From Salipiger pallidus (lineage in GTDB: Bacteria > Pseudomonadota > Alphaproteobacteria > Rhodobacterales > Rhodobacteraceae): DNA of 64,000 bases. The notes beneath the pieces were generated by a model. The model was not told the origin of the DNA. It searched no databases and saw nothing but the letters and a program-made list of their open reading frames with translations. Both the position numbers and the translations under genes were made by a program. Every line of letters starts with the position of its first letter. The first letter of the stretch is position 1. Below, piece after piece: positions 1 through 64,000 of the stretch. The stretch spans positions 1-64,000 of the forward strand of contig NZ_BMJV01000009.1 of NCBI RefSeq assembly GCF_014643635.1. The letters run 5' to 3'.

Positions 1-143
1 ACAATGCTAACCTTCTCCATGGACGCTTCCTCCTCGTAGCGAATTTCGACACCGCTACCTTGGCACAGCGATGCCGTGAGGGGGCGTCCACACCATCAAG
101 AGGGGAACAACAGGTTCAGTGGCTGCCCGGAGATCGTGGCTCA

Positions 144-383
144 AATACCGACTGGTTCAGGGAAGCCTCGCGAGACAAGAAGATATGCCCATGCAACCCG
201 GGCCGAACGAGACGGAAAACGCCCATACGGTACGCCAGGCACAGCCCCGGACGCCGCAACCGGATCGAGATCATGTTCAGCGCGCTCATGGACTGGAGCA
301 GAGTTGCGACCCGTTCTGACCGCGGCCCACAAACCTGCTTGCCAGCAATCACACTCATCGAGAGCGTAACCTTCTGGCTTTGA
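144..383 (+). pseudogene. IS5-family transposase, C-terminal remnant
   Basis: The frame reads as the last ~80 residues of an IS5-family (IS427-like) transposase. It keeps a 'DWFREA' block, a 'PGR..RKTP' block and the RNRIEIMF...DWSRVATR...FWL ending, which in intact relatives is RNRIEIMFGRLKDWRRVATRYDR followed by a hydrophobic tail. Several normally invariant residues are changed (FSALMDW for FGRLKDW), and no N-terminal DDE half is visible. It is therefore debris rather than an active element. No inverted repeats could be assigned, and the rest may lie left of the window. Confidence 0.72.
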
Positions 384-522
384 GCGAGAATAAGGCATGA
401 TCATAAGTCACTAAACTAAATGAACATTTCCCATATGCACATACATAACCTCAAGGCTGCACAACCGCACCGAACGGTTTTGCTTGCGGGACGGGCCATG
501 GCTCTTATAACTGGGGCTGTTC

Positions 523-645
<123 letters not shown>

Positions 646-716
646 CGTGCCACCGGCCGTCCGGGGGTGCGTGGCGAAAGCTCTGGGACCTTTTGTTGCA
701 AACGGAGGGTTCCGAA

Positions 717-1190
717 ATGACCGACCACAAAAACACCCGCATCGCCTTCATCCGTGCCCGCTGGCACGCCGACATCGTCGACCGCGCCTACGACGGCTTC
801 ATCGCCGAGGCGGACAACCTGCTGCCGGGTGCCACCACCGACGCCTACGATGTTCCCGGCGCCTTCGAGATGCCGCTGCTGGCCAAACGGCTTGCCGCCA
901 CGGGCCGCTATGACGCCGTTGTCGCCTGCGCCTTCGTCGTGGATGGTGGCATCTACCGCCATGATTTCGTCGCCGCCGCCGTGGTCGATGGTCTGATGGA
1001 AGCGCAGATGACCACCGATGTTCCGGTGTTCTCGGTCTCGCTGACGCCGCACCACTACCAGGAGACCGAAGTGCACAACGCCTTCTTCTCCGAACATTTT
1101 GTCAAGAAGGGCGCCGAGGCCGCGAACGCCGTCAAGGGCGTGCTCGAGATCGCCATGCCCAAAGCTGAGCTTTCGGTGGTCAACGGCTGA
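717..1190 (+). CDS. ribH: 6,7-dimethyl-8-ribityllumazine synthase, type II (RibH2)
   Basis: Lumazine synthase (157 aa) condenses 5-amino-6-ribitylaminouracil with 3,4-dihydroxy-2-butanone 4-phosphate in riboflavin synthesis. The 'FIRARWHADIVDRAYDGF' start, 'DVPGAFEMPL', 'CAFVVDGGIYRHDFV' and 'TPHHYQE' blocks match the Brucella/Mesorhizobium RibH2 subtype (decameric) rather than the icosahedral RibH1. The ATG at 717 is chosen over an upstream TTG because AACGGAGGG precedes it by 7 bases. It stands alone behind an FMN riboswitch with no other rib gene in view, so it is probably a second, flavin-regulated lumazine synthase. A strong terminator follows. Confidence 0.95.
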   Translation: MTDHKNTRIAFIRARWHADIVDRAYDGFIAEADNLLPGATTDAYDVPGAFEMPLLAKRLAATGRYDAVVACAFVVDGGIYRHDFVAAAVVDGLMEAQMTTDVPVFSVSLTPHHYQETEVHNAFFSEHFVKKGAEAANAVKGVLEIAMPKAELSVVNG

Positions 1191-1959
1191 TCGCCCTGCC
1201 CTGACACGTTGAAGGGGCCGGGATGCTGCGCGTATCCCGGCCCCTTTTCGTTGATCGTGCCAAGATCCAGCGCGCAGCCCGCCTGGCGGCGCAAATCCGG
1301 GAGGTTGCCCCGCCAGTTGCATTCCTGCCCTCGGAAGGTGAACGAAGTCTCGTAGCCGGCGACAGCGACGTATATGCGGTTTTCCAGATTGCAGACCTTC
1401 TGGTGCAGGGCACGCCGGGCGTCACGGTTGTGATCGCCCCGCAGGGCCAGCGCGATGGCGATGTCACAGGCGTTGAACACCATGTCCGACAGGTATTCGA
1501 AGGTGGCGCAGGTCCATTCAAGCACATGGCGGCTGAGGACCGCGGCGGGGCTCGTGGCAAGGACGATGCCCGCCAGAAGCCCCCGTTGAGAGTGCTGCAG
1601 CGCGCCCGCGTCCACCCAGCGGGCAAAGGCGCCCCAGAAGATCAGCGCCATTATCAGCCCGAACAGTGCCAGCCTCAGGCGCATCGCGATGGCACGGCGC
1701 AGGCCCGGGTGCGGCTCGTGGCGGCGCATGTCGAGGCCTGGATACTGGATGGGCGCAAGCTCGTAAGCCGCGAAGGTCAGCATCCCCCCGATGCTCACGG
1801 TGATCGCGACGGTCAGGGCAGCGCCCGAGTTCGGCCAGATCAGCCACGCCCCAAGGGGGATCCCGCGAAAACAAGGGCGCAGACCCCATAAAGCAGTATT
1901 CTATACGTTTTTCTCGAGACCTGGATGTTGCGCCAGTCCCGCAGGGTTTGCCAGTTCAT
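1055..1959 (-). pseudogene. Frameshifted hypothetical membrane protein
   Basis: The reading frame opens with an ATG at 1959 behind a GAGGA ribosome site and encodes MNWQTLRDWRNIQ..., then a hydrophobic stretch ending LVFAG. After one frame change near 1862-1864 (a GGG run that looks one G short) it continues as IPLGAWLIWPNSGAALTVAI, with further hydrophobic segments. Four membrane segments are likely in the N-terminal two thirds. The family was not recognised. The frame also runs past the bidirectional terminator into antisense ribH sequence as far as 1055, so the original stop appears lost too. It is either a pseudogene or a gene with a sequencing error in the G run. The true C-terminus is probably near 1250. 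Confidence 0.6.
1212..1248 (+). terminator. Intrinsic terminator after ribH
   Basis: A perfect 13-bp stem (AAGGGGCCGGGAT / ATCCCGGCCCCTT) with a 9-base loop is followed by a short T run. It ends the ribH transcript. Reverse-strand symmetry means it could also stop the convergent membrane-protein gene. Confidence 0.85.
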
Positions 1960-2249
1960 CGAACCTGTCCTCGTCTGCGCCTGAGCGGCCATGAGACCTG
2001 CCGATCCAGGCAGGAATTTGGAGTGCTGCGGACATTTTTCGGACGCACGATCGGCATATCCAACGCGCTAAACGGGTATGTGCAGCGGGCGGCGAAACCG
2101 GTTTCGCCCCCCGCCTGCTTCAGGGACCCGATCGCGCCCATTTCTGCAAAGTCGCGATCTGCAACTGTCAAAGCGTCCGGGCCGCCCTAACTCCGGCTCA
2201 ATCCCCAAAGAATCGAAGAACCGGGGCAATCAAAGAGATAGGGACGGTT

Positions 2250-3914
2250 ATGCATGACAAGATGCCGCAGACGCGGCTATTCATATTCCCGAAGGTGCAC
2301 AGGACGGTCTTTCTCGTCTCGTCGCTGCTGATCATCGGGTTCATCATCTTCGGGGCGTTCTTCAGCGAAACCGCCGGCGACCTGTTCACCGGGATCCAGA
2401 CATGGTTCGCGGACACGCTGGGCTGGGCGCTCATCATCGAGGTAAACCTGTTCCTGATTGCAACCGTCTACCTGGCCTTCGGACCCTTCGCGGACATCCG
2501 GCTGGGCCGGATGAACGACAAGCCCGCCTATGATCTGTTCTCGTGGACGGCTATGCTGTTCTCAGCGGGGATCGGGATCGGGCTGATCTACTGGGGCGTG
2601 GCAGAGCCACTCTACCACTATTTCGCACCGCCCATCGGCGAGGCCGAAACCGCCGAGGCGGCGCGGCAGGCGATGGTCATCTCGTTCATGCACTGGGGCT
2701 TTCAGGCCTGGGCACTCTACGCCGTGATCGCGCTGGCGCTGGCCTATTTCCACTTCCGCAAGGGGCTGCCCCTGACCGTCCGCTCGGCGCTTTATCCGCT
2801 GCTGGGGGAAAAGATCTACGGGCCTTGGGGCAGTGCTGTCGATATTCTGGCCGTGTTCGGCACCATGTTCGGCATTGTCACCTCGCTGGGGCTTGGGGCA
2901 ATGCAGATCAACTCCGGGCTGGGCGAAGTGTTTGGGATCGAGCAATCGACCCTGACGCAAATCATCATCATCGCCTGCATCACCGCCGTGGCGACATTGT
3001 CGGTGGTGGCGGGACTTGATGGCGGCATCAAGCGGCTCTCGAACCTCAACATCGGTCTGAGCATGCTGTTCCTGCTGTTCATCCTGATCGCGGGGCCGAC
3101 GGTCTACATCTTTGATCTCTTCGTGCAGAGCTACGGCGATTACGTGGCGCAGCTGGTGTCCTGGGCCTTCTGGACCGAAGCCTGGCAGCCTGACGGCAGC
3201 TGGCAAAACAGCTGGACCATCTTCTATTGGGCGTGGTGGATTTCCTGGTCCCCGTTCGTGGGTGTCTTCGTGGCGCGGATTTCCAAAGGCCGGACGATCC
3301 GGGAGTTCGTGCTGGGCGTGATGCTGCTGCCGACCTCGATCATGTTCTTCTGGTTCTGCGCCTTCGGGGGCACGGCGCTCAAGATCTCGCTGGATGGCGA
3401 CCGGTCGCTGGTGGAGGCAACGCAGAACTCCTACGGCGACGCGATGTTTGCGCTGCTCGACCAGTTCCCGGGATCGACGCTGATGTCGGGCTTTGCCGTG
3501 GTGCTGATCGTGCTGTGGTTCGTGACCTCGTCGGATTCGGGGTCCTTCGTGATCGACATGCTGACTGCGGGTGGCGATGCGGATCCGCCCAAGGTGCAGC
3601 GCATCTTCTGGGCCATCACCGAGGGCGCCGTGGCGTCGGTGCTGCTGCTGGCAGGCGGGCTGAACGCGCTGCAGGCGGCGGCTGTGGTCGCGGGCTTCCC
3701 CTTCGCGGTGGTGTGCTTCTTCATCCTGATCGGGCTGTTCAAAGCGCTCAGGTGGGACACGCTGATGGTCTACCGCCACAACCAGCGCTATCGCAGCGAC
3801 GAGGAGGCGGACCATGCCATGCCGTCAGAGCTGCCGGGGGATCTCTACGGGGCTGAACCGACACCGCCTCCGGGAGTCTCTCCAGCGGCATCGCCGACGA
3901 AGCCGGCGGAATGA
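2250..3914 (+). CDS. BCCT-family betaine/choline/carnitine transporter
   Basis: Secondary transporter of 554 aa with 12 predicted membrane segments, taking up a quaternary-ammonium compatible solute (betaine, choline, carnitine or DMSP) at the inner membrane. Family marks are visible: the glycine-rich SAGIGIGLIYWGVAEP segment near residues 104-119, the WTIFYWAWWISWSPF signature near residue 323, and FVTSSDSGSFVIDML near residue 425. Length fits the short BCCT branch without a long regulatory tail. The start ATG follows a GATAGGGACGG stretch. It is monocistronic, with a terminator at 3921. Substrate cannot be fixed from sequence alone. Confidence 0.95.
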   Translation: MHDKMPQTRLFIFPKVHRTVFLVSSLLIIGFIIFGAFFSETAGDLFTGIQTWFADTLGWALIIEVNLFLIATVYLAFGPFADIRLGRMNDKPAYDLFSWTAMLFSAGIGIGLIYWGVAEPLYHYFAPPIGEAETAEAARQAMVISFMHWGFQAWALYAVIALALAYFHFRKGLPLTVRSALYPLLGEKIYGPWGSAVDILAVFGTMFGIVTSLGLGAMQINSGLGEVFGIEQSTLTQIIIIACITAVATLSVVAGLDGGIKRLSNLNIGLSMLFLLFILIAGPTVYIFDLFVQSYGDYVAQLVSWAFWTEAWQPDGSWQNSWTIFYWAWWISWSPFVGVFVARISKGRTIREFVLGVMLLPTSIMFFWFCAFGGTALKISLDGDRSLVEATQNSYGDAMFALLDQFPGSTLMSGFAVVLIVLWFVTSSDSGSFVIDMLTAGGDADPPKVQRIFWAITEGAVASVLLLAGGLNALQAAAVVAGFPFAVVCFFILIGLFKALRWDTLMVYRHNQRYRSDEEADHAMPSELPGDLYGAEPTPPPGVSPAASPTKPAE

Positions 3915-3920
3915 GTGGTG

Positions 3921-3946
3921 CGGGCCGGAGGGAGACCTCCGGCCCG
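3921..3946 (+). terminator. Terminator after the BCCT transporter
   Basis: A 10-bp perfect stem (GGGCCGGAGG / CCTCCGGCCC) with a GAGA tetraloop starts 7 bases past the stop codon. A weak T-rich tract follows. Confidence 0.7.
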
Positions 3947-3972
3947 TTCGCCTTTCGGTGACGAAGGAGGGG

Positions 3973-4365
3973 GGTGTAGAACGACGTCCCACACCTCAAG
4001 GGTTTCCACCAAGCCGGTCGGGTGGAAGACAGTTAGGTTCAGGATCACACGCAGCGAGGCAAGGTGTGCGACCGGTCGGTGAATGGTGCCGGAACCGCCA
4101 GGGCCGATGCTGTCCTCGCTCATCGCGTAGGTGACACCCACGCGCTTTGGCGGAAATTGCGGACCTGCTCGACGGTCATCTCCTCGTAACCCGTGAGATG
4201 CAGAAGACCTTAAGGCAGCATCGCGGCGTGGCCGCTCGACAGGATGAACCGGTCACGGTCGGGCCGGTCGGTATTGGCGGCGCCGGACTCGAGGTGCTTT
4301 GCGAACAGCACCGTTGCCCCGTCGACCGTGCCCATGCGAGCCTCGGGCTGGCTGATGATCGGTGC
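3973..4365 (-). pseudogene. Decayed transketolase (internal deletion, stop codon)
   Basis: Two transketolase pieces lie joined on the minus strand. The upstream piece (about 4365 to 4137) reads ...TVLFAKHLESGA..., DRDRFILSSGHAAMLP, then an in-frame TAA near 4211, and LLHLTGYEEMTVEQVRNFRQ, which is the N-terminal thiamine-diphosphate region around residues 35-90 of normal transketolase. The downstream piece, in a different frame from about 4141, reads GVTYAMSEDSIGPGGSGT then PVAHLASLRVILNLTVF, from the pyrimidine-binding domain around residue 480. About 390 codons between them are missing. An intact split transketolase lies at 33145-35027. Confidence 0.8.
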
Positions 4366-4450
4366 CCTAAGTCAGTTGGCAAGGGCGTAATGCGGGGACG
4401 ATTGCAGCCTTGGCCGCGCTTAGGGTCTGGTCGCGCATACGAGGCCTCTG

Positions 4451-4530
4451 ATTTTGTCTGGCGCTAACACACAACATCACAAACTAACACACAAAAATAA
4501 CACTATAACACATATTGTGTTGCATTTTGT
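4451..4530. promoter_or_regulatory. AT-rich operator region of the eryH operon
   Basis: This is an AT-rich island in otherwise GC-rich DNA. It contains a perfect inverted repeat AACACA-TAT-TGTGTT and several forward copies of the half-site (two of CTAACACACAA and one TAACAC). The arrangement of one palindrome with repeated half-sites is typical of SorC/DeoR-family sugar-phosphate regulator sites, and both families are encoded at 19241-20956. Assignment to either is inference. Confidence 0.5.
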
Positions 4531-4584
4531 GGATGTAACGTTAAATACATTGGCGAAAGACACGCACTTCTGAAGGGGGAATCC

Positions 4585-5349
4585 ATGCCCAAGGCCTGGA
4601 TCGGCACGAGCTGGAAAATGAACAAGACGCTGGCCGAAGGGCTGGAGTGGGCGAACGGCCTTGCCGCAGCAGACCTGTCAGACAGCATACAGAGCTTCGT
4701 CATCCCGCCCTTCACCGCCACCCGGCAGGTGAAGGAGGCGCTGTCGGATGCGCCCGTCCTCGTAGGGGCGCAGAACATGCACTGGGCCGACAAGGGCGCC
4801 TGGACCGGCGAAATCTCGGCCCCGATGCTGGTGGATTGCGGTCTCGACATCGTGGAATTGGGACATTCGGAACGCCGCGCGCATTTCGGCGAAACCGATG
4901 AGACCGTCGGCCTCAAGACTGAAAGCGCGGTGCGTCACGGACTCATCCCGCTGATCTGCATCGGCGAGACGCTGGAAGATCGTGAAAGCGGCCGTGCCGC
5001 CGAGGTGCTGGAACGCGAGGTGCGCGGTGCTCTGTCGAAGCTCGAAGGCGATCAGAAGAACGCCGAGATCTGGCTGGCCTACGAGCCGGTCTGGGCCATC
5101 GGCGAGAACGGCATCCCCGCCACCTCCGATTACGCGGATGCGCGGCAGGCCGAGATCATCGCCGTGGCCGAGGACGTGCTGGGCCGCCGCATCCCCTGCC
5201 TCTATGGCGGGTCGGTGAACCCCGGCAATTGCGAAGAGCTCATCGCCTGCCCACATATCGACGGCCTGTTCATCGGCCGCTCGGCGTGGGATGTGGCAGG
5301 CTACCTTGATATTCTCGCGCGCTGCCACGCAGTGCTCGAACAGAACTGA
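4585..5349 (+). CDS. eryH: Triose-phosphate-isomerase-like L-erythrulose-1-phosphate isomerase
   Basis: TIM-barrel isomerase of 254 aa. It keeps the TPI catalytic set: Lys in SWKMN (residue 12), His in ELGHSERR, Glu in AYEPVWAIG, and the phosphate loop YGGSVNP. Its divergent sequence and its partner rpiB-like gene 15 bases downstream match the eryH-eryI (tpiA2-rpiB) pair of Brucella and rhizobia, where EryH converts L-erythrulose 1-phosphate to D-erythrulose 4-phosphate. A housekeeping glycolytic TPI is the alternative, but the erythritol genes 10 kb away favour EryH. First gene of a four-gene operon with eryI, fbp and fba. A GAAGGGGG ribosome site precedes the ATG. Confidence 0.88.
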   Translation: MPKAWIGTSWKMNKTLAEGLEWANGLAAADLSDSIQSFVIPPFTATRQVKEALSDAPVLVGAQNMHWADKGAWTGEISAPMLVDCGLDIVELGHSERRAHFGETDETVGLKTESAVRHGLIPLICIGETLEDRESGRAAEVLEREVRGALSKLEGDQKNAEIWLAYEPVWAIGENGIPATSDYADARQAEIIAVAEDVLGRRIPCLYGGSVNPGNCEELIACPHIDGLFIGRSAWDVAGYLDILARCHAVLEQN

Positions 5350-5364
5350 ACGGAGGATTTCCCC

Positions 5365-5826
5365 ATGAAAATCGCAATCGCAGGTGACAGCGCGGGTGAA
5401 CCGCTTGCCAAGGTCCTGGCCGAGTACCTGAGCCAGAACGCCAACTACGAGGTGTCCGACATCTCGCGCGTGGATGCCGAACTCGACCCCTTCTACGCCA
5501 ACTTGTCCGACCGCGTCGCGTCGCAGGTGCTGGATGGCACCTATGACAAGGCAATCCTGTGCTGCGGAACCGGCATCGGCGTGTGCCTTGCGGCCAACAA
5601 GGTCCCCGGCATCCGTGCCGCGCAGACCCACGACACCTATTCCGCCGGCAAGGCCGCGACCTCGAACAACGCGCATATCATCACCATGGGTGCGCGGGTG
5701 ATCGGCGGCGAGCTGGCCAAGGACATCGCGGATGCGTTCCTCACCTCGTCGTTCGATCCGAACGGCAAGTCGGCAGGCAACGTGAACGCCATCGACGAGG
5801 TTGACGCCAAGTACAACAAGGCGTGA
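5365..5826 (+). CDS. eryI: RpiB/LacAB-family D-erythrulose-4-phosphate isomerase
   Basis: RpiB-fold sugar-phosphate isomerase of 153 aa. The catalytic cysteine lies in the [21 protein letters not shown] block, with the conserved [15 protein letters not shown] segment following. In erythritol-using Alphaproteobacteria this member (EryI/DerI) converts D-erythrulose 4-phosphate to D-erythrose 4-phosphate, the last step before the pentose phosphate pathway. It follows eryH by 15 bases with an ACGGAGGA ribosome site, so the two are co-translated. Ribose-5-phosphate isomerase activity is a possible alternative. A hairpin follows the stop. Confidence 0.87.
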
Positions 5827-5833
5827 TGCCTTC

Positions 5834-5859
5834 GGCCCGGCGTCTTCCGGCGCCGGGCC
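5834..5859 (+). terminator. Stem-loop between eryI and fbp
   Basis: A 9-bp GC stem (GGCCCGGCG / CGCCGGGCC) begins 7 bases after the eryI stop and lacks a T run. It is more likely an attenuator or mRNA-stabilising hairpin than a full terminator. The 144-base gap to fbp is the widest in this operon. Confidence 0.5.
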
Positions 5860-5970
5860 ACTCCCCTGCCCTGCCGGGGTTCGGGCCGCCCCTGCGGGGG
5901 CACCTCATTCTCCACCTCTTCATTCTGCCCCTCCAAGGGCACGTCATTTCGCCCCCGAGGTATTCCCCAC

Positions 5971-6939
5971 ATGCTGACGCTTCCCGGCGACCGTCTTCCG
6001 ACGGCCGAGATCCTGCCTGCCTGCCTTCCCGAAGACGGGCTGGGCCGCATCATCAACGCTCTTGCCCATGCCATGCCCGCCATCGCCGCGCGGCTTGCGG
6101 CGGGCAAGCTCATGGGCGATCCGGCGGCGCTGGTGGGCAACAACGAAAGCGGTGATGCGCAAAAGGCGCTGGACGTCGGCGCGCATGACCACGTGACTGC
6201 CGAGCTGCGCGGCTGCGGCGTGCGCTTCATGCTGTCCGAAGAGGCCGAAGAGGTCGAGGTCCTCGACCCGAACGGCAGCTTTGACATTGCCATCGACCCC
6301 ATCGACGGCTCCGGTTCCATCGGGATCGGCGCGCCTTTGGGGATGCTTTTCGTGATCTATCCCACGGGCCCGAAGGATTTGGCCCGTCCAGGGTCCGAGG
6401 CCGCCGCCTCGGGCTATGCCTCCTTCGGGCACAGCCTTGATTTCGGCTATGTCATCAAGGGCGCAGGGGTGAACCTCTTTACCTTCGACGGACAGGATTT
6501 CCGCATCACCAACCGCGATGTGAAGATCAAACCCACCACCTCGACCATCGCCTACAACGCTTCCAACGAACGCCACTGGGCACCGGGGCTCAAGCAATGG
6601 GCCGCGGATTTGCGCGCCGGGTCCGATGGCCCGAGGGGCCGCGATTTCAACATGCGCTGGCTGGCTGCCGCCGTGGGCGAACTGCACCGCATTCTGCTCA
6701 AGGGCGGCGCGTTCCTTTACCCCGCCGACAGCCGCCCCGGCTACGAGGGCGGCCGCCTGCGCCTTGCCTACGAGGCCGTGCCGATGGCCATGCTCATCGA
6801 GGCCGCCGGGGGCAAGGCGACCGACGGCATCAACCGCATTCTCGACCTCGTGCCGAGCACCCCGCACCAGAACATCGCCCTGGTCTTCGGCGCCTCGGAA
6901 GAGGTCGAGACCGTCGCCCGCCACCTTTCGGAGACCTGA
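5971..6939 (+). CDS. fbp: Class I fructose-1,6-bisphosphatase (possible sedoheptulose bisphosphatase)
   Basis: Sugar bisphosphatase of 322 aa, class I (CbbF/Fbp type). The metal-binding motif DPIDGSGSIGIGAPLG (residue ~110), NMRWLAAAVGELHRIL, GGAFLYPADSRP, and GGKATDGINRILDL are all in place. It is not a GlpX (class II) enzyme. It hydrolyses fructose 1,6-bisphosphate, and proteobacterial CbbF relatives also take sedoheptulose 1,7-bisphosphate. The fba start is 3 bases after its stop, so the pair is translationally coupled. No Rubisco or phosphoribulokinase gene is in the window, so a role in the Calvin cycle is not supported. Placement behind eryHI suggests handling of erythrose 4-phosphate-derived sugars. 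Confidence 0.92.
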   Translation: MLTLPGDRLPTAEILPACLPEDGLGRIINALAHAMPAIAARLAAGKLMGDPAALVGNNESGDAQKALDVGAHDHVTAELRGCGVRFMLSEEAEEVEVLDPNGSFDIAIDPIDGSGSIGIGAPLGMLFVIYPTGPKDLARPGSEAAASGYASFGHSLDFGYVIKGAGVNLFTFDGQDFRITNRDVKIKPTTSTIAYNASNERHWAPGLKQWAADLRAGSDGPRGRDFNMRWLAAAVGELHRILLKGGAFLYPADSRPGYEGGRLRLAYEAVPMAMLIEAAGGKATDGINRILDLVPSTPHQNIALVFGASEEVETVARHLSET

Positions 6940-6942
6940 CCC

Positions 6943-7977
6943 ATGGCCCGCATCACCCTTCGCCAGCTTCTCGACCATGCCGCCGAGAACAGCTACGCGG
7001 TTCCCGCCTTCAACATCTCGAACATGGAGATGGGCCTTGCCATCATGACCGCCGCCCGCGAAGCCAATGCGCCGGTGATCCTTGCCGCCTCGCGCGGGGC
7101 GCGGTCCTACGCCGGGGATCTGCTGCTGGCGCGGCTGATCGACGGGCTGGTGGAAACCTTCCCCGAGGTGCCGGTCTGCATGCATCTCGACCATGGCAAC
7201 AACCTTGCCACCTGCGCCACGGCAATCCAGAACGGCTTTACCTCCGTGATGATGGACGGCTCGCTCAAGGCCGACGGCAAGACCCCCGCCGAGTACGCCT
7301 ACAACATGGACATCACGGCCCGCGTGACCGAGATGGCCCATGCCTGCGGTGTCTCCGTCGAGGGCGAGCTTGGGGTCCTGGGATCGCTCGAGACCGGCAT
7401 GGGCGACCAGGAAGACGGCCACGGCGCCACCGAGAAGCTGTCCGAAGAGCAGCTTCTGACCGATCCCGCCGAGGCCGAGCAGTTCGTCAAGGACACCGGC
7501 GTCGATGCGCTGGCCGTGGCCATGGGCACGTCGCACGGCGCCTACAAGTTCACCCGCCAACCCGACGGCGACATCCTTGCGATGACCGTCATCGAAGAGA
7601 TCAACCGACGCCTGCCGAACACGCATCTGGTGATGCATGGCTCGTCGAGCGTCCCCGAGGATCTGCAGCAGATCATCAACAGCTACGGCGGCGACATCCG
7701 CCCCACCTGGGGCGTGCCGGTGGAAGAGATCCAGCGCGGTATCCGGTCGGGCGTGCGCAAGGTCAACATCGACACCGACAACCGCATGGCGATGACCGCC
7801 GGCGTGCGCCGGGTGCTGTCCGAGACCCCCGGCGAGTTCGATCCGCGCAAGTACCTGAAAGAGGGCTCGAAGCTGATGAAAGAGCTGTGCGTGGCGCGGT
7901 TCGAGGCCTTCGGCACGGCAGGAAATGCGGACAAGATCATGCCCCTGCCGCTCGAAGCGATGGCGGCGAAGTACTGA
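6943..7977 (+). CDS. fba: Class II fructose-bisphosphate aldolase, Calvin subtype
   Basis: Zinc aldolase of 344 aa with the CbbA-type features [18 protein letters not shown] (zinc and catalytic region), [37 protein letters not shown] and [10 protein letters not shown], plus [11 protein letters not shown]. The family condenses dihydroxyacetone phosphate with glyceraldehyde 3-phosphate, and Calvin-subtype members also accept erythrose 4-phosphate to give sedoheptulose 1,7-bisphosphate. It is last in the eryH-eryI-fbp-fba operon and followed by a terminator. Whether it works toward glycolysis or toward the seven-carbon sugar is not decided by sequence. Confidence 0.95.
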
Positions 7978-8013
7978 ACGCCTCCGGCGGGCGTATTTTT
8001 AAAGAGAAGAGAA

Positions 8014-8054
8014 AAGGGGGGCGCGATCCGGTGGGGCACGCCCCCCCTTGTCAT
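8014..8054 (+). terminator. Terminator after fba
   Basis: AAGGGGGGCG pairs with CGCCCCCCCTT (one bulged C) across a 15-base loop, followed by TTGTCATTTT. It starts 36 bases after the fba stop. Confidence 0.7.
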
Positions 8055-8177
8055 TTTAAGCACGGTTTTTCGGGGCGCGAGCAGCTCGGTCTGGTCGCCG
8101 CTCGTGATCGCTGCGCCGGTCTGTCGGGCCGGTCTGTAGGGCCGGTCTGTCGAGGGCCGCGCCCGGGACATGCCTGC

Positions 8178-8745
8178 TCAGGCGCGCGGCAGGCGGGTGC
8201 TCTGTCGCCCATGTTCGTCGAGCGTCGCGGGCTGAGGCCACGCAACAAGGGCGGCGCGGCGGGCGGGCCAGTCGGCGCGCAGGATCAAGAACCAGGCGAT
8301 GTGGCGCTGGTGCCCCTTGCCCACGGCAGTGCAGAGTTGCGCCACGTCCCCTCCTGGGTGAAGCCGAGGGTCTCGGCGGCGCGTTAAGGGCGGGAGTTCT
8401 GGGCGTGGCAGCGCCGGATAGCCCGCTCGTAGGCCAGCCAATCCAGTGCCCCGCATATCAGCTGGACGTTCGCCTCACGCCTAGCGGCGCTGCGTCGAAG
8501 GGGGACAAACCAGAAGCTGCCCATCTCGACGCTGCCGCCCCGCCGGTAGATGGCGCACAGGGACAGCCCCGCGCGCAGGTGCTTGCCTGCGTCCACGGCC
8601 CGGAAGGGCTGGCCGGATCAGGCGGGAAGGCCTTGGCGCAGCAGTCGCAGCGCCCCGAGCTGCGCGAAGGGGCCGTGGCGCAGGCAGTCGAAGCTGTCAG
8701 GCGCGGCGCTGGCAGTGGGCCAGAGCGCAGCGGTCTGGCTGTCGC
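8178..8745 (-). pseudogene. Decayed GNAT-family N-acetyltransferase
   Basis: Read across frame changes, the minus strand encodes a RimJ/RimL-like acetyltransferase. Fragments are HGPFAQLGALR, a stop codon at about 8624, AVDAGKHLRAGLS, GGSVEMGSFWFVPL, then RCHAQNSRP followed by a shift, RAAETLGFTQEGTWRNS, another shift, and the tail KGHQRHIAWFLILRADWPAR then TLDEHGRQSTRL. Intact homologues read GVIEVGHI.FSP, NAPSRRAAERLGF.FEGTFRQ, KGRNRDTAWFS..D.EWPA.RAAF and NFDADGRQR in the same order. At least two frameshifts and one stop make it non-functional. It lies in the otherwise empty gap between fba and the GST gene. Confidence 0.75.
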
Positions 8746-8849
8746 TCTGACGGCAGGATCGTGCAATGGCGAGCCTGTTTTGGTCCGTGGTTAGGCCCGT
8801 GGTTAGGCATGGTCCAATGGATGCGCGGTTGGCGTGCCAAGATCACGGG

Positions 8850-9464
8850 TCATTGCGCAAAAAAGACTTCAGGCGCTTTCATCCCGGGCAAGACGCGCAT
8901 CCGGTCCGCCCAATGGGCCATGACGTCCGAGGGGGCGACGCCTGCGTCGTCCAGCCATTGGACATAGCCCCACACGGCGCAATCTCCGATCCCCGGGGCG
9001 CGTCCGTGCAGGAAGGGTTCATCGCCGATCAGCCGGTCGAAATTGGCGCGATCCACCTCGTAGCGCGCCATCAGCCAAGCCACCACATCACCGGACAGCC
9101 CCGCCGAGCCGCTGCGTCGCGCTTCCTTAAGTTGCGGCAGGCACATGCCGATGCGGTTGGCTTCCCACATCAGGATCTCACGGCCGCGCCGGAGCCCCTC
9201 GGGCGTGTCTCCGCCCAGCAGGGCAAAGCGCTGTGCCAGTTCCATAAGGATTGCGCCGGACTGGAACACCGCCGCGCCATCCAGCAACAGCACCGGCACT
9301 TCGGCGAAGGGGCTGACCTTGAGGAATGTGGCAAGGCGGGTTTCGGGGGCGGCCCAAATGTCGATGACGGTGGTCGCATGGGGCAGGTCCGCAAGCGACA
9401 GGGCGAGCGCCACTTTGCAGGCGTGGCCGCTGTCGGGGTGGCCGTAGAGGTGCAGGTCAGGCAT
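8850..9464 (-). CDS. Glutathione S-transferase family protein
   Basis: 204-aa protein with an N-terminal thioredoxin-fold domain (LHLYGHPDSGHACKVALAL at the start, then SPFAEVPVLLLDGAAVFQSGAIL carrying the cis-Pro and the E/QS glutathione-contact motif, residues ~50-68) and an all-helical C-terminal domain. The ATG at 9464 is chosen because it begins the GST fold and has GGAG 7 bases upstream, although an open frame extends further. It appears monocistronic. Exact substrate is unknown. Cytosolic detoxification or thiol transfer is the family role. Confidence 0.9.
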   Translation of the reverse strand: MPDLHLYGHPDSGHACKVALALSLADLPHATTVIDIWAAPETRLATFLKVSPFAEVPVLLLDGAAVFQSGAILMELAQRFALLGGDTPEGLRRGREILMWEANRIGMCLPQLKEARRSGSAGLSGDVVAWLMARYEVDRANFDRLIGDEPFLHGRAPGIGDCAVWGYVQWLDDAGVAPSDVMAHWADRMRVLPGMKAPEVFFAQ

Positions 9465-9781
9465 GGGACGTCTCCGCGCATTTCGACAGACCGTCTCGCG
9501 CTTGCACGCGCCGGTCAAGCTGTAGCCGCTGCGCACGAGGGTTAAGCTCCAGCCCCTGAACGCGGGGAAGCACGATACGCGTTTCCTGGCAGGATCACTG
9601 CAGATGCGCAACGGCAGAGCGCACCAGTGCTTCAAAGTTCAGGCAGGCGAGAGCAGGTCCAGTTCTGGGGCCAAGGATGCCCCGGTCGGGGACGCGCCCC
9701 CTTTCTATCCCCCGGGAGCCTTGCCGGAAGGAAGGGCGCCCTTCCCTCGGGCCATCCATGACAAGCGCGGGCCTAGGGGTG
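9465..9781. other. Intergenic region, no gene recognised
   Basis: No coding sequence is supported here. A perfect 16-bp palindrome GGAAGGGCGCCCTTCC lies at 9730-9745, about 35 bases downstream of the decayed yoeB on its own strand. It may be a hairpin ending that transcript. The stretch near 9465-9600 presumably carries the GST promoter, but no clear -35/-10 pair was found. Confidence 0.4.
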
Positions 9782-10030
9782 CTAACGGCATTGCGCGATT
9801 TCAAGCTGTTGGGTCGGCCCCTCCCCCTGCTCGCGATAGACCAGCCGGTGCTCGGCGGTGATGCGGCGAGGCCAGAAGCCGGACAGATTGCCCTTGAGCG
9901 GTTCGGGCTTGCCTGTGCCTTCGTAAGGGTGGCGCAGGCATTCCTCGATCAGACGGCTCAGCCGCTTGAACTGCTGACGGTCCTTTTCCTGCCAGTAGCG
10001 GTGATCAGCCCACCCGCGGTTCTAGAACAC
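9782..10030 (-). pseudogene. yoeB: Inactivated YoeB/Txe-type toxin
   Basis: The frame encodes WADHRYWQEKDRQQFKRL..., IEECLRHPYEGTGKPEPLKG, LSGFWPRRITAEHRLVY and ends IAQCR. This is the RelE-fold mRNA interferase YoeB/Txe. Two defects are visible. The natural GTG start (10030, inside the antitoxin gene as usual) is followed at codon 3 by TAG (10022-10024). The normal CRYHY ending is cut to CR by another TAG (9782-9784), removing the terminal His-Tyr pair that YoeB catalysis needs. It is therefore very likely inactive. It overlaps the end of the antitoxin gene, as in intact yefM-yoeB pairs. Confidence 0.82.
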
Positions 10031-10285
10031 CGGTTTCACTGTCGAGGTCCACTTCGATGCCGCCATCGGCATCCAGTTCGGCAACCGCATCGCGCAGCCG
10101 GGCGGCGTTCTTCGGCGAGGACAGCAGGTGCAGCATGGTCTGGATCTCATCCCATTCCTCCTGCGCGACCATCGCCACGCCTTCACAGCCAGTGCGCGGG
10201 ATTACCAGTTCCTCGCGATCCTCGACGACCTTGTCCATCGCCTTGGCCAGCCGTTGCGGGCCTCGGTATAGGTCATGACCTTCAT
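10005..10285 (-). pseudogene. yefM: YefM/Phd-type antitoxin, frameshifted
   Basis: The N-terminus MKVMTYTEAR (start 10285) is in one frame and RLAKAMDKVVEDREELVIPR onwards is in another. One base is missing near 10256-10262 (GCCCGCAACGG for expected GCCCGGCAACGG). The rest (DREELVIPRTGCEGVAMV, EEWDEIQTMLHLLSSPKNAARL) fits the YefM antitoxin, which binds DNA through the N-terminal half and YoeB through the C-terminal half. A shorter protein from the internal ATG at 10238 would lack the DNA-binding strand. With the broken toxin next to it, the module is a relic. Confidence 0.82.
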
Positions 10286-10319
10286 GGCAAGCTTCACCCG
10301 CGTGATCGCTTCAACAGAA

Positions 10320-10344
10320 AAGGGGGGCCGTGATGGCCCCCCTT
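10320..10344 (-). terminator. Terminator of the erythritol ABC operon
   Basis: A perfect 10-bp stem (AAGGGGGGCC / GGCCCCCCTT, GTGAT loop on the plus strand) lies 23 bases past the binding-protein stop. On the minus strand it is followed by TTTTCTG. Confidence 0.85.
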
Positions 10345-10366
10345 CCCTTTGCCGGTTCGCACCAGA

Positions 10367-11317
10367 TCAGGAGGACGTGTCCAGAACGAACGGGCCGGTG
10401 TAGTTGTCGACGTTGGAGCTGTCGATCAGCAGGCAGTCGAAGAGCTGCTTTTCCTCGGCCACGGCCAGCTCGCCATTCTTGATGAAGTGGTCTGCCTGGC
10501 GGACGGCTTCTTCGGCGAAGACGGCGACCGGCTGCAGGACGGTATAGCTCAGTTCGCCTGCGCGCACCGCGTCCACCGCATCGGGAGAGCCGTCAAAGCC
10601 GCCGACGATCTTGCCCTCGAGCGCGCCGGCCTCTTTTAGGGCGGCGATGGCCCCCAGCGCCATTTCGTCATTGCCCGAGATCACGCCCGAGATGTCGGGG
10701 TTGGCCTGCAGCATGGACTGCATCTTGGAGTACCCTTGGGTGCGGTCCCAGTTGGCCACTTCCTGTGCCTTCTTCTCGAGATCGGGGTACTGGCTCAGCA
10801 CGGTTTCGAAGCCGTTCGACCGGGTCTGGGCGTTGTTGTCCGACGGCGCGCCGAAGAGTTCCACGTAGGTACCTTCGCCGCCGATGGCCTCGACCCATGC
10901 CATGGCGCCAAGCGCCGCGCCCTGGGCGTTGTTCGACACCAGCTGCGCCTTGGCGAGACCGGCTTCGTTGATCTCGGCGTTGACGAGGAAGACCGGAATG
11001 CCCGCGTCCACGGCCTTGCGCACCGCGCCGACCGAACCGTCCGCGTTGGCCGGGTCGAGGATGATGGCGACCGCTTCGTTGGTGATCGCGGTGTCGATGA
11101 GGTTGCTTTCGGTGTTGGTGTCACCGGTGTGCGCCGACACGTTCGCGGTGTAGCCCAGTTCCTCGGCGGTGGCCTTGGCGACTTCGCCTTCGGTGAACCA
11201 GTAGGGGTTCGACGGATCGTTGACGATGATCGAGATCAGGCCGTCCGCCATGGCGGCATTGGCCATGAGCGGGAATGCGGCGACGGATGCGAGGATCAGG
11301 CGACGGGTGAGTTTCAT
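10367..11317 (-). CDS. Periplasmic sugar/polyol-binding protein of the erythritol ABC importer
   Basis: 316-aa type I periplasmic binding protein (ribose-binding fold). A Sec signal peptide MKLTRRLILASVAAFPLMANAAMA is cleaved near residue 24. The family blocks IIVNDPSNPYWFTEGEVAK, IILDPANADGSVGAV, IPVFLVNAEI and VISGNDEMALGAIAAL follow. It is last in a four-gene minus-strand operon with the permease, ATPase and a DUF2291 protein, divergent from eryABC. In rhizobia this transporter type (EryEFG/Mpt) imports erythritol and related polyols. A hairpin separates it from the permease, which may let it be made in excess. Confidence 0.9.
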   Translation of the reverse strand: MKLTRRLILASVAAFPLMANAAMADGLISIIVNDPSNPYWFTEGEVAKATAEELGYTANVSAHTGDTNTESNLIDTAITNEAVAIILDPANADGSVGAVRKAVDAGIPVFLVNAEINEAGLAKAQLVSNNAQGAALGAMAWVEAIGGEGTYVELFGAPSDNNAQTRSNGFETVLSQYPDLEKKAQEVANWDRTQGYSKMQSMLQANPDISGVISGNDEMALGAIAALKEAGALEGKIVGGFDGSPDAVDAVRAGELSYTVLQPVAVFAEEAVRQADHFIKNGELAVAEEKQLFDCLLIDSSNVDNYTGPFVLDTSS

Positions 11318-11377
11318 GGTGAAGTTCCTCCCAATTGGGTTTGGTATGTGCCGGAGAGGCTCCGGCGAGGGTTCGGG

Positions 11378-11399
11378 TGCGGGGTCTCCCTGCCCCGCA
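11378..11399 (-). terminator. Stem-loop between permease and binding-protein genes
   Basis: TGCGGGG pairs with CCCCGCA across an 8-base loop in the 99-base gap. It lacks a T run, so it fits an RNA-stabilising or attenuating hairpin that sets component ratios. Confidence 0.5.
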
Positions 11400-11416
11400 T
11401 CCGCGAATTTCTGGTC

Positions 11417-12451
11417 TCAGCGGCCCTTGGAGCCGTACTGCAGGCTGTTGAGCAGCACCGCGAGCACGATCACCGCGCCGGTGAAGACGGTCTGCCAGTA
11501 GGCCGAGACGCCGATGATCACGAGCCCGTCCGACAGAAAGCCGATGACGAAGGCCCCCAGCATGGTGCCGCGCACGTTGCCGCGTCCACCGGTCAGGGCC
11601 GCGCCGCCGATCACCACCGCCGCGATGGCGGTCAGTTCATAGGTGGTGCCTGCGGTGGGCCCGGCGGAGGTCAGCTGCGAGCTCAGGACCAGCCCGGCGA
11701 TGGCGGCGCAGATGCCCGACAGCACGTAGACCGAGATCTTGACGCTGCGGGTCGGCACACCGGACAGCTCGGCTGCACGTTCATTGCCGCCCGAGGCATA
11801 TAGCCAGCGGCCAAAGGCGGTGCGGGCCAGCACGAGGCCGATCACCAGCGCCACGATGGCCAGCACGATGACCCCGATGGGCACGCCGCCGATGCGGTTG
11901 AAACCCAGCCAGTCAAAGCCGGTGTTCCCCAGCGCATCGGAGCCGCCGAGGTTGTTGTACGTCAGGCCATTGGTCATCAGCAGCGCCACGCCGCGCGCCA
12001 CGTAGAGCATGCCCAGGGTGGCGACGAAGGCCGGCACCTTGAAGAAGGCGATGAGCACGCCGTTGATCGCGCCCACGAAGGCCCCGAGGCAGATGGTCAG
12101 CACCACCACCGCCCAGACCGGCGGATAAAGAATGATGCCCGCGCTGGGGATCTCGACCCCCTGCATCAGGTAGCCCGCGATGACCCCCGACAGGCCCAGC
12201 GTGGACCCGACGGACAGGTCGATCCCCCCGTTGAGGATAACCAGCAGCATGCCGATGGCCAGCAGGCCGAAGATCGCCACGTGGCTGGACATGATCAGGA
12301 AGTTGCCGACCGAGAAATAGACCGGCGACAGGATGGAAAAGACGATGATGATCGCGACGAGCGCGAAGAAGGCGCGGCCTTCCAGAAGGATCTTGCCGAT
12401 GTTCATGTTCACTCCACCGCCTGCGGGTTTGCTTGTCGAAATATCCGCCAT
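11417..12451 (-). CDS. ABC importer permease (BPD_transp_2/RbsC type), erythritol
   Basis: 344-aa inner-membrane permease of the ribose/CUT2 class with about ten hydrophobic segments. The family motifs GMLLVILNGGIDLSVGSTLGLSG, ARGVALLMTNG, GRWLYASGGNERAAELSGVPT (coupling region) and AAVVIGGAALTGGRGNVRGTMLGAF are present. Start at 12451 is chosen because GGGAGG lies 7 bases upstream and the ATPase stop is only 11 bases before it. It works with the ATPase at 12463 and the binding protein at 10367. Confidence 0.92.
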   Translation of the reverse strand: MADISTSKPAGGGVNMNIGKILLEGRAFFALVAIIIVFSILSPVYFSVGNFLIMSSHVAIFGLLAIGMLLVILNGGIDLSVGSTLGLSGVIAGYLMQGVEIPSAGIILYPPVWAVVVLTICLGAFVGAINGVLIAFFKVPAFVATLGMLYVARGVALLMTNGLTYNNLGGSDALGNTGFDWLGFNRIGGVPIGVIVLAIVALVIGLVLARTAFGRWLYASGGNERAAELSGVPTRSVKISVYVLSGICAAIAGLVLSSQLTSAGPTAGTTYELTAIAAVVIGGAALTGGRGNVRGTMLGAFVIGFLSDGLVIIGVSAYWQTVFTGAVIVLAVLLNSLQYGSKGR

Positions 12452-12462
12452 GACGGCCTCCC

Positions 12463-14001
12463 TTAATGCACGGCTTCGCCAGAGGCGGCCATGATCTGTT
12501 CTTTGGTTGCGGTATGGTCGAACTCGGCCGAGATCCTGCCCCGGTGCATCACGATGATACGGTGCGCCACGCTCAGGCACTCACCGACCTCGGAGGTCGA
12601 ATAAAGCACCGCCAAACCACGGTTTTTCGCGGTTTCGGCCAGCAGCTTGAACACCTCGGCCTTGGCGCCGATGTCGATGCCGCGCGACGGCTCGTCCAAC
12701 AAGATGACCTCGGGCTGGGTGGCCAACATCTTGCCGATGACAACCTTCTGCTGGTTGCCCCCCGACAGGGACCCGATCATCGCGGCCCCTCCGTCGGTCT
12801 TGACGGTGACTTCGCGGATCGAGTCGTCGACCACCTTCGCCTCGGCCTTGCGCGAGGTGAAAAGCCCCCTGGTGAATGCCCCGATGGACGCCAGCGACAG
12901 GTTCTGACCCACGGTCATGGTCTGCACGAGGCCGTCCTTCTGGCGATCCTCGGGCACCAGCACGAGGCCTGCGTTGATGCGTTCCGCGATCGACAGGCCG
13001 GAAATGTCCTGCCCGTGCAATTTCACCGCGCCGCCGGTGGATTTCAGACGCCCCGCGGCGGTCTCCATCATCTCGGTGCGGCCCGCGCCCATGAGGCCGT
13101 AGATGCAGACGATCTCGCCCGCCTTTACCTCGAGGCTGAGATGATCCACCACGAGGCCATGCCCCGACGGGTCCGGCACGCAGAGGTTTTCCACGCTGAA
13201 GGCCGGCGCGCCCATCTCGGAGGCAGGGGGAGAGCCAAGGTCGAAGTTCTCGCCCACCATGTTGCGCACGATCCACTCGAGGTCGATCTCGGCGCGGGGG
13301 GCATAGGCAGTCATTTCGCCGTCGCGCAGCACGACGGCGTGGTCGGTGATCTCCAGCGCCTCTTCGAGGTGGTGCGAGATGTAGACGATGCTCACGCCCT
13401 TGGCCTTGAGATCGCGGATCACCTTGAACAGCACCTCCACCTCGGAGGCGGACAGGGCGGACGTCGGCTCGTCCATGATCAGGATGCGCGATTTCGCCTG
13501 CAGCGCGCGGGCGATCTCGACGATCTGCTGCTGACCAAGGCGCAGCTCTTCGAGCGGGGTAAGCGGGTCGATGTCCTCTTCCAGCTCCAGCATCAGCTCG
13601 CGGGTGACGCGCTCTTCCTCGGCGAAGTTGACCCCGCGCGCGGTGCGGATTTCCCGCCCCATGAAGATGTTGTCCCGCACGTTCATATTCGGGGCCAGCG
13701 CAAGCTCCTGGTGGATGATCGACACGCCGCGCGCCAGCGCGTCATTGGCACCGTGGAAGGTCACCGGCTCGCCATCGAGGATGATCTCGCCATGGGTGGG
13801 CGTCACGATGCCCGACAGGATCTTCATCAGGGTCGACTTGCCAGCGCCGTTCTCGCCAAAGAGCGTCGTGACCTGACCGCGATGGATGTCGAAGTTGACG
13901 CCCTTGAGCGCCTTCACCGCACCGTAATGCTTGGCCACATCGCGGGCCTTCATCACGACCTCGCCGGTGGTCCCGGTGGAAATGGCCTGATGCACGGTCA
14001 T
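12463..14001 (-). CDS. ABC importer ATPase with two nucleotide-binding domains, erythritol
   Basis: 512-aa sugar ABC ATPase of the RbsA/MglA class. The N-terminal half has Walker A GENGAGKST and Walker B ILIMDEPTSALS. The C-terminal half has a degenerate Walker A (GLMGAGRTEMM), signature SLSGGNQQK and Walker B VILLDEPSRGID. A degenerate second Walker A is normal for the class. The ATG at 14001 overlaps the stop of the DUF2291 gene (ATGA), so that start is used rather than a GTG upstream. It energises import of erythritol or a similar polyol. Confidence 0.93.
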   Translation of the reverse strand: MTVHQAISTGTTGEVVMKARDVAKHYGAVKALKGVNFDIHRGQVTTLFGENGAGKSTLMKILSGIVTPTHGEIILDGEPVTFHGANDALARGVSIIHQELALAPNMNVRDNIFMGREIRTARGVNFAEEERVTRELMLELEEDIDPLTPLEELRLGQQQIVEIARALQAKSRILIMDEPTSALSASEVEVLFKVIRDLKAKGVSIVYISHHLEEALEITDHAVVLRDGEMTAYAPRAEIDLEWIVRNMVGENFDLGSPPASEMGAPAFSVENLCVPDPSGHGLVVDHLSLEVKAGEIVCIYGLMGAGRTEMMETAAGRLKSTGGAVKLHGQDISGLSIAERINAGLVLVPEDRQKDGLVQTMTVGQNLSLASIGAFTRGLFTSRKAEAKVVDDSIREVTVKTDGGAAMIGSLSGGNQQKVVIGKMLATQPEVILLDEPSRGIDIGAKAEVFKLLAETAKNRGLAVLYSTSEVGECLSVAHRIIVMHRGRISAEFDHTATKEQIMAASGEAVH

Positions 14002-14639
14002 TGCACCTGCACCTCGACCGGGGTGACCAGCCACATCTTGGGATTGATGAGCTTGAAGGCCCCGGTGACGGTAATGGTCTTGCCGGTCAGATCGCTGGTG
14101 TCGATGGGGTCGAGCACCTCGGCCTTCATGGCGCGGTTGATGCCCGATCCGGCGTCCTGGTATTCGATCTGGTTCTTGAATTCGCCGAAGGCGATGTCGC
14201 CCGGCGCATCGCGCAGGTCGGTGCCGTTGATGGCGGGGCCGGTCTGGACGCGGATGCGCACGTCCTCGGCGCCCTCCACCGCGACATCGTAGATGCCGCT
14301 CTTGCCCTCGCCCACGGTGCCGGTGAAGGTCACAGGGATCACGGGCATCATGCCGCCGGTGCCGTATTCCTCGGAGGCGGCAGCCTTGTCCTCGGTCAGC
14401 TCGGTATAAAGCGTCGCCGCATCGGGGGCGCGGGCCTTGATGTCATCGCGGATGCGGGGGAACTCTTCGGCACCGAAGGTATCGGGCGAAAACGCCGCGA
14501 CGCGGGCATCCTGTTCGGACCCGATGGTCACCACGGTGGTGTCGATGGCGATGGCAGCCAGAACGGCGATCACGGCAGCGCCGATGACAAGCCCACGCTT
14601 GCCGACGCGCGGTTTCATGGAAATATCGGTGGCACTCAT
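13998..14639 (-). CDS. DUF2291 family protein of polyol ABC operon
   Basis: 213-aa protein with an N-terminal membrane anchor (residues ~15-34, GLVIGAAVIAVLAAIAIDTT) and a periplasmic domain rich in beta strands (VIPVTFTGTVGEGKSGIYDV, LTGKTITVTGAF, MWLVTPVEVQV at the C-terminus). This DUF2291 family is found in CUT2 sugar ABC operons, including the rhizobial erythritol/adonitol transporter. Its molecular role is not established. It is the first gene of the operon and is translationally coupled to the ATPase, which suggests a role in importer assembly or substrate delivery. Confidence 0.85.
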   Translation of the reverse strand: MSATDISMKPRVGKRGLVIGAAVIAVLAAIAIDTTVVTIGSEQDARVAAFSPDTFGAEEFPRIRDDIKARAPDAATLYTELTEDKAAASEEYGTGGMMPVIPVTFTGTVGEGKSGIYDVAVEGAEDVRIRVQTGPAINGTDLRDAPGDIAFGEFKNQIEYQDAGSGINRAMKAEVLDPIDTSDLTGKTITVTGAFKLINPKMWLVTPVEVQVQ

Positions 14640-14918
14640 GGCCTGTCGCTCCTCCCGTCGGGCCCGCTTGGGCCGGTTGTCCTGTCAGGGGAAGATGCGC
14701 GCCCGCGGATGCCCTTGTTGGGGGCATGACGCGGGTGTCCCGCGTGCCGGCCTGTGCCCTGCCCCCGCGTGGGGACCAAAGGCGATCTCCTCCCTCATGC
14801 GATCATCACCGGAATGCGCCCGATTCTGACCACGCCGATCCGCAACACCCTGGCTTGCCTGCCTTTTCCTCCGGAAGACTGGCCAGGTGCTTCGGTTCGT
14901 GCTCATCACCATAACTGA

Positions 14919-14945
14919 AATTTTTTACGTGGGAAGTAAAAAATT
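14919..14945. promoter_or_regulatory. Inverted repeat between the divergent erythritol operons (candidate EryD operator)
   Basis: A perfect 10-bp inverted repeat AATTTTTTAC / GTAAAAAATT with a 7-base spacer lies in the 475-base gap between the ABC operon (start 14639, minus) and eryA (start 15115, plus). It is AT-rich against a ~65% GC background. Position and symmetry fit an operator for the SorC-family regulator encoded at 19241. No gene is seen in the rest of the gap. Confidence 0.6.
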
Positions 14946-15114
14946 ACACTCGACATGGAGCGGGCCTCGGATATGCTGGCACGGCTTTCACGGGGGATCC
15001 CTCGTGGAATCGGCCACACCGGCAGGAGGAGCCGGGGCCTCGATACAGAAGGGAGGAGTCGCATGGCACACGCGCCCTGCGCAGACGACCTGACGCATGC
15101 CTTGGGGGCGCGTC

Positions 15115-16710
15115 ATGTCTGATCGCGACATCATCATCGGAATCGACGCCGGAACCTCGGTCATCAAGGCCGTGGCCTTCAGCACCGATGGCCGCCAGCT
15201 TGGCGCCTCGGCGGTCAAGAACCGCTACACCAGCGGTGCGGGCGGCGCTGTCACCCAGAACATGGACGACACCTGGGCCGACTGCGCGACTGCGCTGCGC
15301 GGTCTTGGGGACAAGATCGACGGGCTCGCCGGGCGCACCGCCGCGCTGGCGGTGACCGCTCAGGGCGACGGCACCTGGCTTGCCGGTGCCGGGGATCGCC
15401 CGGTCGGGGATGCCTGGCTCTGGCTTGATGCCCGCGCCGCCGGGACCACCGCCCAGCTTGCGGCGCAAGGGTCCGATGCAGCGCGGTTTACCGCCACGGG
15501 CACCGCGCTCAACACCTGCCAGATGGGCGCACAGATGGCCCATATGCACCATCACCACCCCGAGCTTCTGGACCGGGCCGAGGTGGCGCTGCATTGCAAG
15601 GACTGGCTTTACCTCAACCTCACCGGGGTCCGGGCCACCGACCCCTCCGAGGCCAGCTTTACCTTCGGCGACTTCCGCAAGCGGCAGTATTCCAATCTCG
15701 TGATTGAGGCGCTTGGCCTCACCTCCCGGCGCCACCTGCTGCCGCAAATCATCGACGGCACGCAAACCACCCACCCCCTGAGCGCTGCCGCCGCCGAGGC
15801 CACCGGCCTTCTGCCGGGCACCCCGGTGTCGCTGGGCTACGTGGACATGGTGATGACTGCGCTAGGGGCCGGAGTGCATACGGGCACAAAAGGCGCGGCC
15901 TGCTCCACCATTGGCTCAACTGGCGTTCACATGCGCGCCGTGCGCGATGACGAAGTGCAGCTCAACGGCCGTTCGGGTTATGTCATCTGCCTGCCCGACG
16001 ACCGCATGGTCACGCAGGTGCAGACCAACATGGCCGCCACGCTCAACATCGACTGGGCGCTGCGCATGGCCGCCGACCTCATGAGCGAAACCGGCCACCC
16101 CCATGATTACGCCGACCTCGTGGCGCGGATCGACGGCTGGCTTGAGCGCTCCGAGCCGGGCGCGCTGCTGTATCAGCCCTACGTCTCCGAGGCGGGCGAA
16201 CGTGGTCCCATGGTGAACCCCAACGCGCGCGCAGGCTTCATCGGGCTGCACGCCGGGCACCGCTTCCCGGACATGATCCGCGCGGTGGTCGAGGGGCTGG
16301 GGATGGCCGCCCGCGATTGCTATGCCGCCATGGGCGACATGCCGCGCGAGCTGCGGCTCACCGGCGGGGCCGCCCGGTCGGGCGCGCTGCGCGGCATCCT
16401 TGCCGCCACCACCGGCGCGCCGGTGCGCGTGTCGGCCCGCGAAGAGGCGGGCGCGGCGGGCTGCGCCATGATGGCCGCCGTCGCCATCGGCGCCTATCCC
16501 GACATGAAATCCTGCGTGGCCGAATGGGTCACGCCCCTGCTGGGTGCCCCCGAGGCCCCCTCCCCTGCCCTGCAACACACCTACGAGGCGCTGTATCCCG
16601 CCTATGCCGAGGCCCGCGAGGCCCTGACCCCGGTCTGGGACCGGCTGGCCGGGACCCGCGCCCCCCACACCACACAAGACGCGCCGAAACAGGCGACCGG
16701 AGGATCCTGA
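15115..16710 (+). CDS. eryA: Erythritol kinase (FGGY family)
   Basis: 531-aa FGGY carbohydrate kinase that phosphorylates erythritol with ATP. IIIGIDAGTSVIKAVAF gives the phosphate-1 loop, and long blocks match Brucella EryA closely (AVTAQGDGTWL, GDAWLWLDARAAG, ALHCKDWLYLNLTGVRATD, SEASFTFG, LGYVDMV.TALGAG, MAATLNIDW, LTGGAARSGALR). The in-frame ATG at 15097 is possible, but 15115 (MSDRDIII) matches the family start. Next gene starts 2 bases after the stop, so eryABC are one unit. Confidence 0.96.
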   Translation: MSDRDIIIGIDAGTSVIKAVAFSTDGRQLGASAVKNRYTSGAGGAVTQNMDDTWADCATALRGLGDKIDGLAGRTAALAVTAQGDGTWLAGAGDRPVGDAWLWLDARAAGTTAQLAAQGSDAARFTATGTALNTCQMGAQMAHMHHHHPELLDRAEVALHCKDWLYLNLTGVRATDPSEASFTFGDFRKRQYSNLVIEALGLTSRRHLLPQIIDGTQTTHPLSAAAAEATGLLPGTPVSLGYVDMVMTALGAGVHTGTKGAACSTIGSTGVHMRAVRDDEVQLNGRSGYVICLPDDRMVTQVQTNMAATLNIDWALRMAADLMSETGHPHDYADLVARIDGWLERSEPGALLYQPYVSEAGERGPMVNPNARAGFIGLHAGHRFPDMIRAVVEGLGMAARDCYAAMGDMPRELRLTGGAARSGALRGILAATTGAPVRVSAREEAGAAGCAMMAAVAIGAYPDMKSCVAEWVTPLLGAPEAPSPALQHTYEALYPAYAEAREALTPVWDRLAGTRAPHTTQDAPKQATGGS

Positions 16711-16711
16711 C

Positions 16712-18217
16712 ATGACCACCCAAGAGCTGGACCTGTTCGTCATCGGAGGCGGCATCAACGGCGCAGGCTTTGCCCGCGACGCCGCCGGGCGTGGCCTCAA
16801 GGTGGCGCTTTGTGAAAAGGACGATCTTGCGCAGGGCACCTCGTCGCGGTCGGGCAAGCTGGTCCATGGCGGGCTGCGCTATCTTGAGTATTACGAATTC
16901 CGCCTCGTGCGCGAAGCGCTGATCGAACGCGAAGTGCTCATGAACGCCGCCCCCCACATCATCTGGCCGCTGCGCTTCGTGCTGCCCCACAGCCCGCAGG
17001 ACCGGCCCGCGTGGCTCGTGCGGCTGGGGCTCTTCCTCTACGACCACCTCGGGGGGCGCAGGAAGCTACCCGGCACCCGCACGCTCAACCTGCACCGCGA
17101 CCCCGAGGGCGCACCTTTGCTCGACCAGTACAAGCGCGGGTTCGAATACTCCGACTGCTGGGTTGACGATGCCCGGCTGGTGACGCTCAACGCGCTTGAT
17201 GCGGCACGCAAGGGCGCCACCGTGCTCACCCGCTCCCCCGCCATCACCGCGCGGCGCGAGGACGGCAAATGGCACGTCACCACGCAGAACACCCTCACCG
17301 GGGAAAAGCGCGAGTTCGTGGCGAAATGTCTGGTGAATGCCGCAGGGCCGTGGGTCACTGATGTGCTCACCCGCGTGGCCGGTGCCAATTCGACCCGCAA
17401 CGTGCGCCTTGTGAAGGGCAGCCACATCATCGTGCCGAAATTCTGGGAAGGTCCGCACAGCTACCTCGTCCAGAACAAGGACAAGCGGGTGATCTTCATC
17501 AACGCCTACGAAGGCGACAAGGCCCTGATCGGCACCACCGACATTGCCCATGACGGCCGGGCCGAGGACGTGAAGATCGACGATACCGAAATCCAGTACC
17601 TGCTGGATTGCGTCAACCGCTACTTCAAGGAACAGCTGACCCGCGACGACATCGTCGAGACCTTCTCGGGCGTGCGCCCGCTCTTCGACGATGGCCAGGG
17701 CAACCCCTCGGCAGTGACCCGCGATTACGTCTTCGACCTTGATGAGACCGGCGCGCCGCTGCTCAACATCTTCGGCGGCAAGATCACCACCTTCCGCGAA
17801 CTGGCAGAACGCGGGATGCACAAGATCCAGCACCTGTTCCCGAAAATGGGCCCGGACTGGACCGAAACCGCCACCCTCCCCGGCGGCGACATGGAAAACG
17901 CCGACTATGACCTGTTCCGCAACACGATGAAGACGGAATTTCCCTTCATGAACAGGGGTTTGCGGGAATACTACGGGCGCCGGTACGGCACCCTCACCCG
18001 CGATCTGGCCGCTGGTGCCACCTCGCTCGAGGGGCTGGGGCGTCATTTCGGCGGCAATCTCTACGAGGCCGAGGTGAACTGGCTCGTGACCCACGAATGG
18101 GCGCAGACCGCCGAGGATATCCTGTGGCGCCGCACCAAGCATCGCCTCCACATGACCGAGGCACAGACCGCCGCCTTCACCGACTGGTTCAACACCCACA
18201 AGGCCGAGGCCGCCTGA
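16712..18217 (+). CDS. eryB: D-erythritol-1-phosphate dehydrogenase (FAD-dependent, GlpD-like)
   Basis: 501-aa FAD oxidoreductase of the aerobic glycerol-3-phosphate dehydrogenase family. The dinucleotide motif VIGGGINGAGFARDAAGRG (residues 10-28) and TSSRSGKLVHGGLRYLEYYEF are near the start. VRLVKGSHIIVP, LIGTTDIAHDG and FSGVRPLFDD lie in the middle, and a C-terminal DAO_C-type helical domain follows. In erythritol operons EryB oxidises erythritol phosphate to erythrulose phosphate and passes electrons to the quinone pool at the membrane. It sits 1 base after the eryA stop and 1 base before eryC, leaving no doubt about the operon. Confidence 0.95.
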   Translation: MTTQELDLFVIGGGINGAGFARDAAGRGLKVALCEKDDLAQGTSSRSGKLVHGGLRYLEYYEFRLVREALIEREVLMNAAPHIIWPLRFVLPHSPQDRPAWLVRLGLFLYDHLGGRRKLPGTRTLNLHRDPEGAPLLDQYKRGFEYSDCWVDDARLVTLNALDAARKGATVLTRSPAITARREDGKWHVTTQNTLTGEKREFVAKCLVNAAGPWVTDVLTRVAGANSTRNVRLVKGSHIIVPKFWEGPHSYLVQNKDKRVIFINAYEGDKALIGTTDIAHDGRAEDVKIDDTEIQYLLDCVNRYFKEQLTRDDIVETFSGVRPLFDDGQGNPSAVTRDYVFDLDETGAPLLNIFGGKITTFRELAERGMHKIQHLFPKMGPDWTETATLPGGDMENADYDLFRNTMKTEFPFMNRGLREYYGRRYGTLTRDLAAGATSLEGLGRHFGGNLYEAEVNWLVTHEWAQTAEDILWRRTKHRLHMTEAQTAAFTDWFNTHKAEAA

Positions 18218-18218
18218 C

Positions 18219-19151
18219 ATGGGTCTGACGCTTTCGCTCAACACCAACCCTCTGGTGAACCGCTTTGCCGATCCCGGCGACCTGATCACCACGGTCGCCC
18301 GCGATCTGCGCATCCGGGATCTTCAGCTCACCCATGAGTTCGTGAACCCTAGCTGGCCCGCCCCGGTGATCCGCCGCATGACCCGCCAGATGGGCGCGGC
18401 GCTGGACCGCACCGGCGTGCGCGTCACCTCGGGCATGACCGGACCCTACGGGCGGCTCAACCACTTCGGCCACCCGGACCGCGACGTGCGCCGCTATTAT
18501 GTCGACTGGTTCAAGACCTTCGCCGACATCACCGCCGACCTTGGCGGCACCTCCGTGGGCACCCAGTTCGCCATCCTCACCTACGCCGAACAGGACGACC
18601 CGGGCCGGCGCGAGGAGATGATCAAGATCGCCATCGACGCATGGGCCGAGGTGGCAGAGCACGGCAAGGCGGCGGGCCTCGATTACGTCTTCTGGGAACC
18701 CATGAGCATCGCCCGCGAGTTTGGCGAAACCATTGCAGAATGCATGGCGCTTCAGGACCGGCTGACCGCGGCGAACATGGCGATTCCCATGTGGATGATG
18801 GCCGACATCGACCACGGCGACGTGACCTCGGACAACCCCGACGATTACGACCCCTACGCCTGGGCGCGGGCGGTGCCGAAGGTGTCTCCGATCATCCACA
18901 TCAAGCAAAGCCTCATGGACAAGGGCGGCCACCGCCCCTTCACCGCCGAGTTCAACGCCAAGGGCAAGATCCATCCCGAACCGCTGCTGGCGGCCCTAGC
19001 GGACGGCGGCGCGCAGGATAACGAGATCTGCCTCGAGCTGTCCTTTAAGGAGCGCGAGCCCAACGACCGCGAGGTGATCCCCCAGATCGCCGAAAGCGTC
19101 GCTTTCTGGGCGCCGCACATCTACACCGGGGCGGACGACCTGAAGGTCTGA
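18219..19151 (+). CDS. eryC: Erythrulose-1-phosphate 3-epimerase (xylose-isomerase-like TIM barrel)
   Basis: 310-aa AP-endonuclease-2/xylose-isomerase-fold protein. The opening LTLSLNTNPLVNRFADPGDL, then LQLTHEFVNPSWPA, VTSGMTGPYGRLNHFGHPD, FWEPMSIAREFGET, MMADIDHGDVTSDNPDDYDP and CLELSFKEREPNDREVIPQ all match Brucella EryC. The Glu, Asp and His residues in these blocks are the likely metal ligands. Known activity in the family is epimerisation of D- to L-erythrulose 1-phosphate, feeding EryH. It ends the catabolic part of the operon. A GC-rich hairpin follows. Confidence 0.94.
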   Translation: MGLTLSLNTNPLVNRFADPGDLITTVARDLRIRDLQLTHEFVNPSWPAPVIRRMTRQMGAALDRTGVRVTSGMTGPYGRLNHFGHPDRDVRRYYVDWFKTFADITADLGGTSVGTQFAILTYAEQDDPGRREEMIKIAIDAWAEVAEHGKAAGLDYVFWEPMSIAREFGETIAECMALQDRLTAANMAIPMWMMADIDHGDVTSDNPDDYDPYAWARAVPKVSPIIHIKQSLMDKGGHRPFTAEFNAKGKIHPEPLLAALADGGAQDNEICLELSFKEREPNDREVIPQIAESVAFWAPHIYTGADDLKV

Positions 19152-19159
19152 CCGCCCCC

Positions 19160-19190
19160 GCGCGGGGCGGGTCTTCCCCCTGCCCCGCGC
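19160..19190 (+). terminator. Stem-loop after eryC
   Basis: GCGCGGGGCGGG pairs with CCC(T)GCCCCGCGC around a TCTTCC loop (one bulged T). There is no T run, so it may reduce rather than end transcription into eryD. Confidence 0.5.
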
Positions 19191-19240
19191 CCGGCTTATG
19201 AGAGCCGGACCCTGGTACAGCCCCTGCCCTGGATCTTCTC

Positions 19241-20176
19241 ATGAACGACAGCGACGAACCTCTCGCCATCCGCGCCGCCTGGCTGCATTACGTCGGCGGA
19301 CTGACACAGGCCAAGGTGGCCAAGCGGCTCGGCATCCCGTCGGTCAAGGCCCACCGGCTGATCGCCCGCGCCGTGGCCGAGGGCTACGTCAAGGTGTCCA
19401 TCGAAGGCGACATTGTCGAATGCGTCGAGCTCGAGGCGCAGCTGTGCGACAAGTTCGGCCTGAGCCATTGCGAGGTCGCGCCCGACCTCGGCGAAGATGG
19501 CCTCCCCCTGCGGACGCTCGCCCTTGCCGGCGCGGCCTATCTCAAGCGCCAGTTCTGCTCGGGCGAACAATCCGTGATAGCCCTCGGCCATGGCCGCACG
19601 CTGGCCGAGATCACCCGCCAGCTGCCGCGCATGGACGCATCGGGCCTGCGCTTCGTCTCGCTGTTGGGCGGGCTCACCCGGAATTTCTCGGCCAACCCCC
19701 ATGACGTGATGCACCGCCTTGCGGAAAAGACCGGCGCGCGGGCGTATGTCATGCCGGTGCCGTTCTTCGCCAACACCGTCGAGGACCGCGAGGTGCTTCT
19801 GGCACAGCGCGGCGTGGACGAGGTGTTTCGCATGGCGCAGGCCGCCCCACTCAAGATCGTTGGCATCGGCACCGCCACAGCAGACGCGCAGCTTGTGTCC
19901 TCGGGGATGATCGAGCCCGCCGAGATCGAGGCCATTTCCCGCGCTGGTGCCCGTGGCGAGATGCTCGGCGACTTCTTCGATGCCTCCGGGGCTGTCGTGG
20001 AAACCACGCTTTCTGCCAGAACGCTCGCGGTGGGCTACGATCCCGACCGCGATGAGGATATCGTGGCCATCGCGGGCGGGCCGGACAAGGTCGACGCGAT
20101 CCGGGCGGTTCTTCGCTCGGGCCGCGTGGCAGGGTTTATAACCGATGAACGGACCGCGCGCAGCCTGCTTGGCTGA
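19241..20176 (+). CDS. eryD: SorC-family transcriptional regulator EryD
   Basis: 311-aa regulator. An N-terminal helix-turn-helix (YVGGLTQAKVAKRLGIPSVKAHRLIARA, residues ~18-45) precedes a SorC/CggR sugar-phosphate-binding domain (LGHGRTLAEITRQLP, FVSLLGGLTRNFS, KIVGIGTATADAQLVSSGM, VAIAGGPDKVDAIRAVLRSG). Brucella EryD represses eryABCD until erythritol or a product is present. The gene follows eryC by 89 bases with a weak ribosome site. The inverted repeat at 14919 is the best candidate operator. Confidence 0.93.
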   Translation: MNDSDEPLAIRAAWLHYVGGLTQAKVAKRLGIPSVKAHRLIARAVAEGYVKVSIEGDIVECVELEAQLCDKFGLSHCEVAPDLGEDGLPLRTLALAGAAYLKRQFCSGEQSVIALGHGRTLAEITRQLPRMDASGLRFVSLLGGLTRNFSANPHDVMHRLAEKTGARAYVMPVPFFANTVEDREVLLAQRGVDEVFRMAQAAPLKIVGIGTATADAQLVSSGMIEPAEIEAISRAGARGEMLGDFFDASGAVVETTLSARTLAVGYDPDRDEDIVAIAGGPDKVDAIRAVLRSGRVAGFITDERTARSLLG

Positions 20177-20191
20177 TCGGAGAGGCGCGCG

Positions 20192-20956
20192 ATGAAACGA
20201 GACGACCGCAGACAGCGGATCCTGGACGCACTGGTGCGTGACGGGGCGGTGCAACTGGATGCCATGGCCGAGGAATTCGGCGTATCCCGCATGACGATCC
20301 ACCGCGATCTCGACGATCTGGAAACCGAAGGTCTGCTGCGCAAGATCCGCGGCGGCGCTACGATCGAGCCGGGCAGCCAGTTCGAAAGCGACTTCCGTTT
20401 CCGCCACCTTCAGGGCCAAGATCTGAAACAGCGCATGGCCCGCGCGGCGCTTTCGCTGGTAGAGCCGGGCATGACGGTCATGGTCAACGATGGATCCACC
20501 GCAACGGTTCTCGGCGCCATGCTGACCGAGAAGCGCCCCCTGACCGTCATCACCAACAATGACGCCGTGATGGAGGCGTTGAAGGCCGAACCTGGCATCA
20601 CCATCATCGCTCTCGGCGGCAGGTTCTCGACAAAGTACAACGCCTGGGTCGGCCGCGTGACAGAAGCGGCCCTGGGCGGGCTCCGCGCGGACATCGCCTT
20701 TGTTTCCACACCGGCTGCAGGGGATGGCCACGTCTACCACATGGACGACGACATCACCCGAGTGAAGCGCCGCATGCTGGACGGAGCGGCGCGCAAGGTT
20801 CTGCTGATCAACCATCTCCGGTTCGGTCACACGGCGCTTCATGTTCTGGCCCCCCTCGCCGAGTTCGAGGCGGTGGTAACCGACGCGTCCCCATCCGCTG
20901 CTGTCTGTACCGAGATCGAGGCCGCTGGTGCCCGGCTTATCGTGGCGGCGGATTGA
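20192..20956 (+). CDS. DeoR-family transcriptional regulator (eryG-like)
   Basis: 254-aa DeoR regulator with an N-terminal winged helix (RRQRILDALVRDGAVQLDAMAEEFGVSRMTIHRDLDDLE) and a DeoRC sugar-phosphate sensor (MVNDGSTATVLGAML, TVITNNDAVMEALK, ITIIALGGRFSTKYNAWVG, VLLINHLRFGHTALHVLAPL). It is 15 bases after eryD with a GGAGAGG ribosome site. In Brucella a DeoR gene travels with the tpiA2-rpiB pair. Here it is with eryD while eryHI are 14 kb away, so it could be the regulator of the 4585-7977 operon and of the AACACA...TGTGTT site there. Confidence 0.88.
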   Translation: MKRDDRRQRILDALVRDGAVQLDAMAEEFGVSRMTIHRDLDDLETEGLLRKIRGGATIEPGSQFESDFRFRHLQGQDLKQRMARAALSLVEPGMTVMVNDGSTATVLGAMLTEKRPLTVITNNDAVMEALKAEPGITIIALGGRFSTKYNAWVGRVTEAALGGLRADIAFVSTPAAGDGHVYHMDDDITRVKRRMLDGAARKVLLINHLRFGHTALHVLAPLAEFEAVVTDASPSAAVCTEIEAAGARLIVAAD

Positions 20957-20967
20957 CTGCGGGAGCT

Positions 20968-21007
20968 GTTCACAGCTGTGAACAACGCACACGTCACAGC
21001 TGTGAAC
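20968..21007. repeat. Two parS-like palindromes downstream of repC
   Basis: A perfect 16-bp palindrome GTTCACAGCTGTGAAC lies at 20968-20983, and a second copy CGTCACAGCTGTGAAC (14 of 16 bases) at 20992-21007, 24 bases apart. They match the GTTNNNNGCNNNNAAC form of repABC partition sites, and lie 33-72 bases past the repC stop, where such sites often sit. They should be bound by RepB. Confidence 0.9.
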
Positions 21008-21039
21008 TTCCTCGCTCCGGCATTAGCTCACCCGGCCAC

Positions 21040-22422
21040 TTACCTCCGCCTCGTCAACGCGTGTAGCATTGGAAGGCACGAAAACTGCCCCTCTGTGGCC
21101 TTCTTCGCAAGTTTTCTGAGGTAGGCACCCGGAGAGCGGATCTCGGATAGCCGTTCCATCATCGCAGCGAGCACCGCAGCAGCCTGTGTCTGGCCCATGG
21201 ATCGCACCGCGTCCTGCCAGCCTTCGCGGGAAATTCCGGTCATGGGGTAAAGGGTTTCGGCGAACCCCACGAGATCGCGCCAACTACGAATTGGGGACTG
21301 GCTGAAACTCTGGATCTCGGGACATGCGTCGAGGATCAGTGCCAGGGGGACAGGCGCTGTCTTGCTTTGTTTCGGCGTGAGATGGTCCTGCGAGGTGTCG
21401 CCGTGGGTCTGCGGTTCTCGCAGGCTGCTTGCGCCTTGTCCGTCAGAGACTCTTTGAGTATTTGCTCTCTCGCAGTTCAGCAAGCTTCCAGCCGACACTG
21501 ACGGTCCCCGCTCATGGGGTGGTGCAGGTTTTGCACCTACAGCCTTAACGTCCTTCGTCAGAGGCGTGACGGTACCTTCATTTTCTCTCAAGCAATCCTC
21601 GGAGCCATCCGTTTGCGAAGGTTCGGCCGACATTGGCTGCTGTTCAGATTCTTGAGAGTCTTTTATTGAACTCTGATGGTGCTGCTCATTCCGGGCGTCA
21701 CAGCTGCTCGTTTCTTCTGCATCATCGAGGGTCAGAAGGGTGTTTGCCACGGTGAGCATCCTCGCCAGATCATCCCGCATCTCCTGTAACTCTGCCTCGT
21801 CAAGCTTCCGCCGCAGAGCGCGGGCGGTGAGGCGGGCGAGGTCGTCGGAGGCAGTCCAGTGAGCTTCTGCATCAGGGCAGGTTTCAAGACCGAAGGCGGC
21901 CAGTGCAGCAAGGTCGCGGCGCATGAGCATGACCGTCTCGCGCAAGGCTGCCAGCCGGGCATCGCGGGCGCGGATGCGGTCCGCGGCGGCCTCGAATTCC
22001 GGCAGTCTGTGGGCGAGGGGGGAGAGGTCGAAACCATAGGCCATACGCGCATCCCCGAGCCGCTTCACGTAGCGCTTGCCGTTCGGGCTGTCGCGGCGGA
22101 TCACCACGCCCGCTTCAACCAGCGCCGCAAGATGCCGACGCATGGTCGAGGACGGCATGCCCATCAGCCTCTCGCAAATTGTCCGGTTGGACGGGTGCAC
22201 GACGCAGCCGCCGGACAGCTCGCCCTTGGGATGGAAGCTCAGCAAGGCCTGCAGCACCGCGAGATCCCGGTCCGAGAGGCCATAGGCCTCGCGCGCGGCG
22301 GTGAGGGTGCGCAGGGCATGCCATTTGTCCACGGCGGGGCAGGGGGCATCCGCAGCCCCGGCCCGCGCCATCAGGCCAGCCGTTACCGGCCGCCCGAAAG
22401 GCGTTATCGGTCGATACTCCAT
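21040..22422 (-). CDS. repC: RepC replication initiator
   Basis: 460-aa initiator of repABC replicons. The N-terminal winged-helix DNA-binding region is clear (KWHALRTLTAAREAYGLSDRDLAVLQALLSFHP, VVHPSNRTICERLMGMPSSTMRRHLAALVEAGVV, SPNGKRYVKRLGDARMAYGFDL). A C-terminal conserved segment (SWRDLVGFAETLYPMTGIS, GAYLRKLAKKATEGQF) is also clear. Between residues ~235 and 360 is a low-complexity, Gln/Ser/Thr-rich linker whose DNA (about 21380-21700) is less GC-rich than the surroundings. In this plasmid class the origin lies inside repC, usually in such a stretch. RepC acts in cis and is limiting for copy number. Confidence 0.95.
   Translation of the reverse strand: MEYRPITPFGRPVTAGLMARAGAADAPCPAVDKWHALRTLTAAREAYGLSDRDLAVLQALLSFHPKGELSGGCVVHPSNRTICERLMGMPSSTMRRHLAALVEAGVVIRRDSPNGKRYVKRLGDARMAYGFDLSPLAHRLPEFEAAADRIRARDARLAALRETVMLMRRDLAALAAFGLETCPDAEAHWTASDDLARLTARALRRKLDEAELQEMRDDLARMLTVANTLLTLDDAEETSSCDARNEQHHQSSIKDSQESEQQPMSAEPSQTDGSEDCLRENEGTVTPLTKDVKAVGAKPAPPHERGPSVSAGSLLNCERANTQRVSDGQGASSLREPQTHGDTSQDHLTPKQSKTAPVPLALILDACPEIQSFSQSPIRSWRDLVGFAETLYPMTGISREGWQDAVRSMGQTQAAAVLAAMMERLSEIRSPGAYLRKLAKKATEGQFSCLPMLHALTRRR
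21380..21700. other. Candidate origin of replication inside repC
   Basis: This stretch encodes the repC linker and has the lowest GC in the gene, with T-rich runs near 21430-21480 and 21575-21690. In characterised repABC replicons oriV maps within repC, usually in its AT-rich central part. No iteron array was seen. Position is inference from base composition. Confidence 0.45.
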
Positions 22423-22471
22423 TTCATTGCAAAAAGGACAAGAAAATCCCGTCCTGCGAATCGCTTTGGAC

Positions 22472-22500
22472 TTGCAGGGGACGCTTTTGACCGCTAGCTT
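22472..22500 (+). promoter_or_regulatory. Promoter of the repABC antisense RNA
   Basis: TTGCAG (22472-22477) and TAGCTT (22495-22500) are spaced by exactly 17 bases on the plus strand, in the repB-repC gap. Transcription would start near 22507, giving an RNA that ends at the hairpin at 22523-22552. Confidence 0.75.
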
Positions 22501-22506
22501 GAGAGT

Positions 22507-22561
22507 GCGAAAAACAAGTCTGGGTCTCGTGAAGCACCGTCTTTGCGGGACCTTTTCTTTT
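22507..22561 (+). ncRNA. Counter-transcribed incompatibility RNA (ctRNA) of repABC
   Basis: The plus strand opposite the repB-repC leader carries a sigma-70 promoter, about 16 transcribed bases, then a 12-bp stem (GGTCTCGTGAAG / CTTTGCGGGACC, pairing throughout with G-U wobbles) with a 6-base loop CACCGT and TTTTCTTTT. That is the size (~55 nt) and design of the small antisense RNAs that control repC expression and incompatibility in repABC plasmids. The terminator stem doubles as the kissing loop with the repC leader. Confidence 0.85.
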
Positions 22562-22599
22562 CCTCTTCCTGCCTCCTCTTGTTGCCTGTCTGCTCTGGT

Positions 22600-23616
22600 T
22601 CAGTCTTCGGAGCCTTGGCCGCTTTGTGCGGTCCAGCGGGCATGAAGCTCTTCTATGACATCCTGCGCCTCGGCCTCGAGCCAGTCGGCAAAGCCAGGCT
22701 CCGAGAGATCGAGGGCGAGGCCCTTGCCGGTGCGGCGCACCGATCCGGCGGTGCGCCCCGCAACGGTCAGCACGCGCTTGCCGGTGGTCCTGGCCTTGCT
22801 GCCCTTCGGGGCAGGGGAGGCGGCGGCCTTACGGCCCAGCACCTTCATCACCGCCTCGAACGCGGCGACGGAGACATCCTCGGGGACCGGCTCGTCCTTC
22901 ACCAGCGCCACCTCAGCATCGGCGTGCGCGCGTTCGGCAACGCCGATCAGCTCGGCCCGTTCGGCTCCGGTGTCGTCCAGCGCGCGTGACATGGCTTCCC
23001 AGCGGGGGCGGCCAATGCCGTGAGCTGCGCCGATCGCCTCGATCAGGTCTCGACCGATGCTGCCGGCGATGCCGATTGCCATGGAAACCGATGAGCGGGT
23101 CACGGTCAAAACCTCGGCGACACGCGCTTGCGATCCGAAGCCGCTTTCCACAAGCTCCTGAGCGAACAGGGCTTTTTCGATATACGACAAATCACGCCGC
23201 GCCATGTTCTCGGAAATCTGCGCCTGCACGGCGGCGCTGTCGTCAAGCGTGGCGACTAGCGCGCGCACCTTGGTGACACTTTCCGACAGGCGGATCGCCT
23301 CGAGCCGGCGGCGGCCGTAGACCAGAAGATAGCGGCCTTCCTCCGACGGGTGACGACGCACGAGGATCGGCACGGTCTGGCCGTTCTGCTCGATGGCATG
23401 TTGCAGGTCGATCACGTCGCGCGGGTCAAGCCGGTCGCCGATGCGGTCGTCCTCGATGGTGTCGGGATCAAGCTCCCAGACGTGGTGCCTGTCCACCGCG
23501 TCGCGGGCCGAGCGCAGGGCCCGGTTGGTGTTCATCATCGACGGCGCCGCGTTGCCGGAGCCGGCGGCGGCAAGGCTGTCGAGCATCGACAGGCGTTTCT
23601 TGCGGCTATCGCTCAT
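22600..23616 (-). CDS. repB: RepB partition protein (ParB family)
   Basis: 338-aa ParB-type centromere-binding protein. The opening MSDSRKKRLSMLDSLAA is typical of RepB. The ParB nuclease-like/CTPase domain (QTVPILVRRHPSEEGRYLLVYGRRRLEAIRL, ISENMARRDLSYIEKALFAQEL) and the helix-turn-helix (QARVAEVLTVTRSSVSMAIGIAGSI) follow, and a dimerisation region ends the protein. The ATG at 23616 overlaps the repA stop (ATGA), which decides this start over a TTG at 23628. It should bind the palindromes at 20968-21007. Confidence 0.95.
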   Translation of the reverse strand: MSDSRKKRLSMLDSLAAAGSGNAAPSMMNTNRALRSARDAVDRHHVWELDPDTIEDDRIGDRLDPRDVIDLQHAIEQNGQTVPILVRRHPSEEGRYLLVYGRRRLEAIRLSESVTKVRALVATLDDSAAVQAQISENMARRDLSYIEKALFAQELVESGFGSQARVAEVLTVTRSSVSMAIGIAGSIGRDLIEAIGAAHGIGRPRWEAMSRALDDTGAERAELIGVAERAHADAEVALVKDEPVPEDVSVAAFEAVMKVLGRKAAASPAPKGSKARTTGKRVLTVAGRTAGSVRRTGKGLALDLSEPGFADWLEAEAQDVIEELHARWTAQSGQGSED

Positions 23617-24818
23617 GTGCGCCCCCAAGTTTTCTGGATCAGCTCGGCGATCTCGTCGTTGACCGCGTTCAGGCTTTCGACCGCGCGATCATAGGTCGCA
23701 CGGGTGAAGGCGGACCGTTCCACCTCGTAGAGGGTCTGTTTCGTCAGGCCAGCGTCCGAGATCGCGGTGGATTTCAGCATCGGCGCGTTCAGCACCTTGT
23801 CGCCGTACATGGTGCGCAGAAAGGCGGTGATCCGGTTCTGCGGCGCGTCGGTGGATTCGTACCGGGTGAGCAGGTAGCGCATCCAGTCGTGGGACATGTC
23901 GGCGCCGGATTCCGCGATCACGTCCATGAGGTCCGCGGTCATGCGCAGGAACTGCGACATGGACATGACGTCGAGCATTTCGGGGTGAATGGTCACCAGA
24001 ACCCCGGTGGCCGCGGACAGCGCCGACATGGTCAGGAAGCCCAGCTGTGGCGGGCAGTCGATCACTACCACGTCGTAGTCGTCATCCACCTGGGCCAGCG
24101 CCTCGCGCACCCGGAAGAAGAACAGACCCGCATTGCCCTGCGCCAGCGCGCGGGGGGTGTCGTGTTCGAATTCCATGAGTTCGAGGTTGCCGGGGATGAG
24201 GTCGAGGCCGGGAATGTAGGTCTTGCGGATCACCGAGGCGATCGGCGCGGGATCGTCGTAGCGAATGGCGTCATAGAGCGTGCCGCCGTCGGTCAGATCG
24301 TATTCCGGCTGCACCCCGTGCAGCGCGGTGAGCGAGGCCTGCGGGTCGAGGTCGATGGCCAGCACCCGGTAGCCGCGCAGGGCAAGCCGCTGGGCAAGAT
24401 GGGCCGAGGTGGTGGTCTTGCCCGAACCGCCCTTGAAGTTCATCACGCCGATGATCTGCATCGGATCGTCATAGCCGCCATCCGGGGACTTGCGCCGCCC
24501 GGGCAGGTAGTCGCCGGGCTTACGGGCGGTTTTCTCCAGCAGGTGGCGCAGGTCGTGAATGTCCTGCACGGAATAGTGCCGGCGGTTGCCGGGAGTGACC
24601 TGGGGCTTCGGGCCCTTGCCGTCGAGGTGCAGCTTGCGCAGGTAGCTGTCGTTGACGCCCAGAAGTTGCGCGGCCTCGCCGGAGGTGAAGGTGCGCATGG
24701 TCTTGTCGGCATTGGGGGGGAAGAGACTCTCGCCCTGTGCATGGAGCTGGTTCGCAAGCAGCTCGGAATGCTCGCGGATCACGGCATTAAGGTCTTCGCG
24801 CTGGAAGAGATCATCCAT
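23613..24818 (-). CDS. repA: RepA partition ATPase (ParA family)
   Basis: 401-aa ParA-type ATPase. Residues ~43-95 form a MerR-like helix-turn-helix (FTSGEAAQLLGVNDSYLRKLHLDG, RRHYSVQDIHDLRHLLEK) for autorepression of the operon. The deviant Walker A MNFKGGSGKTTTSAHLAQRL starts near residue 127, and Walker B-like VVIDCPPQLGFLT follows near residue 255. With RepB it positions the plasmid at division. It is first in repABC. The 266-base gap to the divergent LysR gene holds its promoter. Confidence 0.96.
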   Translation of the reverse strand: MDDLFQREDLNAVIREHSELLANQLHAQGESLFPPNADKTMRTFTSGEAAQLLGVNDSYLRKLHLDGKGPKPQVTPGNRRHYSVQDIHDLRHLLEKTARKPGDYLPGRRKSPDGGYDDPMQIIGVMNFKGGSGKTTTSAHLAQRLALRGYRVLAIDLDPQASLTALHGVQPEYDLTDGGTLYDAIRYDDPAPIASVIRKTYIPGLDLIPGNLELMEFEHDTPRALAQGNAGLFFFRVREALAQVDDDYDVVVIDCPPQLGFLTMSALSAATGVLVTIHPEMLDVMSMSQFLRMTADLMDVIAESGADMSHDWMRYLLTRYESTDAPQNRITAFLRTMYGDKVLNAPMLKSTAISDAGLTKQTLYEVERSAFTRATYDRAVESLNAVNDEIAELIQKTWGRT

Positions 24819-25084
24819 TGTCTTGTCCTGCTCCCGCGCGTGATCCGCACGTGTTGTGGTTTGCCCTTGCGCGGCCCCTTGCGCCTGTCCATCCTTGGCC
24901 CGATATCGATGCGGCCCCCGTCAGGCCCTGAGGGAGCGACTCGGGTGCGCAAATCGTGCTCACGGAATTTGGCGTTTGTTGCCTCTTTTCCGTGACTATT
25001 GTCGGAATCGCCCGGCCCATGCAAGAGTTTTCCACAATTTCCGTTGGATGGTCGGCAGGGGAGGGGGGAAGGAATGGGCGAGCG

Positions 25085-26074
25085 ATGCTCAAGGATCTGA
25101 ATCTCAATGCCATGAACCATTTCGAGGCGGTGGCCCGGCTGGGCGGTATCTCGAAGGCGGCGGAAGAGCTGGGGGTGTCGCCGTCGGCGGTCAGCCAGCA
25201 GATCCGGCAGTTCGAACAGCAGTTCGGGGTGCGTCTGTTCCGGCGGGAAAAGCGCAAGCTGACGCTGACGGACGATGGCGAGCGGTTGTTCCAGACCACG
25301 ACGCAGGCGTTCCGCATGATGCGCGACGTGCGGCAGGCCATCCAGCGCCAGCGCGAGGCGCGGCATTTTATCCTGAGGGTGTCGCCGTCCTTCGCGGTGC
25401 GCTTCCTGTCGCCGCGGCTCAAGGGCTTTCTCGACGAGCAGCCCAATTGGCAGGTTCGCATCGACGCCGCCCCCGATTTCTCGGATTTCGAGACCGAGGT
25501 GGTGGACCTTGACCTGCGCTATGGCGAGGGCGGCTGGTCGGGCCTGCACCAGGAGGCGGTGGTGCATGACATGGTATTTCCCATGTGCTCGCCCGCTTAC
25601 CTTGAGGAGCTCAGGTCCAAGTCCGACGATCCCATCGGGCAGCTGCGGCACGCGCAGCTGATCGATTCCGTCAAGACGCATTACCGCTGGGATTTCTGGC
25701 TGGCCAAATACGGTGTCATGGGCGAGCGCATGGTCTATCCGTTGCGGTTCGACCGCTCGTCCATGGCGCTCCAGCTGGCCGCTGACGGGGCGGGGGTGGT
25801 GCTCGAAAGCTCGACCCTTGCGCTGAACGAGCTGGAAAGCGGGGCGCTGGTGCCGCTGTCGACCGCCTTCGATGCGATCCGGTTCCCGGCCTACTGGCTG
25901 GTCTGCCCGTCGCGGCATACCTCGCGGCGGATCGTGCGGCTGTTTTCGGACTGGATACGCGAGGCTGGGCGCGAGCATGACGCGCGCGCGGCGGCGCTCA
26001 TGGGCAAGCTGGGGCTGCGCATCGACAACCAGCAGGGCCGGCTTCTTCCCGGTGAGGAATTCTCGCGCGATTGA
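25085..26074 (+). CDS. LysR-family regulator (GcvA-like), paralogue 1
   Basis: 329-aa LysR regulator. The helix-turn-helix is HFEAVARLGGISKAAEELGVSPSAVSQQIRQFE with the FRREKRKLTLTDDGE linker. The effector domain has the GcvA-type LRVSPSFAVRFLSPRL and DFETEVVDLDLRYGEGG segments. The ATG at 25085 begins the family motif and has GGGAAGGA upstream, though the frame is open further back. It is divergent from repA and convergent with the TRAP operon. The protein at 35032 is a clear paralogue. The pair bracket the TRAP/tetrose genes, which are the likely targets. Confidence 0.93.
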   Translation: MLKDLNLNAMNHFEAVARLGGISKAAEELGVSPSAVSQQIRQFEQQFGVRLFRREKRKLTLTDDGERLFQTTTQAFRMMRDVRQAIQRQREARHFILRVSPSFAVRFLSPRLKGFLDEQPNWQVRIDAAPDFSDFETEVVDLDLRYGEGGWSGLHQEAVVHDMVFPMCSPAYLEELRSKSDDPIGQLRHAQLIDSVKTHYRWDFWLAKYGVMGERMVYPLRFDRSSMALQLAADGAGVVLESSTLALNELESGALVPLSTAFDAIRFPAYWLVCPSRHTSRRIVRLFSDWIREAGREHDARAAALMGKLGLRIDNQQGRLLPGEEFSRD

Positions 26075-26215
26075 TCTGCGGCAGGGCAGGGGGCTCTTCC
26101 GCCGGGAACGGCGTGTGCAGGGTTGCGGGGGAGGTTCGCCGCCAAGGACCGCGCTTTCCCGGCCGGAGCCTGACACTGGCCCAGCTCTGGCGTGACCCTG
26201 TCTGCCGAAAAAGCA

Positions 26216-26250
26216 ATACCCCGGCTCGGTGGGCGAGCCGGGGTATTTTT
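26216..26250. terminator. Bidirectional terminator between LysR gene and TRAP operon
   Basis: A perfect 13-bp stem ATACCCCGGCTCG / CGAGCCGGGGTAT with a 5-base loop is flanked by an A run on one side and a T run on the other. It can stop both converging transcripts. Confidence 0.9.
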
Positions 26251-26290
26251 GCGTCCGCACTGGGAGGAGGAGAAAGCGGACGCAGATCCC

Positions 26291-27547
26291 TCAGTAGATC
26301 GTCAGGAACGGCACATAGGATATGAGCAGCAAGACGACGATCGAGACCATGTAGAAGGGCAGCAGCGAGCGCACAACCGACCCGATGCCGACATTGGCGA
26401 TGGCCGCGGATATGAACAATGTCGTGCCCACAGGCGGCGTGTAGAGACCCACCGCGAGGTTCACCACCATCATCAGGCCAAGTTGCACGAGGTCGAGCCC
26501 GATGGCGTTGGCGATGGTCACGAACAGAGGGCCCAGCAGCAGCACGGCGGCTGGAAGGTCGAGGAACGTGCCCACGATGATCATCACGATGTTCAGCGCC
26601 AGGATCACCATCCACGGGTCCGACAGCGTTTCGGTCACCCAGATGGCGAGGTTCTGCGGCGTGCGTTCCGCCGTCAGCACCCACTGGATCGCCGACGAGG
26701 CCATGATGATGATCAGCACCGCGCCGGTCATGACGCCAGTATCGATCATGGCGCGCCAGATGTCCTTGAAAGACAGGTCGCGGTAGATCACGCCGGACAC
26801 GATCAGCGCGTAGGCCACGGCCATCACCGACACCTCGGTTGGGGTCGCGATGCCAAAGCGCAGGGTGCCGATGACGAAGACCGGCATCAGCAGCGCGGGG
26901 ATCGCGTGCAGCAGCTTGCCCTTGTAGGCGCGGAAGCCGCCCGGCAGTTCGGCGGTGGGCAGGTCGAGACGGCGGGCCACCCACCACACGGCGGTGAACA
27001 TGCCGACGCCCAGCATGATGCCCGGCAGGATGCCCGCGACGAACAGGTCGATGATCGAGGTGTTCGAGATCAGGCCGTAGAGGATAAGTGGGATCGAGGG
27101 CGGGATCAGTACTGACACGGTGGAGGACGAGGCGTTCACCGCGGCGGCGAAACCGCCCGGGTAGCCCTCTTTCTTCTGCACCGGGATCAGCGCGTTGCCG
27201 AGTGCCGAGGCGTCTGCCACGGCCGAACCGGACACGCCGCCGAACATCACAGAACCGATGATCGACACCTGCGCGAGGCCACCCTTGAAGCGGCCCACCA
27301 GCAGCTTCGCGATGTCCACGAGGTGTTCACCGAAGCGCCCCGACATCATCAGGCTGCCCGCGAGGATGAAAAACGGGATCGCCAGCATCGGGAAGCTCTG
27401 GGTCGGCGAGTAAAGCCGCTGGGCGATCACCGCCATCGGCTTGCCTTCCATCCACAGTGCAAATGCGGTGGCGCCCAGCATGGCGTGAGCCACGGGCACC
27501 GACGCCAGCAGCAGCACCGGGAAGAGGATGATCAGGAGCTTGACCAT
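26291..27547 (-). CDS. dctM: TRAP transporter large permease (DctM)
   Basis: 418-aa DctM-type ion-coupled permease with about 12 membrane segments. Typical blocks include AIPFFILAGSLMMSGRFGEHLVDIAKLLVGRFKGGL, GSVMFGGVSGSAVADASALGNALIP, STVSVLIPPSIPLILYG, and the ending VVNLAVGLYTPPVGTTLFISAAIA. The ATG at 27547 is taken as start because it begins the first membrane helix. It is last in the order sdr-dctP-dctQ-dctM on the minus strand. TRAP importers carry organic and sugar acids with sodium. Confidence 0.94.
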   Translation of the reverse strand: MVKLLIILFPVLLLASVPVAHAMLGATAFALWMEGKPMAVIAQRLYSPTQSFPMLAIPFFILAGSLMMSGRFGEHLVDIAKLLVGRFKGGLAQVSIIGSVMFGGVSGSAVADASALGNALIPVQKKEGYPGGFAAAVNASSSTVSVLIPPSIPLILYGLISNTSIIDLFVAGILPGIMLGVGMFTAVWWVARRLDLPTAELPGGFRAYKGKLLHAIPALLMPVFVIGTLRFGIATPTEVSVMAVAYALIVSGVIYRDLSFKDIWRAMIDTGVMTGAVLIIIMASSAIQWVLTAERTPQNLAIWVTETLSDPWMVILALNIVMIIVGTFLDLPAAVLLLGPLFVTIANAIGLDLVQLGLMMVVNLAVGLYTPPVGTTLFISAAIANVGIGSVVRSLLPFYMVSIVVLLLISYVPFLTIY

Positions 27548-27563
27548 GGGGACAGGCCTTTCT

Positions 27564-28127
27564 TCAGCTGAAGCTTTGCTGTGCGGGATCCACGGGCGTG
27601 TCCTTGTCGGGCGCAACGAGGGTGCGCACCAGCTCGATCACGGCCATGATCGTCATCGTGCCGAAGGCGTAATACAGGCTGATGTAACCGTAGTACTGGG
27701 ACACGGGAATTTCCGACAGGCGCTGGAATTGCGAGGCGCGGATGATGGGTCCGCTGGTCATCAGGATGCTTACCGAGATCACGATGATCGAGAGCGATAC
27801 CAGAATCACGAAAAGCCGGCGCAGGCCGGCGGGGAAGATCGACACCAGTGCATCGACAGAGATGTGCCATCCGCGCACCGAGGCCACGGCGATACCGCCC
27901 GCCACGAGCCAGGGAAAGGACAGCAGGTTGATCTCGTAGGCCCATGCGATGCCGCTCGAGAACACGTAGCGCAGGAACACGTTCACCAGCAGAGTGACGA
28001 AGGTGAAAGCCAGCGTCGCCACGATGATCAGCATGCCCGACCATTCGACCACCTTCTCGACATAGCCGAGCGGCGTCAGGAGGGAGCGGCCGAAGCCGCT
28101 CCCGTTGTTCTGCCCGTGGGAGGTCAC
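27564..28127 (-). CDS. dctQ: TRAP transporter small permease (DctQ)
   Basis: 187-aa four-helix membrane protein of the DctQ family (GMLIIVATLAFTFVTLLVNVFLRYVF, AYEINLLSFPWLVAGGIAVASVRGWHISVDAL). It starts with GTG overlapping the dctP stop (GTGA) and lies 16 bases before dctM. It couples the binding protein to the DctM channel. Confidence 0.92.
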   Translation of the reverse strand: MTSHGQNNGSGFGRSLLTPLGYVEKVVEWSGMLIIVATLAFTFVTLLVNVFLRYVFSSGIAWAYEINLLSFPWLVAGGIAVASVRGWHISVDALVSIFPAGLRRLFVILVSLSIIVISVSILMTSGPIIRASQFQRLSEIPVSQYYGYISLYYAFGTMTIMAVIELVRTLVAPDKDTPVDPAQQSFS

Positions 28128-29095
28128 TGGGTGGCCTCGCGGAGCGCACCGATGAACTCGCCGTACTGGCCTTCGTACTCTTCGATGACCCCGGCGGTGG
28201 CGTCGATGAAGGCCTGACGGTCCTCAACCTCGGCGAAGGTGGCACCTTCGTTCTCCATGGTTTCACGCAGGGACTTGGACTGGCTCAGCGACAGACCGCG
28301 CTGGTACCAGCCGGCGTCTTTCGCGGCGGACTGGATGCACTCCTGAGTGTCTTCGTCGAGGCCCGACCACCACACCATCGACGCCACGACGGGGGTCGAT
28401 TCGTACTTGTGCCCGGTGAGGGTGATGTACGGGGTGATCTCGTGAAGCTTCGCCGAGTAGATGTTGGTCAGCGGGTTTTCCTGACCGTCGAACACGCCGG
28501 ACTGCAGCGAGGTCGGCAGTTCCGACCATGCCAGCGGCGCGGGCGCGGCGCCGAGTGCCTCGAACGCTGCGATGGTGGTTTCGTCCGACGGGGTACGGAT
28601 CTTCATGCCCTCGAGATCGGCCGGGGTCGGCACGTTCTTGTTGAGGTGCGAGACGTGACGGATGCCGTTGTCCCAGAAGGTCAGGATCTTGAGACCAGCC
28701 TGCTGCGCCTTCTCGTCGAGCATGTCACCGACTTCGCCGTCCAGCACGCGCCACACGGTGGGCAGGTCTTCGAACAGGAAGGGCAGGCCGAGCATGCCGG
28801 CTTCGGGCACGATCTGGGCCAGCGGACCCTGGCTGTTTGCCGACATCTCGATGACGCCGCCGGCGACCGAGGTCAGCATTTCCACGTCATTGCCCATGGT
28901 CGCCGAGGGGGCGACGCTGACGGTGACTTCACCGCCGGTGCAGGCCGGGACGAGATCCGCGAACATTTCGGCAGCGGCGTAGCGCGGGTTGCCCGGGTTC
29001 GCACCGTGGGCAAAGGTCACTTCCTGCGCGAAAGCCGGTGCGGCCACGGTCAGGGCGGTCGCGGCAAGAAGCGCGCGGGTCATGGTGGTCTTCAT
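28124..29095 (-). CDS. dctP: TRAP transporter solute-binding protein (DctP)
   Basis: 323-aa periplasmic protein with signal peptide MKTTMTRALLAATALTVAAPAFA cut near residue 23. DctP-family features are LPFLFEDLPTVWRVLDGEVGDML, KILTFWDNGIRHVSH, MKIRTPSDETTIAAFEALGAAPAPLAWSEL, and LQSGVFDGQENPLTNI. The conserved Arg in MKIRTP normally clamps a substrate carboxylate, so the ligand is probably an organic or sugar acid. Start at 29095 follows GGGAGAGACC. Neighbouring tetrose enzymes suggest an apionate- or tetronate-like acid. Confidence 0.93.
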   Translation of the reverse strand: MKTTMTRALLAATALTVAAPAFAQEVTFAHGANPGNPRYAAAEMFADLVPACTGGEVTVSVAPSATMGNDVEMLTSVAGGVIEMSANSQGPLAQIVPEAGMLGLPFLFEDLPTVWRVLDGEVGDMLDEKAQQAGLKILTFWDNGIRHVSHLNKNVPTPADLEGMKIRTPSDETTIAAFEALGAAPAPLAWSELPTSLQSGVFDGQENPLTNIYSAKLHEITPYITLTGHKYESTPVVASMVWWSGLDEDTQECIQSAAKDAGWYQRGLSLSQSKSLRETMENEGATFAEVEDRQAFIDATAGVIEEYEGQYGEFIGALREATQ

Positions 29096-29191
29096 GGTCT
29101 CTCTCCCTTGAGTCAGGTCGGCCTGGCGGCCGGGGTGCCGGTGGTTCCGGCGTCTCGCCGGCCCGTCTTGGGAAAGGCCGGAGATGCGGTG

Positions 29192-29222
29192 GCCTTTTCC
29201 CGAGGGCAACCCGGGAAAAGGC
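29192..29222 (-). terminator. Stem-loop between the SDR gene and dctP
   Basis: An 11-bp stem GCCTTTTCCCG / CGGGAAAAGGC with a 9-base loop lies in the 150-base gap. No T run is seen. It may protect or attenuate the transporter part of the transcript. Confidence 0.5.
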
Positions 29223-29245
29223 ATGTATCACTAGAGGCTGACGTC

Positions 29246-30001
29246 TTAGTGAATGAGCGAGCCGCCGTTCACGTCGACCTCGGTGCCGGTGCAGTAGCTC
29301 GACAGGTCGGAGGCGAGGAACAGGGCGCAGCCTGCGACGTCGTCGGCGGTGCCTGCGCGGCCCATCGGGATGCCCGCGAGCACGGATGCCTTCATCTCGT
29401 CGGTCAGCTTGCCGGCGGTGATGTCGGTGGCGATGAAGCCGGGGCAGATCGCGTTGACGCGCACGCCGTCGGGTGCCAGTTCGCGGGCCATCGCCTTCGT
29501 CAGGCCCAGAACGCCGGCCTTGGCCGCGGAGTAGTGCGGGCCGCCGAAGATGCCGCCGCCGCGCTGAGCGGAGACCGACGACAGGTTGACCACGGAGCCG
29601 GTTTGTTTTTCGCGCCAGTGCGGGATCAGGGCCTGGGTCATGTAGAGGGTGCCGCGCAGGTTGACGTCGGTCACGGCGTCGTAGTTCTCGGGCATGATCT
29701 CCATGATCTTCAGCGGCTGGGTAATGCCGGCGTTGTTCACGAGGATGTCCACGGCGCCCCACTTGGCGACGAGCTCTTCGGCAACCGCGAAGCAGTTGTC
29801 CTTGTCGGTGACGTTGCAGGCAAGGCCGACGTGGCCTTCACCGGGCAGATCGTCTGCAGCGGCCTGCGCCTGTGCGGCGTCGAGGTCGAGGATCGCAACG
29901 GTTGCGCCGTGCTCGGCGAACATCTTGGCCGTGGCCTTGCCGAGGCCGCGCGGGCTGGCCGCGCCGGTGACGATTGCGAATTTGCCGCTGAGAAGTCCCA
30001 T
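29246..30001 (-). CDS. SDR-family oxidoreductase
   Basis: 251-aa classical short-chain dehydrogenase. The cofactor motif TGAASPRGLG is at residues 12-21, NNAG at 89-92, catalytic Ser near 142, and YSAAK with Tyr157 and Lys161. PGFIATDITAGKLT forms the substrate loop, and DVNGGSLIH ends it. Asp39 in AILDLD after strand 2 points to NAD(H). ATG at 30001 is chosen because of GGAG upstream, with an alternative ATG at 30010. It precedes the TRAP genes on the same strand and is divergent from the TIM-barrel and kinase genes, so it probably oxidises the imported polyol or sugar acid. Substrate is not identified. Confidence 0.9.
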   Translation of the reverse strand: MGLLSGKFAIVTGAASPRGLGKATAKMFAEHGATVAILDLDAAQAQAAADDLPGEGHVGLACNVTDKDNCFAVAEELVAKWGAVDILVNNAGITQPLKIMEIMPENYDAVTDVNLRGTLYMTQALIPHWREKQTGSVVNLSSVSAQRGGGIFGGPHYSAAKAGVLGLTKAMARELAPDGVRVNAICPGFIATDITAGKLTDEMKASVLAGIPMGRAGTADDVAGCALFLASDLSSYCTGTEVDVNGGSLIH

Positions 30002-30256
30002 GGTCTCCATCTTCCTTTGCTTCGCGGCGGGCATCTCCCGCCGCCGGGTGTTTTGGCCCGCAGGGCGCTGCGCGCCGGGCGGACACTGGTGTTCTGTTGT
30101 CGGGGAAAGCGCAGGGGGCAGGCATCGCTCGGTGCCGATTGCGCCCGGCCCGCTGATCCCTGTCTCGTGCATCTCCTCCCGCCCCGGCCCTCCTCGGCCG
30201 CGATTTGGGAGTACATCGCAAATGAACGCCATGATGCACAATGAACCTATCTTAAA

Positions 30257-30270
30257 TTACTGTGTAGTAA
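30257..30270. promoter_or_regulatory. Inverted repeat in the divergent SDR/isomerase promoter region
   Basis: TTACT-GTGT-AGTAA lies in an AT-rich patch (30245-30285) of the 400-base gap between the divergent genes at 30001 and 30402, and is followed by TACTTCACATA. It is a plausible LysR-type binding site for one of the two flanking LysR proteins. No gene is seen in the rest of the gap. Confidence 0.45.
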
Positions 30271-30401
30271 TACTTCACATACCTCGCCCTGCTTTCGGTG
30301 TCCTCGGGCGTTTGTGTCCGCTAGATCTTCGGGTCATTCGCGCCCGGGGCCCTGAGCGGCCCGCCCGGCGCCGACTGATCTGATTTCTCAGGGAGGAAAG
30401 C

Positions 30402-31214
30402 ATGAAACTCGGACTGGGCAGTTACGCCTATCGCTGGTCTATCGGCATCAAGGACCAGGTTCCGGCCAAACCGTTGAACGCCTTCGATATTCTTGACCGT
30501 GCCGAGGCGCTTGGCCTCGAGGTCGTACAGTACGCGGACAACATGCCGCTGGACCGCTACAGCGAAGAGGACCACCACAAGCTGTACGAGACCGCGCAGG
30601 CCAAGGGCCTTACGCTCGAGCTGGGCACGCAGTGCTTCGACGCGGACGAGGTCGACCGGTACATCGAAATCGGCAAGCGCCTGCACTCGAAGATCATGCG
30701 TGTCGCGCTGGACGAGGCCGATGGCCACATCCCGACCGCCGAGCTCGCCGAACAGCTGCGTCCGCGCGTCGACAAGGCCCGCGCCGCCGGCATGAAGATC
30801 GCAATCGAGAACCACTTCAACTACCCCAGCCCCCGCATGGTCGAGCTGCTGGACATCGTGAACGACGACCATCTGGGCGTCTGCCTCGACGTGGCGAACT
30901 CGATCTGTGCGAACGAGTGGCCGGAAGAGACCATCAAGCTGCTGGCGCCCTACACCATCAACCTGCACCTCAAGGACTACGAGATCACGCCGGACAAGTA
31001 CGGCGTCGGTTTCCGCATCCACGGCGTGCCGCTGGGCACGGGGCGCGCGCCGATCCAGTGGACCCTCGACCAGCTGGCCCATTGCCCGGCCGACATGAGC
31101 GTCATCCTTGAGCACTGGCTGATGATCGAAGGCGGCACGCTTGACGATGCCGTCGCCAAGGAACAGCCTTGGATCGAGAAGACCGTGGCGAACGCCAAGG
31201 GCTTCGTGAAATAA
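30402..31214 (+). CDS. Xylose-isomerase-like TIM-barrel enzyme, possible 3-oxo-isoapionate decarboxylase
   Basis: 270-aa sugar-phosphate isomerase/epimerase-fold protein starting MKLGLGSYAYRWSIGI, with GLEVVQYADNMPLDRYS, KIMRVALDE, AIENHFNYPSPRMVELLD, LGVCLDVANSICANEWPEET, INLHLKDYEI and ILEHWLMIEGG. The Glu, Asp, His and Glu in these blocks fit the usual metal site. It is 14 bases upstream of the tetrulose-kinase gene. In apiose/apionate pathways a member of this fold (OiaC) decarboxylates 3-oxo-isoapionate to L-erythrulose, which a DhaK-type kinase (LerK) then phosphorylates. The gene order fits that, but an ordinary keto-sugar isomerase or epimerase is also possible. Confidence 0.72.
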   Translation: MKLGLGSYAYRWSIGIKDQVPAKPLNAFDILDRAEALGLEVVQYADNMPLDRYSEEDHHKLYETAQAKGLTLELGTQCFDADEVDRYIEIGKRLHSKIMRVALDEADGHIPTAELAEQLRPRVDKARAAGMKIAIENHFNYPSPRMVELLDIVNDDHLGVCLDVANSICANEWPEETIKLLAPYTINLHLKDYEITPDKYGVGFRIHGVPLGTGRAPIQWTLDQLAHCPADMSVILEHWLMIEGGTLDDAVAKEQPWIEKTVANAKGFVK

Positions 31215-31228
31215 TCAGGGGGGACAAC

Positions 31229-32971
31229 ATGACCGACGACATCCGCACCAAGAAACTCATCAACGCGCCCGAGGACATCATCCCCGAGGCGATCGAGGGC
31301 ATGCTGCTGGCACACCCCGACATGCTGAAGGTCGAAGGTGCCACAAAGCGCGCCATCGTGGCCAAGGACGGCCCCCGTGACGGCAAGGTCGGCGTGGTGG
31401 TCGGCGGTGGCTCGGGACACGAGCCCGCCTTTGCCGGCTACGTGGGCCGCGGCCTTGCGGACGCGGCGGCAGTGGGCAACGTCTTCGCCTCGCCCTCGCC
31501 CGAGCACATCATGGATGCCGCCCGCGCCGTCGACGGCGGTGCCGGGATCATGTTCCTTTACGGCAACTACACCGGCGACGTGCTGAACTTCGACATGGCC
31601 GCCGAGGAGTGCCAGGGCATGGGCATTCCGGCCTGTTCCTTCGGTGTGACCGACGATGTCGCCTCGGCCCCCAAAGGCCGCGAAGGCGAGCGCCGGGGCA
31701 TCGCGGGCGACTTCTTCGTCTTCAAGATCGCCGGGGCCGCCGCCGAGGCGGGCCGCGATCTGGACGGCGTGATCGCCGCCACCAAGAAGGCCAACGACAA
31801 CACCCGGTCTATGGGCGTGGCCCTCAGCGCCTGTTCGCTGCCGCAGACCGGCAAGCCGAACTTCGATATTGGTCATGACGAGATCGAGATCGGCATGGGC
31901 CTGCACGGCGAGCCGGGCATGCGGCGTGGCAAGCTGGCCACCGCCGACGAGGTGACCACCGAGCTTATGGCGGGCATCCTTGGTGACATGGAGCTGGGCA
32001 GCGGCGACGAAGTGGCGGTTCTGGTCAACGGCCTTGGCGCCACCGGCCCTCTCGAGCTTTACCTGCTGCATCGCCGCGCTGCCAAGATCCTCGCCGAGAA
32101 GGGCGTGAAGATCCATTACAGCTGGGTCGGTGAATACTGCACTTCGCTGGAGATGGCAGGCGCGTCGATCACCCTGCTGAAGCTGGACGACGACCTCAAG
32201 ACCCTGCTCGACATGCCCTGCAAGACCCCGGCGCTGACCGTTGCCGGCGATCTCAAGCCCGCGGGCACCCTGACCAAGCGCGACCACGCCTCCGCCGCCG
32301 CTGGCGCCGAGGTGGACCTCGACAGCCTTGCCAAGGACGGTCCCATCACCCCGGATCTGTTCCGCAAGATGGCGCTGAACATGGCCGATGCGATCCGGGA
32401 GAACCGTGACTGGCTGTCGGAACTCGACGGCGTGATCGGTGATGGGGATCACGGCGTGACCATGGACATCGGCTGGACCGCGGTGCGCAAGGAACTCGCC
32501 GCGCATGACGACAAGACCGTGACGCAGATCTCCGAGCGCATGGCCAAGGCCTTCCTCGATGCGGTGGGCGCGTCCTCGGGCCCGCTTTACGCCTCGGCCT
32601 TCCGCAAGGCGGGCGCACAGGTGTCGGACCGCCTGAACCTCGACGCGGCGGCGGTCGTGGCATGGATCGAGGGCATCTGCCTTGGCATCCAGTCGCGCGG
32701 CGGTGCGCAGGTCGGCGACAAGACCATGATCGACGCGTGGGTTCCAGCCGTGGCCAAGGCCAAGGAAGCGTTGCAATCGGGCGGCGACGTGGTGGCCTGT
32801 CTCGAGGCGGCAGTCATCGGCGCGAAGAACGGCCGGGATTACACTGCCGAGATCGAAAGCCGCCGGGGCCGGTCTGCCAAGCTGGGCGAGCGCTCGCTCG
32901 GTCACATGGACCCGGGCGCGGCGTCGGCTCATGTCATGCTGGTTGCCATGACGGGGGCCGCCAAGGCCTGA
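31229..32971 (+). CDS. Fused DhaK-DhaL kinase, likely L-erythrulose (or dihydroxyacetone) kinase
   Basis: 580-aa ATP-dependent dihydroxyacetone-kinase family protein. The N-terminal DhaK domain has GGGSGHEPAFAGYVG (residues 59-73) and the hemiaminal-forming His226 in GMGLHGEPG. The C-terminal DhaL domain has DGVIGDGDHGVTM, SSGPLYASAF, IQSRGGAQVGDKTMIDAW and RRGRSAKLGERSLGHMDPGA for ATP binding. In tetritol and apiose pathways this fusion (LerK/DerK) makes erythrulose phosphate. Strong ribosome site AGGGGGGAC at 31217. Co-transcribed with the TIM-barrel gene, terminator after. Confidence 0.9.
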   Translation: MTDDIRTKKLINAPEDIIPEAIEGMLLAHPDMLKVEGATKRAIVAKDGPRDGKVGVVVGGGSGHEPAFAGYVGRGLADAAAVGNVFASPSPEHIMDAARAVDGGAGIMFLYGNYTGDVLNFDMAAEECQGMGIPACSFGVTDDVASAPKGREGERRGIAGDFFVFKIAGAAAEAGRDLDGVIAATKKANDNTRSMGVALSACSLPQTGKPNFDIGHDEIEIGMGLHGEPGMRRGKLATADEVTTELMAGILGDMELGSGDEVAVLVNGLGATGPLELYLLHRRAAKILAEKGVKIHYSWVGEYCTSLEMAGASITLLKLDDDLKTLLDMPCKTPALTVAGDLKPAGTLTKRDHASAAAGAEVDLDSLAKDGPITPDLFRKMALNMADAIRENRDWLSELDGVIGDGDHGVTMDIGWTAVRKELAAHDDKTVTQISERMAKAFLDAVGASSGPLYASAFRKAGAQVSDRLNLDAAAVVAWIEGICLGIQSRGGAQVGDKTMIDAWVPAVAKAKEALQSGGDVVACLEAAVIGAKNGRDYTAEIESRRGRSAKLGERSLGHMDPGAASAHVMLVAMTGAAKA

Positions 32972-32995
32972 GGTCTTTTGCTACGATGATCGCTG

Positions 32996-33028
32996 CGGCC
33001 GGCCCTTCGGGGTCGGCCGTTCGTGTTT
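32996..33028 (+). terminator. Terminator after the tetrulose kinase gene
   Basis: A 10-bp stem CGGCCGGCCC / GGGTCGGCCG closed by a TTCG tetraloop lies 24 bases past the stop and is followed by TTCGTGTTT. Confidence 0.8.
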
Positions 33029-33144
33029 GCGGGGCAGGGGTATGGTTAAGGTGACCTAAACATCTTTTGCGAAAACGGGTGATTTTCCCGAGGGCCCACG
33101 CTGCTAGATAGACCGGGAAAACCACCATCGAAGGAGGAGGCAAG

Positions 33145-33996
33145 ATGACCGACGCACCGCAACACGCGGGGACCAACATGTCGCTGGAGCTTCGCGCCTG
33201 GAACATCCGCCGCAAGGCGCTGCTCATGGGCGAAGTGCAGGGGCAGGGCTACATCGGGCAGGCGCTTGGCGTCGCCGACGTGCTGGCGACCTCGTATTTT
33301 CACGCCATGACCTACCGCCCCGAGGATCCCGAATGGGAAGGGCGCGACCGCTTTTACCTTTCCATCGGGCACTACGCCATCGCGCTTTACGCAGCGCTGA
33401 TGGAGGCAGGCATCCTGCCCGAAGAGGAACTGCCCACCTACGGCATGGACGACAGCCGCATGCCAATGTCGGGCATGGCCTCTTACACGCCGGGGATGGA
33501 GATCACCGGCGGATCGCTCGGGCATGGCCTCGGCATCGCTGTAGGCGCGGCCATGGGGCTCAAGCGCAAGGGCTCGGGCAGCTTCGTCTACAACCTGATG
33601 TCCGATGGCGAGCTGGGCGAGGGCTCGACCTGGGAGGCGGTGATGTCTGCCGTTCAGTGGAAGCTGGACAACCTCATCTGCATCGTCGACTTCAACAACC
33701 AGCAGGCGGACGGCCCGTCGCGCGACGCGCTTGCGGTCGGCCCCGAGGCCCCCAAGTGGGAGGCCTTCGGCTGGCACGCGCAGGAGGTGGACGGCAACGA
33801 CCTCGCCGCCGTCGTCGCGGCCTTCGACACCGCCCGCAACCTGACCGAGCCTAAGCCGCGCGTCATCATCTGCAACACCAAGATGTGCAAGGGCGTCGAT
33901 TTCCTCGAGGCACGGGAGTCCAATCACTTCGTGCGGGTCGAGGCCGATGAATGGTCCAAGGCGCTGGCGAAACTCGAAGAGGGGAAACCGCAATGA
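33145..33996 (+). CDS. Transketolase, N-terminal subunit
   Basis: 283-aa thiamine-diphosphate-binding half of a split transketolase. The motif MSDGELGEGSTWEAVM...ICIVDFNN is the TPP/metal site. HYAIALYAALMEAG, GSLGHGLGIAVGAAMGLK and ICNTKMCKGVDFLEA are family blocks. The next gene begins inside its stop codon (ATGA), giving a heterodimer in equal amounts. An inverted repeat GAAAA...TTTTC in 33070-33095 may be an operator. It moves two-carbon units between sugar phosphates and could use the erythrose 4-phosphate made by eryHI. Confidence 0.94.
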   Translation: MTDAPQHAGTNMSLELRAWNIRRKALLMGEVQGQGYIGQALGVADVLATSYFHAMTYRPEDPEWEGRDRFYLSIGHYAIALYAALMEAGILPEEELPTYGMDDSRMPMSGMASYTPGMEITGGSLGHGLGIAVGAAMGLKRKGSGSFVYNLMSDGELGEGSTWEAVMSAVQWKLDNLICIVDFNNQQADGPSRDALAVGPEAPKWEAFGWHAQEVDGNDLAAVVAAFDTARNLTEPKPRVIICNTKMCKGVDFLEARESNHFVRVEADEWSKALAKLEEGKPQ

Positions 33997-35027
33997 CCAC
34001 CGATTCCATGTCCCGCAAGTACGAGCCTCGCAAAGTGCCCACCGGCGAGAAGGTCGCGACCTCGGCGATGATCGCGTCGCTGGCGGCGGAAGGCTATGAC
34101 GCCACCCCCGCCCCCTTCGGCCACGCGCTGGTCGAGGCGGCCAAGACCGACGACCGCATCGTGGGCTTGTCGGCGGATCTGTCGAAATACACCGACCTGC
34201 ACATCTTTGCCAACGAGATGCCGGACCGCTTCTACCAGATGGGCATGGCGGAACAGCTGCTGATGTCCGCCGCCGCCGGCATGGCACGAGAGGGCTTCAT
34301 CCCCTTCGCCACCACCTACGCGGTATTCGCCGCGCGCCGGGCCTATGACTTCATCGCCATGGCGATTGCCGAGGAAAACCTCCCCGTCAAGATCGCCTGC
34401 GCCCTGCCGGGCCTGACCACGGGCTACGGTCCCTCTCATCAGGCGACCGAGGATCTGGCGATCTTCCGCGGCCTGCCAAACATGGTGCTGATCGACCCCT
34501 GCGATGCCTGCGACGTGGCGGGCATGGTGCCCGATATGATCGCCCATGACGGCCCGGTCTATGCCCGCCTGCTGCGCGGCAAGGTGCCGTCGGTGCTGAC
34601 CCGCCACAAGCCGGACTACCGGTTCAAGCTGGGCAAGGCGCAGATGATCCGCGAGGGCCGCGACGTGCTGGTGATCTCGTCGGGGATCATGACCATGCGC
34701 GCGCTGGATGCGGCGGAAAAGCTTGCCGCCGACAATGTCGATGTGGGCGTTCTGCACGTGCCGACCATCAAGCCGCTCGACGCCGCGGCGATCATCGACG
34801 AAGCCTCGAAGGGCAGCCGCCTCGTGGTCACCGCCGAGAACCACAGCTTGCACGGCGGGCTTGGCGAGGCGGTGGCAACCACGCTGCTGCGTCAGGGGGT
34901 GACCCCGACCTTCCGGATGATCGGCCTGCCTGACGCCTTCCTCGAGGCGGGCGCCCTGCCGACCCTGCACGACATGTACGGCCTGTCGGTCGACAAGGTG
35001 GCCGAGCAGATCAAGGGCTGGCTCTGA
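33993..35027 (+). CDS. Transketolase, C-terminal subunit
   Basis: 344-aa pyrimidine-binding plus C-terminal domain half. Characteristic blocks are ALVEAAKTDDRIVGLSADLSKYT, DRFYQMGMAEQLLMSAAAGMAREGFIPFATTYAVFAARRAYDFI (with the conserved Glu), PGLTTGYGPSHQATEDLA, VLVISSGIMTMRALDAAE, and VTAENHSLHGGLGEAVATTL. The ATG at 33993 overlaps the upstream stop. With the N-terminal subunit it forms a complete enzyme. A different, decayed single-chain transketolase lies at 3973-4365. Confidence 0.94.
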   Translation: MTTDSMSRKYEPRKVPTGEKVATSAMIASLAAEGYDATPAPFGHALVEAAKTDDRIVGLSADLSKYTDLHIFANEMPDRFYQMGMAEQLLMSAAAGMAREGFIPFATTYAVFAARRAYDFIAMAIAEENLPVKIACALPGLTTGYGPSHQATEDLAIFRGLPNMVLIDPCDACDVAGMVPDMIAHDGPVYARLLRGKVPSVLTRHKPDYRFKLGKAQMIREGRDVLVISSGIMTMRALDAAEKLAADNVDVGVLHVPTIKPLDAAAIIDEASKGSRLVVTAENHSLHGGLGEAVATTLLRQGVTPTFRMIGLPDAFLEAGALPTLHDMYGLSVDKVAEQIKGWL

Positions 35028-35031
35028 GGCC

Positions 35032-36006
35032 CTAACCCCGGAGCAGACCCTGCGGCCGGGCATCGGGCGCGGCAAAGGAACAGTCGCGCCCGAGCAGCTC
35101 CCGCGCCCGTGCCTCATGGGCGCGCGCCTCGGGGGCGATCCACTCATGGAAGCGCTTCACGATGCGCCGGTTGAAATGCTGTGGCGGGGCGACCAGCCAG
35201 TAGGCCGGGAAGGCGATCACCGGGCATTGCGGCAGCATCGGCACCAGCTCCCCGCTCTCGATCTCGTCAAGGCAGAGCACCGCACTGTCGAGCGCGACGC
35301 CCCCACCGCGCCGGGCCATCTCGATGGCCATGGACGAGCGGTCGAAGCGGAAGGATTGCCCGAGGCCCGCCACCACCAGCCCGTTCGACGCCAGCCAGCT
35401 GTCCCAGCGGTAGAACGCCTTCACGCTGTCGATGAGCCGCGCCCGCCCGAGCATCTCCTCGGGTCCCTCGGCCTCGTCCCGCAGCCGTTCGAGATATGCG
35501 GGGCTGCACAGCGGCAGCACGAAATCATGCATGAGGCATTCGGCGGTCAGGCCCGGCCAGCCGCCGCCCCCGTAGCGCAGGTCAAGATCCACCGCTTCGG
35601 TCTCAAAGGCCGAGAAATCCGGCGTGGCGTCGATGCGGATGTTCCACTCCGGCGCGGTCTCGGCGAAATCGGCGATGCGTGGCCCCAGCCAGCGCACCCC
35701 GAAACTGGGGCTGGTGCGCAGGGTGAGCGCTCGCATCTCGCGCCCCCGCGCGATGGAGCTGCGGGCATTGCGCAAAGCCGCAAAGGCTTGCCCCGTGGTC
35801 TGGAACAGCCGGTCGCCGTCCAGGGTCAGGATCAGGCGCCGTTTCTCGCGCCGGAACAGTTTGACCCCGAACTGCTCTTCGAGCGCCCGGATCTGCTGGC
35901 TCACCGCGGACGCGCTGACCCCCAGCTCGTCCGCCGCGCGGGTGACGGTGCCCAGCCGGGCCACGGCCTCGAAATACTCGGTCGCCTTTAGGTTCAGATC
36001 ACGCAT
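35032..36006 (-). CDS. LysR-family regulator (GcvA-like), paralogue 2
   Basis: 324-aa LysR regulator with HTH YFEAVARLGTVTRAADELGVSASAVSQQIRALE, linker FRREKRRLILTLDGDRLFQ and effector domain LTLRTSPSFGVRWLGPRI, DFSAFETEAVDLDLRYGGGG. It aligns along its length with the protein at 25085 (shared DLDLRYG.GGW and CSPAYLE blocks). It faces the transketolase genes, with only 4 bases between their stops. The start at 36006 gives the family-typical MRDLNLKATEYFE opening. Confidence 0.93.
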   Translation of the reverse strand: MRDLNLKATEYFEAVARLGTVTRAADELGVSASAVSQQIRALEEQFGVKLFRREKRRLILTLDGDRLFQTTGQAFAALRNARSSIARGREMRALTLRTSPSFGVRWLGPRIADFAETAPEWNIRIDATPDFSAFETEAVDLDLRYGGGGWPGLTAECLMHDFVLPLCSPAYLERLRDEAEGPEEMLGRARLIDSVKAFYRWDSWLASNGLVVAGLGQSFRFDRSSMAIEMARRGGGVALDSAVLCLDEIESGELVPMLPQCPVIAFPAYWLVAPPQHFNRRIVKRFHEWIAPEARAHEARARELLGRDCSFAAPDARPQGLLRG

Positions 36007-36204
36007 GGCCAAGCCATAACGCCCCCGCCCCGCAAGCGGAACGGGCAAACATAGCGCCCGCCCCTTCTTCTCTTCATAAAATTCGCCCGCCGGAGGCGTC
36101 CTGCCCTTACCATCCATGACGGGAGGCAGGGCAGTAGGCGCCGGACGGACGCTGCGTTCAGGCGTAACAGCCGATCAGGGACGTCCGGCCCATGGGCCAT
36201 ACGC

Positions 36205-37158
36205 TCAGAGCGCGTGCAGGCACAGCACCGTGCGGTCATCCGAGAACTCGGCGCTGGACGATCCCTTGACCTCGGGGAAGGCGTGGATCTTGTGGGGATC
36301 CTCCGCCTCGATCTCGTCGAACCGCGTTTCCCAGTCGGTCACATGCGTGCCATTGGGCAGGCCGTAATAGCCGTCCGAGAAGATCTCGAGCGAGTGGCAG
36401 GTCGTCACCACCATGTCGGTGATCCCGAAACCCCTTGGCGGATGCGCATTGATCGAGGCAAAGCCGAACGGGTGTCCTTCGACATTGGCAAAGCGCGGCT
36501 GCACCCGAATGCCCCCTTTCAGGAACCAGCCGATATCGCCGGCATGGTCGCCGAGCGTGGGCGCGAACCGCGCCTCCACCCCGGCCAGAACCGACGCCGC
36601 CTCAGTGTCGGACAGCACCCCGTCCGCCACTGCGGCATCGAGGCCCTGGAAGCTGGTCTGACGGCACAGGGCCTCGAGCGAATCCGTGTCCGCAACCCGA
36701 GGCTGAAGGATCGCCCGCACCGCGATGCGGGCGGCGGCGCTCACGTCGTCGATCAGCTTGTCGTTCTGGTAAAGTGCATCTCCGTCGACCCGGATGCCGC
36801 TGTCCCCGATCAGCACCAGCCGCATGCCCGCCGCCACCGGGATCGCCGCGGCAAGGGTGGTCGAGGGCGGATGCACCGCCCCCACGCGCGTCGCCGCCTC
36901 GGCCACGGCGCCGGAGAGCGCCTCGCCGATGCGCGCGGTGCTGACCTCTGGCCCCTCGGCCTGAAGCAGCCGCACCAGCGCCTGCCCCGCGGTCCGGGCC
37001 GCGAGGCGGCCCGAGCTTTCGCCCTCGTAGACCCCGCCAAGCGGGTCGGTGGCCCCGTCAAGCACCGCCCAGACAAGGCCCGGCACCACGATGGCGATGT
37101 CATCACCGGGCTTGTCCTGCTCGCGCCGCTTGCAGCGCGAGAAAAGTTCCATCTGCAT
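36205..37158 (-). CDS. PP2C-like serine/threonine phosphatase domain protein
   Basis: 317-aa cytosolic protein with the metal-binding pattern of PP2C phosphatases: DDIAIVVPGLVWAVLDGATDPLGG (residues 19-42), LVLIGDSGIRVDGDAL (residue ~114), SLEIFSDGYYGLP (residue ~260) and SDDRTVLCL at the C-terminus, which supplies the last Asp. It is 12 bases downstream of the permease gene and so is the last gene of the ABC operon above it. Whether it removes phosphate from a protein or is a degenerate family member acting on a small molecule is not clear. Confidence 0.8.
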   Translation of the reverse strand: MQMELFSRCKRREQDKPGDDIAIVVPGLVWAVLDGATDPLGGVYEGESSGRLAARTAGQALVRLLQAEGPEVSTARIGEALSGAVAEAATRVGAVHPPSTTLAAAIPVAAGMRLVLIGDSGIRVDGDALYQNDKLIDDVSAAARIAVRAILQPRVADTDSLEALCRQTSFQGLDAAVADGVLSDTEAASVLAGVEARFAPTLGDHAGDIGWFLKGGIRVQPRFANVEGHPFGFASINAHPPRGFGITDMVVTTCHSLEIFSDGYYGLPNGTHVTDWETRFDEIEAEDPHKIHAFPEVKGSSSAEFSDDRTVLCLHAL

Positions 37159-37170
37159 CTCCCGCGCTCC

Positions 37171-38829
37171 TTACACAAAGTTCGCTTCGCGATCTTCCGA
37201 CAGGCGGAAGACAAGGAAGACACAAAGCCCGGTGGACACGGTCAGCACCGTGGACAGCGCCGCCGCCACGCCGAATTCACCATCGACCACCGACAGGTAG
37301 ATCTTGACCGGCATGGTCACCGTGCTCGAGGTGTAGACGATGAGCGTGGACGACAATTCGTTGATCGCGGTGATGAAGCTCATGAGCGATCCCACGATGA
37401 TCCCCGGCATGATGAGCGGCACGGTCACCTTGAGGAAGGTCTTGGCGGGTGACGATCCCAGCGCGATCGCGGCTTCCTCGATCGACGGTTTCACCTGTCG
37501 CAGCACCGAGGAGGTCGAGCGCACGCCGTAGGGCAGGCGGCGGATGAAGACGATCAGAACGATCATCGTCGCGGTGCCCACGAGGTTGTACCAGCCCGAG
37601 TTGAAGGTGGTGACGAAGCCGATGGCCATGACCACCCCCGGCACGAGGTAGGGCACCATCAGGATCAGATCGAGCGCCCCCGAGATGAAGCTTTCCCGCC
37701 GCACCACGATGAAGCTCAGCAGCGACGACACCACTGCGATCAGCGCCACGGCGCAGAGCGCGAAGATGAACGAGTTGGCGATGGCATCCGGTGCCTCGGA
37801 CCAAATCCGGCGGTAGCTGTCGAGGCCAAAGCCACCCGAGAACACCGGCCCGTTGGTGGCAATGAACGAGGTCCAGATCACCACGAAGGCGGGGATCATC
37901 CCGGCGAGCGCGATGGCGTATGTGACGCCATGCACCAGCACGGACTTGCCCCCCGACACCGGCGCCTTGACCTGCTTGTGAGTCATCGACGACGCGTAGC
38001 GGCGTTTCGCCAGCACCCGGCGCTGGATCAGCAGGGCCAGCATCGAGATGGCGATCATCACCATCGAGATGGTCACCGCCATGGTCGGCTTGCCGCCCAT
38101 TTCCGAGGTGTATTGCGAATAGGCGATGGTCGAGAGCGTCCGCACCCCGCGCCCGATGATGGCGGGCGTGCCGAAATCGGCGATGGACAGCACGAAAGAG
38201 ATGATCGCCCCGGTGGACACCGCCGGGAACACCAGCGGCAGCGTCACCTTGCGGAACCGGCCCCAGGCGGTGCAGCCAAGGTTTTCCGCCGCGTCCTCGA
38301 GGCTCTTGTTGATGCCGTTGAGCGCGTTTTCCGTCATGAGGTAAATGAACGGGAAGAACTTCAGCGCGAAGACGAGGATGATCCCCCTCATGCCGTAGAT
38401 CGAGGGCATGTCGATGCCGATGGCCTCCAGCGCGTTGGTGATCGCGCCGTTGTTGCCCAGCAGCATGATCCACGCATAGGCCCCGATGAAGGGCGGCGAG
38501 ACCAGCGCCAGCACGGCCATGGTCGATATGATCGACCGGCCCCGCACCTGGAAGCGCGACATGCAGAAGGCCAGCGGCACGCCCAGAAGGCAGGCCCCCA
38601 GCATCCCGGCAAAGCCTACGATCAGCGTGTTGCCAAGAGCGGTCAGGTAATAGCGGCGGGTAAAGATCTGGACATAGTTCTCAAGCGTGAACTGCCCGGT
38701 GTCGCCATCCTCGAAGCTGATGACGAAGACCGACAGGATCGGCCAGAACAGCAGCACGGCCAGCATCACGCAGGCGGCCACCATGATCCATGTCCAGAAG
38801 GATGGAAGCGAGAGGCGCGGCAGGGTCAT
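37171..38829 (-). CDS. Fused ABC permease (iron/AEP/sugar-phosphate type)
   Basis: 552-aa protein with two tandem permease domains, about 12 membrane segments. Each half has a coupling EAA-like loop (NKSLEDAAENLGCTAWGRFRKVTLPLV near residue 175 and KPSIEEAAIALGSSPAKTFLKVTVPLI near residue 455). The fusion is typical of the FbpB/PhnV-like class. Its start overlaps the ATPase stop (ATGA at 38826). It works with the ATPase and the binding protein at 39965. Confidence 0.92.
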   Translation of the reverse strand: MTLPRLSLPSFWTWIMVAACVMLAVLLFWPILSVFVISFEDGDTGQFTLENYVQIFTRRYYLTALGNTLIVGFAGMLGACLLGVPLAFCMSRFQVRGRSIISTMAVLALVSPPFIGAYAWIMLLGNNGAITNALEAIGIDMPSIYGMRGIILVFALKFFPFIYLMTENALNGINKSLEDAAENLGCTAWGRFRKVTLPLVFPAVSTGAIISFVLSIADFGTPAIIGRGVRTLSTIAYSQYTSEMGGKPTMAVTISMVMIAISMLALLIQRRVLAKRRYASSMTHKQVKAPVSGGKSVLVHGVTYAIALAGMIPAFVVIWTSFIATNGPVFSGGFGLDSYRRIWSEAPDAIANSFIFALCAVALIAVVSSLLSFIVVRRESFISGALDLILMVPYLVPGVVMAIGFVTTFNSGWYNLVGTATMIVLIVFIRRLPYGVRSTSSVLRQVKPSIEEAAIALGSSPAKTFLKVTVPLIMPGIIVGSLMSFITAINELSSTLIVYTSSTVTMPVKIYLSVVDGEFGVAAALSTVLTVSTGLCVFLVFRLSEDREANFV

Positions 38830-39887
38830 GCGAGCCTCCGGCCCGTTACGTCCGCCTCGAAGACCTGCGCCTTGGCCGGATCGAAGCAGAGCTGCGCCGC
38901 GCTGCCGTGGGGCAGGGACAAAAGCGCCTCGTCCGGCTCGCAGATCGCCTGCACCTCTTGGCCGTCGGACAGGTGCAACGCGACCGAGATCTCGCGCCCG
39001 GTAAAGGCGACCTGATCGACGGTGGCGGGCAGGCCCACCATTCCGTCGGGTACCGTACCGGTGACGATGGCAAGGTTCTCCGGCCGCAGCGCAAGCTCGG
39101 CGCCCTTGGCGGGGACATCGGCGGGCAGGGGAACGGTGACGCCCGCGACGGTGCCGTCCACGATGGGCAGGAAGTTGTTGGACCCCACGAAGGCCGCGAC
39201 AAAGCGGTTGGCGGGGCGGTGGTAGATCTCCCACGGGGCGGCGGCCTGCTGGATGACGCCGCCGTACATGACACAGACCGTGTCGGACATGGCCAGCGCT
39301 TCTTCCTGATCGTGGGTCACGTAGACGGTGGTCATGTTCATGCTTTGCTGCACCGAGCGCAGTTCGCGGCGCAGATCGACGCGCAGCTTGGCATCAAGGT
39401 TCGACAGAGGCTCGTCCATCAGCAAAAGCGTCGGCTGCACCACCAGCGCGCGGGCAAGGCCGACGCGCTGCTGCTGGCCCCCCGAGAGGGCGTGGGGCAT
39501 GCGCTCGGCGAAGGGCCGCAGCTGCACCTTGTCGAGGATCTCATCTACGCGCCGGGTGATTTCAGCCTTGGGGACCTTGCGTTCCTTCAGACCGAACGAG
39601 ACGTTGTCGCGCACGCTAACATGCGGAAAGACGGCGTAATCCTGGAACACCATGCCGACGTTGCGCTTGTGCGCGGGCAGGCGACCGATGTCGGTGCCGT
39701 TCACCACGATTTCGCCGCTGTCATGGGCGTGAAAGCCCGCGATGGCGCGCAACAGGGTGGTCTTGCCACATCCCGACGGGCCAAGCAGCGTGAAAAAGTC
39801 CCCCGAGGGGATCTGGATGTTAATCTCGGAAAGCGCCAGCACAGAGCCATAGCTCTTCCGAACACTCTTCAGGTGCACGTCAGCCAT
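38826..39887 (-). CDS. ABC importer ATPase (PotA/FbpC type)
   Basis: 353-aa ATPase with Walker [20 protein letters not shown]-loop VFQDYAVFPH, signature [18 protein letters not shown], Walker [18 protein letters not shown]-loop YVTHDQEEALAMSD, and a C-terminal TOBE domain from about residue 280. Middle gene of the SBP-ATPase-permease-phosphatase operon. Confidence 0.94.
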   Translation of the reverse strand: MADVHLKSVRKSYGSVLALSEINIQIPSGDFFTLLGPSGCGKTTLLRAIAGFHAHDSGEIVVNGTDIGRLPAHKRNVGMVFQDYAVFPHVSVRDNVSFGLKERKVPKAEITRRVDEILDKVQLRPFAERMPHALSGGQQQRVGLARALVVQPTLLLMDEPLSNLDAKLRVDLRRELRSVQQSMNMTTVYVTHDQEEALAMSDTVCVMYGGVIQQAAAPWEIYHRPANRFVAAFVGSNNFLPIVDGTVAGVTVPLPADVPAKGAELALRPENLAIVTGTVPDGMVGLPATVDQVAFTGREISVALHLSDGQEVQAICEPDEALLSLPHGSAAQLCFDPAKAQVFEADVTGRRLA

Positions 39888-39927
39888 TGTCAGGTCTTCT
39901 TGTCAGGGGAGGGGAGGAAGTGCGAAG

Positions 39928-39958
39928 CGGCCCGCCCGCGAGAGCTGCGGACGGGCCG
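39928..39958 (-). terminator. Stem-loop between binding-protein and ATPase genes
   Basis: CGGCCCG(C)CCGC pairs with GCGG(A)CGGGCCG across a 7-base loop, just after the binding-protein stop. It lacks a T run and probably reduces downstream expression relative to the binding protein. Confidence 0.55.
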
Positions 39959-39964
39959 GAGACC

Positions 39965-40948
39965 TCAAAGCAGGTCGAGCGACATGTCCTGCCACATGTC
40001 GATCAGGCGCTCGCGGTTTTCCGCGGCCCAGATCGAATCATACTTGCCCGCGGGCACCTCATCGAGCGGGATCAGCGTGTCCTTGGCGTCCACATCGGTG
40101 CGGATGGGGCGGCGGCCGACCTCGGCCACCACGGCCTGCGCCTCGGGCGAGGCGATGAAGTCGATGAACGCCTTGCCCGCGTCCGGGTGTGGCGCATCGG
40201 CCATCAGTGCCATGGCGTCCGGGACGATGGCGGTGCCTTCCGAAGGATAGATGATCTCGACCGGGCCGCCGCCGTCACGGTAGCGCGACGCTGCGTCCTC
40301 GAGAGTGATGCCGATGGCCAGCTCGCCATCGTTGACGAAGCGCGGCACGGCGCCCGACGAGGATGAGATCACCATGTTGGACATGATGCCTTCGTAAAGC
40401 TCCCAGCCCGCCTCTTCGGTTTCGGCGTTCTGGATCACGGTGGCCAGCTGGATATAGGCCGAACCGGAGCGATCGGCCCCGGCGGAGGAGATCATGTCGT
40501 CGTATTCCGGCTTGGCCAGGTCCGCCCAGGATGTCGGCACCGGCAGATCGCCAAGCGCGTCCTTGTTGACCGCAAAGGCCATCACGACGGCGGTGAACGG
40601 CGTCCAGACGTCTGAGGTGCGGAACATGTCGTAGAACATGTCGGCATCGGCGGGGGAGTAGGGCGCGAAAAGCTCGGCGTTGAGGTCGAGGAGCGATCCG
40701 TCGACGCTCCAGATCACGTCGGCGGTCTGCTGGCCCTGCTCGGCGCGCAGGCGGTTCAGAAGCTCGCCAGAACCGGCTTTGACCAGTTCGACATCATGGC
40801 CGGTGGCCTCTTCGAACATGGGCAGCAGGTCGTCGATCATCTGCTGGGGCGCGGCGGAATAGACAACCACGGTCTCGGCCTGGGCCGCAAGGGTTCCGGC
40901 GGCGAGGGCCAGAGCGGAGGTGAGGCCAATCTTGGAAAGTACGGTCAT
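39965..40948 (-). CDS. ABC periplasmic binding protein (AfuA/PhnS/FbpA superfamily)
   Basis: 327-aa protein with signal peptide (MTVLSKIGLTSALALAAGTLAAQA, cut near residue 24) and the type II fold TVVVYSAAPQQMIDDLLPMFEEATG, ADVIWSVDG, IIYPSEGTAIVPDAMALMADAPHPDAGKAFIDFIASPEA. The Tyr-Tyr iron ligand pair of ferric-binding proteins is not seen, so iron is unlikely. Phosphonate or sugar-phosphate binding (AfuA type) fits better, and the amino-sugar genes next door make a phosphorylated sugar possible. ATG at 40948 begins the signal peptide. Confidence 0.85.
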   Translation of the reverse strand: MTVLSKIGLTSALALAAGTLAAQAETVVVYSAAPQQMIDDLLPMFEEATGHDVELVKAGSGELLNRLRAEQGQQTADVIWSVDGSLLDLNAELFAPYSPADADMFYDMFRTSDVWTPFTAVVMAFAVNKDALGDLPVPTSWADLAKPEYDDMISSAGADRSGSAYIQLATVIQNAETEEAGWELYEGIMSNMVISSSSGAVPRFVNDGELAIGITLEDAASRYRDGGGPVEIIYPSEGTAIVPDAMALMADAPHPDAGKAFIDFIASPEAQAVVAEVGRRPIRTDVDAKDTLIPLDEVPAGKYDSIWAAENRERLIDMWQDMSLDLL

Positions 40949-41001
40949 GTTGATCCCTGTCGTTGGATGGGAGGGCCGGTTGTCCGGCCTCGGTGGATTT
41001 A

Positions 41002-41074
41002 GTTTCGTTATGTAAAATAAATATGTCAACCGTGCTGTGTCTCGGCTTGCAATCTTTTTGTTACATCATGAATA
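41002..41074. promoter_or_regulatory. Paired inverted operator half-sites at the ABC/ROK divergent promoter
   Basis: The minus strand of 41002-41021 reads TTTATTTTACATAACGAAAC and the plus strand of 41055-41074 reads TTTTTGTTACATCATGAATA, so TTACATnAnGAA occurs twice in opposite directions, about 33 bases apart, in AT-rich DNA. They lie between the divergent binding-protein gene (start 40948) and ROK regulator gene (start 41122). The layout fits a site for the ROK protein, controlling both directions. Confidence 0.6.
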
Positions 41075-41121
41075 TAAATACTGATGGTGCCGGTTTCTTT
41101 GGCGGACAGGAAGGACGGGAC

Positions 41122-42258
41122 ATGCTGGATCTGGGCTATAACGAGCGTCGCGCGCTCGAGATCATCCGCGCGGACGGGCCGATTTCCCGGGTCGAGCTGG
41201 GCCGCCGCCTTGGCGTGTCGGCCCCGACCATGACCCGCATGACCGCAACCCTGACCGATCAGGGACTGATCCGCGAGGCGCAGCCGATTGAGCCCCCCGA
41301 GGGGCGCGGGCGCGGCAAGCCGTCGTCGATGATCGACCTGGACGGAGATGGGCTGCATTCGGTCGGGGTGTTCTTCGATCCTGACGAGATGGCAGTCTGT
41401 GTCACTGATCTTCGCGGCAACATCCGCGCAGAGCGGCGGCACCGGCTGCAATCGCGCCAGTTCGACGACCTGATGAGGCTGGCATCCGGCACCGCCGAAG
41501 AGCTGCTGGCCGAGGCGGGCCTCGACCGTGAGCGGCTGGTGGGTTGCGGCATTTCCTTTCCGGGGCATTTCTCGGTGGATTCGGGGCGTCTGACGCGGAT
41601 CCCGCAGTTTGCCGACTGGCGGGCAATCAACGCACCCGGCGATTTCGAGCCCTATTTCGACATGCCTGTGCATCACGAGAACGACGGCAAGGCCGCCGCG
41701 CTCAACGAGCTTTATTACGGCGTCGGCAAGCGGCGGGACAATTTCGTGCTGATCCTGCTGACCTATGGCATCGGGGGCGGCATCGTGCTGCGCCGGTCGC
41801 TCTATCGCGGGGCACACCGCAACGCGGCGGAATTTGGCGGTATCTTTCCGAAGTCCCAGCCGCGCCCTTCGGGGCAGGATCTGTGCGACCTTCTGAGTGC
41901 GGGCGGGGTCGAGGTGACGCGGCTTGTGGACATCGGAGCGCACCACCTTGATCATCCCATCGTGGAGCAATGGACCGAACGCGCCGCCGAGCAGCTGCGC
42001 CTGCTGGTGCTGATGCTGGCCCGTACCGTCGATCCCGGCGAGATCGTCTTTGGCGGCTCGCTGCCGCTCGCCTTGCAGGAGCGCATCCGAGAGCGGCTTC
42101 TGGCCGGAGAACTGGGCGAGGATTTCCTCGTGGAGGCGCCCGAAATCAGCGTCACGGGCATGTCGTCCATGATGCATCGCGGCGCGGCGACGATCCCGCT
42201 CTACCGGACGATGACGCCCGGCCATTACCCCGGCCGGGCGCTCAAGGGTTGGCGCTAG
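41122..42258 (+). CDS. ROK-family transcriptional regulator (NagC/Mlc type)
   Basis: 378-aa protein with an N-terminal winged helix (NERRALEIIRADGPISRVELGRRLGVSAPTMTRMTATL) and a ROK sugar-binding domain (VGCGISFPGHFS, VHHENDGKAAALNELYYG, LLTYGIGGGIVL, RNAAEFGGIF). The ATP-site DxGxT motif of kinases is replaced (SVGVFFDPDEMAV), as in regulators. The usual zinc-site CxCGxxGC is reduced to QDLCDLL. It is convergent with nagA (4-base overlap at 42255) and divergent from the ABC operon, so it probably links sugar uptake and catabolism. Start 41122 follows AGGAAGGACGGG. Confidence 0.92.
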   Translation: MLDLGYNERRALEIIRADGPISRVELGRRLGVSAPTMTRMTATLTDQGLIREAQPIEPPEGRGRGKPSSMIDLDGDGLHSVGVFFDPDEMAVCVTDLRGNIRAERRHRLQSRQFDDLMRLASGTAEELLAEAGLDRERLVGCGISFPGHFSVDSGRLTRIPQFADWRAINAPGDFEPYFDMPVHHENDGKAAALNELYYGVGKRRDNFVLILLTYGIGGGIVLRRSLYRGAHRNAAEFGGIFPKSQPRPSGQDLCDLLSAGGVEVTRLVDIGAHHLDHPIVEQWTERAAEQLRLLVLMLARTVDPGEIVFGGSLPLALQERIRERLLAGELGEDFLVEAPEISVTGMSSMMHRGAATIPLYRTMTPGHYPGRALKGWR

Positions 42259-43337
42259 ACGCGGGCGAGCGCCGCGTCGAGGCAAAGCAGTTCCTCGACC
42301 GGAGTGCCGACTTTCAGCGTGGGTCGCGGCAGGTTCATGGCGTCGTAGGGCACTATCGCGGCCATCTCGTAGGCCTCGTGCAGGGGCAGGCCGACGTGAC
42401 CCACGCCGTTCCTGAGACAGGTCACCAGATCCACATGCGCCCCGGCAAGCGATCCGGCGGCATTGACCAGCGCGCCATCACGGACCTCGATCCGCTCGCC
42501 ATAGAGTTCGAAATGGTCGGGGCCGCCGATGGTGCTCATGGCGTCGGAGACCATGAACATGCGCGCCTTTTCGGGCCGTGCCCGGCAGGCCAGTGCCACC
42601 ATCGGCCAGGATACATGGTGCCCGTCCACGATGATGCCCGCATAGGCGTCCGAGTTGATCGCCGCCCCGAGGATGCCGGGATCGCGTGAGGTCATGGGCG
42701 GCATGGCATTGTAGAGGTGGGTGAAGCAGCTCACCCCCGCCTTCAGCCCCGCCTGCGCCTCGTCCGCCGTTGCGGCGGAGTGCCCGGCAGAGACGATGAC
42801 GCCGATCCCGGCCAGCTCGGTGATCGACTCGGCGGGAACGCATTCCGGCGCGAGGGTCAGCATCACCGGGATGCCCGCCTCGCGCAGGCGGCGGGCGGCG
42901 TCCATGGTTTCCGGCTCGAAGGGCCGGATGAAGGCGGGGTTGTGGGTGCCCTTGCGCGCCACGTTGAGATGCGGCCCCTCAATGTGCAGCCCGAGGAACC
43001 CCGGCGTGCCCCATGCCTCCAGCGCCGCCTCGGTGGCCTGCGCCAGAAGCGCGGCCTCGGAGGTGATGAGCGTGGGCATCACCCATCCCGTGCCCCGCGC
43101 CCGCTGGGTGCCGACGATATGGGCGATGGTCTCGGCGGTGGGCGCGGAGTTCAGCATCACCCCGCCGCTGCCGTTGACCTGAAGATCGGTCAGCGCGGGC
43201 CCGGCAAGGCGGACGGGCGTGGCGACTTCCCCCCCAAAGGGCCGGATTGCGGTGATGGCGCTGCCATCGGTCTCGATGAGCATGTCGCTAACATAGCCGC
43301 CGTCGATCCATGCTTCGGCTGCGTGATACAGGGTCAT
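42255..43337 (-). CDS. nagA: N-acetylhexosamine-6-phosphate deacetylase
   Basis: 360-aa amidohydrolase that removes acetate from N-acetylglucosamine (or galactosamine) 6-phosphate. Motifs: DLQVNGSGG, GLHIEGPHLN (metal-ligand Glu), GVIVSAGHSAAT, CFTHLYNAMPPMTSRDPG, IIVDGHHVSW, and the catalytic Asp in FMVSDAMSTIGG. The ATG overlaps the stop of the kbaZ-like gene (ATGA at 43334). Last of five minus-strand genes from 46595 down to 42255. Confidence 0.94.
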   Translation of the reverse strand: MTLYHAAEAWIDGGYVSDMLIETDGSAITAIRPFGGEVATPVRLAGPALTDLQVNGSGGVMLNSAPTAETIAHIVGTQRARGTGWVMPTLITSEAALLAQATEAALEAWGTPGFLGLHIEGPHLNVARKGTHNPAFIRPFEPETMDAARRLREAGIPVMLTLAPECVPAESITELAGIGVIVSAGHSAATADEAQAGLKAGVSCFTHLYNAMPPMTSRDPGILGAAINSDAYAGIIVDGHHVSWPMVALACRARPEKARMFMVSDAMSTIGGPDHFELYGERIEVRDGALVNAAGSLAGAHVDLVTCLRNGVGHVGLPLHEAYEMAAIVPYDAMNLPRPTLKVGTPVEELLCLDAALARV

Positions 43338-44608
43338 GAGATCACCTCGAGATAGGGCGCGAGCGCCTGTTCGATGCGGGCATGGATCACCGCGCGGGAC
43401 GGGGCAAGGCCTTGGTCCATCAGCCTTTGCGCCGCCGCGCGCCATCCGGCGTCGATGTATTGTGCCATGAGCGGCTCGGGGATCTCGGCATTGTCGATGC
43501 GGGCCTCGAGTGCGGCGACCGCCTCCTTCACCTCGGCATCGGCCCAGTAATAGCGGATGCGGTCGGCATAGCCGAAGTGGCGCAGCAGGTGCAGCCGCGC
43601 CTCATCGCCGTCGTAATGCGCCTTCCAGTATTTCGGCTGGGCGAGCATCTTCTGCTCCATCAGCTCCGAAAGCGGCGCACTGCCCGTGAGCCAGCCGTCG
43701 ATGGCCGACAGCGCATAGACCGCCTCACGGTAGGCGAAGGTCAGCGCCGGGCCGACCTTGAGCACCGCGAAATGGCGCTGCCCGAGGGCCTTGAACACCT
43801 CGCCGTGCTGGTAGTCGGTGCTGTGGGCTTCGAAGCTGAACTGGTCGTGCCCGTCGAGCACGGGCGACAGCAGGTCGGGCTGGTCCATGTCGAAGCGGTC
43901 CACATGGGCGGGGGCGAACTCCAGCCCCGGCTGCACCACGAGGCCGCGCACGCGGGTCCAGGCGTCCTCAAGCCCCGCCTCGGCAAAGGCCTTGCGATGC
44001 GCCTCGAGCGTCGCGGCGGCGTTCTCGGGAGGGGTGGGCAGGATCGCCTCGTCCTCGCCCGCGCGGGCCCCGCCGGGGGGCGGCACCTCGGTTCCGACGA
44101 TGTAGGACAGGGCAGAGCCGGGACCGGCGGCCTCTTCGCAGACCCGAGCCAGATCGGCGGCTCGGGCGGCGGCAAGCTGGTCGCCCGCGTGGGCAGGCTC
44201 ACCGGCGCAGCCTTCGGAGCAGTCAAGGTGGATCTTGGTGAAGCCCGCCTCGACATAGGCGCGCATCATGTCTCTTGCGCGGGCCATGGCGTCTTCAGCG
44301 GGGAGGTCCTTCCACGCCTGCGGGCCAAGGTGATCGCCGCCGAAGATCAGCAGATCCTCGGGCGCGCCGACCTTTGCCGCGATGTCCCTGACCAGCGCGA
44401 CGAAATCGGTGGGGGTCATGCCGGTGTAGCCGCCGAACTGGTTTACCTGGTTGCTCGTCGCCTCGACGATGAGCGGCACATTGCGCCGTGCCGCCTCGCG
44501 CAGGCTCGCGGCAAGCACGTCGGGATGGGCGGAACAGACGGAAGTGAAGGCAAAGCCGCTGCCCGCACGGTTGCGCGCGATGCCGTCTTCGAAGCTGAGG
44601 GAAGTCAT
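43334..44608 (-). CDS. GatZ/KbaZ-like subunit of tagatose-bisphosphate aldolase
   Basis: 424-aa protein of the GatZ/KbaZ/AgaZ family, called the non-catalytic subunit of class II tagatose-1,6-bisphosphate aldolase. Family blocks: GFAFTSVCSAHPDVLAASLREA, IVEATSNQVNQFGGYTGMTP, IFGGDHLGPQAWKDLP, IHLDCSEGCAG, YIVGTEVPPPGGA, FSFEAHSTDYQ, FAVLKVGPALTFAYREA. The Asp, His and Glu residues typical of aldolase zinc sites are retained. No GatY/KbaY catalytic partner is encoded nearby. Translationally coupled with the kinase upstream (ATGA at 44605) and nagA downstream. Confidence 0.92.
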   Translation of the reverse strand: MTSLSFEDGIARNRAGSGFAFTSVCSAHPDVLAASLREAARRNVPLIVEATSNQVNQFGGYTGMTPTDFVALVRDIAAKVGAPEDLLIFGGDHLGPQAWKDLPAEDAMARARDMMRAYVEAGFTKIHLDCSEGCAGEPAHAGDQLAAARAADLARVCEEAAGPGSALSYIVGTEVPPPGGARAGEDEAILPTPPENAAATLEAHRKAFAEAGLEDAWTRVRGLVVQPGLEFAPAHVDRFDMDQPDLLSPVLDGHDQFSFEAHSTDYQHGEVFKALGQRHFAVLKVGPALTFAYREAVYALSAIDGWLTGSAPLSELMEQKMLAQPKYWKAHYDGDEARLHLLRHFGYADRIRYYWADAEVKEAVAALEARIDNAEIPEPLMAQYIDAGWRAAAQRLMDQGLAPSRAVIHARIEQALAPYLEVIS

Positions 44609-45516
44609 TGTCGTCCTTTCGAAATCGCATGCAGGGCCGCGCCGCGCGCGCCCGAGCTGTCACCATGCTGCGCCAGCGCGATGACCGGCAGGCGCATGGC
44701 CCCGAGCCGCACCGCATCGAGCGCGGCGGTCAGCCGTTCGGTGATGCCCGGCATCTTCGACACGCCGCCGCCCAGCACGATGCAATCGGGGTCATGGGCC
44801 AGCTGGATGGCCAGCAGCAGCTCGCCCGCAAGGCTGGCCCAACGGTCCAGTACCGCCTCGGCCTGCGCGTCGCCTGCAAGGGTACGGGCGGAAAGATTGG
44901 CGGGCGGGATCGCCTCGCCCAGCATCTGCCCCGAGAGCCATTGCAGCCCCGGTCCGGCCAGCACCGTCTCGTAACAGCCGATCTTGCCGCAGCCGCAGCG
45001 GCGCAGCGGCAGATCGTCCACCGCGTGGGCCGGAAGCCCCATGTGCCCGATCTCGAGCGCCGAGCCATTGAGCCGGTGGGGCAGGGCACCGTCCAGCGCG
45101 TGGCCCGCGCCGATGCCGGTGCCCATGATGAGGCCGATCACCGACCCATGCCCCGCACCCGCGCCGGAGTGCGCCTCGGACAGGGCGAAGGCCTGGCAGT
45201 CGTTGAGCATCGGCACCTCGCGCTCCAGCGCCTGCGCTAGCGCGCCGGGAAGGTCGCGCCCGGTCACGGGGATGTTGGAGGCGAAGGCGCGGCCTGTCTG
45301 AGGGTCAATGAGGCCGGGCAGGCCGACGCCCACGGGCAGGGCGGCATCCCCTGCCTGCTCTTCGAGCCAGCGTACCTGCTCCGACAGCCCCGCAAGGAAG
45401 CTGTCGAAATCCCCGGTGGGTGTGGGGATGCGGCGCAAGTCCACGGTGTTCAGCGCAGCATCGAACAGCCGCGCCTCGATCTTCGTGCCGCCAAGGTCGA
45501 TGCCGCCGCTGGTCAT
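44605..45516 (-). CDS. ROK-family N-acetylhexosamine kinase
   Basis: 303-aa sugar kinase starting MTSGGIDLGGTKIEARLFD (phosphate loop DLGGTK). GVGLPGLIDPQTG, LNDCQAFALSEAHSGAGAGHGSVIGLIMGTGIGAG and LEIGHMGLPA follow, with the zinc motif CGCGKIGCYE and the C-terminal CIVLGGGVSKM. It lacks a helix-turn-helix, so it is an enzyme. N-acetylglucosamine or N-acetylgalactosamine is the likely substrate, to be deacetylated by NagA. Overlaps agaS upstream (ATGA at 45513). Confidence 0.92.
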   Translation of the reverse strand: MTSGGIDLGGTKIEARLFDAALNTVDLRRIPTPTGDFDSFLAGLSEQVRWLEEQAGDAALPVGVGLPGLIDPQTGRAFASNIPVTGRDLPGALAQALEREVPMLNDCQAFALSEAHSGAGAGHGSVIGLIMGTGIGAGHALDGALPHRLNGSALEIGHMGLPAHAVDDLPLRRCGCGKIGCYETVLAGPGLQWLSGQMLGEAIPPANLSARTLAGDAQAEAVLDRWASLAGELLLAIQLAHDPDCIVLGGGVSKMPGITERLTAALDAVRLGAMRLPVIALAQHGDSSGARGAALHAISKGRQ

Positions 45517-46595
45517 GATGCCAGCGGGTAGAGCGTCACGCCCGCCACTACGCGCGACAGATTGCCCTGCCCCTCGAACGGGTTGTCAATGTTGTAGCCA
45601 AGTTCGGCTGACCACAGCACGCCCCAGACCTGCGCCGCCAGCACATAGAGCACCGCGTCCCAGCGGGCATCGCCGGTGGCCTGTACGTCGACATCTGCGC
45701 CCCCACCGCCAAGGGTGATGACCTGCGCCTGCGGATACTGCGCGCGGATCTCGGTGGCGACGTCATTGTCATAGCGGGCTGTGTGGGCATCGGGGTGGAT
45801 CATGCAGACCACGAGATCCGGCCCGGTGATGACCGATTTCGGCCCGTGGCGGAACCCGAGCGTGCCGTCCCAGCTGGTGACGGTCTGGCCTGCGGTCAGC
45901 TCGAGCACCTTCAGCGCCTGTTCCCGCGCCACGCCCTTGAGCGCGCCCGAGCCAAGGAAGATTGCCCGCGCGGGCCGCTTCGGGGCCATCTCCGCCAGCT
46001 CCGGCAACAGGGTCTGCGCGCGCTCCGCCAGCTTGGCCAGCTGCCCCGCCACGTCCGCATCATCCAGGCAGGCCAGCGCCGACAGCAGCATGGTGGTGAA
46101 GCTCGAGGTCATGGCGAAACCCGCGTCATGCGTGGCCTCGGGCAGAAGGATGACCTTTTGCGCCGCATACCCCGCCGGAGCGCGGGTTGCCAGCGCGCCG
46201 CCGGGATTGCAGGTGATGTTGAGCCGGCCCGCATTGGGGAAGGCCGCGTCCAGCAGATCGAGCGTGCCCACGGTTTCTGAGCTGTCGCCCGACCGCCCGA
46301 ACTGCACCACGAGCAGCTTCGGGTCGTCGCGCAGGCAGTCGTGCGGGTTCGACACGATATCGGTGGTGGCCACGGCGCTGAGGCGCGGGTTCGCATTGCC
46401 GCCGGCGAAGGCCAGAACGTCGCCGATGAAGGCCGAGGTGCCGGCACCGGCGAGCATGATCTCGGTAAAGCCCTGGGTCTTGATCCATGCGGCAACCTCG
46501 GCGGCCTGCGTGGCCAGGGGCGCGGCCCAGTCGGCCCAGATGCCCGGCTGGGCGTGAACTTCGGACCAGGTGGCGCTGTGCTCGGGGGTGGTCAT
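45513..46595 (-). CDS. agaS: SIS-domain galactosamine-6-phosphate deaminase/isomerase (AgaS)
   Basis: 360-aa protein with two SIS domains. The first has EIMLAGAGTSAFIGDVLAF and VVQFGRSGDSSETVGTLDLLD, the second IFLGSGALKGVAREQALKVLELTAG followed by GFRHGPKSVI, a block shared by AgaS and GlmS isomerase domains. AgaS isomerises and deaminates galactosamine 6-phosphate to tagatose 6-phosphate. It is first of the agaS-kinase-kbaZ-nagA run and preceded by a GTCTCC gap of 60 bases from the regulator gene. Confidence 0.9.
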   Translation of the reverse strand: MTTPEHSATWSEVHAQPGIWADWAAPLATQAAEVAAWIKTQGFTEIMLAGAGTSAFIGDVLAFAGGNANPRLSAVATTDIVSNPHDCLRDDPKLLVVQFGRSGDSSETVGTLDLLDAAFPNAGRLNITCNPGGALATRAPAGYAAQKVILLPEATHDAGFAMTSSFTTMLLSALACLDDADVAGQLAKLAERAQTLLPELAEMAPKRPARAIFLGSGALKGVAREQALKVLELTAGQTVTSWDGTLGFRHGPKSVITGPDLVVCMIHPDAHTARYDNDVATEIRAQYPQAQVITLGGGGADVDVQATGDARWDAVLYVLAAQVWGVLWSAELGYNIDNPFEGQGNLSRVVAGVTLYPLAS

Positions 46596-46653
46596 GTTGT
46601 CTCCTTGTCGGCCCGTGTGGCCGCGTCATTCGTTAGGGGGGCGGGTCGCCCCG

Positions 46654-47517
46654 TCAGGTCTGGCCGGCAATTTCGTCGGCGGGGGTGTCCTGCGCCGTGG
46701 TCAGGACACTCATCCCCCCAGCGCGTAATGCGGCAAGGGCAGGGTGGCCCTCGGGCAGGTTGGTCACCAGAAGATGGATCTGGTCTGGACGGGCGATGCG
46801 ATGCAGGCTCGGGTGGCCGAACTTGTCACCGTCGGCCAGCACGATGAGCCGTTCGGAAGCCTCGACCATGCGGCGGTTGAGCTCGGCCTCGCCTTCGGAA
46901 AAGGTTGAGATGCCGAAGGCCGGGTCAATGCTGTCGGCGCCCAGGATGCACAGGTCGAAATGCATCTCGGCCAGAGTGCGCTCGGCGATGCGGCCTGACA
47001 CCGAGGCGGTCTCCGCCCGGAGGCGTCCGCCGGGCAGCAGCACGTCATGTACCCCTTGCCGCAGCAGGATCTGCGCCACGTCGATGCCAGTGGTCATCAC
47101 CGTGCGAGGGGCGAGGGCCTCCAGCGCCTCGGCCAGCGCCTCGACCGTGGAGCCGTTGTCGAGGATCAGCGATTGTGCCCCGTCCAGCGCGGGCAGCACG
47201 GCGCGGGCGATGGCCTGCTTTTCGGCGGTGTTGAGATGGCGGCGATCCTCGCGGCTGGGTTCCACCGACGCGCCGCCAAGGGCGATGGCCAGCGCAAGGT
47301 CGATGCGGAACTGCGCAAGGCCACTGTGGCCAAAAGTTTGGCAGAAGCGGATCAGCGTCGGCTCGGAGGTGCCGAGCGTGTCGCAAAGCTGACGTGACGA
47401 CGACCGGATGAAACCTACCGGCTCGTCCAGCGCATGCTGGCAGATCTGTCGCAGCTTGGGCGACAGGCTTGGCAGCGCGCTCTGCATATCCTCGACAAGG
47501 GTTTCAGCTTTGCTCAT
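46654..47517 (-). CDS. Chimeric regulator: RpiR-type HTH joined to DeoR-type sensor domain
   Basis: 287-aa protein. Residues ~8-80 (LSPKLRQICQHALDEPVGFIRSSS, LCDTLGTSEPTLIRFCQTFGHSGLAQFRIDLA) are an RpiR/HTH_6 DNA-binding domain, which normally precedes a SIS domain. Residues ~100-260 are a DeoRC sensor instead (LILDNGSTVEALAEAL, RTVMTTGIDVAQILL, HDVLLPGGRLRAETASVSG, LCILGADSIDPAFGIST, LIVLADGDKFGHPSL). The frame is continuous, and the ATG at 47517 is well placed. It is divergent from nagB and upstream of agaS, so it probably controls both with a hexosamine phosphate as signal. Confidence 0.88.
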   Translation of the reverse strand: MSKAETLVEDMQSALPSLSPKLRQICQHALDEPVGFIRSSSRQLCDTLGTSEPTLIRFCQTFGHSGLAQFRIDLALAIALGGASVEPSREDRRHLNTAEKQAIARAVLPALDGAQSLILDNGSTVEALAEALEALAPRTVMTTGIDVAQILLRQGVHDVLLPGGRLRAETASVSGRIAERTLAEMHFDLCILGADSIDPAFGISTFSEGEAELNRRMVEASERLIVLADGDKFGHPSLHRIARPDQIHLLVTNLPEGHPALAALRAGGMSVLTTAQDTPADEIAGQT

Positions 47518-47576
47518 CTAAAATCCACCGGCTTTCCTTTAGCTAACCAAAACTCTTGATTGCTTTCAACTAAAAT
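47518..47576. promoter_or_regulatory. Operator-like repeats between the chimeric regulator gene and nagB
   Basis: An AT-rich 107-base divergent promoter region contains two direct copies of CTAAAAT (47518-47524 and 47570-47576) and a palindrome TTAGCTAA (47539-47546). CTAAA and TTTAG also form an inverted pair across 47518-47542. They are candidate binding sites for the adjacent regulator. Confidence 0.5.
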
Positions 47577-47623
47577 ATCGGGCAAGCCTTGCTTAACACG
47601 AACTGAAATTCGAGGTGCCCCTC

Positions 47624-48409
47624 ATGCGGATCGTCATCAAGCCCAACGCCTCCGACGCAGCCGACACCTGCGCTGCCCTCATCGAGGCGGCGCTGCGCAA
47701 GACGCCGGACATGGCGCTTGGACTCGCCACGGGGGGAACGATGGAGCCGGTCTATGCGCGGCTGAGGGCGGCGCATGAGGCGGGCCTCAGCTTTGCGCGG
47801 TGCAGCAGCTTCAACCTTGATGAATATGTCGGGCTGGCGGGGGATCATCCGCAAAGCTACCGCCATTACATGCAGCAGCACCTGTTCGATCACGTCGACA
47901 TCCGCCCCGAGGCGGCCCATCTTCCCGATGGGGCGGCCGCCGATCCAGTCGCGGCGGCGGCGCAATACGATGCGCTGATCGGGCGCTGCGGCCCCATCGG
48001 GCTGCAGCTTCTGGGGCTGGGGTCGAACGGGCATATCGGCTTCAACGAGCCATCGAGCTCGCTTGTCTCGCGCAGCCGGGTCAAGACGCTGACCCGCAAG
48101 ACCGTCGAGGCCAACAGTCGCTTCTTCGGCCCGGACGAGACGCCGCCGCACCTGTCGATCACCATGGGCATCGGCACGATCATGGAGGCCTCGCGCATCG
48201 TTCTTCTGGCGACGGGGCGCGGCAAGGCGCAGGCGGCTGCGGCAATGATCGAAGGGCCGCTATCCGCCCATTGCCCGGCAAGCATCCTTCAGATGCACAC
48301 GGACGCGACGGTCATCCTCGACGAGGAGGCCGCCGCCGACCTGGCCGAGCGGGACTATTACGACTGGGTCGAGCTTCAGCGCAGCCGGGTGCCGGGGCAG
48401 GCCGGTTAA
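47624..48409 (+). CDS. nagB: Glucosamine-6-phosphate deaminase
   Basis: 261-aa NagB. ALGLATGGTMEPVYARL is the phosphate loop, FNLDEYVGLAGDHPQSYRHYM carries the catalytic Asp/Glu region, LLGLGSNGHIGFNEPSSSL has the catalytic His, and LLATGRGKAQAAAAMIEGPL closes the site. It deaminates glucosamine 6-phosphate to fructose 6-phosphate. ATG 47624 is preferred to a GTG 9 bases upstream because GAGG lies at proper spacing. It is shorter than the E. coli enzyme, lacking the C-terminal allosteric tail. Confidence 0.94.
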   Translation: MRIVIKPNASDAADTCAALIEAALRKTPDMALGLATGGTMEPVYARLRAAHEAGLSFARCSSFNLDEYVGLAGDHPQSYRHYMQQHLFDHVDIRPEAAHLPDGAAADPVAAAAQYDALIGRCGPIGLQLLGLGSNGHIGFNEPSSSLVSRSRVKTLTRKTVEANSRFFGPDETPPHLSITMGIGTIMEASRIVLLATGRGKAQAAAAMIEGPLSAHCPASILQMHTDATVILDEEAAADLAERDYYDWVELQRSRVPGQAG

Positions 48410-48783
48410 CCAGTAGGCGCCTCGCGTGCCCCGTCTAGAAGTGACCCGTCATGTCGGTTTTCGACAGGGCTCTGCCATCGCCGCGATGCGCCACACGTTA
48501 GGTCTACGTGGCACAGGCGGGACGTTTTGGCCCTCTTCGAAAATGACTTAGGCACGGCTTAAAACGCCCTCACTCGGCATCGCCGGGGTCCGGACGCGAC
48601 GTCGCCTTGTGGGCGCATGATCCAAAAACGACATTTTCCGGTTCAAACTGGACATCGCGCATGTTAGCTACATCGCCGATGACCGACCGGATGAAGAATG
48701 GACGCGCTTCCAGAAGCGAATTGTCCCGCCTACACAAAGGCTTGACCCGTCCCACCGGTACCACTTCCCAAAAGGAGACATTC
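48410..48783. other. Intergenic region, no gene recognised
   Basis: No coding sequence is supported. The region holds the promoter and leader of the betaine importer. An AAAAGGAGA ribosome site lies just before 48784. The lower-GC part (48600-48760) may carry osmotic control sites, but no specific motif was recognised. Confidence 0.4.
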
Positions 48784-49755
48784 ATGAAAACGCTTTTTGC
48801 CGGCGCAGCCCTTTCGCTGCTGGCCGCTCCCGCTTTCGCTCAGGATGACAGCTGCGGCGAGGTGTCGATCACCCAAATGAACTGGGCCTCCGCCTCGGTC
48901 GTGACCAATGTGGCAAGCTTCATCATGCAGCAGGGCTATGGATGTGAGGTCAGCATCGTGCCATCCGACACCGTGCCCGCGATCACTTCGGTTGCCGAAA
49001 ACGGGGAACCTGACATCGTGACCGAGCTCTGGACCAACGCCACCGGCCAGGTCTACGAGCGCCTCAAGGAAGAAGGCCGGGTCGTGGAACTGGGCGCCGT
49101 GCTTGATCCGGGCGGTGTCGATGCCTGGTGGATCCCGGCCTACCTTGCGGAGGAACACCCCGAGCTGAAAACGATCGACGGCATCCTCGAAAACCCCGAG
49201 CTGGTCGGCAACCGCTTCCACAACTGCCCCGAGGGCTGGGGCTGCCGGGTGTTCAACGACAACCTGCTGCCGGCCTTTGGCGTCGAGGACGCGGGCATCG
49301 AGGTGTTCAACCACGGCTCGGGCGAGACGCTGGCAACCTCCATCGCCTCGGCCTTCGAGAACGAAGAGCCCTGGTTTGGCTACTACTGGGCGCCCACTGC
49401 TGTGATCGGCCGCTATGACATGGTTCAGGTCGACATGGGCGAGTACAACCAGGAGGCGCATGAAGCGTCGCAGAACCCTGAGGCCGAGAACGTCGGCCGC
49501 ACGTCCTTCCCGCCCGCCCCGGTGTCCACGGCGGTGACCACTGACTTCGAGGACGAGCATCCCGAGTTGGTGGACTTCCTGTCCAAGATGACCTTCCCCA
49601 ACGACGTGATGAACGCGACGCTGAGCTGGATGGATGACAACTCGGCCTCCGGCGAAGAGGGCGCGGTCTACTTCCTGACCAACAACAAGGACATTTGGTC
49701 TGCGTGGCTGGACGACAGCGCGACCGAGAACCTGTCGCAGCTGCTGGAGCAATAA
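48784..49755 (+). CDS. Glycine betaine/proline-betaine ABC binding protein (OpuAC/ProX type)
   Basis: 323-aa periplasmic protein with signal peptide MKTLFAGAALSLLAAPAFA (cut near residue 20). OpuAC features: ITQMNWASASVVTNVASFIMQQGYGCEV, PDIVTELWTN, GGVDAWWIPAYLAEEHPELKTI, FHNCPEGWGCRVFNDNLL, EEPWFGYYWAPTAVIGRYDM. Several Trp residues can form the aromatic cage for a quaternary ammonium group. First gene of a three-gene importer operon. The hairpin at 49787 separates it from the permease. Confidence 0.93.
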   Translation: MKTLFAGAALSLLAAPAFAQDDSCGEVSITQMNWASASVVTNVASFIMQQGYGCEVSIVPSDTVPAITSVAENGEPDIVTELWTNATGQVYERLKEEGRVVELGAVLDPGGVDAWWIPAYLAEEHPELKTIDGILENPELVGNRFHNCPEGWGCRVFNDNLLPAFGVEDAGIEVFNHGSGETLATSIASAFENEEPWFGYYWAPTAVIGRYDMVQVDMGEYNQEAHEASQNPEAENVGRTSFPPAPVSTAVTTDFEDEHPELVDFLSKMTFPNDVMNATLSWMDDNSASGEEGAVYFLTNNKDIWSAWLDDSATENLSQLLEQ

Positions 49756-49786
49756 GGCACGCCCGCCCTCGTGGCGCAGATCATCC

Positions 49787-49820
49787 ACGGCCGCCCTGAA
49801 GCCTCAGGGCGGCCGTTTTC
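49787..49820 (+). terminator. Partial terminator between betaine-binding protein and permease
   Basis: A perfect 13-bp stem ACGGCCGCCCTGA / TCAGGGCGGCCGT with a 4-base loop is followed by TTTTC. As it lies inside the operon, it probably lets only part of transcription reach the permease and ATPase genes. Confidence 0.8.
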
Positions 49821-49841
49821 AATGAAGAGAAGGATTTTCCG

Positions 49842-50873
49842 ATGGCCACCTACGATTGGCTTTTCGACAGCCTGGGCCTCCGAAACTGGTGCGATGGCGA
49901 CGGCAGCGGCGGCGCGCCCATGTCCATGGCAGACCTCATGGGGCAGGCCGGCGCTGCGCCCGAGCGCAGCCTTTGGGACACGCCCTTTCCCTCCATGGAT
50001 GCCCTGAACGACGCCTGCGCCAGTTTCCCGCAGGCCCGCGAACTGACGCGCGGGCTGGAACGCGGGTTCCTCGACATCAAGGACTCGCTGTCCGTGGTGC
50101 TCGACCCGCTGACGCAGCCGTTGTCCTGGGCCCTGAGCGGTGCGCTTTGGCTGTTCCAGGAAACCCCATGGTTCGTAATGATCCCGCTGCTGGCTGTGAT
50201 CGTGGCAGTGATCAGCCGGTCGGTGAAGCTGACCGGGTTCATCCTGCTGGTGTTCGGCCTGCTGGCCTTCATCAACTACTATGATTACGCCATGCAGACG
50301 CTGGCCATCATCGCCGTCTGCGCGCTGATCGCGGTGATGTTCGGGGTGCCCATCGGTATTGCCATGTCTCGGTCGGACCGGCTGGAACGCACGATGATCC
50401 CGGTGCTAGACATGCTGCAGACGCTGCCGCCCTTCGTCTACCTGATCCCGCTGATCTTCCTGTTCTCGGTGACCGAACCGAAACTCTACGGTATCGCGGT
50501 GATCCTTTATGCCATTGTGCCAGTGGTGCGCCTGACCAACCTTGGCATCCGCATGGTCGACCCCGAGGTGATCGAGGCCGCCGACGCGTTCGGCATGACG
50601 AAACGGCAGAAGCTCTTTGGCGTGCAGATTCCGCTGGCGCTGCCCAACATCATGGCCGGTGTGAACCAGACCATTATGATGAGCCTTGCCATGGTGGTGA
50701 TCGCCTCGATGGTGTCGGCGCCGGGCCTTGGCGTGCTCGTGCTGCGTGGCATCCGCAACCTGGAACTGGGTGTGGGCCTGGTGGCGGGCCTCGGGATCGT
50801 GCTGCTGGCGGTGGTGCTTGACCGCTCCACCAAGGCGGCGCTCGCGCGCGTCAACGCCGCACAAAAGCAGTGA
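49842..50873 (+). CDS. Glycine betaine ABC permease (ProW/OpuAB type)
   Basis: 343-aa permease. A long hydrophilic N-terminal part (residues 1-95) includes amphipathic segments, as in ProW. About seven membrane helices follow, with the family block DRLERTMIPVLDMLQTLPPFVYLIPLIFLF and the coupling loop DPEVIEAADAFGMTKRQKLFGVQIPLALPNIMAG. The ATPase gene begins at or just after its stop. It forms the membrane channel for betaine uptake. Confidence 0.94.
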   Translation: MATYDWLFDSLGLRNWCDGDGSGGAPMSMADLMGQAGAAPERSLWDTPFPSMDALNDACASFPQARELTRGLERGFLDIKDSLSVVLDPLTQPLSWALSGALWLFQETPWFVMIPLLAVIVAVISRSVKLTGFILLVFGLLAFINYYDYAMQTLAIIAVCALIAVMFGVPIGIAMSRSDRLERTMIPVLDMLQTLPPFVYLIPLIFLFSVTEPKLYGIAVILYAIVPVVRLTNLGIRMVDPEVIEAADAFGMTKRQKLFGVQIPLALPNIMAGVNQTIMMSLAMVVIASMVSAPGLGVLVLRGIRNLELGVGLVAGLGIVLLAVVLDRSTKAALARVNAAQKQ

Positions 50874-50884
50874 GAGACGAAACG

Positions 50885-51925
50885 ATGAGCGATCCGAAAA
50901 TTTCCATACGCAATCTCTACAAGATCTTTGGCCGCGCCCCCCAGGAGGCGCTGGCCCAAGCCAGGGCGGGGATGCACAAGGCCGAGCTGCTGGAGACGTA
51001 CAACCATGTCCTTGGCCTTCGCGACATCAACGTCGACATGCAGGAGGGCGAGATCACGGTGATCATGGGCCTCTCGGGGTCGGGAAAGTCGACCCTGATC
51101 CGGCACCTGAACCGGCTGATCGACCCCACCGATGGCGAGGTGATCGTCAACGGCGAGAACATCATGGACTACGGCGAGGCGCGCCTGCGCGAGCTTCGGC
51201 GCACCAACATGTCCATGGTGTTCCAGAAATTTGCCCTGCTGCCGCACCGCACCGTGCTGGAAAACGTCGCCACGCCGATGATCGTGACCGGCGCGCCCAA
51301 GGCCGCCTACGAGGCCGAGGCCACCAAGTGGCTCGACCGGGTGGGCCTTGAAGGGCAGGGCGGGCAATACCCGCACCAGCTGTCGGGCGGCATGCAGCAG
51401 CGCGTGGGCATCGCCCGTGCGCTGACCTCGAACTCCGACATCATGTTGATGGACGAGGCGTTCTCGGCGCTCGATCCGCTGATCCGGACGGACATGCAGG
51501 ATCTGCTGCTGGAACTTCAGCGCGAGCTGCGCAAGACAATCGTCTTCATCACCCACGATCTCGACGAGGCGCTGAAACTGGCCGATCACCTGGTGATCCT
51601 GAAAGATGGCGAGGTCGTCCAGCAAGGCGAGCCGCAGGAGATCCTGATGAACCCGGGCGATCCCTACATCGTGGACTTTATCGCCGACATCAACCGCGCC
51701 CGCGTGCTGCGCGCACGCACGGTGATGACCAGGACCAACGATCCGGTGGAGGGCGACGCAGAGGTGCCCGCCACCGCGACCCTCGAAGAGGTGATTGCCA
51801 AAGGCGGCGGCAATGCGGACCTTACCTTCCGCGTTACGTCGAACGGCCGGCAGGTGGGAGTGCTGACCATGCGCTCGGTTCTGGCCGCGCTGGTGTCCAC
51901 CAAGGAAACCGAGGCCGCCGCCTGA
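50885..51925 (+). CDS. Glycine betaine ABC ATPase (ProV/OpuAA type)
   Basis: 346-aa ATPase: Walker A MGLSGSGKSTLIRHLNRL, VFQKFALLPHRTVLENV, signature HQLSGGMQQRVGIARAL, Walker B IMLMDEAFSALDPLIR, FITHDLDEALKLADH. Only one short CBS-like segment remains at the C-terminus (residues ~285-345), so ionic-strength sensing may be altered. ATG 50885 gives the usual MSDPKISIRNLYKIFG start. A GTG at 50870, overlapping the permease stop, is the alternative. Confidence 0.93.
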   Translation: MSDPKISIRNLYKIFGRAPQEALAQARAGMHKAELLETYNHVLGLRDINVDMQEGEITVIMGLSGSGKSTLIRHLNRLIDPTDGEVIVNGENIMDYGEARLRELRRTNMSMVFQKFALLPHRTVLENVATPMIVTGAPKAAYEAEATKWLDRVGLEGQGGQYPHQLSGGMQQRVGIARALTSNSDIMLMDEAFSALDPLIRTDMQDLLLELQRELRKTIVFITHDLDEALKLADHLVILKDGEVVQQGEPQEILMNPGDPYIVDFIADINRARVLRARTVMTRTNDPVEGDAEVPATATLEEVIAKGGGNADLTFRVTSNGRQVGVLTMRSVLAALVSTKETEAAA

Positions 51926-51957
51926 TCAGGCCGCCACACGACAGGATGTGGCGGGGC

Positions 51958-53757
51958 TCAGCTGAAAAGCCAGAGGATCCCGCCACATGCCGTGACTGCG
52001 GTCACGAGGTTCATTGCCAGCCCGACCTTCAGGAAATCCGAGAACCGGTAATTGCCCGCGCCGTAGACCAGCGTGTTGGTCTGGTAGCCGATCGGCGTGG
52101 CAAAGCTTGCTGAGGCTCCGAACATCACCGCCATGGTCAGGGCCCGCGCATCGAGCCCGGTGCTGTCTGCCAGCCCGATGGCAATCGGGGTAAAGACCAC
52201 GGCCACCGCGTTGTTGGTCACGGCCTCTGTCAGCAGTGAGGCCAGCAGGTAGATCGCCAGCAGCGCAAAATAGGGCGACAATTCCGCGACCCCCGGGGAC
52301 AGCCAGCCAACCAGCAGATCGACCGCACCGGTGTTCTGCAGCCCGAGACCGATCACCAGCATGGAAAAGATCAGCACGAGGATGGCACCGTCCACGGCGC
52401 CCCAGGCTTCGTCCGCGTCCATGCAGCGCAGTACGAGGATCGCGGCAACCGCAAGGATGGACAGCGTCGCGATGTCGAGCACCCCGGAGGCCGCCAGCCC
52501 GACCACCGCACCCAGCGCCAACAGCACAAGCGGCGCGCGCCCCCGGCGAAAGGCGCGGCCCGTGGGCCGGCTCACCGAAACCAGCTGGGCCTCGTCCTCG
52601 AGGCTTTCGAAGGCACTGGGCGGCCCTTCGAGCAGCAGCTTGTCCGCCGGACGCAGCCGCACGCTGGCAAGATCCGGACCGGGGATGTGGTCATGCCGAT
52701 GCGCGCCCAGCACCCTTACCCCAAAGCGCCGGCCCAGCGACATGCTGCCAAGGCTGCGCCCGAGGATCGGCTTGCGCGGCGAGACGATGACCTCGACGGT
52801 GACAAGCTCGGTGTCTGGCCGCTCGCCCCGGCGCAGGCCGATCTTCAGCGACGGATTGTCATGCATGGTCAGCAGTTCTGACGTGGGGGCCCGCAGGATA
52901 ACCGTGTCGCCCGCCTCGAGGGTCTGCTCGGCCAGCGGGCTGGGCAGTGACCGGCCCTTGCGGCGCAGGCCGGTGACCCGGACGCCGCCGCGGTTGAACA
53001 GTGCGACATCCGCCAGACGCTTGCCCGCGTGGCTTTCGTCGACCAGCAGCGCCTCGGACAGGAAGTTGGTCTCGCCCAGCATCTGGTCCGGAGCGCTTGC
53101 CTCGCGGTCGGGCAGCAGCCAGCGACCGAGGATCGCGAGGGTGATCCCTCCGGCCAGCGCCACGAGCAGGCCCACGGGCGTGATCTCGAAGATGCGGAAA
53201 GGTTCGAGGCCCTGCCCGCGTGCCACGCCGTCGACCAGCAGGTTGGTCGATGTGCCGATCAGCGTGCAGGTGCCCCCGAGGATCGCAACATAGCTCAGCG
53301 GGATGAGCAGGCGTGTCGCCGACATGCCGAGCGCCGCCGCAAGCCGGATCATTACCGGGATCAGCACAAGCACAACCGGCGTGTTGTTGACGAACCCTGA
53401 GGCCACCAGTGTCACGCCGAGGATCACCGCCAGCGCGAGGCCGGGCCGTTCCTGCGCCTGTGCGATGACCATGTTCGACACCGCCTCGAGCACACCGGTC
53501 CTCACCAGCGCCCCTGAGATGACGAACATCGCGCCAATGGTCAGCGGCGCGGGGTTGGCGAACACCGCACGAAGCTCGACCGGGCTTACGAAGCCAAACG
53601 CGGTGAACACCGCCGCGAGGCCCGCCGCAGGCACCTCCGGCGGATAGAGTTCAAGCACGAAAAGGACAAACAACACGACGATCAGGGCAAGGGCGATGAA
53701 GGCGTCGTATTGGTGGATGAGGTCAACGATTTGGGTCATGCGCTGTACGCCTGTCAT
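51958..53757 (-). CDS. SLC13/DASS-type transporter with two RCK_C (TrkA_C) domains
   Basis: 599-aa inner-membrane protein. Two membrane halves (residues ~15-215 and ~395-599) carry the SNNTPVV-like VASGFVNNTPVVLVLIPVM and LTEAVTNNAVAVVFTPIAIG motifs and the TSTNLL loop GGTCTLIGTSTNLLVDG. A central part of about 170 residues holds two RCK_C regulatory domains (ALFNRGGVRVTGLRRKGRSLPSP, DTVILRAPTSELL, VRVLGAHRH). This layout is common in bacterial sulfate, phosphate or dicarboxylate carriers. An alternative start is ATG 53739. It is convergent with the betaine operon. Confidence 0.9.
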   Translation of the reverse strand: MTGVQRMTQIVDLIHQYDAFIALALIVVLFVLFVLELYPPEVPAAGLAAVFTAFGFVSPVELRAVFANPAPLTIGAMFVISGALVRTGVLEAVSNMVIAQAQERPGLALAVILGVTLVASGFVNNTPVVLVLIPVMIRLAAALGMSATRLLIPLSYVAILGGTCTLIGTSTNLLVDGVARGQGLEPFRIFEITPVGLLVALAGGITLAILGRWLLPDREASAPDQMLGETNFLSEALLVDESHAGKRLADVALFNRGGVRVTGLRRKGRSLPSPLAEQTLEAGDTVILRAPTSELLTMHDNPSLKIGLRRGERPDTELVTVEVIVSPRKPILGRSLGSMSLGRRFGVRVLGAHRHDHIPGPDLASVRLRPADKLLLEGPPSAFESLEDEAQLVSVSRPTGRAFRRGRAPLVLLALGAVVGLAASGVLDIATLSILAVAAILVLRCMDADEAWGAVDGAILVLIFSMLVIGLGLQNTGAVDLLVGWLSPGVAELSPYFALLAIYLLASLLTEAVTNNAVAVVFTPIAIGLADSTGLDARALTMAVMFGASASFATPIGYQTNTLVYGAGNYRFSDFLKVGLAMNLVTAVTACGGILWLFS

Positions 53758-54066
53758 ATCGGGTCAATGCCCGCCAGATCAATAGGTTGCGCGGGCGCGG
53801 CCTTTGGCAAGGCCCAGCCTGCGAGTTGCAATGCAAAGATGACTTGATGCCAGAATTGCGCGGCAAGGGTGCGACCGCCGAAGAAGACCCAGCGGGGGAG
53901 CATCCTTGCGGGGCTTTGTCAGGTTGCAGACCACCCGACCGCCGGACAGGGCAGGATCATGCTGACCTTTGCCAACTTCCAGCGTTCGATCTGGCCACGT
54001 TCATTGACGCTCAGTTGAGCATAAACTGCTCCCATGGCAGGCTTTCTCGATTAGGGTCAGCATTCA
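53758..54066. other. Intergenic region, no gene recognised
   Basis: About 310 bases between the SLC13 gene and the IS5 remnant. Short open stretches are present but no family was recognised. It probably contains further insertion-element debris. Confidence 0.35.
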
Positions 54067-54345
54067 CTACCAGTAAATGATGAGCGCCGCGAGGGCGGAG
54101 GCAGAGAAGAAGACCTTGGGGTGTCGGACATGGTGGGTCGCGACGCGCGTCCACCTTTGAGCCTGCCGTCCATGGCCTCGCATCGCTGCCCGGCAGGGCA
54201 TCACGAAGTGATGTCCTGAAAGGGGACCATCACTGCTGTCTTGTCGCCGAGTTCCGCCGCCAGCCCAGCCATCAAATGCGTGAAGATGCCTGTCTCGCTC
54301 CACCGCCAATGGACGTTCGGTGAATGCGCCGCGGGTGGGGGCTTG
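54067..54345 (-). pseudogene. IS5-family transposase remnant
   Basis: Two pieces of a transposase are visible on the minus strand. NVHWRWSETGIFTHLMAGLAAELGDKTAVM corresponds to the NRWKRWSE.GIF.R.M.GLA block. In another frame RWTRVATHHVRHPKVFFSASALAALIIYW corresponds to the DWRRVATRYDRCPKVFFSAIALAAT.IYW ending. The middle of the enzyme, with part of the DDE triad, is missing, so the element is dead. It is the same family as the remnant at 144-383. Confidence 0.75.
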
Positions 54346-54582
54346 CGATCGCTGTTGTGCTGCTCGGATGGCTTGCGTAGTCGCGGCGCAGCCCTGACGG
54401 ATCTGTCCCGTAGTGCTTCCTTCCATTCCGGCGAATGGATCGCACCATCACACCATAGGATCGAACATCTAGGGCCTGATTGCGCAATGAACGCGCATGA
54501 GCGCTTTTCTCCCGTCATCGATAGGCGTCAATCGCCCGCCATTCGGAGGGTGGGTGTGGGCCCAAAGGCCCACACGAGTACG

Positions 54583-56118
54583 CTAGTCGCTCAATTCCTT
54601 TTCATACTCATCGTCCATTTTCTTGCGGAAGACACGTCCGAGGAAAATCGGCAGGATGAAGCCCACGATGGCCACCAGCCAGATACCGATCGAAAGCCAG
54701 GAATCCGCCAGCGTGAACCAGTCGCCGTTCGAGATCGAGACCGCCCTACGCAAGTTCGCTTCCATCGCATTCCCTAGCAATGTACCCAAGATGACCGGCA
54801 CGAGGGGAACTTCCAGTTTGCGCAGCACCCACCCGAGTACACCAAAGGCGACCATGACCATGAGGTCAAAGCTTGAGCCGGAGATGCCATAGATGCCAAC
54901 AAAGGAGATCATGGCAACCACAGGCATCAGGATGCGCGGTGGCACCAGCAGGACGCGGGTGAACAAGCCCACCATGGGGATGTTCAGGGCCAACAGCATG
55001 AAATTGCCAATAAAGAGTGCCGCGATCAGTCCCCAGACAACGTCGGGATTCTGTGTGAATAGAAGCGGCCCGGGTGTGATGTTGAGAGACAAAAGGACGG
55101 CGAGCAGAACAGCCGTTGTTCCAGAGCCTGGGACGCCGAGCGCAAGCATCGGAACCAGAGCGCCACCGGCTGCCGCGTTGTTGCCAGTTTCGGGTGCGGC
55201 CACGCCGCGAGGGTCGCCTTTACCAAAGGTGCCGTCGCGGTCGCAAATTCGTTTCTCCGATGAATAGGCGATGAAAGATCCGAGGCTTGCGCCGGCACCG
55301 GGCAGTACACCTGCAAGGAAGCCGAGGATCGTAGTGCGACCCATCGTCGGAATACAGGATTTGATCATCGACCAACTCGGGTAAAGCTTGCCGATTTCCA
55401 TCTTCTTGCCGGTGTCGCCGTCTGCGTCCGTCGAGCGGTGCTCAAGAAACACAAAGACCTCGGACAGCGCAAACAGGCCCACGATCGCCACAAGAAAATC
55501 AATCCCGTCGTAGAGGTGCACCTCGCCGAAGGTGAAGCGTGTTACGCCAGTCTGGGCATCCACGCCGATCATGGCAAGTCCCAGGCCCAGTGCTGCAGCG
55601 AATGCCGCCTTGGCCTGGTTGGTCGACGCGATGCCGCCCAGCGTAGCGAAGGCAAGGGTGAACAGTGCAAAATACTCGGCTGGACCGAACAGGAGTGCGA
55701 CCTTGACGAGTTGCGGCGCCAGGAGCACCAGCCCCCAGGTGGCAAAGAACGACCCGACGAAGGACGCGATGCCGGACAGGGCCAGTGCCTCACCCGCGCG
55801 GCCCTGTTGGGCCATCGGATACCCATCAAGGCAGGTCATCATCGCTGGCTCATCCCCGGGGATATTGAGGAGGATCGAGGAGATCCTGCCGCCGTACATG
55901 GCGCCGTAGTAAACCGCGGTTAGCAGGATCAGCGCGGGCGTCGCGCCAAGCCCGAGAGAGAAGGCAAGCGGGATCAGGATGGCGACCCCGTTCGATGGGC
56001 CGAGCCCGGGCAGTGCGCCCATAATCGTGCCGAGGAGGCAACCCATGAGGGCGAGTGAGAGATTCTGCCAGGTGAGTGCGACGGCAAACCCGTCTGCCAG
56101 CGAAGCTAGGGTGTCCAT
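54583..56118 (-). CDS. tctA: Tripartite tricarboxylate transporter large permease (TctA)
   Basis: 511-aa membrane protein with the TctA family blocks GTIMGALPGLGPSNGVAILIPLAFSLG, AVYYGAMYGGRISSILLNIPGDEPAMMTCLDGYPMAQQGRAGEAL, FLAGVLPGAGASLGSFIAYSSEKR and GVAAPETGNNAAAGGALVPMLALGVPGSGTTAVLL. About 12 membrane segments. It takes up citrate-like acids together with TctB and the TctC binding protein, in the order tctC-tctB-tctA on the minus strand. Confidence 0.95.
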   Translation of the reverse strand: MDTLASLADGFAVALTWQNLSLALMGCLLGTIMGALPGLGPSNGVAILIPLAFSLGLGATPALILLTAVYYGAMYGGRISSILLNIPGDEPAMMTCLDGYPMAQQGRAGEALALSGIASFVGSFFATWGLVLLAPQLVKVALLFGPAEYFALFTLAFATLGGIASTNQAKAAFAAALGLGLAMIGVDAQTGVTRFTFGEVHLYDGIDFLVAIVGLFALSEVFVFLEHRSTDADGDTGKKMEIGKLYPSWSMIKSCIPTMGRTTILGFLAGVLPGAGASLGSFIAYSSEKRICDRDGTFGKGDPRGVAAPETGNNAAAGGALVPMLALGVPGSGTTAVLLAVLLSLNITPGPLLFTQNPDVVWGLIAALFIGNFMLLALNIPMVGLFTRVLLVPPRILMPVVAMISFVGIYGISGSSFDLMVMVAFGVLGWVLRKLEVPLVPVILGTLLGNAMEANLRRAVSISNGDWFTLADSWLSIGIWLVAIVGFILPIFLGRVFRKKMDDEYEKELSD

Positions 56119-56127
56119 GGGTGCTCC

Positions 56128-56559
56128 TCAGAATCCGAAGGGGCCGGTGGCCAGCGACAGACCAAGAATGACGCGGAAGACGATATAGATGCCGACTGCC
56201 GTTGCGACGCCGACCACGACCGATTGCAATGGCCGCGTCCCGAGTCGCCACGTCAGATAGCCTGCGGCCAGCGTCGTGGAGATTATGAAGCCCAGTTCCG
56301 GCAGGACCTTGGCGTAGAGGAAGCACACCAGAACGGCGAAGCCGACCTCGGCCAGCCTGTTCAGCGGGGGCCAGAGGGGGGCGGGGTCCGGCCTGAACAG
56401 AAAGACCAGCGAGGCGGCACCAAGAACGGCTGCAATAATGAGCGGAAAGGCCTTGGGGCCCACCACATCGGTCATGAAGCTCTCCTGGATCAATGTCGTG
56501 CTCCAGGCAAAAAAGATGGCTAGAGTCAGGCCGACCCCGCCAAGTATGCGGTCACTCAT
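56128..56559 (-). CDS. tctB: Tripartite tricarboxylate transporter small subunit (TctB)
   Basis: 143-aa protein with four predicted membrane helices (GGVGLTLAIFFAWSTTL, AFPLIIAAVLGAASLVFLF, AEVGFAVLVCFLYAKVLPELGFIISTTLAAGYLTW, SVVVGVATAVGIYIVFRVILGLSL). Size, the GPKAFP motif and position between tctC and tctA identify it. It is only 9 bases from tctA. Confidence 0.9.
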   Translation of the reverse strand: MSDRILGGVGLTLAIFFAWSTTLIQESFMTDVVGPKAFPLIIAAVLGAASLVFLFRPDPAPLWPPLNRLAEVGFAVLVCFLYAKVLPELGFIISTTLAAGYLTWRLGTRPLQSVVVGVATAVGIYIVFRVILGLSLATGPFGF

Positions 56560-56620
56560 CCGAGCCTCCTATCGAAACGTGGAAGGGCCACCGCGCAGTG
56601 CTGCGCGGTGGCGGTATGGT

Positions 56621-57601
56621 TCAGCGGATGATGCCGATTTCGCGCGACAGATCCTCGATCTCCGTGATCGACGATTTCACGAAGGCGTCGAACTCATCGC
56701 CTTGCAGATCGAGGGGGGCCAGGCCATTGGTCTGCATCACGGTTTGCCACTCATCGCTGGCATACATCTCCGAGACTGCACTGGCCCAGTAGTCATATGC
56801 CTCGTCCGACGTGTCACCCGGCACGTAGAACCCGCGCCAATTTGCGCCCACGGCGTCGATCCCCTGCTCTTTTGCCGTCGGAAGGTCGGCATATTCGCCT
56901 TCCAGCCGTTCCGGCGCCAGAAGCGCGATCACCCGGATATCGCCCGAGGCCATGAAACCATGAGCTTCGGACAGATCACCGGTGAAGGCTTGCAGCGAGC
57001 CGCCCAGAAGCTGCGTCACGGCTTCGCCGCCCCCTTCAAAGGCGATGTATTTCACCCGCCGTACATCTTCGACGCCGGCCTTTTGTGCCGCCATCAGAAC
57101 CTTCAGGTGGTCCCAACCACCTACGGCGGAGCCCCCGCCAATCGCGATCGATGTGGGGTCGTTCCGGATTATCTCCATCAGCTCAGGCAGATCATCGATC
57201 TCGCTGTCGGCGGCCACGGCGATCACACCGTAGTCTGCGCCCACAGAGGCCAGCCAGCGGACGTCATCGGCGGTGTTTCCCGGAAAGGCGCCCTGCGCGA
57301 GGCGCGTGGCAGTGGCGGAGCTGGCGGCGACAATCAGGTCTTGGTCATCGGATCGTTTGTTCACGACCTCGGCGAAGGCCACGCCACCAGAACCGCCGGC
57401 CATGTTCACAACTTGCATTGTGCCAGGGATCAGACCCAAATCTTGCAGGGTCTTGCCGACCTGACGGCAGGTGAAGTCCCAGCCGCCGCCGGGGTTGGCG
57501 GGGGCGATGCACTCGGGGCTTTCCGGCTGGAAGTCTTGTGCCAGCGCAGATGTTGCGCACAGCGCGGCAAAGCTGGTGGCGATGAAGGTACGAATTATCA
57601 T
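56621..57601 (-). CDS. tctC: Tripartite tricarboxylate transporter binding protein (TctC)
   Basis: 326-aa periplasmic protein with a signal peptide (MIIRTFIATSFAALCATSALA, cut near residue 21). TctC-family features: CIAPANPGGGWDFTCRQVGKTLQDLGLIPGTMQVVNMAGGSGGVAFAEVV, AIGGGSAVGGWDHLKVL, YIAFEGGGEAVTQLLGGSLQAFTGDLSE, DAVGANWRGFYVP. The start at 57601 begins the signal peptide. It lies just downstream of the citryl-CoA-lyase-like gene, suggesting a shared transcript and a related substrate. Confidence 0.93.
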   Translation of the reverse strand: MIIRTFIATSFAALCATSALAQDFQPESPECIAPANPGGGWDFTCRQVGKTLQDLGLIPGTMQVVNMAGGSGGVAFAEVVNKRSDDQDLIVAASSATATRLAQGAFPGNTADDVRWLASVGADYGVIAVAADSEIDDLPELMEIIRNDPTSIAIGGGSAVGGWDHLKVLMAAQKAGVEDVRRVKYIAFEGGGEAVTQLLGGSLQAFTGDLSEAHGFMASGDIRVIALLAPERLEGEYADLPTAKEQGIDAVGANWRGFYVPGDTSDEAYDYWASAVSEMYASDEWQTVMQTNGLAPLDLQGDEFDAFVKSSITEIEDLSREIGIIR

Positions 57602-57642
57602 GATGTGTCTCCTCCGATGATCATGATGGGTAAGCGGTCGGG

Positions 57643-58455
57643 TCACGCGTCCTGGTCGCGGCGCGCTGATCCGGTGTAGGTCCAGCGATAGGCTGGCGGG
57701 GTCGGGCCCTTGTTGCGGCCGCCCTGCTGGGTTTGTTCCCACGCATGGGCTAGGATCCCGACGGAGCGCGACAGGCAGAAAATCCCGCGTGCGAGAGGGG
57801 CGGAGAAGCCCAGTTCGGCGAAGATGACCGCCGTGGCGCCATCGATGTTCATTGGAACGCCAACCTCGCGTCCGCGGCTGAGCTCGTCTTGCACAGCTCG
57901 CGCGATCGCAGCGAATTTGCCTTCGATTTCGCCCTCAGCGGCGGCGGCATCGACCAGCGCCAACAGCCGCGGCGCCCGTGGGTCGACCGGCTTGTGAAAC
58001 CGGTGGCCAAACCCCGGCATGTAATTCGTGCGCTCAGCCTTCCAGCGGGCAATCACGTCTCCAGCATGATCGGGGCCACCGGCGGCGTCGATCTCGAGGT
58101 AGAGCTCCACGGCCTGTTCCCCGGCACCGCCATGCACGTCGCCCAGGAAATTCACGGCCGAAGCCATCGCATTGTTCAAGGGCAGGCCACAGGTTACGGC
58201 CATCCGTGCTGCGGCAATCGAGGGGGCTTGCGGCCCGTGGTCCACTGCCGCCACCAGCGCAGCCTCAAGCAGATGCGCATGCCCTTCGGAGGGCAGATCC
58301 CCGCGTGTCATCAGCCAGATCATCTGCGGAAATGACACGTTGCCAATCAGGTCCTGAATGGCGTGTCCACGGAAGAAGATCTTGCCCGGCTCCATGTCGA
58401 TGATCTCTGTCGACCACCAGTCAGCGACATCGTTATCGTTGCGTTCGGTATTCAT
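57643..58455 (-). CDS. Citryl-CoA lyase/citrate-synthase-like enzyme
   Basis: 270-aa protein of the citrate synthase superfamily. The three catalytic residues are kept: His108 in GDVHGGAGEQ, His151 in PGFGHRFHKPVDPRAPRL, and Asp205 in PMNIDGATAVIF. The size (~29 kDa) matches short citryl-CoA lyases, not full-length citrate synthase of ~430 aa, whose large N-terminal part is absent. It probably cleaves an acyl-CoA tricarboxylate made by the CoA-transferase encoded immediately upstream (the two coding regions overlap by 4 bases at 58452-58455). The exact substrate is not determinable. Confidence 0.85.
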   Translation of the reverse strand: MNTERNDNDVADWWSTEIIDMEPGKIFFRGHAIQDLIGNVSFPQMIWLMTRGDLPSEGHAHLLEAALVAAVDHGPQAPSIAAARMAVTCGLPLNNAMASAVNFLGDVHGGAGEQAVELYLEIDAAGGPDHAGDVIARWKAERTNYMPGFGHRFHKPVDPRAPRLLALVDAAAAEGEIEGKFAAIARAVQDELSRGREVGVPMNIDGATAVIFAELGFSAPLARGIFCLSRSVGILAHAWEQTQQGGRNKGPTPPAYRWTYTGSARRDQDA

Positions 58456-59645
58456 ATTGCGCCCTCTTTCTTGAGTTCATCGAGCCTGCCGGGGGACAGG
58501 CCGAGCTCGCCCCAGATTTCGGCATTGTGCTGTCCCAGTTCGGGCGGTGGCGCATCGACCGTGGGGGCGGCCCCGTTTGCCTTGATGCCGGTCGTCACGA
58601 CCTCGATGTCGCGGCCCACACCGGGCACATTCGCGAAATGCGCAAGGAAGCCCCGGTCGCGCACCTGTGGCTTGTCCAGAACCTCCGGCACTGTCAGCAC
58701 CGCGCCTGCTGGCACACCGATCTTGTTCAACTCCTTGGCCCAATCACGCGCAGGGCGGGTGACAAGAACTGCCTCCAGATCCTCTTTCAGGGCCTGCCGG
58801 TGCGCTTTTCGGTCTTCGCGCGTGGCGTACTCTGGCCGCTCTCGTAGCGCAGCGAGACCGAGGTGATCGGTAAGCAGTATCCACTGCTCATCCTTGTTCG
58901 CGGCAATGTTGATCGGACCGCCTCCCGCCTCGAAGGTGCCCGACGGGGCGGATGTCGGATTTTCGTTGCCGTTCGCCGTGGGTTCAACGCCCGCAATCAG
59001 GTAGTTCGAGATCGCCCAGCCCATCGTCGCCATCACTGATTCCAGCATGGAGACATCGAGGAACGCGCCGCGCGGGCGCGCATTCAAGGCCGCTGCGATC
59101 GCAAAGGCGGCGGTGATGCCGCCAACTGTGTCGGCAATCGGATAGCCTACGCGCAGCGGCGCGCTGTCCTGCCCGCCAGTGATCGACATGATCCCCGACG
59201 CGCCTTGGATGATCTGGTCATAGGCCGGGCGATGGACCCAGGGACCTTCCTGGCCAAAGCCGGAAATGGCGCAATAGACCAGATCAGGCTTCAGCGCCTT
59301 CAGCGTGTCATAGCCCACGCCAAGTCGGGTCATGACACCGGGGCGAAAGTTCTCGACCACCACATCGGCGGTCTCCACCAATTTCAGGAACATCTCGCGC
59401 CCCTCGGGGTGCTTGAGGTTGACGGTGACGGATTTCTTCCCCGCGTTCTGAGCCAGAAAACTGACCCCCATATTGCGCGTGCTCAAGTCCGGGTCGGCGC
59501 CCAGCTGACGCGCCAGATCGCCCCGACCGACGGCCTCGACCTTGATGACCTCCGCGCCCATATGGGCCAGCTGATGGCAGCAGAACGGCCCCGCAAGCAC
59601 ATTGGTAAGGTCGAGAACTCGGATGGTTGCAAGCGGTCTAAACAT
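58452..59645 (-). CDS. Type III (CaiB/BaiF family) CoA-transferase
   Basis: 397-aa family III CoA-transferase: RVLDLTNVLAGPFCCHQLAHMGAEVIKVE at the N-terminus, VSFLAQNAGKKSVTVNLKHPEGREMFLKLVETADVVVENFRPGVMTRLG with the catalytic Asp expected just after, FGQEGPWVHRPAYDQIIQGASGIMS, and GKFLDVSMLESVMA-like GAFLDVSMLES. It moves CoA from a donor such as succinyl-CoA to an organic acid. ATG at 59645 has GGAG 8 bases upstream. It is the first gene of the group that ends with tctA, suggesting activation of the imported acid before cleavage. Confidence 0.92.
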   Translation of the reverse strand: MFRPLATIRVLDLTNVLAGPFCCHQLAHMGAEVIKVEAVGRGDLARQLGADPDLSTRNMGVSFLAQNAGKKSVTVNLKHPEGREMFLKLVETADVVVENFRPGVMTRLGVGYDTLKALKPDLVYCAISGFGQEGPWVHRPAYDQIIQGASGIMSITGGQDSAPLRVGYPIADTVGGITAAFAIAAALNARPRGAFLDVSMLESVMATMGWAISNYLIAGVEPTANGNENPTSAPSGTFEAGGGPINIAANKDEQWILLTDHLGLAALRERPEYATREDRKAHRQALKEDLEAVLVTRPARDWAKELNKIGVPAGAVLTVPEVLDKPQVRDRGFLAHFANVPGVGRDIEVVTTGIKANGAAPTVDAPPPELGQHNAEIWGELGLSPGRLDELKKEGAI

Positions 59646-59865
59646 GGCGGGTTCTCCGGTAGGCAAAGATGGAAATGGCGAGGATGACAGCAGCGCACCC
59701 GGGGTTGATCACCAGCGTTGGGCCAAGGATGGCCGCTGCCCCAAGGGCGAAAAGCAGCCCTTCGATGATCGACAGCGGGCGGAGCGGTCAGCCGGAGTGG
59801 CTGGCGGCCAGTCCGGCGCTCCCGATCAACAGGAAGGGCAAATATTTTTCATAGTCATCTCGTCC
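59638..59865 (-). pseudogene. Fragment of a membrane transporter C-terminus (TRAP permease-like)
   Basis: The minus strand reads KYLPFLLIGSAGLAASHSG, a TGA stop, then PLSIIEGLLFALGAAAILGP, TLVINPGCAAVILAISIFA and RRTRH before a TAG at 59638. Two hydrophobic helices separated by ILGPTLVINPG look like the end of a fused TRAP or related permease (these end with a similar LLLIHPGL.TD turn). With an internal stop and no upstream part, it is a remnant. Its tail overlaps the CoA-transferase start by 8 bases. Confidence 0.45.
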
Positions 59866-59959
59866 TCCTCCCATGGTTCTGCTAGACAGAACTTCACTTC
59901 TCCTCTACAAAACTACGTGTGAAGGCATATCCTGTCAATCATCCAGTGGAGGAGAGCGC

Positions 59960-60637
59960 ATGACCGAGGCGAAGGGTGTAGAAGCCGTTGAAAGGGCATT
60001 CAAAATTCTGGAATGTTTTACATCTGGTCGCTCAGAACTGACGTTGACCGAGATTTCGGAGGAGACTGGATTTTACAAAAGCACCGTGCTCAGGCTCGCG
60101 GTCTCACTTGAAAAGTTTGGCTATATGATCCGCGGAGAGGACAATCGCTTCCGGCTGGGCGCAGCTGCATGGCGCCTTGGATCGTCTTACCGGCAGAGCT
60201 TCGCACTGGGTGAGATCGTTCGGCCCGAGCTCAAGATTTTGTCGGACGCCACCAACGAAACGGCTTCCTTTTACGTGCGGGAAGGGAATGTGCGTATCTG
60301 CCTGTTCCGGAGCGAGCCGGCGCGGGCCATCCGCCATTCCATTGCAGAGGGCCAGACACTTCCGCTCAATCAGGGCGCAAGCGGAAAAGTTCTGCACGCG
60401 TTTTCGAACCAGAGTGGTGACGCGGAGATACGCGCGGCCGGCCACTCGATTTCGCTGGGCGAGCGCGATAGCGAGGTTGCTGCAGTATCAGTGCCCATCA
60501 TGGCTGCGGACGGCCGCCTGATTGGGGCGCTATCAGTATCGGGGTTGATCACCCGCTTCAGCGAAGACCGTCGCGCTGAGTTGATTCATGCTCTCAATGA
60601 AAGCCGCGGGCGGCTCGAGCCTCAACTCGCTTCCTGA
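59960..60637 (+). CDS. IclR-family transcriptional regulator
   Basis: 225-aa IclR regulator with a winged helix (VERAFKILECFTSGRSELTLTEISEETGFYKSTVLRLAVSLEKFGY) and effector domain (LSDATNETASFYVREGNVRICLFRSEP, LPLNQGASGKVLHAFS, VAAVSVPIMAADGRLIGALSVSG). It is divergent from the CoA-transferase operon, the typical place for its controller. Start 59960 has GGAGGAG at the correct spacing. The intervening AT-rich patch (59840-59950) should carry its operator. Confidence 0.93.
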   Translation: MTEAKGVEAVERAFKILECFTSGRSELTLTEISEETGFYKSTVLRLAVSLEKFGYMIRGEDNRFRLGAAAWRLGSSYRQSFALGEIVRPELKILSDATNETASFYVREGNVRICLFRSEPARAIRHSIAEGQTLPLNQGASGKVLHAFSNQSGDAEIRAAGHSISLGERDSEVAAVSVPIMAADGRLIGALSVSGLITRFSEDRRAELIHALNESRGRLEPQLAS

Positions 60638-60714
60638 TGAAGGAGCTTCATGTCTACTGACCCCAGCCTTTGAACATCGCGGCCGAAGTTTTGGCTACGA
60701 TGCCCACCTTCCTC

Positions 60715-61268
60715 CGCAAGGGATACTTCGCCTGCTTGGACCGCAGCAAACGAGCCGGGCCGCAAGGCGACGGCTTCCTTGACGGGTCCAGCTTTGACCG
60801 GGCCGGAAAGCTGTGGGTAAAGGACATTCCTTGTGGGCGTTTTGCGCAAATTAGGTCCCGGACTGAGTTTACCCGGCAGGTGACTTGGATGACAAATCTG
60901 CCGAGCGCGGGCATCCAGTTCGCTGAACAGCCACGAAACATGAGTACAGCCCATTCACAGCCGATGTGCTTCGACATGATCCGCGAAGCGAACGGGATTG
61001 AGCACCGGCTGACCAAACCGAACCAGCCGTGGACCAACGGCCAGGTCTCGAGGATGAACCCGACCATCCAGGGCGCAATGGTCAAGCGCTGCGACTACGA
61101 CAGCCACAATCAGCTGCACGCAGTTCATGGCAGCCTACAACTTCATCCGGCGTCTCAACACCCTTTGAGGCCTCACACCCTATGAGTGCATCTGCAAGAT
61201 GCTGAACCTCAGAGCCAGATCGATCCATCCTCGTCCCGTTCCACCCGATGCCGGGACTGAACACCTAA
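60715..61268 (+). pseudogene. IS481-family transposase remnant
   Basis: Blocks of the IS481 integrase-core transposase are in order: GIQFAEQPRN, CFDMIREANGIEHRLTKPNQPWTNGQVSRMNPTI, VKRCDYDSHNQL, then after a frame change ATYNF-like AYNFIRRLNT, YECICKM and, near 61255, PMPGLNT followed by a stop. Intact copies read WTNGQVERMNRTIKEATVKR. Several frameshifts and changed residues show it is inactive. It lies downstream of the IclR gene and separates it from the next operon. Confidence 0.8.
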
Positions 61269-61449
61269 GGTGCAGTTTCATTATCACCGCCGCGGCGGGC
61301 CGCGGAACCTGCTGGTGCGCGCTCGGGAGACCGCTCTGTAATGCCTTGCCGGGTGACATACAGCGCCGGGATAGACTTTCTCGGCGACGGAGAATGGCAA
61401 GCCGGGAATCGTGGCGTTCAATGGAAGCGGCCGCGCGTTGGACGGCGGC
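61269..61449. other. Intergenic region, no gene recognised
   Basis: About 180 bases between the IS481 remnant and the stop of the polyol ABC ATPase gene. No supported coding sequence or clear terminator was seen. Confidence 0.3.
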
Positions 61450-62502
61450 TCAGTCTAGCCGCTGTCCCGTCTGGGTGTCGAAGTAGTGCAGCTTGTCCTC
61501 GGGCAGACGAATGTGAAGCTCCTGCCCCTCTTGCAGCGCCATGTGGGCAGGAACAGAGGCCATCAGGGAATGCGTGCCGCACCGGAGGGACACGAGCCGC
61601 GTTTCGCCATGAAACTCGTCGCGTTCCACGAGAGCGGGCAAGCTTCCCTCTGCCGCATCGGGCAGCACCTCGACACTGCCGGGGCGTATACCGAGCGTGA
61701 CCTGGCCCTGCGCGCCCGCCGGGGCGGGCAGATGGATAAGACCGTCGCGCAGCGCCCCCCCTTCGACCTCGAACTGCATGAAGTTCATGTTCGGTGTTCC
61801 GATGAACCCGGCGGCAAACAGGGTCGCGGGACGCGAGTAGATTTCCTCCGGCGTCCCCATCTGCTCGATACGGCCCTGGTTCATCAGCACGATCCGGTCG
61901 GCAAGGGTCATGGCCTCCAGCTGGTCGTGGGTCACATAGATCGAGGTTGATTTGAGCGTCTTGTGGAGGCGGGCGATCTCGACGCGCAGGTGACCGCGCA
62001 GCTTGGCGTCAAGGTTCGACAGGGGTTCGTCGAAGAGGAAGACTTCCGGGGTCTTGATCATGGCACGGGCAATGGCGACGCGCTGCTGCTGGCCGCCGGA
62101 CAGCTCGACGGGTTTGCGGTCGAGGTAGATGGCAAGACCGAGCGCGTCGACCACCGGGGTCAGCCTACGTTCGATCTCGGCCTTGCCGACGCCCGTTCGT
62201 TCAAGCCCGAAGGTAATGTTGTGGCGCACCGTCATATGTGGATAGAGCGCATAATTCTGGAACACCATCGCGATGCCGCGGTCCCCGGGATCACGGTCGT
62301 TCATACGCGCGCCACCGATCAGCAGATCGCCACCGGTGATGTCTTCAAGCCCGGCAACCATCCGTAGCAGCGTGGATTTTCCGCAGCCGGAGGGGCCAAG
62401 GAAGACCACGAACTCATGATCCTGGATGGACAGATTGAAATCGCGAATGACTTCAAGTTCGCCATAGCATTTGCGGATGTTGCGGCATTCTACGGTCGCC
62501 AT
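61450..62502 (-). CDS. ABC importer ATPase (UgpC/MalK/SmoK type)
   Basis: 350-aa ATPase: Walker [34 protein letters not shown], signature [18 protein letters not shown], Walker [32 protein letters not shown], and a C-terminal TOBE/OB region ([15 protein letters not shown]). It overlaps the dehydrogenase stop. Its neighbours (polyol dehydrogenase and a MalG-type permease) point to a CUT1 importer for a sugar alcohol such as sorbitol, mannitol or xylitol. Confidence 0.93.
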
Positions 62503-63554
62503 CACGGGGCCTCGCTTTCGGTATCGACGCGGATCTGCAGTTTCACATCCGAGGGGCGCCCCTCGGCCGCGCGGTCAAACGCCTCGATCGACGCATCAAA
62601 GGGATAGGTTTCCGACAGCAGCGGCTTCAGATCCACCTTGCCCGCGGCAATGAGGTCCAGCGCACGGTCGAACACGTTGGCATAGCGGAACACCGTTTCC
62701 ATCCGGCATTCGCGCACGGTCGCCGCCGAGATGTCGATGGCAACCGGATCGGGCGGCAGCCCGACGAAGACGATTGCGCCGCCCGGACGCACGATGCGGA
62801 ACAGATCCGTCATCGCAGCCTGTGCGCCGGAGCATTCGAAGACCACATCGGCGCCCCAGCCTGAGGTGAGCTCGGCCACGGCATCAACGATGGATGTCTG
62901 GCGGATGTCGATGCCTGTGATGCCGTCGTAGCGTTCGGCGATGGCCAGCTTTTCCGCCGAGAGGTCGGAGATCAGCACGCGGGCGCAGCCACCTGCCAGC
63001 GCGGCGAGCGCTGTCATTATGCCGATGGTGCCTGCGCCCAGAACCACCGCCGTATCGCCCGGCGCGATCTGTGCGCGTTTCGCGGCCTGCATCCCCACGG
63101 CGAAGGGTTCTACCATTGCGCCTTCCGCAAAGGACACCGTGTCCGGCAGTTTGAAAGTAAAGGCGGCAGGGTGGACGCATTCGCCGCAGAGCACGCCATG
63201 GATCGGCGGTGTGGCCCAGAAGGTGACCGCAGGGTCGACATTGTAAATGCCGAGCCTGGAGGCGCGTGAGGTCAGGTCCGGCACACCCGGCTCCATGCAG
63301 ACGCGATCGCCGACGCTCAGGGTGGTGACGGCCGCGCCAACCTCGATCACGGTGCCCGACGCTTCATGCCCCAGCACCATAGGCGCGGTCACGACGAAAT
63401 CGCCGATCTTGCCATGAGTGTAGTAATGCACGTCCGATCCGCAGACCCCGACCGTGTGCAGCTTGATGCGGACATCCGTCGGGCCCATGTCGCTGGGCAG
63501 GTCGATATCCCGCAGGGAGAGCTCTCCCTGGCGTTCGAGAACAAGAGCTTTCAT
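62502..63554 (-). CDS. Zinc-dependent polyol dehydrogenase (xylitol/sorbitol type)
   Basis: 350-aa medium-chain dehydrogenase. Zinc ligands are Cys38 in [11 protein letters not shown], then His and Glu in LGHEASG and a later Glu in MVEPFAVG. The cofactor motif [11 protein letters not shown] is near residue 170, followed by an Asp (LISDLSAEK), indicating NAD. The four-cysteine structural zinc loop is absent, as in sorbitol dehydrogenase relatives. It likely oxidises the polyol imported by the flanking ABC system. Overlaps the ATPase gene downstream by 1 base (62502), and lies 3 bases from the permease gene. Confidence 0.92.
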
Positions 63555-63557
63555 TGG

Positions 63558-64000
63558 CTACTCCGAGGATTTCTTGGAAAAAGCGGTGTTGAGACCTGTC
63601 CCGACCAGCGCCAAAAGGATGAGCGGCGGCAGCGACAGCAGCACCACGGCCGCGTTCAGAATGCCCCAGGGCACACTCATCCCAAGTTGCGACATCTCGG
63701 ATGCGATGATCGGCAGCGTCTTGGCCCGGGACGTGGTCAGCATCATCGCCAGCAGGAATTCGTTCCAAACCAGGATGAAGGAGAATGCGATGGCGGACAG
63801 GACCTGAAGCTTTGCCACCGGCAGGGCAATGCGGAAGAAGACGGCATAGGGCCCCAGACGGTCGACACGTGCGGCCTCCTCGATGGCGATCGGGACCCGC
63901 TCGAAGGCTGGCACGGACAGCCAGATGGTGATCGACACGGTAATGGTCATGTATGTGATGATCAGCGCCGGGCGAGAGTCGTACATGTCGAGACCGAGCC
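63558..64000 (-). CDS. ABC importer permease (MalG/SmoG type), partial
   Basis: The gene's 5' part lies beyond the window. The visible ~147 residues hold three to four membrane segments and the CUT1 coupling loop PIAIEEAARVDRLGPYAVFFRIALPVAKLQVLSAIAF, then FILVWNEFLLAMMLT. It ends SKKSSE. It belongs to the polyol importer operon with the dehydrogenase and ATPase downstream. Confidence 0.9.
   Translation of the reverse strand, partial: LGLDMYDSRPALIITYMTITVSITIWLSVPAFERVPIAIEEAARVDRLGPYAVFFRIALPVAKLQVLSAIAFSFILVWNEFLLAMMLTTSRAKTLPIIASEMSQLGMSVPWGILNAAVVLLSLPPLILLALVGTGLNTAFSKKSSE

Follow-up and report, generated by a model that had tools for sequence, protein, structure and literature searches.

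The window analysed here, a 64,000-nucleotide stretch of Salipiger pallidus DNA (contig NZ_BMJV01000009.1), carries a plasmid-borne erythritol-degradation locus of the Brucella/Rhizobium type, with eryA-eryB-eryC at 15097-19151 and eryH-eryI at 4585-5826. On the plus strand, eryH (4585..5349) encodes a tetrulose phosphate isomerase of the triose-phosphate isomerase family (NF000722, 415 bits, cut-off 293) and eryI (5365..5826) encodes the D-erythrulose-4-phosphate isomerase (NF051858, 252 bits, cut-off 240). They are followed on the same strand by fbp (5971..6939), a class I bisphosphatase gene whose erythritol-linked lineage is defined by tree and signature, and by fba (6943..7977), a class II aldolase gene of the TIGR01521 subtype (subtype II_B; 577.9 bits, cut-off 496.35). 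The sequence and the family models bear out the initial annotation in the presence, order and common strand of these four genes, the Calvin subtype of the aldolase and the 3 bases between fbp and fba. Its class I bisphosphatase also stands, as the protein passes Pfam PF00316 (72.7 bits against a cut-off of 34.8), though it stays below the NCBIfam class 1 fructose-bisphosphatase (PRK09293) cut-offs among the models listed (best 339.6 against 358).

The eryH-eryI, eryI-fbp and fbp-fba gaps measure 15, 144 and 3 bases, respectively, and the second of them (5827..5970) holds a strong GC-rich hairpin (z -2.9 for the fold of 5820-5975). A search for sigma-70-like promoters across 4380-8100 gave 0 sites against 0.5 expected; a terminator-like site lies at 7978, directly 3' of fba, where the region has 2 such sites against 2.5 expected. 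The four genes eryH-eryI-fbp-fba are a putative single operon, as the initial annotation proposed, and may be co-transcribed.

A sugar-type ABC transporter (binding protein, permease and ATPase, with a 213-aa companion) is encoded on the minus strand at 10367..14639. Its NCBIfam matches of the ribose/xylose type fall below their cut-offs and the companion is without a family match, but these neighbours recur in many relatives and the transporter is probably the erythritol importer. The remaining genes lie on the plus strand. The FGGY-family kinase gene eryA (15097..16710), with FGGY kinase matches below cut-offs, is a conserved neighbour of eryB-eryC; eryB (16712..18217; NF009906, 830 bits) encodes a glycerol-3-phosphate-dehydrogenase-like erythritol phosphate dehydrogenase. 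The product of eryC (18219..19151), a tetrulose phosphate racemase, has no NCBIfam match and was identified by its 76-89% identity to the eryC matches of 42 loci that cover at least 99% of it. An eryD-like regulator (19247..20176; PF04198) shows 68% identity to the post-eryC regulator of a Roseibium locus (L120), and an eryR-like DeoR-family regulator (20192..20956; PF00455, PF08220) shows 60% identity to a regulator of the same locus.

On the minus strand beside eryH lie two parts of the same transketolase gene, namely an internal part at 3962..4141 (about residues 453-518 of the aligned relatives' tkt; tblastn 56.7-60% identity, E 6e-20 to 6e-18) and an N-terminal part with in-frame stops at 4147..4392 (about residues 11-106; 56.7-58.9% identity), the latter matching PF00456 over its cut-off (62 bits, 1 internal stop). 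The queries were the tkt genes of loci L006, L008, L009, L012 and L013, and about 350 residues are absent between the two parts. Judged from its sequence, the transketolase gene of the locus is broken, which leaves its role to the chromosomal-type transketolase on contig C1.

Linkage of fbp and fba to eryHI

Eighty EryI loci were compared within a 6-kb radius of eryI, with identity thresholds of at least 45% for fbp and at least 60% for fba and tkt; the counts are lower bounds, since eryI lies within 6 kb of the locus end in 12 of the loci. The ery gene order of the window is common to many of them, and an EryH match accompanies eryI in 75. The fbp gene was found in 42 loci, fba in 36 and both in 31, and a divergent transketolase gene is also carried by 33 of the 80. 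A compact tkt-fbp-fba-eryH-eryI unit occurs on some plasmids (L121 and L142, and L141, which also has eryR). Neither fbp nor fba was present within 6 kb in 33/80 loci, only 4 of which run into a contig end over that distance, and 27/80 had none of fbp, fba and tkt; the route is therefore optional. The initial annotation held that known erythritol loci lack both enzymes, which is wrong, as the fbp-fba pair of Brucella abortus is described as adjoining eryHI (PMC3522698) and the pair is present in the 31 loci counted here. The window shows this same Brucella-type linkage of fbp and fba to eryHI.

Among 149 genomes of the family of S. pallidus, an EryI match at E 1e-60 was found in 13 (in 8 with a score above the curated cut-off). 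A class I fbp lies within 5 kb of eryI in 5 of the 13, and fbp and fba both lie beside it in only 3. The chance of at least 5/13 with fbp near eryI is about 2e-10, assuming one fbp placed at random per 4.3-Mb genome and thus about a 0.3% chance each of lying within 6 kb. In the same family survey, which did not start from the locus, EryI was present in 6 of the 9 genomes with a low-scoring Fbp against 7 of the 140 others (Fisher P 9e-6), or 6/8 against 7/141 when G480, whose Fbp is the long-branched outlier L131 of the tree below, was left out (P 3e-6). Genomes having only higher-scoring class I fructose-bisphosphatases encoded EryI in 4/41 cases, against 3/99 for those without any (P 0.19). 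A class-wide survey with NF051858 was too thin to use, with 2/385 genomes over the cut-off, including that of the window itself; at E 0.001 it matched 284/385, nearly all far under the cut-off.

A probable sedoheptulose-bisphosphate route beside transaldolase

In the proposed mechanism, EryA, EryB, EryC, EryH and EryI would convert erythritol to erythrose 4-phosphate (E4P), the product of EryI. Fba would join E4P to dihydroxyacetone phosphate (DHAP) to give sedoheptulose 1,7-bisphosphate, and Fbp would irreversibly remove one phosphate to give sedoheptulose 7-phosphate, which transketolase would then take, so that E4P would be drained into the pentose phosphates. When textbook reactions are balanced by hand, Fba, Fbp, Tkt, Tpi, Rpi and Rpe together would turn 3 E4P into 2 fructose 6-phosphate and Pi, with triose phosphate only catalytic, whereas the transaldolase route would turn 3 E4P into 1 fructose 6-phosphate and 2 glyceraldehyde phosphate. 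The bypass would run alongside transaldolase, phosphate hydrolysis acting as a one-way pull. The substrates of the window's Fba and Fbp, and the flux through them, are what we infer from these genes; C4/C7 activity of both enzymes is predicted.

This chemistry has been demonstrated in Brucella suis. The Fbp of Brucella suis 513 was reported to be active on both sedoheptulose 1,7-bisphosphate and fructose 1,6-bisphosphate, and on erythritol a tal mutant of that strain grows, an fba tal double mutant fails, and the bypass is dispensable while tal is intact (PMC11005471). An fba tal double mutant of Rev1 likewise did not grow on erythritol (PMC11508834), and fbp and fba of B. abortus, adjoining eryHI, are erythritol-induced (PMC3522698). 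E. coli that received no more than eryA, B, C, H and I was reported to grow on erythritol using its own enzymes (PMC10190533). By published descriptions rather than by sequences, the Brucella locus resembles that of the window in its ery genes, two isomerases, regulators and nearby fbp and fba (PMC11005471, PMC3522698), in a class II Fba (PMC11005471) and in the lack of phosphofructokinase (PMC3522698). The tkt remnant is a feature of the window and not of the described Brucella locus. The Brucella fbp-fba pair lies on the strand opposite eryHI and was taken as its own transcription unit (PMC3522698), whereas in the window it follows eryHI on the same strand; B. suis 513 has a single Fba (PMC11005471), whereas the host genome here encodes an additional class I aldolase.

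Two transaldolase-family matches over the Pfam cut-off are found elsewhere in that genome, one of 312 aa and one of the transaldolase/FSA family of about 205 codons. The check proposed with the initial annotation thus shows a host not short of transaldolase, and the claim of a conversion "without transaldolase" was too strong. A GlpX bisphosphatase, the class I aldolase and a second TPI gene are also encoded elsewhere; at E 0.001 the window's fba is the genome's sole PF01116 match, and no phosphofructokinase match was found in the genome. The GlpX and class I aldolase that the companion check for other fba and fbp genes turned up favour a dedicated role of the plasmid pair. The cell has other genes for gluconeogenesis and no phosphofructokinase match, and gluconeogenesis in itself should not depend on this pair. 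Two candidate explanations were rejected on these grounds: that the pair is the sole aldolase and bisphosphatase, hence housekeeping, and that it substitutes for a missing transaldolase. Taken together, the two transaldolase-family matches, GlpX, the class I aldolase and the lack of a phosphofructokinase match make fbp-fba look like a dedicated route parallel to transaldolase and not a replacement for it. We consider it probable that the pair drains erythritol-derived E4P to sedoheptulose 7-phosphate beside transaldolase. The conversion of tetrose to sedoheptulose 7-phosphate put forward earlier thus survives as the best reading and the likely mechanism here, but the gene set, already known from Brucella, is not the novelty it was taken for.

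A plain gluconeogenic pull, in which Fba and Fbp act on C3 and C6 substrates and, as the host lacks phosphofructokinase, turn erythritol-derived trioses into fructose 6-phosphate, is an unlikely alternative. It was argued for Brucella in 2012 (PMC3522698), it agrees with the lack of a phosphofructokinase match here, and B. suis is reported to need fba on gluconeogenic substrates (PMC11005471). However, GlpX and the class I aldolase would leave a second pair tied to eryHI unneeded, erythritol gives E4P and not DHAP (PMC11005471), and tkt accompanies many of the same loci (33/80). The gluconeogenic and the sedoheptulose-bisphosphate reactions may run together.

It is very improbable that fbp and fba adjoin eryHI merely through a shared plasmid history, with separate regulation and use. 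The 144-base gap with its hairpin would fit such a history, as would the occurrence of the same fbp lineage away from eryHI, on the plasmid stretches L119 and L122, which lack EryI, and, by genome search, in two EryI-less genomes, G406 and G470, the latter from the same genus as the window. But the association is kept in several arrangements among the 80 loci, with both genes downstream on the same strand in 18, both divergent upstream in 13 and a convergent fbp alone in 4, and both Brucella genes respond to erythritol (PMC3522698). Against a bypass at the locus speak the optional nature of its genes (both beside eryI in only 3 of the 13 EryI genomes of the family), the presence of transaldolase, members of this Fbp lineage in genomes and plasmid stretches that lack EryI, the broken locus transketolase, the dispensability of the Brucella bypass when tal is intact, and the growth of E. 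coli on erythritol with the five ery genes alone.

The erythritol-linked Fbp lineage and related systems

The Fbp tree used all 68 of 68 rows, the length filter removing none, with no Brucella sequence among the loci. Six cbb rows and two unplaced rows stand apart from a 59-row side (SH-aLRT 85 and 88), the cbb rows alone reaching 75; L131 forms a very long branch and probably belongs to another family. Erythritol-linked and cbb Fbps are separated by 17 near-fixed differences; the signature of the former reads DPIDGSGS, then G.A.LG, where CbbF has DPLDGSSN. All rows of the lineage retain SEE and DPxDG, conserved acidic motifs of class I fructose-bisphosphatase. Judged by clustering with cbb-operon sequences and by prk or RuBisCO nearby, the window Fbp is not a CbbF. 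In the Fba tree (55/55 rows used, none removed by length) the five cbb Fbas form one group (97), and L129 is a very long branch, probably of another family. An origin of fbp and fba as remains of a cbb operon is accordingly hardly credible, even though the TIGR01521 subtype also occurs in Calvin operons, for both trees oppose it and so does the gene context, the window giving no match to prk or rbcL at E 1e-15.

The Calvin cbbF-cbbP-cbbT-cbbA operons do share a class I fructose-bisphosphatase, Tkt and class II Fba with the locus, and the Cupriavidus enzyme is reported, according to PMC11005471, to have SBPase activity; they differ in having prk and RuBisCO, unmatched in the window, and in their Fbp lineage. 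The RuMP cycle of Bacillus methanolicus, in its plasmid-borne SBPase variant, likewise uses Fba and a bisphosphatase to reach sedoheptulose 7-phosphate, but with a GlpX-type enzyme, in methylotrophy and without erythritol (described in PMC11005471). In the rhizobial eryR-tpiB-rpiB loci, tpiB and rpiB are the counterparts of eryH and eryI, and an aldolase gene was noted at the erythritol loci of two Mesorhizobium and of Brucella (PMC3599248); the available text of that paper, figures excluded, contains neither "bisphosphat" nor "transketolase". Our literature search on erythritol loci found no report of a transketolase gene, which is no proof of absence.

More tentatively, and with somewhat less than even confidence, the erythritol-linked Fbp might be a dedicated lineage of class I bisphosphatases whose activity is tuned to sedoheptulose 1,7-bisphosphate. 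Together with the Fba and transketolase that accompany it in many loci, it might make up a tetrose-phosphate cycle that is portable and converts 3 E4P to 2 fructose 6-phosphate and Pi. Such a cycle might be used for erythritol and, in the case of some rhizobial plasmids, for other pathways that yield tetrose, the transketolase being dispensable as in the window.

The finding overturns no known pathway, and the locus of the window is one of many related loci. New in this analysis are the separation of the erythritol-linked Fbp from CbbF by a signature of its own, the tkt gene in 33/80 loci and its wreck in the window. With the Fbp lineage, a possible bacterial class I SBPase that does not belong to the Calvin cycle gains a sequence marker. 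Our results suggest that the sedoheptulose-bisphosphate outlet described in Brucella in 2024 is no peculiarity of that genus, as the gene set adjoins eryHI across a range of alphaproteobacteria, and Brucella could be replaced as test organism by relatives that are not pathogenic, for instance Thalassospira or Salipiger.

The erythritol locus and its neighbours

The genes eryH (4585-5349), eryI (5365-5826), fbp (5971-6939) and fba (6943-7977) all lie on the + strand at 4585-7977, as the initial annotation had described them, and the spacing between fbp and fba is indeed 3 bases. EryH belongs to the triose-phosphate-isomerase family, and the match of EryI to the D-erythrulose-4-phosphate isomerase model exceeds the curated cut-off. 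By Pfam, Fbp is a class I bisphosphatase, but its scores fall below the NCBIfam cut-offs for class 1 fructose-bisphosphatase. Fba scores over the cut-off of TIGR01521, which is the class II aldolase subtype that the initial annotation had meant. The remainder of the erythritol locus is nearby: a sugar-type ABC transporter (10367-14639, - strand), eryA-eryB-eryC (15097-19151) and two regulators, one EryD-like and one EryR-like (19247-20956). The repC and repB matches at 21040-23628 point to a plasmid or chromid in this part of the contig; the 401-aa frame which precedes them (23613-24818) may be repA. Because this repABC-type replicon (21040-24818, repA being predicted only) adjoins the erythritol locus, the locus is probably carried by a plasmid or chromid. 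Elsewhere in the window, an FMN riboswitch (RF00050, 515-645) is followed by a 6,7-dimethyl-8-ribityllumazine synthase gene, the pair spanning 515-1190. A second sugar cluster (30402-35027) is composed of a xylose-isomerase-like TIM barrel, a Dak1-Dak2 kinase and a transketolase split over two genes, and is presumably similar to the D-apulose kinase/transketolase set used in apiose catabolism.

A transketolase remnant was spotted beside eryH once the genes upstream of eryH in relatives had been inspected. Its two pieces (3962-4392, - strand) are 57-60% identical to the transketolase gene (tkt) occupying the same place, divergent from eryH, in the related loci L006, L008, L009, L012 and L013. 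The N-terminal piece carries in-frame stops, one of them within its Pfam match of 62 bits, and about 350 residues are missing between the pieces.

Conservation around eryI

A search with EryI found 190 related loci, and the best 80 were used, with identity floors of 60% (eryH, fba and tkt) and 45% (fbp) and a distance of at most 6 kb from eryI. Among these best 80 of 190, whose proportions lean towards the window since they were chosen by likeness to its EryI, and of which 12 are cut less than 6 kb from eryI, eryH was found in 75, fbp in 42, fba in 36 and tkt, always upstream and divergent, in 33. Both fbp and fba were present in 31 of these 80, downstream of eryI on the same strand in 18 (eryI-fbp distance 10-220 bases, measured on the aligned parts) and upstream and divergent in 13; eleven had fbp without fba, five fba without fbp, and 33 neither. 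All three of fbp, fba and tkt occurred in 23 of the 80, and none of the three in 27. In the window, eryI and fbp are separated by 144 bases (5827-5970) with a strong GC-rich hairpin (fold z -2.9), and the scan of this gap gave no terminator-like site on the + strand. No promoter-like site was found around the four genes, a result not beyond chance, and neither is the terminator-like site 3' of fba. Co-transcription of eryI with fbp-fba is plausible.

A survey of 149 genomes of the family is free of the bias from choosing loci by likeness to the window EryI. EryI was matched at E 1e-60 in 13 of them, eight over the curated cut-off, PF00316 (bisphosphatase) in 50 and TIGR01521 in 34. In five of the 13 EryI genomes fbp was within 5 kb of eryI, with fba there too in three, and a sixth (G459) has the fbp-fba pair on a contig other than that of eryI. 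The PF00316 matches form two score groups (at least 116 bits and at most 88.2 bits): EryI was present in 6 of 9 genomes with a lower-scoring match versus 7 of the 140 others (P 9e-6), and in 4 of 41 genomes whose matches were all higher-scoring versus 3 of the 99 that had no match at all (P 0.19).

An Fbp match occurs in 227 plasmid records, of which thirteen were hand-chosen for inspection. On six of these thirteen fbp adjoins eryH/eryI (L120, L121, L141, L142, L144 and L148), four carry Calvin operons (L123, L145, L146 and L147), and three fit neither description. These three are a Salipiger plasmid (L119), where an orphan fbp of the window lineage (9001-9975) adjoins a HipA-domain gene and the 19-kb stretch holds no annotated erythritol genes; L122, with an fbp-fba pair by itself in the stretch; and L143, with tkt-fbp-fba and an EryI-like gene (59% identity) about 3.5 kb from fbp. 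Roseibium L120 contains in a single run eryA-B-C, a regulator, tkt on the opposite strand, a DeoR-type regulator, eryH, eryI, fbp and fba. On L121 and L142, which are Rhizobium and Sinorhizobium plasmids, tkt-fbp-fba-tpi-rpiB is close to genes for sugar ABC transporters, and eryABC is absent from both stretches; this set, near which a four-carbon acid sugar kinase is annotated in L121, may serve other tetrose sources.

Lineages of Fbp and Fba

In a quick tree of 68 Fbp sequences, built without bootstrap and rich in erythritol-linked rows because most loci were picked for that link, six Calvin-operon (cbb) rows split from a 59-row side with SH-aLRT 88, below the tool's star. On the 59-row side, 53 rows have an EryI match in the locus, all within 6 kb, and six have none. 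Seventeen positions distinguish the main erythritol-linked group (54 rows, five without EryI nearby; at least 90% alike) from the cbb group (at least 5/6 alike). Several fall within the DPxDG loop or directly follow it; this stretch reads DPIDGSGS in the former and DPLDGSSN in the latter, the acidic residues of the loop being retained in both. The Fba tree agrees in outline with the Fbp tree, at lower resolution; its five cbb rows form one group (97), and the window falls among erythritol-linked rows, in starred sets of 10 and 24. The Rhizobium-type tkt-fbp-fba rows stand next to cbb by Fba (86) and on the erythritol side by Fbp (88), and thus the histories of fbp and fba may differ in places. 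Another genome of the window's genus (G470, locus L130) encodes an Fbp of the same lineage (79% identity), with no EryI match at E 1e-60 and no TIGR01521 match at E 1e-100.

A possible outlet for erythrose 4-phosphate

The initial annotation proposed that tetrose phosphate is converted to sedoheptulose 7-phosphate without transaldolase. This interpretation is partly supported, and its core has already been published for another genus, Brucella. In B. abortus, fbp and fbaA are reported to adjoin deoR-tpiA2-rpiB on the opposite strand and to be induced by erythritol (PMC3522698); the gene order of the window is unlike that of Brucella. In B. suis 513, sedoheptulose 1,7-bisphosphate is described as a substrate of Fbp and of the broad phosphatase Bbp, and growth on erythritol persists without transaldolase (tal) while the Fba route is intact, stops in the fba tal double mutant, and is not stopped by loss of the bypass alone (PMC11005471). 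Rev1 likewise does not grow on erythritol when both fba and tal are mutated (PMC11508834). E. coli supplied with only eryA, B, C, H and I is reported to grow on erythritol (PMC10190533), and in a survey of erythritol loci Mesorhizobium and Brucella are noted to have an aldolase (PMC3599248).

By this route, Fba would join erythrose 4-phosphate to dihydroxyacetone phosphate, and Fbp would hydrolyse the resulting sedoheptulose 1,7-bisphosphate to sedoheptulose 7-phosphate. Transketolase would then yield pentose phosphates, which would accept more erythrose 4-phosphate to give fructose 6-phosphate and glyceraldehyde phosphate. Summed by hand, the bypass would turn three erythrose 4-phosphate into two fructose 6-phosphate and Pi with triose phosphates recycled, and the transaldolase route would give one fructose 6-phosphate and two glyceraldehyde phosphate; the two outlets would thus differ in products, with an irreversible pull only in the Fba-Fbp route. 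Because phosphofructokinase has no match in the window's own genome, fructose 6-phosphate would presumably proceed via glucose 6-phosphate to the Entner-Doudoroff route.

That genome is 99.94% complete, and one search was made per enzyme family. The window genes are its sole class II aldolase and sole PF00316 bisphosphatase, and since a class I aldolase (contig C5, 297-aa frame) and a GlpX-type FBPase (contig C1) are present elsewhere, the fbp-fba pair is additional to these. Transaldolase is not missing, contrary to the proposed outlet without it: two family matches lie on C8 (312-aa frame) and C3 (the last 205 or so codons of a longer mechanical frame). There are also an additional triose-phosphate isomerase on C5, a full-length transketolase on C1, a weak transketolase match on C17 and the split transketolase at 33 kb of the window.

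No description of transketolase as a partner of erythritol loci was found in the literature searched. What this analysis adds is a new member with a different gene order, the recurrence of the fbp-fba set, with its own Fbp lineage, in many alphaproteobacterial erythritol loci, and transketolase as a frequent partner, which is decayed in the window.
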